DNA of 32,923 nucleotides from Bacteroidota bacterium (GCA_020047755.1 JAIFNL010000148.1:1-32923), one strand, 5' to 3'. Positions 1 through 32,923 are shown, counted from the first letter of the stretch. The notes: generated by a model from the letters alone, not told the origin. Program-made: numbers and translations.

Positions 1-31
1 CATAGAAAATAAGATGATAAATAAGGGAAAA

Positions 32-598
32 TTATTGATTTTTGATTTCTTCGTTCAATTTTTTGTTTTCTTTTTCTAATTTATCTAACCAATCATTTAC
101 AACCTTTTCTGCATCAATATCTAAATCAGAAAGCCATTCTTTTTGTGTTTGTAAATCCATTTCGTCCCATTCTTTTTGGGGAAGTTGGTAGTCTTTTTGC
201 CAAGGAAGTTTGGTGAGTGGTGGGGTTTCTTTTTCTGTTGTTTTTTTTGGGCTTGGATTTACAAAAGGAACTTTATCAGTTTTGAAAGCCGAGCTAAACA
301 AACCGTAAGCTGTAATGTAATGTTGCAAAGCCTCGCCCGAAGGTTTGTCGTTTCCGAATGCTGCATTGAACCGAGTAGAAATATAGTCAGCAGACAGACC
401 AGTATTTGCATCTCTTTCAATGATTGCAAACACATTATACAAATTCGAGCAAGCCGGAATGGTTTTGATTTTGTTTATAAAAGCTCTGTTTTGGTTTACA
501 AAAGCCTTGATTTGTGCAGGAAGATCGGTTGCATTTACAAAAGCAAAGCTAAAAATGGCTACAAAAGCTATTAACATATTGATTTTTATTGTTTTCAT
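32..598 (-). CDS. Small exported protein of unknown function
   Basis: I do not recognise this 188-residue protein. It opens with a Sec-type signal peptide: basic residues K3 and K6, a hydrophobic stretch of about residues 8-22, and a likely cleavage near FVNAT (about residue 23), so it should reach the periplasm or beyond. The mature part has no obvious catalytic motif. Residues 110-135 are rich in Pro, Lys and Thr like a linker, and the last 60 residues are strongly charged (Asp, Glu, Lys, Trp) and probably helical. The start has a lysine-rich n-region and no better Met follows. It lies 27 bp downstream of the Rpn-like gene on the same strand and may share its transcript. Confidence 0.6.
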   Translation of the reverse strand: MKTIKINMLIAFVAIFSFAFVNATDLPAQIKAFVNQNRAFINKIKTIPACSNLYNVFAIIERDANTGLSADYISTRFNAAFGNDKPSGEALQHYITAYGLFSSAFKTDKVPFVNPSPKKTTEKETPPLTKLPWQKDYQLPQKEWDEMDLQTQKEWLSDLDIDAEKVVNDWLDKLEKENKKLNEEIKNQ

Positions 599-625
599 AA
601 TTTTATGGTTTTTAAGTTTTTTTAA

Positions 626-1570
626 TTATTTTTTTGTTAAATTTTCAATTTCCTCACGGCTCAAACCCGTTTCTTCAATAATTTCTTCAATCGAATCGCC
701 TATTTTTACCATTTTTTTTGCAAGTTTTATGCTTTTTTCCTTTTCTTTTGCCAAAGCTTCTTCTTTTTGTCGGCGTTCGTCTTCTTTTTGTCGGCGTTCT
801 TCTTCGGCTTCTTTTTGATATTTGTCTATTTCGTCCTCTATTTTTCGCTCGGTATCGAGGGTTAATAACAATTTTTTATTGTGTGTTGCATTTTCCAAAC
901 GCAGCAAAATACGTTGCAGCAAAGCATGCTTTTTGCTTAATAATTTTTCATCTATGTTAATGTACCATTCTTCTTTCGGGTCTCGGAGCCATGGGGCAAA
1001 AACCGTTAAAATGAGTGCCAAATCGCTTTTTAAATCCGGTGGAAGTTTTTCTATTTGAATGAACCACGAGTCGTGATTGAGCAACTCTACGTATTTATTT
1101 TTTTCGCCTTGATATTTTTTGCGGTAAAGCACATCGTAATAATCGCCTTTTCGGTGCAAAACCGCAGGCAAAGTATCGCTTAACTTCTTGTCTAACAGGT
1201 AGATGGTTTTCATGGGCAAGTGTTCTACTCTTTGCTCATTGTTAAGTTTGTAGGTGCTTTTTTTTCCGTATTTTTCGGCTACATAATCTCTAAAACGGTC
1301 TATTTCAGGAATTACCGACGATTTTTGAACCTCAATAACCACTTTTTCAAACTTGTTTTCGCTTGTTTTTATAATTGCCACATAATCCATGCGATGCAAA
1401 GGCAACTGATTGTGTTTCAAGAGCAAAGTAATAGAAGTCGCTTCTTGCGGAGCGGGATAAAGTTCGGTTATTTCAGTATCTATAATTGTAGAAATGAAGC
1501 CTTTGGCTATTTCTAAGTCTTCCATTAGATATTTAAAAACCGAGTCGTATATAGGATTGAGTAATTTCAT
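626..1570 (-). CDS. Rpn-family PD-(D/E)XK nuclease/putative transposase-like protein
   Basis: A 314-residue protein of the Rpn/YhgA-like PD-(D/E)XK group (PDDEXK_2), common in multiple copies in Bacteroidota. Members of the family are DNA nucleases linked to RecA-independent recombination. The N-terminus (LLNPIYDSVFKYLM) is the usual opening of the family, and the acidic core is visible as MDYVAII followed by VVIEVQKS (D...E-x-Q-K). A Lys/Glu/Arg-rich coiled-coil linker follows, and the C-terminus carries the family's small helical motif (SIEEIIEETGLSREEIENL). The open frame extends 11 codons upstream to 1603, but a good promoter lies inside that extension, so I place the start at Met 1570. 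The activity is inferred from the family; it may be a degenerate mobile-element protein or a stand-alone nuclease. Confidence 0.75.
   Translation of the reverse strand: MKLLNPIYDSVFKYLMEDLEIAKGFISTIIDTEITELYPAPQEATSITLLLKHNQLPLHRMDYVAIIKTSENKFEKVVIEVQKSSVIPEIDRFRDYVAEKYGKKSTYKLNNEQRVEHLPMKTIYLLDKKLSDTLPAVLHRKGDYYDVLYRKKYQGEKNKYVELLNHDSWFIQIEKLPPDLKSDLALILTVFAPWLRDPKEEWYINIDEKLLSKKHALLQRILLRLENATHNKKLLLTLDTERKIEDEIDKYQKEAEEERRQKEDERRQKEEALAKEKEKSIKLAKKMVKIGDSIEEIIEETGLSREEIENLTKK
760..801 (-). repeat. 21-bp in-frame tandem repeat in the Rpn-like gene
   Basis: Two adjacent 21-bp copies (760-780 and 781-801) differ at one base. They encode the seven-residue unit R-R-Q-K-E-D/E-x in the charged coiled-coil linker. 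Gain or loss of a unit would keep the reading frame. Confidence 0.85.
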
Positions 1571-1592
1571 TTTTTTGCAGAATATTTTTTTA

Positions 1593-1624
1593 CAAAAATA
1601 CAATTTTTTTTGTAGAAATGCAAA
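1593..1624 (-). promoter_or_regulatory. Bacteroidota-type promoter of the Rpn-like gene
   Basis: On the minus strand TTTG (1621-1624) is followed after 20 bases by TATTTTTG (1593-1600), which fits the Bacteroidota consensus TTTG-N19-21-TAnnTTTG. Transcription would begin near 1587, about 17 bases before the ATG at 1570 and downstream of the more distal in-frame ATG at 1603. This decides the start of the gene. Confidence 0.6.
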
Positions 1625-1651
1625 TGAACCCTAAGTGCTTTTATTTTTTTA

Positions 1652-1698
1652 CCGCAGAGTTTTGCAAAGTTATTCGCAAAGTTTCCCAGAGTTTTTTT
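1652..1698. repeat. Degenerate 10-14-bp tandem repeat
   Basis: Four imperfect units follow each other: cgcagagtttt, gcaaagttatt, cgcaaagttt, cccagagttttttt. The common core is (c)gca(a/g)agtt. The stretch lies between the Rpn-like gene and the TA module and codes for nothing I can see. Confidence 0.6.
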
Positions 1699-1729
1699 GC
1701 AAACGTAGTGAAAGTTTTTGTTGAAAATG
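1694..1729. repeat. Direct repeat flanking the TA module, copy 1
   Basis: A 36-base element that matches 2488-2523 at 34 of 36 positions in the same orientation. The two copies bracket the PIN/antitoxin pair. Copy 1 contains TACGTTTG on the minus strand, the counterpart of the -7 element in copy 2, but has no gene at a suitable distance. Confidence 0.8.
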
Positions 1730-1744
1730 TTTTTGTTTTGTTTT

Positions 1745-2131
1745 TTATTCGTTTATCAGATTGATGTTTTCGTTAATACAAACTTGTTCAAAATCAATAT
1801 CCATTGTCAATATATTGGGTATTTGATGATGTTTGCAAGTAGCAGCTATTATTGCATCATTGGGTTTCATATTGTATTTGTGCATATATTCATAAGCTAA
1901 TATAATAATTTTATTATCAATAGCAAGAATATTAAAATTTTGAAGTATTTCGGCAATTTGTTTTATTGTATAATTTAATTTTTTCTTCAAAATATAGACA
2001 ACCTTGCTAACAACAATAGGATTGATATAAGCATAACTATTTTTTTCATATTTTTCCAAAATAGATATTGCTGTACTATTTCTTTTGCAAGTTTCAATTA
2101 TAATATTACTATCAACAAAACATCTTTTCAT
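1745..2131 (-). CDS. PIN-domain toxin, VapC-like, with a catalytic Glu replaced by Lys
   Basis: A 128-residue PIN-domain protein, the toxin half of a type II TA pair. PIN toxins are Mg-dependent RNases that use four acidic residues. Here D7 (FVDSN), D92 (PNDA) and D111/D113 (TMDIDF) are present. It is a clear homologue of the toxin at 31707-32096 over its whole length, and both end ENINLIN-x. At the position of that homologue's E44 (FSEVTYIL) this protein has K43 (VSKVVYIL), codon AAG at 2003-2005 read on the minus strand. Loss of this acidic residue often abolishes PIN nuclease activity, so the toxin may be dead or attenuated. It begins 2 bases after the stop of the antitoxin gene, indicating translational coupling. 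Confidence 0.85.
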   Translation of the reverse strand: MKRCFVDSNIIIETCKRNSTAISILEKYEKNSYAYINPIVVSKVVYILKKKLNYTIKQIAEILQNFNILAIDNKIIILAYEYMHKYNMKPNDAIIAATCKHHQIPNILTMDIDFEQVCINENINLINE

Positions 2132-2133
2132 AA

Positions 2134-2460
2134 TTAGTCTTCTTGTAAATAAAGTTCTTCTTCTGATATGTCTGATAAATCTACACCTTCCAATATTCCT
2201 TTGTATTTTAATAAATTTGTAATTCCTAAGTTGGATTTATTAAAATCTTCCTCTTTATCATTTGACTTCATAAACTTATCAAGAGTTTTATTGTTTTTTT
2301 GAGTAGATAAATGTTCAGTATCATCCTTGTAATGAAACAAGTTTGTAAATTGTTTTCTCTCTTCTTCGTCAATTGATGAAAACAAAAAATAATAAGCAAG
2401 TTGTTGTTTTTCTTGTTTTGTGAATGATTTTGTTTGTTGTATAATGTCTTGTGTTGTCAT
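2134..2460 (-). CDS. Putative antitoxin partner of the PIN toxin
   Basis: A small acidic/lysine-rich protein (108 residues from this start) directly upstream of the PIN toxin gene, with 2 bases between them. I do not recognise a DNA-binding fold. The N-terminal part (TTQDIIQQTKSFTKQEKQQLAYYFL) resembles the helical start of small Bacteroidota antitoxins, including those at 29590 and 30475 in this window, and the C-terminus (GVDLSDISEEELYLQED) is an acidic tail of the type that wraps a VapC active site. The open frame extends 12 codons further to 2496, but a TACATTTG -7 element overlaps that end, so I prefer the Met at 2460. The antitoxin role is inferred from gene order and size. Confidence 0.65.
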   Translation of the reverse strand: MTTQDIIQQTKSFTKQEKQQLAYYFLFSSIDEEERKQFTNLFHYKDDTEHLSTQKNNKTLDKFMKSNDKEEDFNKSNLGITNLLKYKGILEGVDLSDISEEELYLQED

Positions 2461-2487
2461 AATACAGAATTTTAAAACGATAAAACC

Positions 2488-2523
2488 TTTTTGCAAATGT
2501 AGTGAAAGTTTTTGTTAAAAATG
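2488..2523. repeat. Direct repeat flanking the TA module, copy 2
   Basis: The second 36-base copy of the element at 1694-1729. It overlaps the probable -7 region of the antitoxin gene, so one copy of the repeat may be a promoter region duplicated when the module inserted. Confidence 0.8.
2494..2501 (-). promoter_or_regulatory. Probable -7 element of the TA operon
   Basis: TACATTTG on the minus strand matches TAnnTTTG and lies 34 bases before the ATG at 2460. I see no convincing -33 TTTG at the usual spacing, so only the -7 half is supported. Confidence 0.35.
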
Positions 2524-2577
2524 CCTTTTTTGCTGTTTTTTTGTTGAAGAACATAAAAATTTATTGTTCAAATCTTT

Positions 2578-2606
2578 CTTGAAATTAAATTAAAACAATA
2601 CTTTTG
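2578..2606 (+). promoter_or_regulatory. Promoter of the M13 peptidase gene
   Basis: CTTG (2578-2581) is followed after 17 bases by TACTTTTG (2599-2606), which fits the looser TTG-N17-23-TAnnTTTG form seen in Flavobacteria. The leader to the ATG at 2703 would be about 90 bases. Confidence 0.45.
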
Positions 2607-2702
2607 CATAACCAAACCAAATTATTAATTTATTTCGTAAATAATTGTTAATCTTTGAATTAGAAATATTTTACGAGGTATTTCTGCAAAAAAAAAAAGG
2701 AA

Positions 2703-4751
2703 ATGAAAAGAAATTTAATTTTAACTTTGATGCTCGGAAGCTCTATTTTGTTTAGCTGCAATAACACATCAACAGAAAAAGAAGTTGATGAAAAAGTAAG
2801 TTCCAAGGCTATTGATTTAGCCAATATGGATACTTTGGTAAAACCACAAGATAATTTTTACGATTATGCAACGGGTGGTTGGCGCAAAAATAATCCATTA
2901 AAAGACGAATATAGCCGTTATGGAACGTTTGATGCGCTCGCAGAAAGTAATGTGGAACAAGTAAAAGGCATTATTGAAAATGCCGCAAAAGAAAAAAGTA
3001 ATGCCGGAAGTGTAAATGAAAAAATTGGCAAATTTTATGCCTCTGGAATGGATACTTTGGCTATTGATAAAGCCGGAATTGAGTCTTTGAAAGAAATTTT
3101 GGCTCAAATTAATGCAATTAAAAATACAGCTGAAATTCCTGTTAAAATTGCTGAATTTCAAACATTTGGCATTTACCCTTTGTTTTATGCTTACGGAAGT
3201 CCCGACAGAAAAAACAGCGAAATGATGATTGCTGAACTTTCGCAAGGAGGGCTTGGAATAGACAGAGATTATTACTTGGAAAGCACCGATAGAGCTAAAA
3301 CCATTCGTGCCGAATACCAAAAATACATTGCAAAGCTTTTTGTTTTAGCTGGAAATGAGCAAGCTATTGCCGACAAAAACGCTCAAACAATTATGAATTT
3401 TGAGACTCGTTTGGCAAAAGCCTCAATGACTCGCCTCGAAAGAAGAGACCCAATTAAAACGTATAATAAAATGGATTTGGCTAAAATTCAAGCTATTACA
3501 CCAAATTTTGATTGGAAAGCATTCTACAAAGCGTGGGGATTGGAAAACCCGGGCGAAATAAACGTTGAGCAACCAAATTTCTTCAAAGAAGTGAATAAAA
3601 TGTTGAAAGAAGTTGCTATTGACGATTGGAAATTGTATTTGACTTGGAATTTGTTAAACTCTAGTGCTGAGTATCTTAGCAAAGATTTTGTAGTAGCTAA
3701 TTTCGATTTTTACGGAAAAACGCTTCAAGGCAAAAAAGAAATGAAAGCACGTTGGAAAGAAATTGTTGAAAACACAAATTATGTTTTAGGAGAAGCGGTT
3801 GGAGAACTTTATGTTGCAAAATATTTCCCTGCCGAAGCAAAAGAAAGAATGTTGAAACTTGTTGAAAATCTTCGCATTGCATTAGGCAGTAGAATTGATA
3901 ATTTAACTTGGATGAGCGATGGCACTAAAAAAGCTGCACGCGAAAAATTGGCTGCAATTAGAGTAAAAGTTGGCTATCCCGACAAATGGAAAGATTACTC
4001 CTCGCTCGAAATCAAAGAGCAAGCTTATATTTTGAATGTCTTTAATGGACGAAAATTTGCTTTTGCCGAAAGCCTTGCCAAAATTGGAAAGCCTGTTGAT
4101 AAAAATGAATGGCACATGACACCGCAAACCGTTAATGCTTACTACAATCCGGCGGGTAATGAAATCGTATTTCCGGCAGGTATTTTGCAGCCACCGTTTT
4201 TCTATTTAGATGCCGATGATGCTGTAAATTATGGTGCAATTGGTGTTGTTATTGGACATGAGATGACTCACGGATTCGACGACCAAGGCAGAAATTTCGA
4301 TAAAAACGGTAATATGACCGATTGGTGGACAAAAGAAGATGCCGATAAGTTCAAAGAACGCACTCAAGTTCTTGTTAATCAATATAATAACTTTATAGTT
4401 TTAGGCGAAACTCATGCTGACGGACAATTAAGTTTGGGCGAAAATATTGCCGACCTTGGTGGTATTAACATTGCTCTCGATGCTTTCAAATTAACCGAAC
4501 AAGCTAAAAAAGATGAAAAAATTGACAATTTTATGCCAAATCAACGCTTCTTTTTGGCTTACGCTAAAATTTGGGGACAAAATATTAGAGATGAAGAAAT
4601 TCTTCGCCGCACCAAGGAAGATGTTCACTCGCTCGGACGTTGGCGCGTAAATGGTCCTCTTCCCAATGTGGCTGCTTTCTATGAAGCATTTAATGTAAAA
4701 GAATCAGATAAAATGTATTTAGCTCCTGAAAAAAGAGCAGATATTTGGTAG
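2703..4751 (+). CDS. M13-family (neprilysin/PepO-like) zinc metallopeptidase lipoprotein
   Basis: A 682-residue M13 endopeptidase, full length for bacterial PepO-like enzymes, which cut oligopeptides outside the cytoplasm. The signal sequence ends in a lipobox (LFSC, Cys19), so it should be a membrane-anchored lipoprotein. The N-terminal M13 domain starts near DNFYDYATGGWRK (about residue 50). The zinc motif HEMTH is at 519-523 and the second motif ENIAD at 580-584 supplies the third ligand (Glu580). The C-terminus RADIW matches the family's short terminal motif. An A-rich tract followed by GGAA stands directly before the ATG. The gene is monocistronic: promoter upstream, bidirectional terminator immediately downstream. 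Family assignment is firm; the substrate is unknown. Confidence 0.95.
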   Translation: MKRNLILTLMLGSSILFSCNNTSTEKEVDEKVSSKAIDLANMDTLVKPQDNFYDYATGGWRKNNPLKDEYSRYGTFDALAESNVEQVKGIIENAAKEKSNAGSVNEKIGKFYASGMDTLAIDKAGIESLKEILAQINAIKNTAEIPVKIAEFQTFGIYPLFYAYGSPDRKNSEMMIAELSQGGLGIDRDYYLESTDRAKTIRAEYQKYIAKLFVLAGNEQAIADKNAQTIMNFETRLAKASMTRLERRDPIKTYNKMDLAKIQAITPNFDWKAFYKAWGLENPGEINVEQPNFFKEVNKMLKEVAIDDWKLYLTWNLLNSSAEYLSKDFVVANFDFYGKTLQGKKEMKARWKEIVENTNYVLGEAVGELYVAKYFPAEAKERMLKLVENLRIALGSRIDNLTWMSDGTKKAAREKLAAIRVKVGYPDKWKDYSSLEIKEQAYILNVFNGRKFAFAESLAKIGKPVDKNEWHMTPQTVNAYYNPAGNEIVFPAGILQPPFFYLDADDAVNYGAIGVVIGHEMTHGFDDQGRNFDKNGNMTDWWTKEDADKFKERTQVLVNQYNNFIVLGETHADGQLSLGENIADLGGINIALDAFKLTEQAKKDEKIDNFMPNQRFFLAYAKIWGQNIRDEEILRRTKEDVHSLGRWRVNGPLPNVAAFYEAFNVKESDKMYLAPEKRADIW

Positions 4752-4770
4752 AATTTTCTTATTTATAAAA

Positions 4771-4800
4771 AAAAAGACCGATATTTTCGGTCTTTTTTTA
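4771..4800. terminator. Bidirectional terminator between M13 peptidase and clpB
   Basis: Hairpin AAAAAGACCGA / TCGGTCTTTTT with a 5-base loop (4782-4786). It is flanked by A and T runs on both sides and can serve both converging genes. Confidence 0.85.
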
Positions 4801-4803
4801 TTT

Positions 4804-7392
4804 CTAATTATTAAAAACTATTTCCTCATTTTTAATATCTATTTCAATCGGTTTTTCTTTTACAACTGCGCCAGCCAAAATCCTTTTAGAAAGCTCATTC
4901 AAAACCAAACGTTGCAAAACCCGCTTCAACGGACGAGCACCAAATTGTGGGTCATAACCCAATTCTGCTAACCATTGAATAGCTTTGCTCGTAATGCTTA
5001 ATTGAACACCATTTTTTGCAAGCATGCTTTTAATTATATCAAATTGAAGTTCAACTATTTGCGAAGTTTCTTTTTGTGTTAAAGGAATAAACATAATGGT
5101 TTCGTCTATTCTATTTAAAAATTCAGGACGAATACTTTGTTTCAATAAATCAAAAACGTCTTCTTTAGTTGAATCTAAAACGGCTTCTCTATTTTTTTCA
5201 TTCAAGTTAATTAGCTTATTTTGAATTAGATGCGAGCCTATATTTGAAGTCATTATTATGATAGTATTTTTGAAATTGATAACACGCCCTTTGTTGTCGG
5301 TAAGTCGCCCATCATCAAGTACTTGCAAGAGAATATTAAAAGCATCGGGGTGTGCTTTTTCTATTTCGTCGAGCAAAATCACCGAATATGGCTTGTGCCG
5401 CACAGCTTCGGTGAGTTGTCCGCCTTCATCGTAGCCTATGTAGCCTGGAGGCGCACCAATTAAGCGCGAAACTGCGTGACGCTCTTGATATTCAGACATA
5501 TCGATGCGAGTCATTTGATTCTCGTTGTCAAACAAAACTTCGGCTAAAGCTTTTGCCAATTCTGTTTTTCCTACTCCTGTGGTTCCCAGAAAGATAAACG
5601 AGCCTATCGGACGTTTTGCGTCTTGCAAGCCTGCTCTACTTCGGCGCACAGCATCAGCCAAAGCCGAAATTGCTTCTTCTTGACCTACAACGCGTTTGTG
5701 CAATTCTTGTTCCAAATGCAGCAATTTTTCCATTTCGCTTTTGAGCATTCTGTTGATTGGAATTCCTGTCCAGCGCGAAACAATTTCTGCAATATCTTCA
5801 GCGGTTACTTCTTCTTTTATTAAAGGATTATCTGCTTGAAAATTAGATAATTGCTTTTTAAATTCTTCAATTCTAGCTTCGGCTTCTTTTATTTTTCCAT
5901 ATCTAATTTCGGCTACTTTTCCATAATCGCCATTTCTTTCTGCTTTTTCTGCTTCAAGTTTGTAATCTTCAATGAGTTGCTTATTTTGTTGCAATCCATT
6001 GATTATCGATTTCTCGTTTTCCCACTTCGCTCGCATTTCTGCATTTTTTACTTGCAGATGAGTGATTTTTTCAGCTATTTCAGAAAGTTTTTCAGTATTT
6101 TTCTCTCTTTTTATTGCCGCTTTTTCTATTTCAAGATGTTTCAATTTGCGTTCAATTTCATCAATTTCTTCGGGCACCGAGTTCATTTCTAAGCGCAATT
6201 TTGCTGCCGCTTCGTCAATCAAATCAATTGCTTTGTCGGGCAAAAAACGGTTGCTAATGTAACGCTCCGAAAGTTCGACAGAGGCAATAATTGCTTCGTC
6301 CATGATTCGCACTTTGTGGTGATTTTCGTAGCGTTCCTTCAAGCCACGTAAAATAGAAATTGCACTAATTGTATCAGGCTCAGATACTTGTATCGTTTGA
6401 AAACGACGTTCGAGCGCTTTGTCTTTCTCAAAATATTTTTGATATTCGCTTAGTGTAGTTGCGCCAATTACGCGCAAATCGCCACGTGCTAATGCCGGTT
6501 TTAATATGTTCGCTGCGTCCATTGCACCTTCGCTTTTGCCTGCGCCCACGAGCGTATGAATTTCATCTATGAACAGAATAATTTCGCCTTCGGAAGCTAT
6601 AACTTCTTTAATTACAGACTTTAAGCGTTCTTCAAATTCTCCTTTGTATTTTGCGCCCGCTATAAGTGCGCCCATGTCGAGCGAGTAAAATTGTTTTGTT
6701 TTTAAGTTTTCGGGTATATCGCCAGAAATTACTCTATGTGCAATTCCTTCAGCAATAGCAGTTTTACCAACTCCAGGTTCACCTATCAAAATTGGATTAT
6801 TTTTTGTGCGCCGTGATAAAATTTGCAAAATGCGCCTAATTTCGTCATCTCGCCCTATTACGGGGTCTAATTTGCCACTTTGTGCCATTTCATTAAGGTT
6901 TATTGCAAAGCGATTCAGCGAGTTATAGGTATCTTCGGCGGTTTGCGAGTTTACTTTGCTCCCTTTTCTAAGTTCAAAAATAGCCTGTTTCAATTCATTG
7001 AAATTCAACCCACTGTCTTTTAGCATTTTAGAAGTCGCATCGCTTCCGTCCACCAGAGCCAATAAAAGATGCTCGATAGAAACGAAGTCGTCTTTTAAAT
7101 CCTTGGCTATTTTTTGTGCATTCAAAATGGTTTCGTTGGCAGTGCGCGATAAATAAGGCTCTGCACCCGAAACTTTTGGGTAAGAGGAGATTATACTATC
7201 CAGTATTTTTTCTATATTTGCTTGATTTACCGACGATTTTTTGAATAGAAAAGATACAATGCTTTCGGCAGAATTAAAAATCCCTTTTAGCAGATGGGCG
7301 TTTTCAATTGCTTGTTGCCCATTACTTTGTGCAACATTCATTGCTTGTTGAATGCTTTCTTGTCCTTTTATGGTAAATTTCTCGAAGTTCAT
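4804..7392 (-). CDS. clpB: ATP-dependent protein disaggregase ClpB
   Basis: An 862-residue Hsp100 chaperone of normal ClpB length. It rescues aggregated proteins together with DnaK in the cytoplasm. Order of parts: Clp N-terminal repeat domain (about 1-145); first AAA module with Walker A GEPGVGKT at 204-211 and Walker B ILFIDEIH; the long coiled-coil middle domain (about 405-530, rich in Glu/Lys/Ala), which marks ClpB rather than ClpA or ClpC; second AAA module with Walker A GTTGVGKT near 605 and Walker [15 protein letters not shown]-terminal D2-small domain ([12 protein letters not shown]). The start ([12 protein letters not shown]) is the usual one. No CIRCE-type operator was seen upstream. 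It appears to be a single-gene unit. Confidence 0.97.
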
Positions 7393-7978
7393 ATTTTTTT
7401 TAATTTGTAAAAATTGAATTTTCTTTTCAAAAAATAGTATTCAAAAAATTTGCCCTTTTTTATACTCTTTCAGGTAATCAATTAATTTTCAAATTTATAG
7501 GGTTTTATTATTTTTAAAGCATCAAATTAAACTGCTATTTTGACGTAGTTTTTTTACAAATACAGACAAAATGTCGTATTTTAGAGCAATTCAATATTAA
7601 AGTTTGCTAATTTGTGCATAATATTTTTAAGTACTTAGTAAAACAAAATAGACCATAAATTTTGGTTCACTATTTATTTTAAGACTCATACTTGTTGTGC
7701 TATTAAAAAAATATATTGTAATTTTTTAGAATTGAATAAGGTTAAATTTGTTGTTTTTTTAGTGCTTTTATGCTAAAGTTTGTATTTTTTTTATACTTTT
7801 TTCTCTATGCTTAAACCTTAATAAAAACTGAATAAAACTTCATATTTAACCTTATTATTTTATTTTAAATGAAATTGAAATAATTTACAACAAATATTCT
7901 CTATGAATGAGGTAGTTAGCTATTTATATTATGAAATTTTGATATATAAAATGATAACTTGTTGAGATTATTTTTTCC
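7393..7978. other. 586-bp intergenic region without genes
   Basis: Very AT-rich, between the clpB start and the end of the carrier gene. I see no credible ORF or RNA gene. It should hold the clpB promoter: TAAATTTG on the minus strand at 7490-7497 fits the -7 element, without a well-spaced -33 box. It also holds a perfect 13-bp inverted repeat (7735-7747 and 7844-7856). Confidence 0.5.
7735..7856. repeat. 13-bp perfect inverted repeat with 96-bp spacer
   Basis: AATAAGGTTAAAT at 7735-7747 is matched by its exact reverse complement at 7844-7856. A third partial copy (TTAAACCTTAATA) lies between them near 7811. It stands downstream of the carrier gene, at the end of the S51/Sus locus. Its function is unknown. 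Confidence 0.55.
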
Positions 7979-9580
7979 TTAAAATCCTTTCAAATCCATT
8001 GTTACAGTTGGTATTAATAAAAGTAACCCTAGAATAATTAAAATTGCCATAAATGGAGCAACCCATTTTACCCATTTTTCGTAAGGAATGCGTGCAACTC
8101 CCAAAACACCAATTAAAACGCCCGATGTAGGCGTAATCATATTGGTAAAACCATCGCCTAGTTGGAATGCCATCACAGTTGCTTGTCTCGAAACACCAAT
8201 CAAATCAGAGAATTGCGACATAATAGGTATTGTAAGCGCAGCTTTGGCACTTCCCGATGGAATTGCGAGGTTTAAAAGTGTTTGGAAAAGATACATCATA
8301 CTTACGGAAGCAATTTTTCCAAAATCGCTCATCGACTGAGACATATAGTAAAGTAATGTGTCTATAATTTGACCATCTTGTAGCACCACAATTATTCCTC
8401 CTGCAAGTCCAACTACTAAGCCTGCCGACATAATGTCTTTTGCACCAGTGATAAAATCCGTTGTTATCTTATTTGCAGAATAATTCATTGATATACCTGA
8501 TAACAAACCCATTGCTAAAAATAAAGAGGCTATTTCTTTCACATACCAATCATACGCCATAACGCCTACTAGTAATAAAAAAATAGTAAATAATAAAATG
8601 TTTAGTATAAAAAAATGTACTGATTTTCGCAAGGATACAATACTCAATAGAATAAATAATCCGGTCAAAATAGGGAAGACAGGGAAAATACTCACTGATT
8701 TTCCAATTTTTAACTCAGAAAACGGAAATAAATACGAATAAATTAAAAATATTACGGTAATAAATGCAAAGCTAAACCAAGCACTTTTGGGTGTATGAAA
8801 TTTTGTAGTTTCGATATCTGAATTTCCTTTTTCACGCCAATAAGCATCATCGGTGTAAACTATTGATGTTTCAGGATTTTTCTTTACTTTTCGTGCATAG
8901 TTTAAGATGTAAGAAAAACCTACAATATTGATTACTAACCAACAAAATACTCTATATTCAATTCCTGAAAACAGAGGAATATCTGATAACCCTTGAGCTA
9001 TTCCGATTGTAAAAGGATTGAGCAACGCTCCAGCAAATCCTAAACCTGCTGCTACAAAACACATTGAAACTCCAACAATTGAATCATAACCCATGCTGAT
9101 AGATAAAGGGATAAAGATGATAACAAATGCAATAGTTTCTTCGCTCATTCCGAAAATAGCACCAAATAGGCTAAACATGAGCATAATGAGAGTTATAATG
9201 ATATTATCAACGCCTATTGGTTTTATTAATTTGTTGTTTTCTAGTTTTTTAGAAAATGAAAGAAAGGAATAAATCCCTACATCTATTGATTTGCTTTCGT
9301 TCATTATCCAGAATGCTCCACCTATTATTAGTATAAAAACAATGATGTTTGATGTATTTACAAAGCCATCAAAAAATGCCGAAAGAATTTCAATCGTCTG
9401 TGGATTATTTTCGGTATAATGGAATGAATTATTTACTATCACCTCGCGCTCTGTTCCACCTACCGAAATTTTTTCTCGGTCGAAACTACCGCCCGGAATA
9501 ATCCATGTTAGAATTGCCGAAATTACAATTATAGTAAAAACAATGACATAAGTATGTGGTATATTTCTTTTTTTCTTCAT
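7979..9580 (-). CDS. YfcC-family inner-membrane carrier (DcuC/PF03606-like)
   Basis: A 533-residue polytopic membrane protein of the YfcC family in the C4-dicarboxylate carrier/ion-transporter superfamily. The first membrane segment is about residues 10-30 (VIVFTIIVISAILTWIIPGG), the PGGSFDR turn being typical. About eleven further hydrophobic helices follow, with the conserved stretches GMSEETIAF and GLGFAGALLNPFTIGIAQG in the first half and IPSGSAKAALTIPI and GDGFTNMITPTSG in the second, so both pseudo-symmetric halves are present. Characterised relatives move dicarboxylates, arginine/ornithine or peptides, so the substrate cannot be read directly. It is the last gene of the S51/Sus locus, which suggests uptake of beta-aspartyl dipeptide, arginine or aspartate, or export of a product such as ornithine. 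Confidence 0.88.
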   Translation of the reverse strand: MKKKRNIPHTYVIVFTIIVISAILTWIIPGGSFDREKISVGGTEREVIVNNSFHYTENNPQTIEILSAFFDGFVNTSNIIVFILIIGGAFWIMNESKSIDVGIYSFLSFSKKLENNKLIKPIGVDNIIITLIMLMFSLFGAIFGMSEETIAFVIIFIPLSISMGYDSIVGVSMCFVAAGLGFAGALLNPFTIGIAQGLSDIPLFSGIEYRVFCWLVINIVGFSYILNYARKVKKNPETSIVYTDDAYWREKGNSDIETTKFHTPKSAWFSFAFITVIFLIYSYLFPFSELKIGKSVSIFPVFPILTGLFILLSIVSLRKSVHFFILNILLFTIFLLLVGVMAYDWYVKEIASLFLAMGLLSGISMNYSANKITTDFITGAKDIMSAGLVVGLAGGIIVVLQDGQIIDTLLYYMSQSMSDFGKIASVSMMYLFQTLLNLAIPSGSAKAALTIPIMSQFSDLIGVSRQATVMAFQLGDGFTNMITPTSGVLIGVLGVARIPYEKWVKWVAPFMAILIILGLLLLIPTVTMDLKGF

Positions 9581-9726
9581 TTTTTTAGCTTTTATAAAAT
9601 AAATTTTACCTATTTTTTATATTTATTTATGTATTTTTTATAATAATTAAATATTGAATTTGTCTTAAAGTCTTCTATTTTTTTTATGAATAAATATATT
9701 TTTAATTTTAAAATTAATGCTTAAAA

Positions 9727-10605
9727 TTATTTTTTAAAATCTTGTAAGGTGAAATTATCACCAGGCAAATAAACACTAAGCTGTATATTTTCTGCACCCA
9801 AAAGACCGTTTACTATTTTAGTTTCGGCTGTAATATGTTTTAAAACAATAATTTGGCTTTCACCTAGTATTGTTACTTTTTTATTTTGTATGAGGATTGC
9901 TGTTGCCTCGTCTATTCCAACACAAATTTCTAATGGGTTTTCTAAGCAAGTGGTTATTAGTCTATTCATTCTCATTCGCTTTACAAAATGCTGATCCACT
10001 ATAATTGAGTTGCATAGCCCAAGACCTTCGCCTATTTGTATATTATTGGCTTCGATAGTTCTATAATCGCCAGTATATTCTTTGTGCTTCAGTTCGTTAC
10101 CAGTTATCATTTTTTTACTCATCACTGCGGCGCCAGCACTTGTGCCAGCTATAGTTGCGCCATTTTTATAGGCTTGCTTTATAGCTGTATGTAATTTGGT
10201 ATTTTTTACAATTTTCATAAATTTATTTTGGTCGCCACCAGAAATATAAATTAACTTGGCATTTTCTATTGAATCTAATTTTGACTTTGTCATGTCGTTG
10301 TTTGTTTCAAAATTCATCGAAGATATATTATTTATACCCAAATCGATAAATTGTTTACACGAGTAAAAAGACGCAGTATCAATTGATTCGCTTGCCATGG
10401 GTAGGACGATGCCATAACCGCCTTTGTCTAAGGTTGATATTTCTATTAAGCTCCAGATTAGTTTTTTTGAGCGTTTTCCTCCACCTATGATAAATAATTT
10501 TCCTTGCTTAATTTCGGCTGAATTTGTTTGTTTTTTTTCAGTTTTTTTACATGAAAATAAGCTTAAAATTAGAGATAAAAGAATAAGTATTGAAGTCTTT
10601 TTCAT
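9727..10605 (-). CDS. cphB: Cyanophycinase-family peptidase (S51), lipoprotein
   Basis: A 292-residue peptidase of family S51. The signal peptide ends in a lipobox (LFSC, Cys19), so the enzyme is anchored to a membrane facing the periplasm or outside. Catalytic features: GGGKRS (41-46), GGDQ (123-126), nucleophile elbow GTSAGA with Ser156, and DQHF (204-207) with His206 followed by Arg210, Arg212 and Arg215. The D-Q-H-F-x2-R-x-R-x2-R pattern coincides with the residues of Synechocystis CphB known to bind beta-Asp-Arg (Asp172, Gln173, Arg178, Arg180, Arg183, as I recall the structural work). Cyanophycinases release beta-Asp-Arg dipeptides from cyanophycin. It follows the ECF sigma gene by 197 bp and precedes the carrier by 146 bp. 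The S51 family is certain; cyanophycin as substrate is a strong inference. Confidence 0.88.
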   Translation of the reverse strand: MKKTSILILLSLILSLFSCKKTEKKQTNSAEIKQGKLFIIGGGKRSKKLIWSLIEISTLDKGGYGIVLPMASESIDTASFYSCKQFIDLGINNISSMNFETNNDMTKSKLDSIENAKLIYISGGDQNKFMKIVKNTKLHTAIKQAYKNGATIAGTSAGAAVMSKKMITGNELKHKEYTGDYRTIEANNIQIGEGLGLCNSIIVDQHFVKRMRMNRLITTCLENPLEICVGIDEATAILIQNKKVTILGESQIIVLKHITAETKIVNGLLGAENIQLSVYLPGDNFTLQDFKK

Positions 10606-10802
10606 TTGATATAGAATGTATTATACTTAGTTTGATTGTTTATTTAGTGTCGGAAAGAAAATTCATATTTTGCGCTATTTTAAAATATCTTATAATATGC
10701 TGTTTTCATCCTAACACTATTTAGCAAAAATTGAGTAAAATCTTGCCTTATATTATTTAAAACACTTTAAGTACTACATGCCCTTAAAAAAGACGTGAAT
10801 TT

Positions 10803-11402
10803 TTATAGATATTCATTTAAAAGTGAGATGCAAAATAAAAGAGGAAATAATATTTCATTGCTTAAAGCTGCTCGTAACTCTTTTAATGCCAATCGGATAT
10901 GACTTTCTATTGTTTTTTCTGAAATATTTAATTTTTCTGATATTTCTTTGTATGATAAGCCATCTTCTCTGCTTAAAACAAAAATTTCTTTTCGCTTTGT
11001 AGGAAATTTTGCAACACATTTATCTATACGCTTTTTCATGTCTGATAAAATAATATCATTTTCTGTCTTGTCATAAATTTCATCAAAATAAATTTTTAGG
11101 TGTTCTCTATAAGCATTTTCATTTAATTTTTTGCGATGTTTATTAAAAATAGAATTTTTTGCAATTGTAAATAAAAAGGAGCTAAATGATTGTTGGCTAT
11201 TTAGTTTTTTGCGAATTTCCCATATTTTTGCAAAAATATCTTGAACAAGTCCCTCTGCATCTTCTTTAGTTTTTAGGTATTTGTAAGCAAAATAATAAAG
11301 CTTTGAACCGTATTTAAAATACAGAATTTCAAAGGCTTTATTGTCATCTTTTTTTAGACGTTCGAGTAAATCAAAATCTGTTTCTATTAATTTATTTTCC
11401 AA
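10803..11402 (-). CDS. ECF RNA polymerase sigma factor
   Basis: A 199-residue sigma-70 family protein of the extracytoplasmic-function group found in Bacteroidota SusC/SusD loci. Region 2 spans about residues 21-90 (DNKAFEILYFKYGSKLYYFAYKYL, then DAEGLVQDIFAKIW for -10 contact). Region 4 spans about 125-178 with a helix-turn-helix (LSYKEISEKLNISEKTIESHI). Such factors are held by a FecR anti-sigma factor until SusC signals substrate binding. The only FecR here (20661-21665) is encoded nine kilobases away at the other end of the locus, while this gene sits inside it between iadA (105 bp upstream) and the lipoprotein S51 gene. The last 20 residues form a hydrophobic tail (ILFPLLFCISLLN), which is unusual. 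Confidence 0.93.
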   Translation of the reverse strand: MENKLIETDFDLLERLKKDDNKAFEILYFKYGSKLYYFAYKYLKTKEDAEGLVQDIFAKIWEIRKKLNSQQSFSSFLFTIAKNSIFNKHRKKLNENAYREHLKIYFDEIYDKTENDIILSDMKKRIDKCVAKFPTKRKEIFVLSREDGLSYKEISEKLNISEKTIESHIRLALKELRAALSNEILFPLLFCISLLNEYL

Positions 11403-11449
11403 AGGAAAAGCTGTGAGGTTTTGAAAAAAGTATGTTATTTTATCAAAAA

Positions 11450-11457
11450 CAAAAATA
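11450..11457 (-). promoter_or_regulatory. Possible -7 element of the sigma factor gene
   Basis: TATTTTTG on the minus strand matches TAnnTTTG and lies 47 bases upstream of the ATG. No TTTG is seen at the proper -33 distance. If real, the sigma gene has a basal promoter of its own inside the operon. Confidence 0.3.
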
Positions 11458-11507
11458 CTAAAATTATGATAATAAATTAAGTTTTTGCTTAAAAAAAGGA
11501 AAAATAG

Positions 11508-12671
11508 TTATTCGAAAGTTCCTTTTTTTATTAAAATGTTATTTTTCAGCATTATGCTGCCACGAGAAAAAACACTGTTTATTGAAAAATCGGGGTTCAA
11601 TAGCACAAAATCGGCATCTTTTCCGATTTCAATTTTCCCTTTATTGGTTAATTTTAAAATTTCAGCCGGATTAGAAGTAATAACTTTTAGGGCAATTTCG
11701 AGTGGTATTTTTTCAATTAATACAGTGTCGCGCATTTCATCGAAAATGGATTTTGGAAGTCCTACTTCGAGGCGAATTAAGTTCCCTTTTTCGTCAAAAT
11801 CGGGTAATGAGCCAATCCCATCTGACGTCATATTAATATTTTCTATTGGAACGCCACTATTAAGTAATTCGGCAATTGCTTTTGATGGTTTTATTTCGTA
11901 TTCCGGAAAATATGGATACGACGAAGCTGTTAAATCAATGTATCCTTCTTTTCCATATTTTTTTGCATCTTCAAAGATATAATGATTTCTGTTGCAATGT
12001 GTTGGTAGAAATTGTTTGAATTTTAATTCGCTTTTTGCTACGGCATCAATTATCGGTTGAAACGGTTTTTTTGCATCGCCCATGTGTATATTTGCAATTC
12101 CGGCTTTCCCTCCAAGCATGCCACCCACACGAGCCTGCGATACTATTCTAATTAGTTCATTTACAGTGGGACACGAGCTTCTATGGTCGGAAAGGGCTAT
12201 TTCGCCAATTCCTATTACTTCATCAATTATTGCTAAATCTTTAGCTACATCACCTGTAATTGTTGGTGTAGGCACTTGATATGAGCCTGTATAAATCCAT
12301 GCCGAAACTCCTTCTTGCTTGAGCGCTTTTGCTTTCATCAAAACACTTAAAGGAGAGCGAGTTACACCATCTGTACCTAAACAGCCAACAACCGAAGTTA
12401 CACCGCCTAAAATCATTTGACTGAGCTGAATTTCAGGGGTTCGGCTCATAGGTCCGCCTTCGCCTCCTGCACCTGCTATGTGTACATGTGCATCAATTAA
12501 GCCCGGTATGAGTTTTTTTCCTTTCGCATCAACTATTTTTATGTCAAATTGCTTTAGCGAATTACTTGATATCTTGTCTTTTATGGCTACAATTTTTTCA
12601 TTTGCTACTAAAATATCTTTCTTTCCAATGTAGCAAGGTGCGTAAACATCTGCGTTGGTTATTAATAACAT
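11508..12671 (-). CDS. iadA: Isoaspartyl dipeptidase (beta-aspartyl peptidase), M38 family
   Basis: A 387-residue amidohydrolase close to E. coli IadA, which hydrolyses beta-aspartyl (isoaspartyl) dipeptides in the cytoplasm. No signal peptide is present. Metal and substrate residues: H62 and H64 (DAHVH), E71 in GGEGGPMSRTPE, the SDHRSS motif (161-166), H196 (NIHMGD), H225 (THCNRN) and catalytic D284 (TSDGIGS). At the place of E. coli Lys162, the carboxylated lysine bridging the two zincs, this protein has E157 (GEIALSDHR), so a Glu may bridge instead. The gene begins 12 bp after the secreted S51 peptidase stops, which implies co-transcription. In context its likely substrate is beta-Asp-Arg from cyanophycin, giving Asp and Arg. 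Family assignment is firm. Confidence 0.93.
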   Translation of the reverse strand: MLLITNADVYAPCYIGKKDILVANEKIVAIKDKISSNSLKQFDIKIVDAKGKKLIPGLIDAHVHIAGAGGEGGPMSRTPEIQLSQMILGGVTSVVGCLGTDGVTRSPLSVLMKAKALKQEGVSAWIYTGSYQVPTPTITGDVAKDLAIIDEVIGIGEIALSDHRSSCPTVNELIRIVSQARVGGMLGGKAGIANIHMGDAKKPFQPIIDAVAKSELKFKQFLPTHCNRNHYIFEDAKKYGKEGYIDLTASSYPYFPEYEIKPSKAIAELLNSGVPIENINMTSDGIGSLPDFDEKGNLIRLEVGLPKSIFDEMRDTVLIEKIPLEIALKVITSNPAEILKLTNKGKIEIGKDADFVLLNPDFSINSVFSRGSIMLKNNILIKKGTFE

Positions 12672-12683
12672 ATATCTATATTT

Positions 12684-14687
12684 TTACGGGATTATTATTT
12701 TTTTGCATTCAATGCGTTGTTCTTTTTCAACATTAAACTTTGCAAGGTAGAGTCCTTTTGCAATATTTACCGGAAAACTTTCATCACCAGATAAGGCTTT
12801 TGATAAGATGATTTTACCGGATAAATTATAAAGTGAAAATTGATATTTTTCTTTAATTGTTTGAATAGCTATTTGATTATTAAAATATGAAATAGTAAAA
12901 AATGACTTGCTTTTTTCAGGAGTGCTAATACTCGATAAATCAACCATTTCGCCTAATTGATAAGGAATTGACTCGTCGATAAGCGATAAGGTCATGCTTT
13001 CAAAGCCTGCAAAATTAGGATTTTTGTTAGTATCGTCTCCATAAGCTGTTTGCTGAGAAAATCCAGAATTTGTGCCTTTATTTTTTAAAATCATTACTGG
13101 CGAATTGCCATACGCATACAAAAATGGTTTATTTTCGGAGTTTGCTTTATATTTGAAATAGTTGTTTTTATTAAGCCATATTCCATAAGTTAATTTGTTG
13201 TAAATCATGGAGTAAGGAAGCGAAGATGCTGTATTTTCATAATAATCGGCATTTAAAAACATATTTGGTATTATTGCAGTTGTTTTCAATAACTTAAAGC
13301 CTTCTTTGAGTATTATATTTCCTTTATAAGCGGCGTCGATTGTCAAATAATTCTCTACAACCGTATGACCAATGAATCGACTATTGTCGCCAACAAAAGC
13401 AGTAATTATATTTTCTTGTATTTTTTTTGATAATGCTTCGCCGACAGTTCCAGACGAAATGAAATTAAATAAATCGGTATAATTATTTTCTAGAAATAAG
13501 ATTTTTTTTGATTGTGAAATTGTATTTTTGAACGTTTCGTTGTTTGAATTGATAGAAAGAGCCGAAAAAATAGCTACATTATTTGCTCCCAAGTTATTAA
13601 GTGCTAGTTTAAATTCATTTGCTACATTTTGATTGCTTCCGGTTACAATTAAAATTTGGTCAGAAATATTTCCACAAATTGTTGCAAAATCATTTAAAAA
13701 TGCAGTGTTTTCGCTTAAATTATTGCTTCCACTTGCCAAGATGGTGTAATTTCCATCTTCTTTTATAATTTCAGGTGTTGTTTTTTGCGAAAAACCAGTA
13801 ATTTCAGAAGTATTAAAATTGTATGTACAACCTTGTAAAAGTTGTATAATATTCACTGAATCAGCAATTAATTTTGTTTTATTTTGCGAAAAGGTTGTGT
13901 TAGAAAATGCCTTGTAAATATTTACCGAACCAATTCCGAAAACTGTTCCTACTTTATTTTCATCAATTGCCATTGCAGTCATTTCGTCAACACCTAAGCC
14001 TCTAATATTCTCATTTTTAGTAAATTTCCAATTTGCCATAAAAGCCAAGAGACGTGGAAAGCGTGCGCGAATTGTAAAATGTGTATCAAACACATAATCA
14101 GGAAAATAGCCCAAGAAATCATTGGCAAGTGTTATATCGGAATTCATAGGATTTTTTAAACATTCGTCGGGGTAGGCAGAGCTATTTTGAGCTGTGTAAA
14201 CAATTTCGGAAAGGATAGCTAAGCCGGCTGACGTTCCACAAATAACACCTCCCGAATTGAATTTGTCAGCTAAGGCTTGGTGTGTTTTAGTATTTTTGTA
14301 AATGTTATAATAGTTATATTGGTCTCCACCTTTCAAAAAGAGAACATCGTAAGTCATCAAAGCATCGTAAGTAGATTGAGAATTGGCTATTTCATTGGTA
14401 CTTATGTCGAAATTTACGGCTGAAGCTGCACCGCATTTTGCTACAAAATAATCGGGAAGCCATGATGTTGAAGTTCCAAATGCAATAATTGCCACTTTTT
14501 TATTTGCCGATTTATCGATAGCCCATTTGTATGCTTTACTATTCCAGCTATTATTTGTTTCTTTTTCAGAACCTCCACCTATTAAAAGCAGTTTTCCATT
14601 TTGAGAAAAACAATAATAATTTATAAAGATTATGAATATTAAAAGGGAGTATATTTTTTTCATAAAATAAAATTTATAGGTATTCAT
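12684..14687 (-). CDS. cphB: Secreted cyanophycinase-family peptidase (S51) with degenerate second S51 domain and T9SS sorting tail
   Basis: A 667-residue secreted peptidase. A signal peptide (to about SQ29) is followed by an S51 domain at about 31-290: GGGSEKE (37-43), GGDQ (120-123), nucleophile motif GTSAG with Ser153, and D201-T-H-F with R207, R209 and R212. The binding pattern matches cyanophycinase except that Gln173 of CphB is Thr202 here. Residues about 313-510 repeat the fold (KILFLENNYTDLFNFI against VLFLKGGDQYNYYNIY) but carry VGDNSR where GTSAGL stands, so this half is probably non-catalytic. The last 75 residues (LYNLSGKIILSK...GLYLAKF) are a T9SS type A sorting domain, predicting export to the surface or medium. 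The ATG at 14663 (MKKIYSLL) is an equally good start. It lies 12 bp before iadA. Confidence 0.9.
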   Translation of the reverse strand: MNTYKFYFMKKIYSLLIFIIFINYYCFSQNGKLLLIGGGSEKETNNSWNSKAYKWAIDKSANKKVAIIAFGTSTSWLPDYFVAKCGAASAVNFDISTNEIANSQSTYDALMTYDVLFLKGGDQYNYYNIYKNTKTHQALADKFNSGGVICGTSAGLAILSEIVYTAQNSSAYPDECLKNPMNSDITLANDFLGYFPDYVFDTHFTIRARFPRLLAFMANWKFTKNENIRGLGVDEMTAMAIDENKVGTVFGIGSVNIYKAFSNTTFSQNKTKLIADSVNIIQLLQGCTYNFNTSEITGFSQKTTPEIIKEDGNYTILASGSNNLSENTAFLNDFATICGNISDQILIVTGSNQNVANEFKLALNNLGANNVAIFSALSINSNNETFKNTISQSKKILFLENNYTDLFNFISSGTVGEALSKKIQENIITAFVGDNSRFIGHTVVENYLTIDAAYKGNIILKEGFKLLKTTAIIPNMFLNADYYENTASSLPYSMIYNKLTYGIWLNKNNYFKYKANSENKPFLYAYGNSPVMILKNKGTNSGFSQQTAYGDDTNKNPNFAGFESMTLSLIDESIPYQLGEMVDLSSISTPEKSKSFFTISYFNNQIAIQTIKEKYQFSLYNLSGKIILSKALSGDESFPVNIAKGLYLAKFNVEKEQRIECKKIIIP

Positions 14688-14835
14688 GATAAAAAAATAG
14701 CTATCCTTGAAATTACAAACGCTGATGTTTTTTTGCTCTGCTTAGAATAATTTATATTTGATTACACTATTTCGGGCAAACCAACTTACGCTTGTACTTC
14801 AAGGAATAGCAAAAAGTACTAGATTAGAAGTAGAA

Positions 14836-15750
14836 TTATTTTATATACACTTTAATGTTGTCAATACCAAGCTCATCGCCACCAGGTGCTGGAGTTTTGA
14901 GGCGAAATGCGATATATACTTTTTTTCCGTTAAACTCGGATAAGTTCACCTCATGAGTTTGAGGACCTGCGCCCGGATTTGTTGCAATTTGGCTTGCTTG
15001 CTCTTGTGTTACCGATTTTATCATTTTTCCTGTTGTAGCTTTGCAACCAGCAATATCTTGTGTGGTAGTAGATATATATACTTCATAATCATCGAGATAG
15101 TTTCCAGATTTGGTTAAAGACATCGATTGCCAATTTAAAAAAGTATTATTTACAATGTTTATACCAGGTAAAATCATCCAGTCGTCGGCTCCAACTGCAG
15201 CGTCAACATTCCAAGAGGTTGCTGCTGCTACGTTGCTTCCGCCAGTTCCAAAGCGTGAACTTTTGTAAACTTTCCATGCTTTATCAAAGAATTCAGAATC
15301 GTCAGGTACGCTGGCATCGTTGTTAATTACTACCCAAGAGGAGGGTAAATTGTCGCCAGCAGTATTAAAACTTTCAAAGTTTTCTGTAAATAGTTCGCCT
15401 GATTTTATAATGATGTCTAATGTAAATTCTGCGGCTTTTACATTTGAAGTTATTGTAAGTTTTACGGTAAAAGTACCAGTAGCACTGTAAGTATGCTTAG
15501 GTGCTTTTTCATTTGAAACTGGGCTTCCATCGCCAAAATCCCATGCGTAAGTTGCTGTTCCTGCATTAGTTGGAACAATCGACTCGTCTATAAATGTTAT
15601 TTCTGACGGAGCTATAAAATTATTGCTTGATGTTAACGAAAATTTTGCTACAACGCTTGCTTCCGGAGTTTCGGATTCTTTTTCGCAAGCTACAAAATTA
15701 AAAATTAGGGCTAATCCTAAGAATAAACGAATGATTCGATTTTTTTTCAT
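14836..15750 (-). CDS. PKD and choice-of-anchor J-type surface lipoprotein
   Basis: A 304-residue lipoprotein encoded just after susD, the position where Bacteroidota loci place surface substrate-binding proteins. The signal peptide ends in a lipobox (FVAC, Cys22), and the acidic run EKESE after Cys resembles a surface-export signal. A PKD domain covers about 33-116, with the hallmark WDFGDG at 70-75 and HTYSATGTFTVKLTI. Residues about 120-304 form a beta-sandwich of the cleaved-adhesin/choice-of-anchor J kind (ENFES, then SSWVVINND, DDWMILPGI, and IAFRL near the C-terminus). No catalytic motif is visible. I infer a non-enzymatic role in holding the polymer or its fragments at the surface. 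It is 148 bp upstream of the secreted S51 gene. Confidence 0.8.
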   Translation of the reverse strand: MKKNRIIRLFLGLALIFNFVACEKESETPEASVVAKFSLTSSNNFIAPSEITFIDESIVPTNAGTATYAWDFGDGSPVSNEKAPKHTYSATGTFTVKLTITSNVKAAEFTLDIIIKSGELFTENFESFNTAGDNLPSSWVVINNDASVPDDSEFFDKAWKVYKSSRFGTGGSNVAAATSWNVDAAVGADDWMILPGINIVNNTFLNWQSMSLTKSGNYLDDYEVYISTTTQDIAGCKATTGKMIKSVTQEQASQIATNPGAGPQTHEVNLSEFNGKKVYIAFRLKTPAPGGDELGIDNIKVYIK

Positions 15751-15870
15751 AACTATGTAATTATTTAAGTTTTATTTTTTTGATAAAACACTTGATTAAT
15801 TATTAAATTTCTAAAAAGTTGAATGTATTTTAAAGGAATTAATTTTAAATTATAACTATTTTTTTATCAA

Positions 15871-17226
15871 TTAAATACCGTCATTTGTATCAATTTCGGA
15901 CTGTGGGATAGGAAAATACCAACCCGCTTCTTTTAACGTTCCAATATCCGGTAAAACTTGATTTATACGGTCGGTGCGTCTAAGGTCAAACAACCGATTT
16001 CCTTCAAAGGCTAACTCCAAATTACGCTCTTTTTCAATTGCTAATCGGAATTCTGCTTGATTGGTTATTGTTGTTGAGCTTAAGTTAGCCAAACCCGCTC
16101 TGTTTCGTATTTTATTGAGTGCAGTAAATGCTTCACCGTTAGCTATATAGTTTATTTCATTTGAAGCTTCGGCTTTGATTAAATACATTTCGGCAAGTCG
16201 TAAAATGATGATATTGTCTTTATTTTTCACATTATCAGTGTATTTGGCGCAATACCAATCGTCGCCTTTTGAGCCTACGTAATATTTGACTGTTGAGTTT
16301 TTGCGAAGGTCGCCCGATTCAAAATCGGTGGCTAATGTTTGTGTTCTACTCAAATTTTTCCATACTGCTACTTCAAATCGTCCAACAGGAGTAAGCCAAT
16401 CGTTCATCAAATTTGTAGCATCTTGTGAGTTTGCAAAATCAATTTGGAATATAATTTCTTGATTATTAAACGATTCATTGAAAATTGATGCGTAATTACT
16501 CATTTCTAAAGTATATCCCATGGCTATCACTTCGTCTGCTTTTTGTACTGCTTTTGCCCAATCTTTTTGGTAGAGATAAACTTTTGCTAATAAGGCTTTT
16601 GCAGCACCTTGATTTGCATAAACCGAATTTCCTCTGCCTACTAGATATTGTTCTGCTATTTGTAAATCGCTGATAATGAGTGAATAAATTTCTGATTGTG
16701 GCGAAACCGGAATCGATAAGGTTTCTGGGCTTGCATCGGAAATCGGTTTTACTCTCTTGGGAATATTACCAAAGTAACGAACCAAATTGAAATAGTGAAA
16801 TGCCCGTAAAAAGTGGCATTGTGCTAAATAGTTATTCTTTTCAGCTTCACTAATTCCTTTTACGCTACTTATTCCTTCGATGATATAATTTACCAGATTA
16901 ATTCCTCGATAGGAGGCATTCCATAGCGAGGTTACGTAGGCATTTGAGGCTTGAATACTATTTTCGCTCACTTCTCGATACTCTAATTTGCTGCCTCTTG
17001 CAATGAGGTTGTCTGCTGCTAAATCGGCAAAAACAATTGCATCGGTAGCTATCGAACCCGATTGTAATGAGTTATAAGCTCCTATCAACGAGCCATCTAA
17101 ACCTTTTTTGGAGGTTAAAACCTCTTCGCCAGCTATAGAGTCGTAGGCTTCTACTTCAAGAATTTCGCATGACTGAAATAAAATAAGAGCGAAGAAATTT
17201 AAAATGAAAATTATTTTTGTTTTCAT
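15871..17226 (-). CDS. susD: RagB/SusD-family outer-membrane binding lipoprotein
   Basis: A 451-residue SusD-type lipoprotein, the surface lid of a SusC transporter. The lipobox is FQSC (Cys20), followed by acidic residues (EILEVE) as in surface-exported lipoproteins. SusD-like segments: YNSLQSG near 52, LWNASYRGINLVNYII around 100, and the TPR-like helical core (YLAQCHFLRAFHYFNLVRYFGNIP; AAKALLAKVYLYQKDW). The C-terminal region carries the conserved LRLAEMYLIKAEA, LNKIRNRAGL, IEKERNLELAFEGNRLFDLRR and YFPIPQSEI. It is shorter than polysaccharide SusD proteins (about 500-600 residues), like members that bind small ligands or peptides. It starts 111 bp after susC. Family is certain; the ligand is inferred from the enzymes next to it. 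Confidence 0.95.
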   Translation of the reverse strand: MKTKIIFILNFFALILFQSCEILEVEAYDSIAGEEVLTSKKGLDGSLIGAYNSLQSGSIATDAIVFADLAADNLIARGSKLEYREVSENSIQASNAYVTSLWNASYRGINLVNYIIEGISSVKGISEAEKNNYLAQCHFLRAFHYFNLVRYFGNIPKRVKPISDASPETLSIPVSPQSEIYSLIISDLQIAEQYLVGRGNSVYANQGAAKALLAKVYLYQKDWAKAVQKADEVIAMGYTLEMSNYASIFNESFNNQEIIFQIDFANSQDATNLMNDWLTPVGRFEVAVWKNLSRTQTLATDFESGDLRKNSTVKYYVGSKGDDWYCAKYTDNVKNKDNIIILRLAEMYLIKAEASNEINYIANGEAFTALNKIRNRAGLANLSSTTITNQAEFRLAIEKERNLELAFEGNRLFDLRRTDRINQVLPDIGTLKEAGWYFPIPQSEIDTNDGI

Positions 17227-17337
17227 ATCTATTTTTTGTATTTCTTAATTTTAATCTTATTGTTTTTTAAAATTTATTTAATTAAATCTAAATTTTGATA
17301 ATATTAATTACAAAATAAAATCGATTTAATTATGCAA

Positions 17338-20300
17338 TTAAAAGTCGATGTTTGCTCCAAATAAAATAACTCTTGGGTGTGGAAAAGTGAAAAAATCAGT
17401 TCCCATTCCAAATTCAAAACCTTGTCCATCGTAGTTTACTTCTGGGTCAAGACCTTGATATTGAGTGAGAGTAAATAGATTTTGACCTTTTACATATACT
17501 TTAATATTAGAGATGCCTTTTAGTTTATCGAGTAATGCTTGAGGAAAATTATATCCCAAAGTAGCTTCTTTTAAGCGAAGGTATGAGCCATCTTCCATGT
17601 AACGAGTCGATTTTCGGTTGTTGTATGTTCCACCAAAACGAGGAATTTGGGTAATATCTCCCACGTTTTTCCATTGTGTAAGAACGGTAGCTAGTTGATT
17701 ATCAGATTCTCCGTAAGCATTATTTTCTAAGTATTGGCGAGTTCCGTTGTAAATATCATTTCCATATGAAAATTGAACGAACAGTCTAAAATCGAATCCT
17801 TTGTAGGAAATAGAGTTGGTTAAACCGCCTGTAAATAAAGGGTTTGGATCACCTACTACAAATTGGTCATTTGCATTTATTAGATTGTCGTTATTAAAAT
17901 CGGTCAAAACTAAATCGCCTGTTGAAGGGTCAACTCCTTTTGATTCATACATATAGAAAACGCCTAGTGGCTGTCCGGCTATAATTGCATTGTTGCCACG
18001 CGAGGTCGAATAAATTGGCTGGTCGTTGTACAATTCTAACACTTTATTTTTGTTAAATGAAATGTTGAAACTGCTTGTCCATTTCAATTCTTTGTCGATA
18101 TTTGTGGTATTTACTGTAAATTCGTAGCCTTTGTTTTCGATTGAACCCACATTTGTCATGTAGGTAGTGAATCCAGAACTACCAGGAAGTGGTCTTGGAA
18201 GTAGTAAATCGGTAGTGAGATTGTAATAATACTCAGCAGAAATGCCAATTTTGCCTTTTAAAAATTCCAAATCAATGCCATAATTGAAATTTGATGTTGT
18301 TTCCCATTTCAAATCTGGATTTGGAATCTGTTTTGGTGCTAAACCTGGCAAGCTATTGTAATTTACACCAGTTATGTATAGATTTTGATAGCGATTATTA
18401 CCAATTTGGTCATTTCCAGTTAGCCCATAGCCCACTTTCATTTTCAAATCGCTGAAAATTCTCTGATTTGCCATAAATGATTCCTCAATAACACGCCAAG
18501 CCACAGAAACCGCGGGAAGCATAGCATAGCGGTTGTTAGAACCAAACTTCGACGAACCATCGGCACGTAAGCTAAATTCTAATAAATATTTATCAGCTAA
18601 ATTGTATTTTACTCTACCAAAATAAGATATGATTCCTTCGTCAATTGCATCTGTTTCGGCTTGTTCAATATTTCCTGCCGAATTTATGTATTCAGGATAA
18701 ACAGAAGGAAAATTTGTTGCATAAATGTAACTGTAACGTTTTTTTATTATTTCAAAACTATATCCTAAAAGAAACTCAAAATTATGAATATCTCCTATTT
18801 TTTTATCATAATTTAAAAGTAATTGTTGAGATGTTTTCGATACATTTGAGCGACCTTCGATAATCATTCCGTTTGATTGCGCACCTAAGCGAGTGGTAGT
18901 AGGCTCAATACGGCGTTCGTGCAAGTTGTAATAATCCAAACCCCATTGATTGCGAAGTGTTAAGCCTTCTGCAATTTTATAAGTAAATTCTAGGCTCGAC
19001 ATATTTCTTACTGTTAATGCCTCCGTTGTTGATTCTAAGGCTGTTGCCACAGGATTTGAAAAATATCCATTCTCTGAATAATTTCCTAATTCATCGTAAA
19101 CCGGATAAATGGGAGGTAACGAAATAGCATTGGGCAATACTCCGTCTATCTCCTCGTCACCGCGCACACGGTCGTTTGATGAATTTGTCAAACTATTTCT
19201 AAATGAGAGACTTAGTTTATCATTTAATTTGTGTTCTACATTGGTTTGGAGCGAAAACTTTTTATAACCAGTTCCGATTAAAATTCCTTCTTGGTTTAGA
19301 TAACCTACTGAAATATAGAACAATGTTTTGTCGTTTCCGCCGCTAAATGAGAGTTCGTTGTTGCTCATAGGCGCAACTTCAAAAACCTCTTCTTGCCAGT
19401 TTGTGTTATAATTAGTTGTAAGATTCGTTACGAATGAAGGATTAAATGTGCTAACATATTCTTTCCATTGTGTAGCGTCCATTAAATCAAGGCGTTTCCA
19501 TTCTTTTTGAAAACCGTAGTACGAACGAAAACTAATCGCCGATTTTCCGGCTTTTCCTTTTTTGGTGGTAATTAAAATAACGCCATTGGCTGCTCTTGCA
19601 CCATAAATAGCTGAAGCTGAGGCATCTTTTAATATTGTTATCGATTCAATATTGTTGGGATTTATGTCCATGCTTGCGTCAATTCCTTGCCCGCCAAAGC
19701 CTATTTGGCTATAATTTCCGGTTGTCATTGGCACACCGTCAATTACATAAAGTGGTTGAGTTCCAGAGTAGATAGAAGCAGTTCCTCTAATTTTGATGCC
19801 AATAGCCGAACCTGGTGTTCCTGAGTTTTGAAGTATTTGAATTCCAGAGGCTTTCCCATTTAAAGCACCTTCTAAGCTATACGAGGCAGTTTCTTGAAGT
19901 TCTTCGGAGTTGATGTTTTCGACAGAACCGGTCAATAGTTTTTTGCTGCTAACTCCGTAGCCTACTACAATCACTTCATCTATGCTCATGTTAAACTCTA
20001 TCATCTTAATTGATAGTGGGTTACTTGCTTCTTCAACTGCAATTTCTTGAGTTTTGAAACCAAGAAATGAAAAAACTAAAACGGTATTTTTAGATGGAAC
20101 CTCAATTTCAAAATATCCATTTGCATCGCTTAGTGTTCCATTTTGTGTTCCTTTCTCAACAATAGAAACTCCGGGTAAGCTTTCGTCATTCGAATCATAA
20201 ACTTTTCCGGTAATTTTTATATTCTCTTGTGGTGTATTAAGCGTTGATTTTATAATTGCTTTGGGATACAGAATTATTTGTTTATTAATTAGTTCGTAGC

Positions 20301-20622
20301 TTATGTCGGTACCTTTAAATAGTTGGTTTAGAATATCAACAATGCTTGATTCTACTGCCTTTACATTCACTTTTTGCTTGGTATCTATTAGTGAATTGTT
20401 GTACATGAAATAAAATTCCGATTTTCGTTCTATTTCCGACAATGCTTTCTTTAAGCTCGTATTTGTAAGATTTATACTTAGTTTTGTTTGTTGTGCATAG
20501 TTATTTGTTGCTGACAAACTGCCATAACTTAGCATCAAAAATACAAAAATCCCTTTGATTAAAAAGGAGAAATTTGGAAGCTTGAGCTTAAACTTAAAGG
20601 GGGTAAATTTTTTATTTTTCAT
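17338..20622 (-). CDS. susC: SusC/RagA-family TonB-dependent transporter with STN signalling domain
   Basis: A 1094-residue TonB-linked outer-membrane transporter. After a long signal region (to about residue 44) comes an STN domain (about 48-115, LSINLTNTSLKKALSEIERKS), the part that contacts a FecR anti-sigma factor in the periplasm. A carboxypeptidase-regulatory-like domain follows (about 132-212, ITGKVYDSNDESLPGVSI), then the plug (about 218-350; VIVVGYG, GIKIRGTASI, PLYVIDGVPM) and a 22-strand barrel ending in ILFGANIDF, with aromatic C-terminal residue. It starts 38 bp after fecR, so the two are almost certainly co-transcribed. The STN domain makes it a regulated uptake system rather than a constitutive one. 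The expected cargo is an oligopeptide, because no glycan enzymes accompany it. Confidence 0.97.
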   Translation of the reverse strand: MKNKKFTPFKFKLKLPNFSFLIKGIFVFLMLSYGSLSATNNYAQQTKLSINLTNTSLKKALSEIERKSEFYFMYNNSLIDTKQKVNVKAVESSIVDILNQLFKGTDISYELINKQIILYPKAIIKSTLNTPQENIKITGKVYDSNDESLPGVSIVEKGTQNGTLSDANGYFEIEVPSKNTVLVFSFLGFKTQEIAVEEASNPLSIKMIEFNMSIDEVIVVGYGVSSKKLLTGSVENINSEELQETASYSLEGALNGKASGIQILQNSGTPGSAIGIKIRGTASIYSGTQPLYVIDGVPMTTGNYSQIGFGGQGIDASMDINPNNIESITILKDASASAIYGARAANGVILITTKKGKAGKSAISFRSYYGFQKEWKRLDLMDATQWKEYVSTFNPSFVTNLTTNYNTNWQEEVFEVAPMSNNELSFSGGNDKTLFYISVGYLNQEGILIGTGYKKFSLQTNVEHKLNDKLSLSFRNSLTNSSNDRVRGDEEIDGVLPNAISLPPIYPVYDELGNYSENGYFSNPVATALESTTEALTVRNMSSLEFTYKIAEGLTLRNQWGLDYYNLHERRIEPTTTRLGAQSNGMIIEGRSNVSKTSQQLLLNYDKKIGDIHNFEFLLGYSFEIIKKRYSYIYATNFPSVYPEYINSAGNIEQAETDAIDEGIISYFGRVKYNLADKYLLEFSLRADGSSKFGSNNRYAMLPAVSVAWRVIEESFMANQRIFSDLKMKVGYGLTGNDQIGNNRYQNLYITGVNYNSLPGLAPKQIPNPDLKWETTSNFNYGIDLEFLKGKIGISAEYYYNLTTDLLLPRPLPGSSGFTTYMTNVGSIENKGYEFTVNTTNIDKELKWTSSFNISFNKNKVLELYNDQPIYSTSRGNNAIIAGQPLGVFYMYESKGVDPSTGDLVLTDFNNDNLINANDQFVVGDPNPLFTGGLTNSISYKGFDFRLFVQFSYGNDIYNGTRQYLENNAYGESDNQLATVLTQWKNVGDITQIPRFGGTYNNRKSTRYMEDGSYLRLKEATLGYNFPQALLDKLKGISNIKVYVKGQNLFTLTQYQGLDPEVNYDGQGFEFGMGTDFFTFPHPRVILFGANIDF

Positions 20623-20660
20623 AAAGTTTTATGGTTTAATTAAACAACGTTTTTTTTATT

Positions 20661-21665
20661 TTATTTATTTTTATTTTTTTTTGAGGATTTATTTTCTGAA
20701 ATATGAATTTTTTTATTTTCGTATTTAATCACTAACGACTCCGTAATTCTTTTTAAATTATTCAGAATTTCGTCTATTTGTTCATTAGTAATTGTAAAAG
20801 TATAGAAGTATTTTTCATGCAATGTTTTTTCTAAATAAATATCAACATCATACCTCCGTTCTAGTTCTCGGCAAACTTCAATAAACGATTTATTTTCGAT
20901 GATTAACTTGCCTTGTTTCCAAGATACAAAGCGGTTTACATCTACTTTATCGAGCACTAAATTTTTACTTTCTGTATAATATTTGGCTTGCTGATTAGGG
21001 GTTAAAATTGCTTTTCGGTATATTTTATCCTCGTTATTTTTTACCTCTACACTTACTTTTCCACTCAAAAGAGTTGTTTCTATAAACGAATCAGATTCAT
21101 ACGATTTTATATTAAAAACAGTGCCTAATACTTTAATATTTAACTTCTTTGTTTTTACTACAAAAGGCTTTTGCTTGTTTTTTTTGACTTCAAAATACGC
21201 CTCGCCTTCAAGTTTTATTTCTCTCAAATTTTCTTCAAACTCTTGAGGATAAATGATTTTAGAATCGGAGTTTAAGCTTACTGCCGACCCGTCAGGCAAA
21301 ATAAATTCGATACGCTCCCCGCGCATTGTTTTTTTCTCAAGCCAAACTAATTCGGTCTTTGAATTGTAAATAGCTGTATAATAATAAATTGCACCAAGCA
21401 GCAGTGGAATTGTAAAAATTGCAGCATAGCGAAGAAAACGATTTTTAAAAATTGAAAATTTTGCTTTTTCAGAGTTCAGTTGCAAATCAATTTTGCGCTT
21501 AATTTCTTCTAAATTATTAGTTTCCAATACTTTATTTGTTTCATTCCACTCTTTTTCGAGCATCTCAACCGATTCGATGGAGTTAAAAACTTCATCTTTT
21601 TCATTTTCGGAAATAATGTCCCAATAAAACCGCGCAAATAAATTTTTATTCAATTTTTGTTTCAT
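20661..21665 (-). CDS. fecR: FecR-family anti-sigma factor
   Basis: A 334-residue single-pass inner-membrane protein. The cytoplasmic N-terminal part (1-78) would bind the sigma factor. A membrane helix follows at about 79-98 (RYAAIFTIPLLLGAIYYY). The periplasmic FecR domain lies at about 112-215 (RGERIEFILPDGSAVSLNSDSKIIYP, then EIKLEGEAYFEV and IKVLGTVFNIKSY), and the C-terminal DUF4974-like domain at about 250-320 is where the STN of SusC usually docks. It is the first gene of the locus, directly before susC. No sigma gene lies beside it; the locus sigma factor is at 10803-11402. The partner pairing is therefore an inference from co-location. No clear -33/-7 promoter was seen upstream, as expected if an ECF promoter is used. 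Confidence 0.93.
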   Translation of the reverse strand: MKQKLNKNLFARFYWDIISENEKDEVFNSIESVEMLEKEWNETNKVLETNNLEEIKRKIDLQLNSEKAKFSIFKNRFLRYAAIFTIPLLLGAIYYYTAIYNSKTELVWLEKKTMRGERIEFILPDGSAVSLNSDSKIIYPQEFEENLREIKLEGEAYFEVKKNKQKPFVVKTKKLNIKVLGTVFNIKSYESDSFIETTLLSGKVSVEVKNNEDKIYRKAILTPNQQAKYYTESKNLVLDKVDVNRFVSWKQGKLIIENKSFIEVCRELERRYDVDIYLEKTLHEKYFYTFTITNEQIDEILNNLKRITESLVIKYENKKIHISENKSSKKNKNK

Positions 21666-22332
21666 GTAGCTTTTGTTTTAAACTGTGAATCTTTATATAT
21701 TAAAGTTTTTGATTTTAATGTTTTTACGAACCATTAAATATTAAAAAAAACTTTAAAGAAACACTTTTTTTAGCTTTCTATACAATTAAAACACTTAGAT
21801 TTTAAGTAGCCCTTAATTTTTTTTGAATTTTTTTTCTTTTTTTTGATAAATTCTCATAACAACTTGTTTTTTAATTGTTTAAATATCATAAATAGGTTTG
21901 AAAAAAATAAATTATTGTTATTCTCTTAAAAATTGATACTTTAGAATAGGTAATTTTTCAAAAAAAGTTGGCTAAAATCAATTTTTTTTCAAGTTTTTGT
22001 GATAAAAAAACAAATTAGCAATGTAATAATTTGTTATTAGAATATCTTCAGAATTACTCAATTTTGCTACTTGTAGAATTTAGTTCTCTAGCAAGTTACG
22101 CTATCAATGATTTTGCTTTTAGAATTTTTTTTTAAATCGCTTTTTTAGAGAAACTATAATTGAATTTATCTTACTTAAAATATTGGTTTTTAGTTAATTA
22201 GTTATTTTGTTACAAATATAATTTTGAGCTTTTCATTTTCTTTTTTATATTTGTAAGCAATTCAATATCTAAGTATGGTAAAAGAAATTTGCGTTTAAAA
22301 AAATAGAAATTAAAACCAAAAACTATATAAAA
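21666..22332. other. 667-bp divergent intergenic region
   Basis: Lies between fecR (-) and the YgfK-like gene (+), so it should hold the promoter that controls the S51/Sus locus and that of the oxidoreductase. The only convincing element is the promoter at 22223-22253. TAGGTTTG at 21893-21900 (+) fits a -7 box but lacks a -33 box. No ORF or RNA gene is evident. Confidence 0.5.
22223..22253 (+). promoter_or_regulatory. Promoter of the YgfK-like gene
   Basis: TTTG (22223-22226), 19 bases, then TATATTTG (22246-22253): an exact fit to the Bacteroidota housekeeping promoter. The leader to the ATG at 22333 would be about 73 bases. Confidence 0.7.
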
Positions 22333-25300
22333 ATGTCTGATAAATTCTTTCCTACGAGTTTGAAAAAGCTCTTAAATCTTGTGTTAAAGTCTGAAAATCA
22401 AATTCTTGGAATACATAAATCCTTGTGGTTTGTGCCTGAGGCTCAAAATAAATTGAAATTGCAACGCTTTGGACAACAGTTAGATACGCCAATTGGTGTC
22501 GCTGCAGGACCTCACTCGCAGTTGTCGCAAAACATAGTGGCTGCTTGGCTTTGCGGAGCGCGTTATATTGAGTTGAAAACAATTCAAACCCTTGATGAAT
22601 TGGAAGTTGCAAAGCCTTGTATCGACATGCAAGACGAGGGTTATAATTGCGAATGGTCGCAAGAATTGAAGATTCACCAGTCGTTTGATGAATATTTGAA
22701 TGCTTGGATTTTGATTCACATTTTGAACCACAAACTATTTGGAAACAAGCCAGTTGCTACAATTTTCAACATGAGTGTGGGTTATAACATGGAAGGAATT
22801 TTGAAAGAAAACGTACAATGGTTTTTTGAAAAAATGAACGATGCTTCGGCTGAATTAGCATTGAAAATCAATGAGATAAAAGAAATTTACCCAGAAGTTG
22901 CACATTTGAATATTCCTGCTAAAATTTCGGACAATATTACACTTTCTACCATGCACGGTTGCCCTGCAAACGAAATTGAAGAAATAGGAATGTATTTAAT
23001 TAAAGTAAAGAAAATTAATACGTTAATTAAATTAAACCCAACTTTGCTAGGCGCAGAAAATTTAAGATATATTTTGAACGAAAAGCTTGGTTTTGAAACT
23101 GTTGTGCCCGATTTAGCTTTTGAACACGATTTGAAATATCCAGATAGCCTTTCGATAATAAAAAATTTGAGAAATGCAGCCAAAGAAGAAAACGTGTTTT
23201 TTGGTTTGAAGCTAACTAATACATTGGAATCCAATAATATAAAGCATATTTTTAGCGAAAACATGATGTACATGAGCGGGCGAGCCTTGCACCCAATTAG
23301 CATAAATGTAGCGCGAAAATTGCAAAATGAATTTGCCGGAACGCTCGATATTTCTTTCGCTGGCGGTGCCGATGCTTTTAATGTGGCGGATATTTTGAGT
23401 TGTGGAATTTCGACAGTTACAGTTTCGTCAGATATTCTAAAACCCGCTGGTTACACGCGTTTAAAGCAATATATTAGTGCAATTGAGGCTGAATTTGAAA
23501 AATATAAAGCTGCTGATTCGCATGAATTGGTTTTGCGAAAAAGTCAGTTAAATGATTTAATTTCAGGAAGTTTGCTTAATTTGAATAAATATGCCGACGA
23601 AGTGCTCCAAAATAAAGCTTACAAACGCACAAATTTTAGAACACCTAGTATAAAAACAACTCGGAAACTCTCTGATTTTGATTGCATTGCTGCCCCTTGC
23701 GTGGGAACTTGCCCTACGGAACAAGACATTCCTACGTATATGTACCATACCGCAAGAGGCGAGTATGAGCTTGCTTTTCAGGCAATTATGCAAACAAATC
23801 CGTTTCCTAGTTCTACTGGAATGGTTTGCGACCATTTGTGTCAGACGAAATGTACACGCATTAATTACGATAATTCATTGTTAATCAGAGAAGTTAAGCG
23901 ATTTGTAGCAGAGCAAAATCCTGGTAATTTTCAACTTACCAAAGCAAAGCCTAATGGACTGAAAATAAATATAATAGGAGCGGGGGCATCGGGTTTGTCG
24001 GCAGCGTATTTCTTGGCATTAGCGGGCTTTGAAGTTGCCATTTATGAGCAAAAACAAAAAGCCGGCGGCATGGTGGCAGGCGCAATTCCGGCTTTTAGAT
24101 TAAATGAAGATTCGTTTAACTCTGATATTGAGCGTATTGTTGCACTTGGCGTGAAGATTCATTTTAACTACAAAGTTGACAAATCGAACTTTGAAATTTT
24201 GAGAAAACAGGCTCATTATCTTTATATTTCGGTAGGAGCTCAAAAATCTAAACGCTTGAATATAAAAGGAATAGATTCAGAAAATGTAATTGAACCTTTA
24301 CAGTTTTTAGCGGACGTAAAAATTGGCAAAATTAAAAATATTGGCAAACGAATTGGCGTTATTGGCGGCGGAAATACTGCAATGGACACCGTTAGAACGG
24401 CTGCGCGGCTTGCCGGAAAAGACGGAAAAGCTGTGCTGATTTATCGCCGAAGCAAAAAGCAAATGCCTGCCGAATTTGAAGAAATTCAAGCTGTTATAGA
24501 CGAAGGTATCGAGATTTTAGAACTTACTGCACCCGAAGAAGTGATAGCCGAAAATGGTAAAATTAAGGCACTTAGAGTTTCTAAAATGCAGCTCGGACAG
24601 CCCGATGCAAGCGGAAGAGCCGAAGCTGTGAAATTGGAAAATTCGCAGTACGATATTGAGCTTGATGCTCTTATTCCCGCTATTGGACAAGATTTGGATA
24701 TTGATTTTGTTGAAAATCAATATCTTAAAACAAAGCAAAACTCTTACGAAACTCAACTTGCGGGTGTTTACATAGGCGGAGACGCTATGCGCGGCGCGGC
24801 TAATTTGATTAATGCCATAGCTGATGGAAAAAAAGTAGCCCACGAAATTTTTCGCACCGCACAAACAAAAGGAGAGTTAGCCCAATTAGAGCCAAAAATA
24901 AACGATAAAAATACCTTAAAACTTAAAAAAGCTACTCGCAAATTTGGCATTGAACCACACGAAACAAAACTTGAAGATAGGCGAGGTTTTGACTTGATTA
25001 TTAATAGTTTAACTCCCGAAATGGCACAAGAAGAAGCTTCGCGCTGCTTGCAGTGCGACGAGGTGTGTGATGTGTGTGTAAGTGTGTGCCCAAATTTGGC
25101 TAATTTTTCATATCAAATAGAACCAATATTTTATAAACTACCTGAAGTAGAGCAAATTAATGGAGAAATTGTTTTCACTAACGAAGTGCTATTTCAGGTT
25201 GAACAAACACATCAAATTCTGAACATAAGAGACTGGTGCAATGAGTGTGCTAACTGCAATACCTTTTGCCCAACGGCTGATGCGCCTTTTAAAATGAAGC

Positions 25301-25602
25301 CACATATTCATCTATCGGAAGCTAGTTATAATGCTGAAAATGAAGGTTATATGATGCGGAATTTGATGGGAAAAGACGTGTTGATTCATAAATTTGGCGA
25401 AATGGATGAACCCGAAGTTGAAAGTTTAACTTTGTATAATTCGCTTTATACTTATGAAAATGAAGCTTATATAGCTCAGTTTGAAAAAGAGAATTTTAAA
25501 TTGAAACATATCGAATTTAAAATTTCACACTCGCAGAAAGCCGATTTGACACGAGCCGCAAGCATGAGTGTTATTATGCAGGGAGCTAGAGAGTTGTGTT
25601 AG
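22333..25602 (+). CDS. ygfK: YgfK-type multidomain flavin/Fe-S oxidoreductase (annotated elsewhere as putative selenate reductase subunit)
   Basis: A 1089-residue fusion protein like E. coli YgfK. Residues 1-400 form a dihydroorotate-dehydrogenase-like domain (TPIGVAAGPHSQLSQNIV, IELKTIQTLDELEVAKPCIDM). A double 4Fe-4S domain like that of dihydropyrimidine dehydrogenase and GltD follows, with C456-x3-C460 and CDHLCQTKC. Next come an FAD Rossmann motif GAGASG at 549-554 and an NAD(P)H motif GGGNTA at 678-683. The tail holds two cysteine clusters: C905, C908, C912, C915, C919, and C969, C972, C975, C979. These indicate electron transfer from NAD(P)H through flavins and Fe-S clusters to an unknown acceptor. 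In E. coli the gene lies among purine/urate catabolism genes, and the selenate activity is unproven. Here it stands alone with its own promoter and terminator. Confidence 0.9.
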   Translation: MSDKFFPTSLKKLLNLVLKSENQILGIHKSLWFVPEAQNKLKLQRFGQQLDTPIGVAAGPHSQLSQNIVAAWLCGARYIELKTIQTLDELEVAKPCIDMQDEGYNCEWSQELKIHQSFDEYLNAWILIHILNHKLFGNKPVATIFNMSVGYNMEGILKENVQWFFEKMNDASAELALKINEIKEIYPEVAHLNIPAKISDNITLSTMHGCPANEIEEIGMYLIKVKKINTLIKLNPTLLGAENLRYILNEKLGFETVVPDLAFEHDLKYPDSLSIIKNLRNAAKEENVFFGLKLTNTLESNNIKHIFSENMMYMSGRALHPISINVARKLQNEFAGTLDISFAGGADAFNVADILSCGISTVTVSSDILKPAGYTRLKQYISAIEAEFEKYKAADSHELVLRKSQLNDLISGSLLNLNKYADEVLQNKAYKRTNFRTPSIKTTRKLSDFDCIAAPCVGTCPTEQDIPTYMYHTARGEYELAFQAIMQTNPFPSSTGMVCDHLCQTKCTRINYDNSLLIREVKRFVAEQNPGNFQLTKAKPNGLKINIIGAGASGLSAAYFLALAGFEVAIYEQKQKAGGMVAGAIPAFRLNEDSFNSDIERIVALGVKIHFNYKVDKSNFEILRKQAHYLYISVGAQKSKRLNIKGIDSENVIEPLQFLADVKIGKIKNIGKRIGVIGGGNTAMDTVRTAARLAGKDGKAVLIYRRSKKQMPAEFEEIQAVIDEGIEILELTAPEEVIAENGKIKALRVSKMQLGQPDASGRAEAVKLENSQYDIELDALIPAIGQDLDIDFVENQYLKTKQNSYETQLAGVYIGGDAMRGAANLINAIADGKKVAHEIFRTAQTKGELAQLEPKINDKNTLKLKKATRKFGIEPHETKLEDRRGFDLIINSLTPEMAQEEASRCLQCDEVCDVCVSVCPNLANFSYQIEPIFYKLPEVEQINGEIVFTNEVLFQVEQTHQILNIRDWCNECANCNTFCPTADAPFKMKPHIHLSEASYNAENEGYMMRNLMGKDVLIHKFGEMDEPEVESLTLYNSLYTYENEAYIAQFEKENFKLKHIEFKISHSQKADLTRAASMSVIMQGARELC

Positions 25603-25616
25603 TTTTTTAGGTAATT

Positions 25617-25648
25617 GCCTAGTTTTTTGACAGATAAAAAAACTAGGC
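25617..25648. terminator. Hairpin terminator between convergent genes
   Basis: A perfect 12-bp stem, GCCTAGTTTTTT (25617-25628) with AAAAAACTAGGC (25637-25648), and an 8-base loop. It lies between the stop of the YgfK-like gene and the stop of the small minus-strand gene. The T run is inside the stem rather than after it, so efficiency is uncertain. Confidence 0.7.
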
Positions 25649-25656
25649 AAAATTTT

Positions 25657-26082
25657 CTATTCAATTGACGAAATCCAATTTAACGCATTTTCTAACGAAT
25701 CGAACATTTCTACTTGAAACGTATTTTTAGATTCTGCTATCTTGGCGCGAGTTTTATAATCTTTGGCAAGCGTTTGCGCCGACCATTGCCCGAAAGCGTT
25801 TGTGGATAGAATAAGGGCATTATACTTTATGCCAAGTTGCTCCCAAAGAGGTATAAGGTATTGGTTATTATATTCTTGTGCCTCTTTACTTATAACACTC
25901 ATATCTATGGTGTTGGTGATAATTTTGGATACACCCGTTTTTATTATGGCTTTTTTAAGCTCTTCGTTTATAATTTTGATATGCTCTAATTTCACTACTC
26001 CTATTATTTTGTAGTACAAAATATTATTGTCAAGATACTTTATATCAAGCTCTTGAACATTTATTTCAGGATTCGTATTCAT
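25657..26082 (-). CDS. SpoIIAA/STAS-like small cytoplasmic protein
   Basis: A 141-residue soluble protein without signal or membrane segment. Its pattern recalls the SpoIIAA-like (STAS-fold) family: an N-terminal strand pair (NILYYKIIGVVKLEHIKIINEELKKAI), an alternating strand/helix core (SKIITNTIDMSVISKEAQEY; YNALILSTNAFGQWSAQ), and a C-terminal helix ending in the family-typical LENALNWISSIE. The biochemical role of such proteins is mostly unknown; some act in signalling. It is 102 bp downstream of the histidine kinase on the same strand and probably co-transcribed, which would suit a signalling partner. The fold assignment is by pattern only. Confidence 0.6.
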   Translation of the reverse strand: MNTNPEINVQELDIKYLDNNILYYKIIGVVKLEHIKIINEELKKAIIKTGVSKIITNTIDMSVISKEAQEYNNQYLIPLWEQLGIKYNALILSTNAFGQWSAQTLAKDYKTRAKIAESKNTFQVEMFDSLENALNWISSIE

Positions 26083-26184
26083 ATATTAACGTTATGTTAT
26101 TTTACAAAAATTACTTTTCTTTGTCCATTATTTTTTTCAAAAATGGTTCTTTTTCTTTTTTAGACATAAATCTTTGGAATTTTT

Positions 26185-28227
26185 TTAAAACACGCTACTT
26201 TTCTTAATATTAGGGAGTGTAAAATAAAAAGTAGCACCTTTTTCTTGTTCCGATTCAGCCCAAATTTCGCCGTTGTGAGCTTCTATTGCTAATTTACAGA
26301 AAGTTAGACCTAATCCTGTGGAACGAGTTTTCCCTGCTTTTTTTGCTTGAGCCTGCACATATTTGTCGAAAATCTTATTGAGCATACCTGACGGAATGCC
26401 TGCTCCATTATCTTTTACGTAGATAGTTAATATATCTTTATTGCTTTGAATAGTATTTATTTCTATTTCGCCATCTCTGCGTGTATATTTTATGGCATTT
26501 GTTATGATATTGATAAAAACTCTGGTCAAGATTTCTTTGTCGGCATACGCATAAGCTTCATTTGTGATTAGATTTTTGAAATTAATTTTTTTGCTAGTGT
26601 GCAGATACTGAGTATGTACAATAGTTTCATCTACCATTTTCTTTAAACGAATATCTTCTTTTTGAAGCTTCATTTCAGAGTTTTCATATTTTTGAACATC
26701 TAAAATATTGGTAACCAAGTCAAGCATTTGCTTTCCTGCCGATTTTATTAAGTTCAAATTATCGCCTTCGCGCAATATATCGGGCATTCCGCAAATTACA
26801 CCCAACGGACTTTTCAAATCGTGCACTATCATTTGCGTTAGGCTTTCTTTGTAGTAATCTAGCTCAATCAATTTACTATTAGTTACTTGCAATTGCTCAG
26901 CTTGACTCAAAATTTCTTCTTTTTGTAAATTTATTTCGGCAGTTCGTTCTTTTACCAAATTTTCGAGATTTTTGTTTGTATCGTACAATTCAAAGGCTAG
27001 GTTTTCGTTCTCTTTGAGCGTATTAGCAAAACGAGCCGATAGGTAAAATGACCAAGTTATTATCAATAAGAAAAAACCAATATCAATAAGACTTCCGGTA
27101 TTAAGTATTCCGGCAAAATACAAAACATCTTGAATGACAAATACGAATGCCAAAATAAAACCAGTAAGTAGTATTTTTGCACCAAATCGGTTATTTTTCA
27201 ATGCTTTGTAGATTATGGTTAATTCATATACAATAATAATTATGATTCCATACCAAAAAAATTGAATGTACGGTGAAGTTATTGAAGTAGGAAGGATTAT
27301 GGTTAAAAAAGTCAGAAACAAAAAAGGATAAGCAAAAGCATAAAGTGTCCATTTTTTAAACTCCTCGCGAAAAGCTTCTCTGAAAAAAAGCACTAATAAA
27401 TAAGGTATTAAATATTGAACAATTCGGATAATATTTGTTTGTAATTCAAACGAAATACCTGTTATTAATAATTTATGGGGCAATCCTACAAAGAAATTGT
27501 AAATTGCCATGAGCAAGGCAAAGAAACCAAAATAGAAAGCAATTTTTTCGACCGAACGGTAGATATAAAAAATAATGAAGAAAATAGCGATTATGAATAA
27601 TATGCCAATTGCAAATACTTTAAAACCAAACGAATACAAACGAGCTTTTTCAATATCTTCTTCTTTTCCCAAGTAAAGGATATTGGCTAAGCCCGATTTG
27701 TAGAAATTATAGTTTGATACCTGAATTACAATGTCAATTGTGTCCGATGTTGTTTCAAATTTGATTAGTTTATCTATAAAGCCGCCTTTTGCTAATTTTT
27801 TGTTGCTCGAAACACTACCAAATTCGCCAACTAATTCGTTGTTTACAAATACTTTAGATGCTGTAAAAATATTTAGTGTGCTTATAGCCATTCGTTTAGG
27901 CTTATTTTTTCCCAATAAAATACGTAAATGATAGCTTGCATAGCCAAAATTATCTACTTCTTTGCCGTTTATCAAGTAGCCATTCCAACTTTGGGGAACT
28001 TTTATGTATCCTGCTTTTTTATAATTGCTTAATTTTGTGGGCTCTAGTAATTTATTCCAATAAAAACTCCACTCCCCATTTAGTTTCAGCGAACCATTTT
28101 TGTCGAAGTTCCAGTTTCGCAAATCTAAAACACCATTTTCTGCTTTTGGGGTTTTTTCGTTGGCAGAAACCGATAATGTGATTAAAACTATGGCTAATAA
28201 AGTACTAGCTACTATTTTTTTTATCAT
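26185..28227 (-). CDS. 7TMR-DISM-type sensor histidine kinase
   Basis: A 680-residue membrane sensor kinase. A signal peptide (1-22) leads into an extracytoplasmic jelly-roll domain (about 30-195; LNGEWSFYWNKLLEP, YIKVPQSWNG, YASYHLRI), which in this class resembles carbohydrate-binding sensors. Seven hydrophobic helices follow (about 200-410), then a coiled coil (NLENLVKERTAEINLQKEEI). The kinase core has the phospho-acceptor His469 in IVHDLKSPLG, an N box NIITNAIKY, G1 DNGAGIP, F box FDKYVQ and G2 STGLGLTFC. There is no receiver domain and no response regulator gene in the window, so it is an orphan kinase here. What it senses is unknown. Confidence 0.9.
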   Translation of the reverse strand: MIKKIVASTLLAIVLITLSVSANEKTPKAENGVLDLRNWNFDKNGSLKLNGEWSFYWNKLLEPTKLSNYKKAGYIKVPQSWNGYLINGKEVDNFGYASYHLRILLGKNKPKRMAISTLNIFTASKVFVNNELVGEFGSVSSNKKLAKGGFIDKLIKFETTSDTIDIVIQVSNYNFYKSGLANILYLGKEEDIEKARLYSFGFKVFAIGILFIIAIFFIIFYIYRSVEKIAFYFGFFALLMAIYNFFVGLPHKLLITGISFELQTNIIRIVQYLIPYLLVLFFREAFREEFKKWTLYAFAYPFLFLTFLTIILPTSITSPYIQFFWYGIIIIIVYELTIIYKALKNNRFGAKILLTGFILAFVFVIQDVLYFAGILNTGSLIDIGFFLLIITWSFYLSARFANTLKENENLAFELYDTNKNLENLVKERTAEINLQKEEILSQAEQLQVTNSKLIELDYYKESLTQMIVHDLKSPLGVICGMPDILREGDNLNLIKSAGKQMLDLVTNILDVQKYENSEMKLQKEDIRLKKMVDETIVHTQYLHTSKKINFKNLITNEAYAYADKEILTRVFINIITNAIKYTRRDGEIEINTIQSNKDILTIYVKDNGAGIPSGMLNKIFDKYVQAQAKKAGKTRSTGLGLTFCKLAIEAHNGEIWAESEQEKGATFYFTLPNIKKSSVF

Positions 28228-28624
28228 AAAGTTATTTTAAATTTATCGTGTGTACTCTTTAAATTAAAGAAAGTTTCATTTTTGGTCAATTTTTTCTAAC
28301 AAATTAAAATCAAATTTACTAAATTGTATTCAAAAAAAAAAAAAAAACGACAATAAATTTACTTTTTTTTTGTAATTGGTTCGTTTATTGATTTTTCGAT
28401 TTTTCGATAGATTTTATTTGCGCTGCAACGAAATTTAAAAAAAACTTAAATCTTTTGATTGCTAATTTTTTGCTTTTTCAAAAAAAAATGTTAAAAAATT
28501 AGGTAAATTTCACTTTTTTTTGTAATTTGTACAAAAATAAGCAAATAATCGGTTTAAATTTAGATGATTTTAAAAATGACATGTAATTTTTTTATATTCA
28601 GTATTTTAACTTAAACATCTTGTT
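28228..28624. other. 397-bp divergent intergenic region
   Basis: Separates the histidine kinase (-) from the cytidylate-kinase-like gene (+) and must hold both promoters. TAAATTTG on the minus strand at 28311-28318 is a weak -7 candidate for the kinase. A homopolymer of 16 A (28332-28347) lies in the middle. No ORF or RNA gene is evident. Confidence 0.45.
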
Positions 28625-29302
28625 ATGGGAAATAATATATTACTTGAGTATATGAATAAATCTCTTGAAGTAAAAAAAGAGGTTTTTGTTCAGGGACCTG
28701 TTATCACAATATCCAGAGAATTTGGTTGCTACGCATCAAATTTGGCGGCTAAATTAGCTTTAGAAATGACGAAGGTAACTTCGCACAAGTGGAATTTTGT
28801 AACCAAAGAAGTTTTAGAAGATGCTGCAAAAAAATTAAATGTGAGAACTCAAGAAATTGCACATATTTTTGGTGCTAGCGAAAAAAATTTCTTGGGTGAT
28901 TTGATTACCTCATTTGCTAAAAAAAAATATGCCAGCGACAGTCATATTAAAAAAACAATTACCGATGTAGTAAGCAAATATGCCGAACAAGGGCATTGTA
29001 TTATAGTAGGAAGGGCAGGTTGCGTAATTGCCAAAAACATTGCAAAATCGTTGCACGTGCGTATTATTGCTCCTTTCGAGTTTCGTGTAAATGAAATACA
29101 AAATGCCTTTAAACTTTCAAAAGAAGATGCTGAACGAATGGTTGAAGAAACTGATAAACACCGCGATGTTTTTATGAGCTTTTTCAAAGGCAACGAACCC
29201 GATGCCAATTTGTTTGATGTAATTTACAACAAATCGAAGCTCAATGAAGATGCTATTGTTCAATCAATTATGCAATTAGCTAAAGCAAGAGGTTTATTTT
29301 AG
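28625..29302 (+). CDS. Cytidylate kinase-like family protein (Cytidylate_kin2)
   Basis: A 225-residue P-loop kinase-like protein. The opening GPVITISREFGCYASNLAAKLA (about 24-45) is the hallmark of the Cytidylate_kin2 group, in which the P-loop reads SREFG-x rather than a classic GxxGxGKS. Further marks are FVTKEVLEDAAKKL, the central CIIVGRAGCVIA (about 125-136), HVRIIAPFEFRV, and the lid-like RMVEETDKHRDVFMSFF. The family sits beside true cytidylate kinase (Cmk) but its substrate is unproven, and this is unlikely to be the essential Cmk. It is a single gene, closed 20 bp downstream by a strong terminator. The conserved start of the domain lies 23 residues in, so the first Met is reasonable. 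Confidence 0.85.
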   Translation: MGNNILLEYMNKSLEVKKEVFVQGPVITISREFGCYASNLAAKLALEMTKVTSHKWNFVTKEVLEDAAKKLNVRTQEIAHIFGASEKNFLGDLITSFAKKKYASDSHIKKTITDVVSKYAEQGHCIIVGRAGCVIAKNIAKSLHVRIIAPFEFRVNEIQNAFKLSKEDAERMVEETDKHRDVFMSFFKGNEPDANLFDVIYNKSKLNEDAIVQSIMQLAKARGLF

Positions 29303-29321
29303 CCTTTTATTTTAGTGCATT

Positions 29322-29380
29322 AAAAGCGCACAAAACAAGCTCTGATGAAGCTTGTTTTGTGCGCTTTTGTTTTTTTTTAT
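29322..29380 (+). terminator. Strong intrinsic terminator
   Basis: A 20-bp perfect stem (29322-29341 with 29349-29368; core AAAAGCGCACAAAACAAGCT), 7-base loop CTGATGA, then G and a run of nine T. It closes the kinase-like gene and isolates it from the TA array. Confidence 0.93.
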
Positions 29381-29490
29381 TTGTCGATAAATTTTCCGTT
29401 ATTTTGTTCGGCTAGTTTTAATCGCCCTTTGAAAAGACCAATAAAAATTAAAATAGATAGCGCAAAAATTGAAATACGATTTTATTTTTT

Positions 29491-29570
29491 ATAAAAAAAT
29501 AATCTGACTGAAAAATCAAGTTTGAAATTAGAACAAAATACATTTTTTTTCGTTATATTTGTAGAGAAAT
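29491..29570 (+). repeat. TA-array promoter repeat, partial copy 1
   Basis: The 80-base promoter half of the array repeat, upstream of the first module. It matches the right halves of the copies at 30290-30452 and 32100-32262 with few changes. It includes an invariant TATATTTG -7 box (29554-29561) 29 bases before the antitoxin ATG. A conserved TTTG lies 29 bases upstream of the -7 box, too far for a normal -33, so the conserved block may instead be an operator. Confidence 0.85.
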
Positions 29571-29589
29571 ATTTAATTTATAAAATAGT

Positions 29590-29880
29590 ATGACACAGCG
29601 AACTCAAAATATTTTACAACAAGTAGAAATTTTGCAAGAAAATGAACTGCAAGAAGTGGTTTATGGTATTTTGCAAAAAAGCAAACAAGAAAAGTGGTTT
29701 GATTATCAAGATATTTGGATAGAAAACAAACAATTTTTGATAATAAATCCATTTTGGACAAATACGGAAAAAGAAGAAAAAAAAGAGTGGAAAAAATATC
29801 GTGGTTGTGCAAAAGGAATTTGGACAGAAGATGCACAAGATTTTATAAATAATTTGAGAAAAGATGAAAGAACCTACTAA
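29590..29880 (+). CDS. Putative antitoxin, TA module 1
   Basis: A 96-residue charged protein encoded directly before a PIN toxin and overlapping it by 17 bases. The N-terminal helix (TQRTQNILQQVEILQENELQEVV) is related to that of the antitoxin at 30475. The C-terminus has AKGIWTEDAQDFINNLRKDE, a tail type seen in small VapB-like antitoxins that ends in the toxin-binding helix. No DNA-binding motif is obvious. The role is assigned from position, size and tail. The array promoter repeat lies just upstream. Confidence 0.75.
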   Translation: MTQRTQNILQQVEILQENELQEVVYGILQKSKQEKWFDYQDIWIENKQFLIINPFWTNTEKEEKKEWKKYRGCAKGIWTEDAQDFINNLRKDERTY

Positions 29881-30286
29881 GATTTTTTTTGATACCGCAC
29901 CAATTATTTATTATATAGAAGATAATCAAATCTTTGCTTCCAAAGTTGAGAAATTGTTAGAGAAATTTGAAAAGCAAAAATTGATGATAAACAGTATTGT
30001 TTATACCGAACTTTGCATAAAACCCAAAAGAGAAAATAACAAACAACTAATATTTCTTTTTGATGATTTTTTGAATAATTTAAGATTTGAAATTTTGACT
30101 ATTGATAAAAAATGTGCGATTATTGCTATTGATTTAATGGCTAAATATCAGCAAATAAAAACAGTAGATGCAATACATATTGCTTCTGCAATAGCTCACA
30201 ATTGCGATACATTTGTTACCAACGACAAGCAACTTAAACAAATAAAGGAAATAAATATTCTGGTATTATCAGAAATCGAAAATTAA
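29864..30286 (+). CDS. PIN-domain toxin (VapC-like), TA module 1
   Basis: A 140-residue PIN-domain RNase toxin with all four acidic positions: D10 (IFFDTAPIIYYIE), E49 (VYTELC), D102 (TVDAIHIASA) and D121 (VTNDKQL). It should be an active endoribonuclease when free of its antitoxin. The start overlaps the antitoxin gene by 17 bases in another frame, which couples their translation. It is followed within a few bases by the array repeat. Its sequence is only distantly related to the other toxins in the array. Confidence 0.88.
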   Translation: MKEPTKIFFDTAPIIYYIEDNQIFASKVEKLLEKFEKQKLMINSIVYTELCIKPKRENNKQLIFLFDDFLNNLRFEILTIDKKCAIIAIDLMAKYQQIKTVDAIHIASAIAHNCDTFVTNDKQLKQIKEINILVLSEIEN

Positions 30287-30289
30287 TTA

Positions 30290-30452
30290 CATAAATTCAC
30301 ATATTTTTATTTTTTTTAACTGAAAAAATACAAAATAAATAAATTCCCTTGACATTTAATTTGGTATTTTATAAAAAAAATAATCTGACAGAAAAATCAA
30401 GTTTGAAATTAGAACAAAATCCATTTTTTTTCGTTATATTTGTAAATGAAAT
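30290..30452 (+). repeat. Full inter-module repeat of the TA array, copy A
   Basis: A 163-base element joining modules 1 and 2. The left part (ATAAATTCACATATTTTTAT...) follows the toxin stop almost directly, a middle part contains AAAAAATACAAAATAAATAA and TTAATTTGGTATTTT, and the right part is the promoter block with TATATTTG at 30435-30442. The same element, equally long, recurs at 32100-32262. Confidence 0.9.
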
Positions 30453-30474
30453 AATTTATAAAAAGTATTAAAAA

Positions 30475-30768
30475 ATGACACGACAAACAGAAATAGCTCT
30501 TAATGAAGTTCAAAAATTACAAATCAGTGAATTTGATGATTTTTTTTCTAATTTGTTGCAACAAACAGCCGATAAATTTGGAATAATATATCAAATTCCA
30601 AATAAAAATACTGAAAATATTTGGTTTGTATCAGCTTATCCCAAAGAACATTTATTTTTGAAATCACAACAAAAACCTCAAAAAAGAATTTGGAAAAATA
30701 TAGGAAAGATAGACTTGAAAAACTCTCTTGACGAGGTCAATGTCAGAGATTTTGCTTATCAAGAATAG
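30475..30768 (+). CDS. Putative antitoxin, TA module 2
   Basis: A 97-residue protein whose first 30 residues (TRQTEIALNEVQKLQISEFDDFFSNLLQQ) are homologous to the module 1 antitoxin, while the C-terminal half differs (KRIWKNIGKIDLKNSLDEVNVRDFAYQE). This split fits a conserved promoter-binding or dimer part and a toxin-specific tail. It lies 23 bases downstream of the array repeat and 21 bases before the toxin of module 2. The role is inferred from context. Confidence 0.72.
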   Translation: MTRQTEIALNEVQKLQISEFDDFFSNLLQQTADKFGIIYQIPNKNTENIWFVSAYPKEHLFLKSQQKPQKRIWKNIGKIDLKNSLDEVNVRDFAYQE

Positions 30769-30789
30769 CTTTATAAATAAATATCGCTT

Positions 30790-31198
30790 ATGCAAAAAAT
30801 AGTTATAGATACTAATGTTTGGGTATATGCTTTTGACAAATCCAATATTTACCATACAAAAGCCGTGGAAATATTGCAAAATGAAGATTTTGAACTGTTT
30901 ATTACACCAAAGCAAATTAGTGAATTTATTGCTGTATTGTCCAAAAAAAAATATTGAAATAATTGATATTTTGGACTTTGTGTATAATGATATGCTTGCA
31001 AATTCTATTTTGGTTTACCCAAATTCGCAAAGTATAAAATTTTTTACCGAATTATGCCAAAAATATAACCCAAAAGGAAATCGTGTTTTTGATATAGAAA
31101 TAGCATCGATTACTTATGCTTTGGGTATCAAAAATATAGCTACTTTTAATACAAAGGATTTTGAAAATATAACAGAAATCAATCTGATAAATAGTTAA
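30790..31198 (+). pseudogene. PIN-domain toxin, TA module 2, frameshifted at an A9 run
   Basis: Reading from ATG 30790 gives a PIN start with D7 (VIDTNVWVYAFD) and E45 (QISEFIAVL), then stops after residue 55 because of a run of nine A (30943-30951). In the next frame the protein continues without break (KKNIEIIDILDF...VFDIEIASITYALGIKNIATFNTKDF...INLINS) to 31198. With eight A the whole gene would encode 135 residues, the normal PIN length. It is therefore either a recent one-base insertion, a sequencing error in a homopolymer, or a gene expressed through slippage on the A run. The 3' end shares a 52-base block with module 3. Confidence 0.8.
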
Positions 31199-31229
31199 TC
31201 TCATAAATTCACATATTTTTATTTTTTTA
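31178..31229 (+). repeat. TA-array repeat, left part with toxin 3' end
   Basis: 52 bases that match 32076-32127 with a single difference. It includes the last codons of the toxin (ATCAATCTGATAAATAG) and the following ATAAATTCACATATTTTTAT block. The promoter half of the repeat is absent here. Confidence 0.88.
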
Positions 31230-31238
31230 ACAAACAAA

Positions 31239-31421
31239 ATGAATTTAGATGAAGCATATTCGGAAGTAAAAAGATTAATTACAGAAACAAATATAAAAAT
31301 AAAAGAAAATAAAAAACATATAGAAACAGTTTTAGTTGAAACAGATTTTTGATTTTTTGATAAAAAACTTTTGATAGAAATTCACGAAAAAGCTTGATTA
31401 AAATTTGAAAATAAACAATAA
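31239..31421 (+). pseudogene. Decayed small gene with two in-frame TGA codons
   Basis: From ATG 31239 a 37-residue peptide (MNLDEAYSEVKRLITETN...) stops at TGA 31350-31352. The same frame continues sensibly (FFDKKLLIEIHEKA), meets a second TGA at 31395-31397, then LKFENKQ and TAA at 31421. Both TGA codons sit where Trp would read naturally, so this looks like a 60-residue protein with two TGG to TGA changes. It lies between two copies of the array's left repeat, so it may be a remnant of a further module. I do not recognise the protein. Confidence 0.45.
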
Positions 31422-31435
31422 TCCCTTATCTTCGC

Positions 31436-31460
31436 ATCTCACAAATTCACATATTTTTTT
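31436..31460 (+). repeat. TA-array repeat, short left-part copy
   Basis: ATCTCACAAATTCACATATT and the following T run match the left part of the array repeat. It stands before module 3 and after the decayed gene, which marks a former module boundary. No promoter half follows. Confidence 0.8.
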
Positions 31461-31479
31461 AAATTTAAAATATTTGACA

Positions 31480-31707
31480 ATGACAATGACTATTCAAATA
31501 CCAATTCCGGATAAAATAAATAAAAAATACACGGATAAACAGTTGGAACAAATGATAAATCAATTTATTGAAATGCAATTTTCGTTGATTGCAAATGAAG
31601 AAGCAGAAGCCCAAAAACCACTTGATAATTTTATGCTACTCAAAGGAATAATGTCAGATAAAGTTTTTGTTTCGGAATACGATTTATATACTCAGCCCAA
31701 ATTTTAA
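31480..31707 (+). CDS. Putative antitoxin, TA module 3
   Basis: A 75-residue protein (start MTMTIQIPIPDKINKKY) with an acidic C-terminus, encoded immediately before a PIN toxin. Its stop and the toxin's start share one base (TAATG), a tight translational coupling. The open frame extends upstream to 31405, but that part translates the array repeat and is not credible; ATG 31486 is an alternative start. The internal EQMINQFIEMQFSLIANEEAEAQKPL is helical. Role inferred from context. The module lacks the promoter half of the repeat, so it may depend on read-through or on a different promoter. Confidence 0.7.
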   Translation: MTMTIQIPIPDKINKKYTDKQLEQMINQFIEMQFSLIANEEAEAQKPLDNFMLLKGIMSDKVFVSEYDLYTQPKF

Positions 31708-32096
31708 TGAAAAAGTATTTTTTTGATAGCAGTTTAATTATTGAATTTACAAAAGGAAATCCAAAAGCAGTTGCGATAGTCCAAAAATTGAATATTCCGA
31801 GTTTTCAATTTTTTATCAATCCTATTGTTTTTAGCGAAGTTACTTATATTTTGATGAGAGAAGTCAAACTTGATATGAGCCTTGTAATCAAAGCAATTCA
31901 GACATTCAAGATTTTGAATATTGACGAAAAAACCGTAAATTTGGCAATTGAATACATTTCGCAATATAAATTTAGACCTAACGATGCCTTGATTTTGGCT
32001 TCGTGCAAACTGCATAATTTAGATTATTTGGTAAGTTTGGACAGCGATTTTCATACAATCTGCAAAGCCGAAAACATCAATCTGATAAATAGTTAA
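31707..32096 (+). CDS. PIN-domain toxin (VapC-like), TA module 3
   Basis: A 129-residue PIN toxin with D7 (FFDSSLIIEF), E44 (VFSEVTYIL), D93 (RPNDALILASC) and D112/D114 (SLDSDF), so the catalytic set is complete. It is the closest relative in the window of the toxin at 1745-2131: same length, shared INPIV, PNDA and ENINLIN motifs, and about 21 identical bases at the 3' end. That copy has Lys where this one has E44. The ATG overlaps the antitoxin stop by one base. Confidence 0.88.
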   Translation: MKKYFFDSSLIIEFTKGNPKAVAIVQKLNIPSFQFFINPIVFSEVTYILMREVKLDMSLVIKAIQTFKILNIDEKTVNLAIEYISQYKFRPNDALILASCKLHNLDYLVSLDSDFHTICKAENINLINS

Positions 32097-32262
32097 TCTC
32101 ACAAATTCACATATTTTTATTTTTTTACCAGAAAAAATACAAAATAAATAAATTCATTTGATAATTAATTTGGTATTTTTATAAAAAATAATAATCTGAC
32201 TGAAAAATCAAGTTTGAAATTAGAACAAAATTCAGTTTTTTTCGTTATATTTGTAGAGAAAT
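32076..32262 (+). repeat. Full inter-module repeat of the TA array, copy B, with toxin 3' end
   Basis: Bases 32100-32262 are the second complete 163-base inter-module element, and 32076-32099 extend the match with module 2's 3' end into the toxin codons. The promoter block has TATATTTG at 32246-32253, 30 bases before the ATG of the module 4 antitoxin. Confidence 0.9.
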
Positions 32263-32282
32263 TAATTTTAAATTTTAGCCGT

Positions 32283-32513
32283 ATGCAAACAATTATGTCT
32301 GAAACTTTACTTTTGGAACAATATAGAAATTTTCCAAAAGAACTGCAAATTGCTGTCAGTTCGTATTTTGAATTATTATCACAAAATTACAATTTGTATG
32401 TAAATCAAGCATTTAATTTAAATAAAACTCGTCAATTGGGCGGGTTGGAAGGCAAAATTAAAGTGCCTGAAAATTTTAACGAACCTATTGAAGATTTTGC
32501 TGATTATATGTAA
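32283..32513 (+). CDS. DUF2281-type antitoxin, TA module 4
   Basis: A 76-residue protein of the DUF2281 type, a usual partner of VapC in Bacteroidota. The N-terminal helix pair (LLLEQYRNFPKELQIAVSSYFELL) and the C-terminal signature GGLEGKIKVPENFNEPIEDFADYM are both present. The open frame runs upstream to 32214, but that stretch translates the promoter repeat; the real start is ATG 32283 or 32295, both downstream of the -7 box. It is unlike the antitoxins of modules 1 and 2. The toxin gene follows after 19 bases. Confidence 0.88.
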   Translation: MQTIMSETLLLEQYRNFPKELQIAVSSYFELLSQNYNLYVNQAFNLNKTRQLGGLEGKIKVPENFNEPIEDFADYM

Positions 32514-32532
32514 TTTTATTTATAGATTAATT

Positions 32533-32923
32533 ATGAAAAAATACTTGATAGATACTCATATATTGCTTTGGTTGGTAGCTGAACCATACAAATTATCAAG
32601 CAAAACAAAAGAAATACTGATAAATATTAATAACACTATTTTGGTTAGTTTTGTGAGTTTTTGGGAAATTGCTATTAAAACAAGTATTGGGAAATTAGAA
32701 TTTCATACTACAATAGATGAGTTAAAACTTAAAACTTTTGAAAAAAACATAGAAATTATTTTCCCAACTGTTCAAGCTACTTCCAAAATTCAAATAATGC
32801 CGTTTTATAAAGAACAAAATATTGAACATCGCGACCCATTTGACCGTATGCTTATAGCTCAGGCAATTACGGAAAATATTCCAATAGTAAGTGTCGATAC
32901 GAAGTTTGATTTATATCCAGAAA
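32533..32923 (+). CDS. vapC: VapC-type PIN toxin, TA module 4 (cut by the window end)
   Basis: 130 codons are visible before the window ends, and the protein is nearly complete for a VapC. Motifs: D7 (YLIDTHILLWLV), E45 (VSFWEIAIKTSIGKL), D101 and D104 (HRDPFDRMLIAQA) and D122 (VSVDTKFDLYP). This is the classic VapC form that pairs with DUF2281 antitoxins, and it is clearly distinct from the other three toxins in the array. Endoribonuclease activity is expected from the family. Confidence 0.92.
   Translation, partial: MKKYLIDTHILLWLVAEPYKLSSKTKEILININNTILVSFVSFWEIAIKTSIGKLEFHTTIDELKLKTFEKNIEIIFPTVQATSKIQIMPFYKEQNIEHRDPFDRMLIAQAITENIPIVSVDTKFDLYPE

Follow-up and report, generated by a model that had tools for sequence, protein, structure and literature searches.

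A SusC/SusD locus with S51 peptidases and an isoaspartyl dipeptidase: a candidate cyanophycin utilization locus in a Bacteroidota genome

A nine-gene cluster joining outer-membrane uptake genes to peptidases

The window, the whole stretch of 32,923 nucleotides analysed here, is contig C46 of a Bacteroidota bacterium draft genome (4.64 Mb, 98% complete). Positions 7979-21665 hold nine ORFs, all on the minus strand (Table 1), with intergenic gaps of 12-197 bp, and the cluster is separated from clpB by 586 bp and from a divergent ygfK-like gene by 667 bp. The original prediction had proposed nine same-strand genes here, comprising fecR, susC with an STN domain, susD, a surface lipoprotein, an ECF sigma factor, two S51 peptidases, an isoaspartyl dipeptidase and an inner-membrane carrier; all ORFs were recovered, and profiles of the Pfam and TIGRFAM type assigned the regulatory, uptake, dipeptidase and carrier genes to the families named. 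The same prediction held that no carbohydrate enzyme is present, and indeed no Pfam carbohydrate enzyme was found among the nine genes.

Table 1. Genes of the cluster, with coordinates counted from the first letter of the window
Gene or product	Coordinates	Strand	Basis
Anti-sigma factor of fecR type, heading the cluster	20661..21665	-	PF04773 and PF16344 above cut-off
SusC-type TonB-dependent outer-membrane transporter with STN domain	17338..20622	-	TIGR04056 867 bits; PF07660 STN
SusD-type surface substrate-binding lipoprotein	15871..17226	-	PF07980, PF14322; SusD tree
PKD and Cleaved_Adhesin/choice-of-anchor-J lipoprotein, probable surface binding protein	14836..15750	-	PF18911, PF07675, NF038128
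P0005, secreted S51 peptidase, CphE-like, C-terminal T9SS-type sorting domain	12684..14687	-	PF03575 42.8 bits
iadA, isoaspartyl dipeptidase	11508..12671	-	TIGR01975 504.6 bits, cut-off 331
ECF sigma factor, likely FecR partner	10803..11402	-	TIGR02985 156 bits, cut-off 126
P0002, lipoprotein S51 peptidase, CphB-like	9727..10605	-	TIGR02069 153.9 bits, cut-off 126.6
DcuC/YfcC-family inner-membrane carrier	7979..9580	-	PF03606 323 bits; NF008611 381 bits

Judging by their N-termini, SusD, the PKD protein and P0002 (which begins MKKTSILILLSLILSLFSCKK) are probably lipoproteins. The ECF sigma gene is listed with a TTG start, and its start codon is uncertain. A scan of the cluster for promoters and terminators returned promoter-like sites no more often than in shuffled sequences.

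The S51 peptidases, the dipeptidase and the carrier

The S51 family (PF03575) occurs twice in the cluster, as P0002 (292 aa) and P0005 (667 aa). P0002 passes the cut-off of the curated cyanophycinase equivalog TIGR02069, whereas P0005 fails it (100.8 against 126.6 bits) and is for that reason classed only as a cyanophycinase-like S51 peptidase. The motifs predicted for both proteins, GTSAG and D-x-H-F-x2-R-x-R-x2-R, are exact in each: P0002 reads GGDQ, GTSAG, DQHFVKRMRMNR and GIDE, and P0005 reads GGDQ, GTSAG, DTHFTIRARFPR and GVDE, with DTHFxxRxRxxR kept. The expectation of two cyanophycinase-type enzymes thus held for both at the level of residues and for P0002 alone at the level of the profile.

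The residues critical for CphB are Gln101, Asp172, Gln173, Arg178, Arg180 and Arg183, beside Ser132 (PMC3235067). Equivalents of all six pocket residues, together with the catalytic Ser and His, are present in P0002. P0005 has the equivalents of Gln101, Asp172, Arg178, Arg180, Arg183 and Ser132, with Thr in the place of Gln173, a replacement it has in common with the extracellular CphE of Pseudomonas alcaligenes. The third S51 protein of the genome, encoded on another contig, is PepE-like and does not have the cyanophycinase pocket pattern. A PepE-type function of P0002 and P0005 is ruled out by their residues, as PepE lacks the arginine-rich pocket.

Among cyanophycinase structures, P0002 matched 7uqv, 3en0 and 7uqw in phmmer searches. 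The AlphaFold model of P0005 (pLDDT 89.9) retrieved the same three entries in Foldseek with E-values of 1e-15 to 1e-18 (TMt 0.81 for 7uqv and 0.80 for 7uqw), and its C-terminus matched T9SS sorting domains, including the C-terminal domain of RgpB; the sorting profile TIGR04183 scored 20.9 bits, just under its cut-off of 23. When P0005 was checked for an internally duplicated S51 domain, BLAST found nothing and a profile alignment was weak (E 0.0057, probability 6%). The closest solved structure for both peptidases is 7uqv, deposited as 'Pseudobacteroides cellulosolvens pseudo-CphB', which carries the same motifs in alignments. This protein is reportedly inactive on cyanophycin, so that conservation of residues is by itself no proof of S51 activity. 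Judged from residues and from the predicted fold, P0005 is probably an extracellular cyanophycinase, and P0002 is a probable cyanophycinase of the periplasm.

The IadA residues H62, H64, E157, H196, H225, E71 and R228, which comprise metal ligands and substrate residues, are invariant in a 14-sequence alignment and match those of characterized IadAs (H64, H66, E159, H198, H227, E73 and R230 in LmIadA; PMC10206079). No signal peptide was seen, which suggests a cytoplasmic enzyme. IadA enzymes are promiscuous, even those within cyanophycin clusters (PMC10206079). The carrier lies under the cut-off of the YfcC equivalog (NF008611, 381 against 500 bits) and is assigned to the DcuC family only; it probably moves a dipeptide or a basic amino acid. 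Carriers of YfcC type also recur beside S51 and IadA genes at loci lacking SusC/SusD (L112, L128, L137, L145 and L147), an association that links this carrier to the pathway. An arginine deiminase-like gene elsewhere in the genome (260 bits, under its cut-off) is a possible route for freed arginine; no SpeA arginine decarboxylase scored above cut-off.

Co-inheritance of the SusC/SusD lineage with S51 and iadA

With SusD as bait, 60 relatives and 295 genomes of the same order were surveyed, and the neighbourhoods of the matches were read over as much as 20 kb. S51 and IadA genes were found near close SusC relatives (L032/L033, L034-L037, L063, L065-L069, L071, L074, L075, L077 and L079), whose SusC proteins score 750-1213 bits; neither was found near distant SusC/SusD loci. 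The SusD tree has 48 rows, of which 16 are linked, the SusD of the window among them; every linked row belongs to a single supported clade with 26 members. The linkage label requires 4 changes on this tree, whereas shuffled labels need 13.6, and none of 500 shuffles came as low. When two subclades are counted, the three-row one of the window and a 15-row one, which are parted by unlinked rows with modest support, linkage to S51 and iadA is seen in 16 of 18 rows against none of the 30 elsewhere (Fisher p 7e-11, rows treated as unrelated). The original prediction had staked itself on the S51 and iadA genes travelling with this susCD pair, and they do. Chance adjacency of susCD is ruled out by the neighbourhoods and the SusD tree.

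Of the two unlinked rows in these subclades, one reflects a contig break and the other a split locus: the locus of G163 meets contig ends, and an S51 gene and the start of iadA lie on another contig, while G138 has two S51 genes and the carrier on another contig. A further genome, G179, is too fragmentary for the tree and has iadA, S51 and the remaining part of susC at the end of another contig. A fairly close SusC/SusD pair in G198 (SusC 768 bits), outside both subclades, has neither S51 nor IadA nearby; this case counts against the cyanophycin-locus reading.

The linked loci span 13 Bacteroidales families. Across them the genes are rearranged extensively although the set itself is preserved, a pattern that points to selection rather than to inertia. 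Some arrangements nevertheless recur. FecR adjoins susC in L034, L063, L065 and L071, in most linked loci the gene immediately after susD encodes a protein with a PKD match, and the ECF sigma gene sits between iadA and S51, as in the window, in L032, L063 and L172, the last of which belongs to a MAG with a different label and reproduces the order of the window almost gene for gene. Across the genomes, a match to the cyanophycinase family (TIGR02069) was present in all 21 with a close SusC and in 40 of 274 others (p 2e-16). IadA served as a second, independent bait: a search with its alignment, covering a single genome for each species, yielded 80 loci, 48 of them with S51 nearby and 21 with both S51 and SusC/SusD, figures that short contigs lower.

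The cyanophycin synthetase CphA1 was not found in the genome of the window, which is 98% complete (best match 114 bits against a cut-off of 850), nor in 16 of the 17 genomes with a linked locus. In the sole exception, G196, CphA1 and an S51 of its own lie on a different contig from the SusC/SusD locus. A genome without CphA1 fits scavenging, and clustering of cyanophycinase with isoaspartyl dipeptidase in such genomes is regarded as a signature of cyanophycin scavenging (PMC10206079). A storage role is rejected, CphA1 not having been found in this 98% complete assembly or in 16 of the 17 linked genomes.

Proposed role, alternatives and relation to described systems

The gene content, the catalytic and pocket residues, the fold of one S51 protein, the co-inheritance of SusC/SusD with S51 and IadA, and the lack of CphA1 were observed, and on this basis we consider it very likely that the nine genes form a cyanophycin utilization locus combining outer-membrane uptake with a two-step breakdown. 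The import and degradation of cyanophycin put forward in the original prediction is the best reading of the neighbourhood and comparative evidence. In the model that we infer for substrate, compartments, carrier cargo and regulation, SusC would engage the substrate through its STN domain, upon which FecR and the ECF sigma factor would turn the cluster on. P0005, exported by the T9SS, would trim cyanophycin extracellularly, and the fragments would be bound by SusD, the PKD lipoprotein and SusC and carried over the outer membrane. P0002, probably periplasmic, would complete the breakdown to β-Asp-Arg. The DcuC/YfcC-type carrier would take the dipeptide or a freed amino acid over the inner membrane, and cytoplasmic IadA would cleave β-Asp-Arg into Asp and Arg.

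The cluster might instead serve a general scavenging of β-aspartyl (isoaspartyl) peptides from aged protein or other isopeptides, with the S51 proteins acting as Asp-type exopeptidases rather than true cyanophycinases, in line with the score of P0005 under the cyanophycinase cut-off and with the precedent of pseudo-CphB (7uqv). SusC/SusD systems, however, are usually for oligomers, and both S51 proteins have the arginine-rich pocket that PepE lacks. The broad specificity of IadA suits such scavenging, but the source that describes it also gives the clustering seen here as the mark of cyanophycin scavengers (PMC10206079), and we regard this alternative as unlikely. It is quite unlikely that a β-linked aspartyl polymer or isopeptide distinct from cyanophycin is what the SusC/SusD clade and its partners S51 and IadA import and degrade; if it were, a widespread group of Bacteroidota 'cyanophycinases' would have a different natural substrate.

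Turnover of the cell's own cyanophycin by S51 and IadA, with the SusC/SusD pair as an unrelated neighbour, was already disfavoured and is highly improbable. Adjacency is by itself no proof of joint function, and G196 does have CphA1 with its own S51 in addition to a linked SusC/SusD locus; yet these lie on separate contigs, the synthetase was not found in the window's genome or in any other genome with a linked locus, the SusC/SusD pair is kept over 13 families despite altered gene order, and one S51 bears an export tail. S51 peptidases are also reported to confer resistance to microcin C (PMC9239234), and the two proteins here could by analogy detoxify peptide-nucleotide antibiotics. Such a role would account for neither SusC/SusD and IadA nor the export tail and the cyanophycinase pocket, and we give it very little credence.

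With its SusC, SusD, surface lipoprotein and FecR/ECF regulation, the cyanophycin locus proposed here resembles the Sus-like polysaccharide utilization loci (PULs), but peptidases replace the carbohydrate-active enzymes, making it PUL-like rather than a PUL. The cyanophycin transport complex of the 2017 work by Ben Hania and colleagues is likewise said to be homologous to PULs. According to PMC10206079, Ben Hania et al. 2017 described in the Bacteroidota strain L21-Spi-D4 a 'cyanophycin utilization locus' that comprises cyanophycinases, a transporter and iadA, and the features given there are present here: a cyanophycinase (P0002), an isoaspartyl dipeptidase, a transporter (SusC/SusD and the DcuC-family carrier) and no CphA1. 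That strain, Salinivirga cyanobacteriivorans, encodes a pair of S51 peptidases, and one of them bears a Por secretion domain (PMC6243061). As far as these sources extend, its locus is like that of the window in belonging to the Bacteroidales, in having two S51 proteins, one with a Por (T9SS) domain, and in scavenging, while its host is of another family. S. cyanobacteriivorans itself was not among the matches of the IadA-bait scan (one genome per species). A probable relative from its family, G214, lies within the wider SusD clade; its IadA shares 83% identity with the IadA of a Salinivirgaceae MAG, and its locus (L067) has the same core content on two strands, with FecR, ECF and YfcC not found in the stretch read.

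Uptake of cyanophycin by a TonB-dependent transporter encoded beside a cyanophycinase was predicted from gene context in 2012 for Citromicrobium sp. JLT1363, an Alphaproteobacterium; the available part of PMC3400609 makes no mention of SusD or IadA. Storage clusters of CphA1 and cyanophycinase share the S51 cyanophycinase family with the window but contain the synthetase, which the window's genome lacks. A literature search for cyanophycinase with SusC or SusD found no such locus beyond the papers cited. Because Ben Hania et al. 2017, PMC6243061 and PMC3400609 precede it, the locus is a well-supported new example of a kind described in 2017, not a new kind of system, and the hint in the original prediction that no SusC/SusD-type cyanophycin system had been described is not supported, given PMC10206079 and PMC6243061. 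The clade-level co-inheritance of SusC/SusD with S51 and IadA is the part for which no earlier description was found in the literature searched.

Cyanophycin is a nitrogen-rich storage polymer, best known in cyanobacteria, that ordinary proteases barely attack, which makes its consumers relevant to how nitrogen moves through mats, lakes and sediments. The locus supplies a defined protein set for testing a peptide-polymer uptake system, and the SusC/SusD lineage with S51 and IadA over 13 Bacteroidales families is a clade-level marker that may serve as a metagenome search key for cyanophycin eaters. Records of the genomes that carry such genes include MAGs from soda-lake sediment, a lake and a sulfidic cave, habitats taken partly from isolate names.

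Flanking genes and the secreted peptidase of the window locus

An ygfK-like oxidoreductase gene, divergent from fecR, is common to the window genome and its genus relative G001, and in the window it is adjoined by a sensor histidine kinase gene with a 7TMR-DISM domain. The susC of G001 is split into four ORFs, a state attributable to either assembly errors or decay. The secreted S51 peptidase of the window, P0005, contains a middle domain (residues ~305-575) with a second alpha/beta fold. It is possibly a degenerate copy of the S51 domain, in which GDNSR would occupy the place of GTSAG; support from sequence is weak.

Coordinates of genes and loci discussed in this section
Feature	Stretch	Position
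P0005	window	12684-14687 (-)
ygfK-like oxidoreductase	window	22333-25602
ygfK-like oxidoreductase	L033 (G001)	190-3459
sensor histidine kinase	window	26185-28227
split susC	L033 (G001)	4810-8089
third S51 type	L066	13576-14889
third S51 type	L068	13609-14877
S51/YfcC-type/SusC/SusD region	L227 (G319)	8479-17221

Other S51 arrangements beside SusC/SusD

In the loci of one sister group (L066, L068, L074, L075, L077, L079), the gene immediately upstream of susC encodes an S51 protein of a third type, 418-461 aa long, and iadA is divergent; in L066, an M28 peptidase gene adjoins iadA. In a genome of a different order (G319), an S51 gene, a YfcC-type carrier gene and another S51 gene adjoin SusC/SusD of a more distant type, an arrangement that is possibly an independent recruitment.

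IadA in MAGs labelled as other lineages, and IadA without SusC/SusD

Genes for relatives of IadA are found in MAGs with the labels Cloacimonadota, Muiribacteriota, Spirochaetaceae, Aminicenantes, Chrysiogenales and Acidobacteria (L117, L124, L127, L139, L150, L158, L169, L174, L179), pointing to gene transfer or mis-binning. A second type of locus, with no SusC/SusD or YfcC within the stretches read, combines IadA with an S51 protein of 270-340 aa (L104, L107, L109, L110, L113, L116-L119, L123, L124, L130), and could represent a different beta-aspartyl pathway. The S51 proteins of these loci are of the DTHF type, with low scores.
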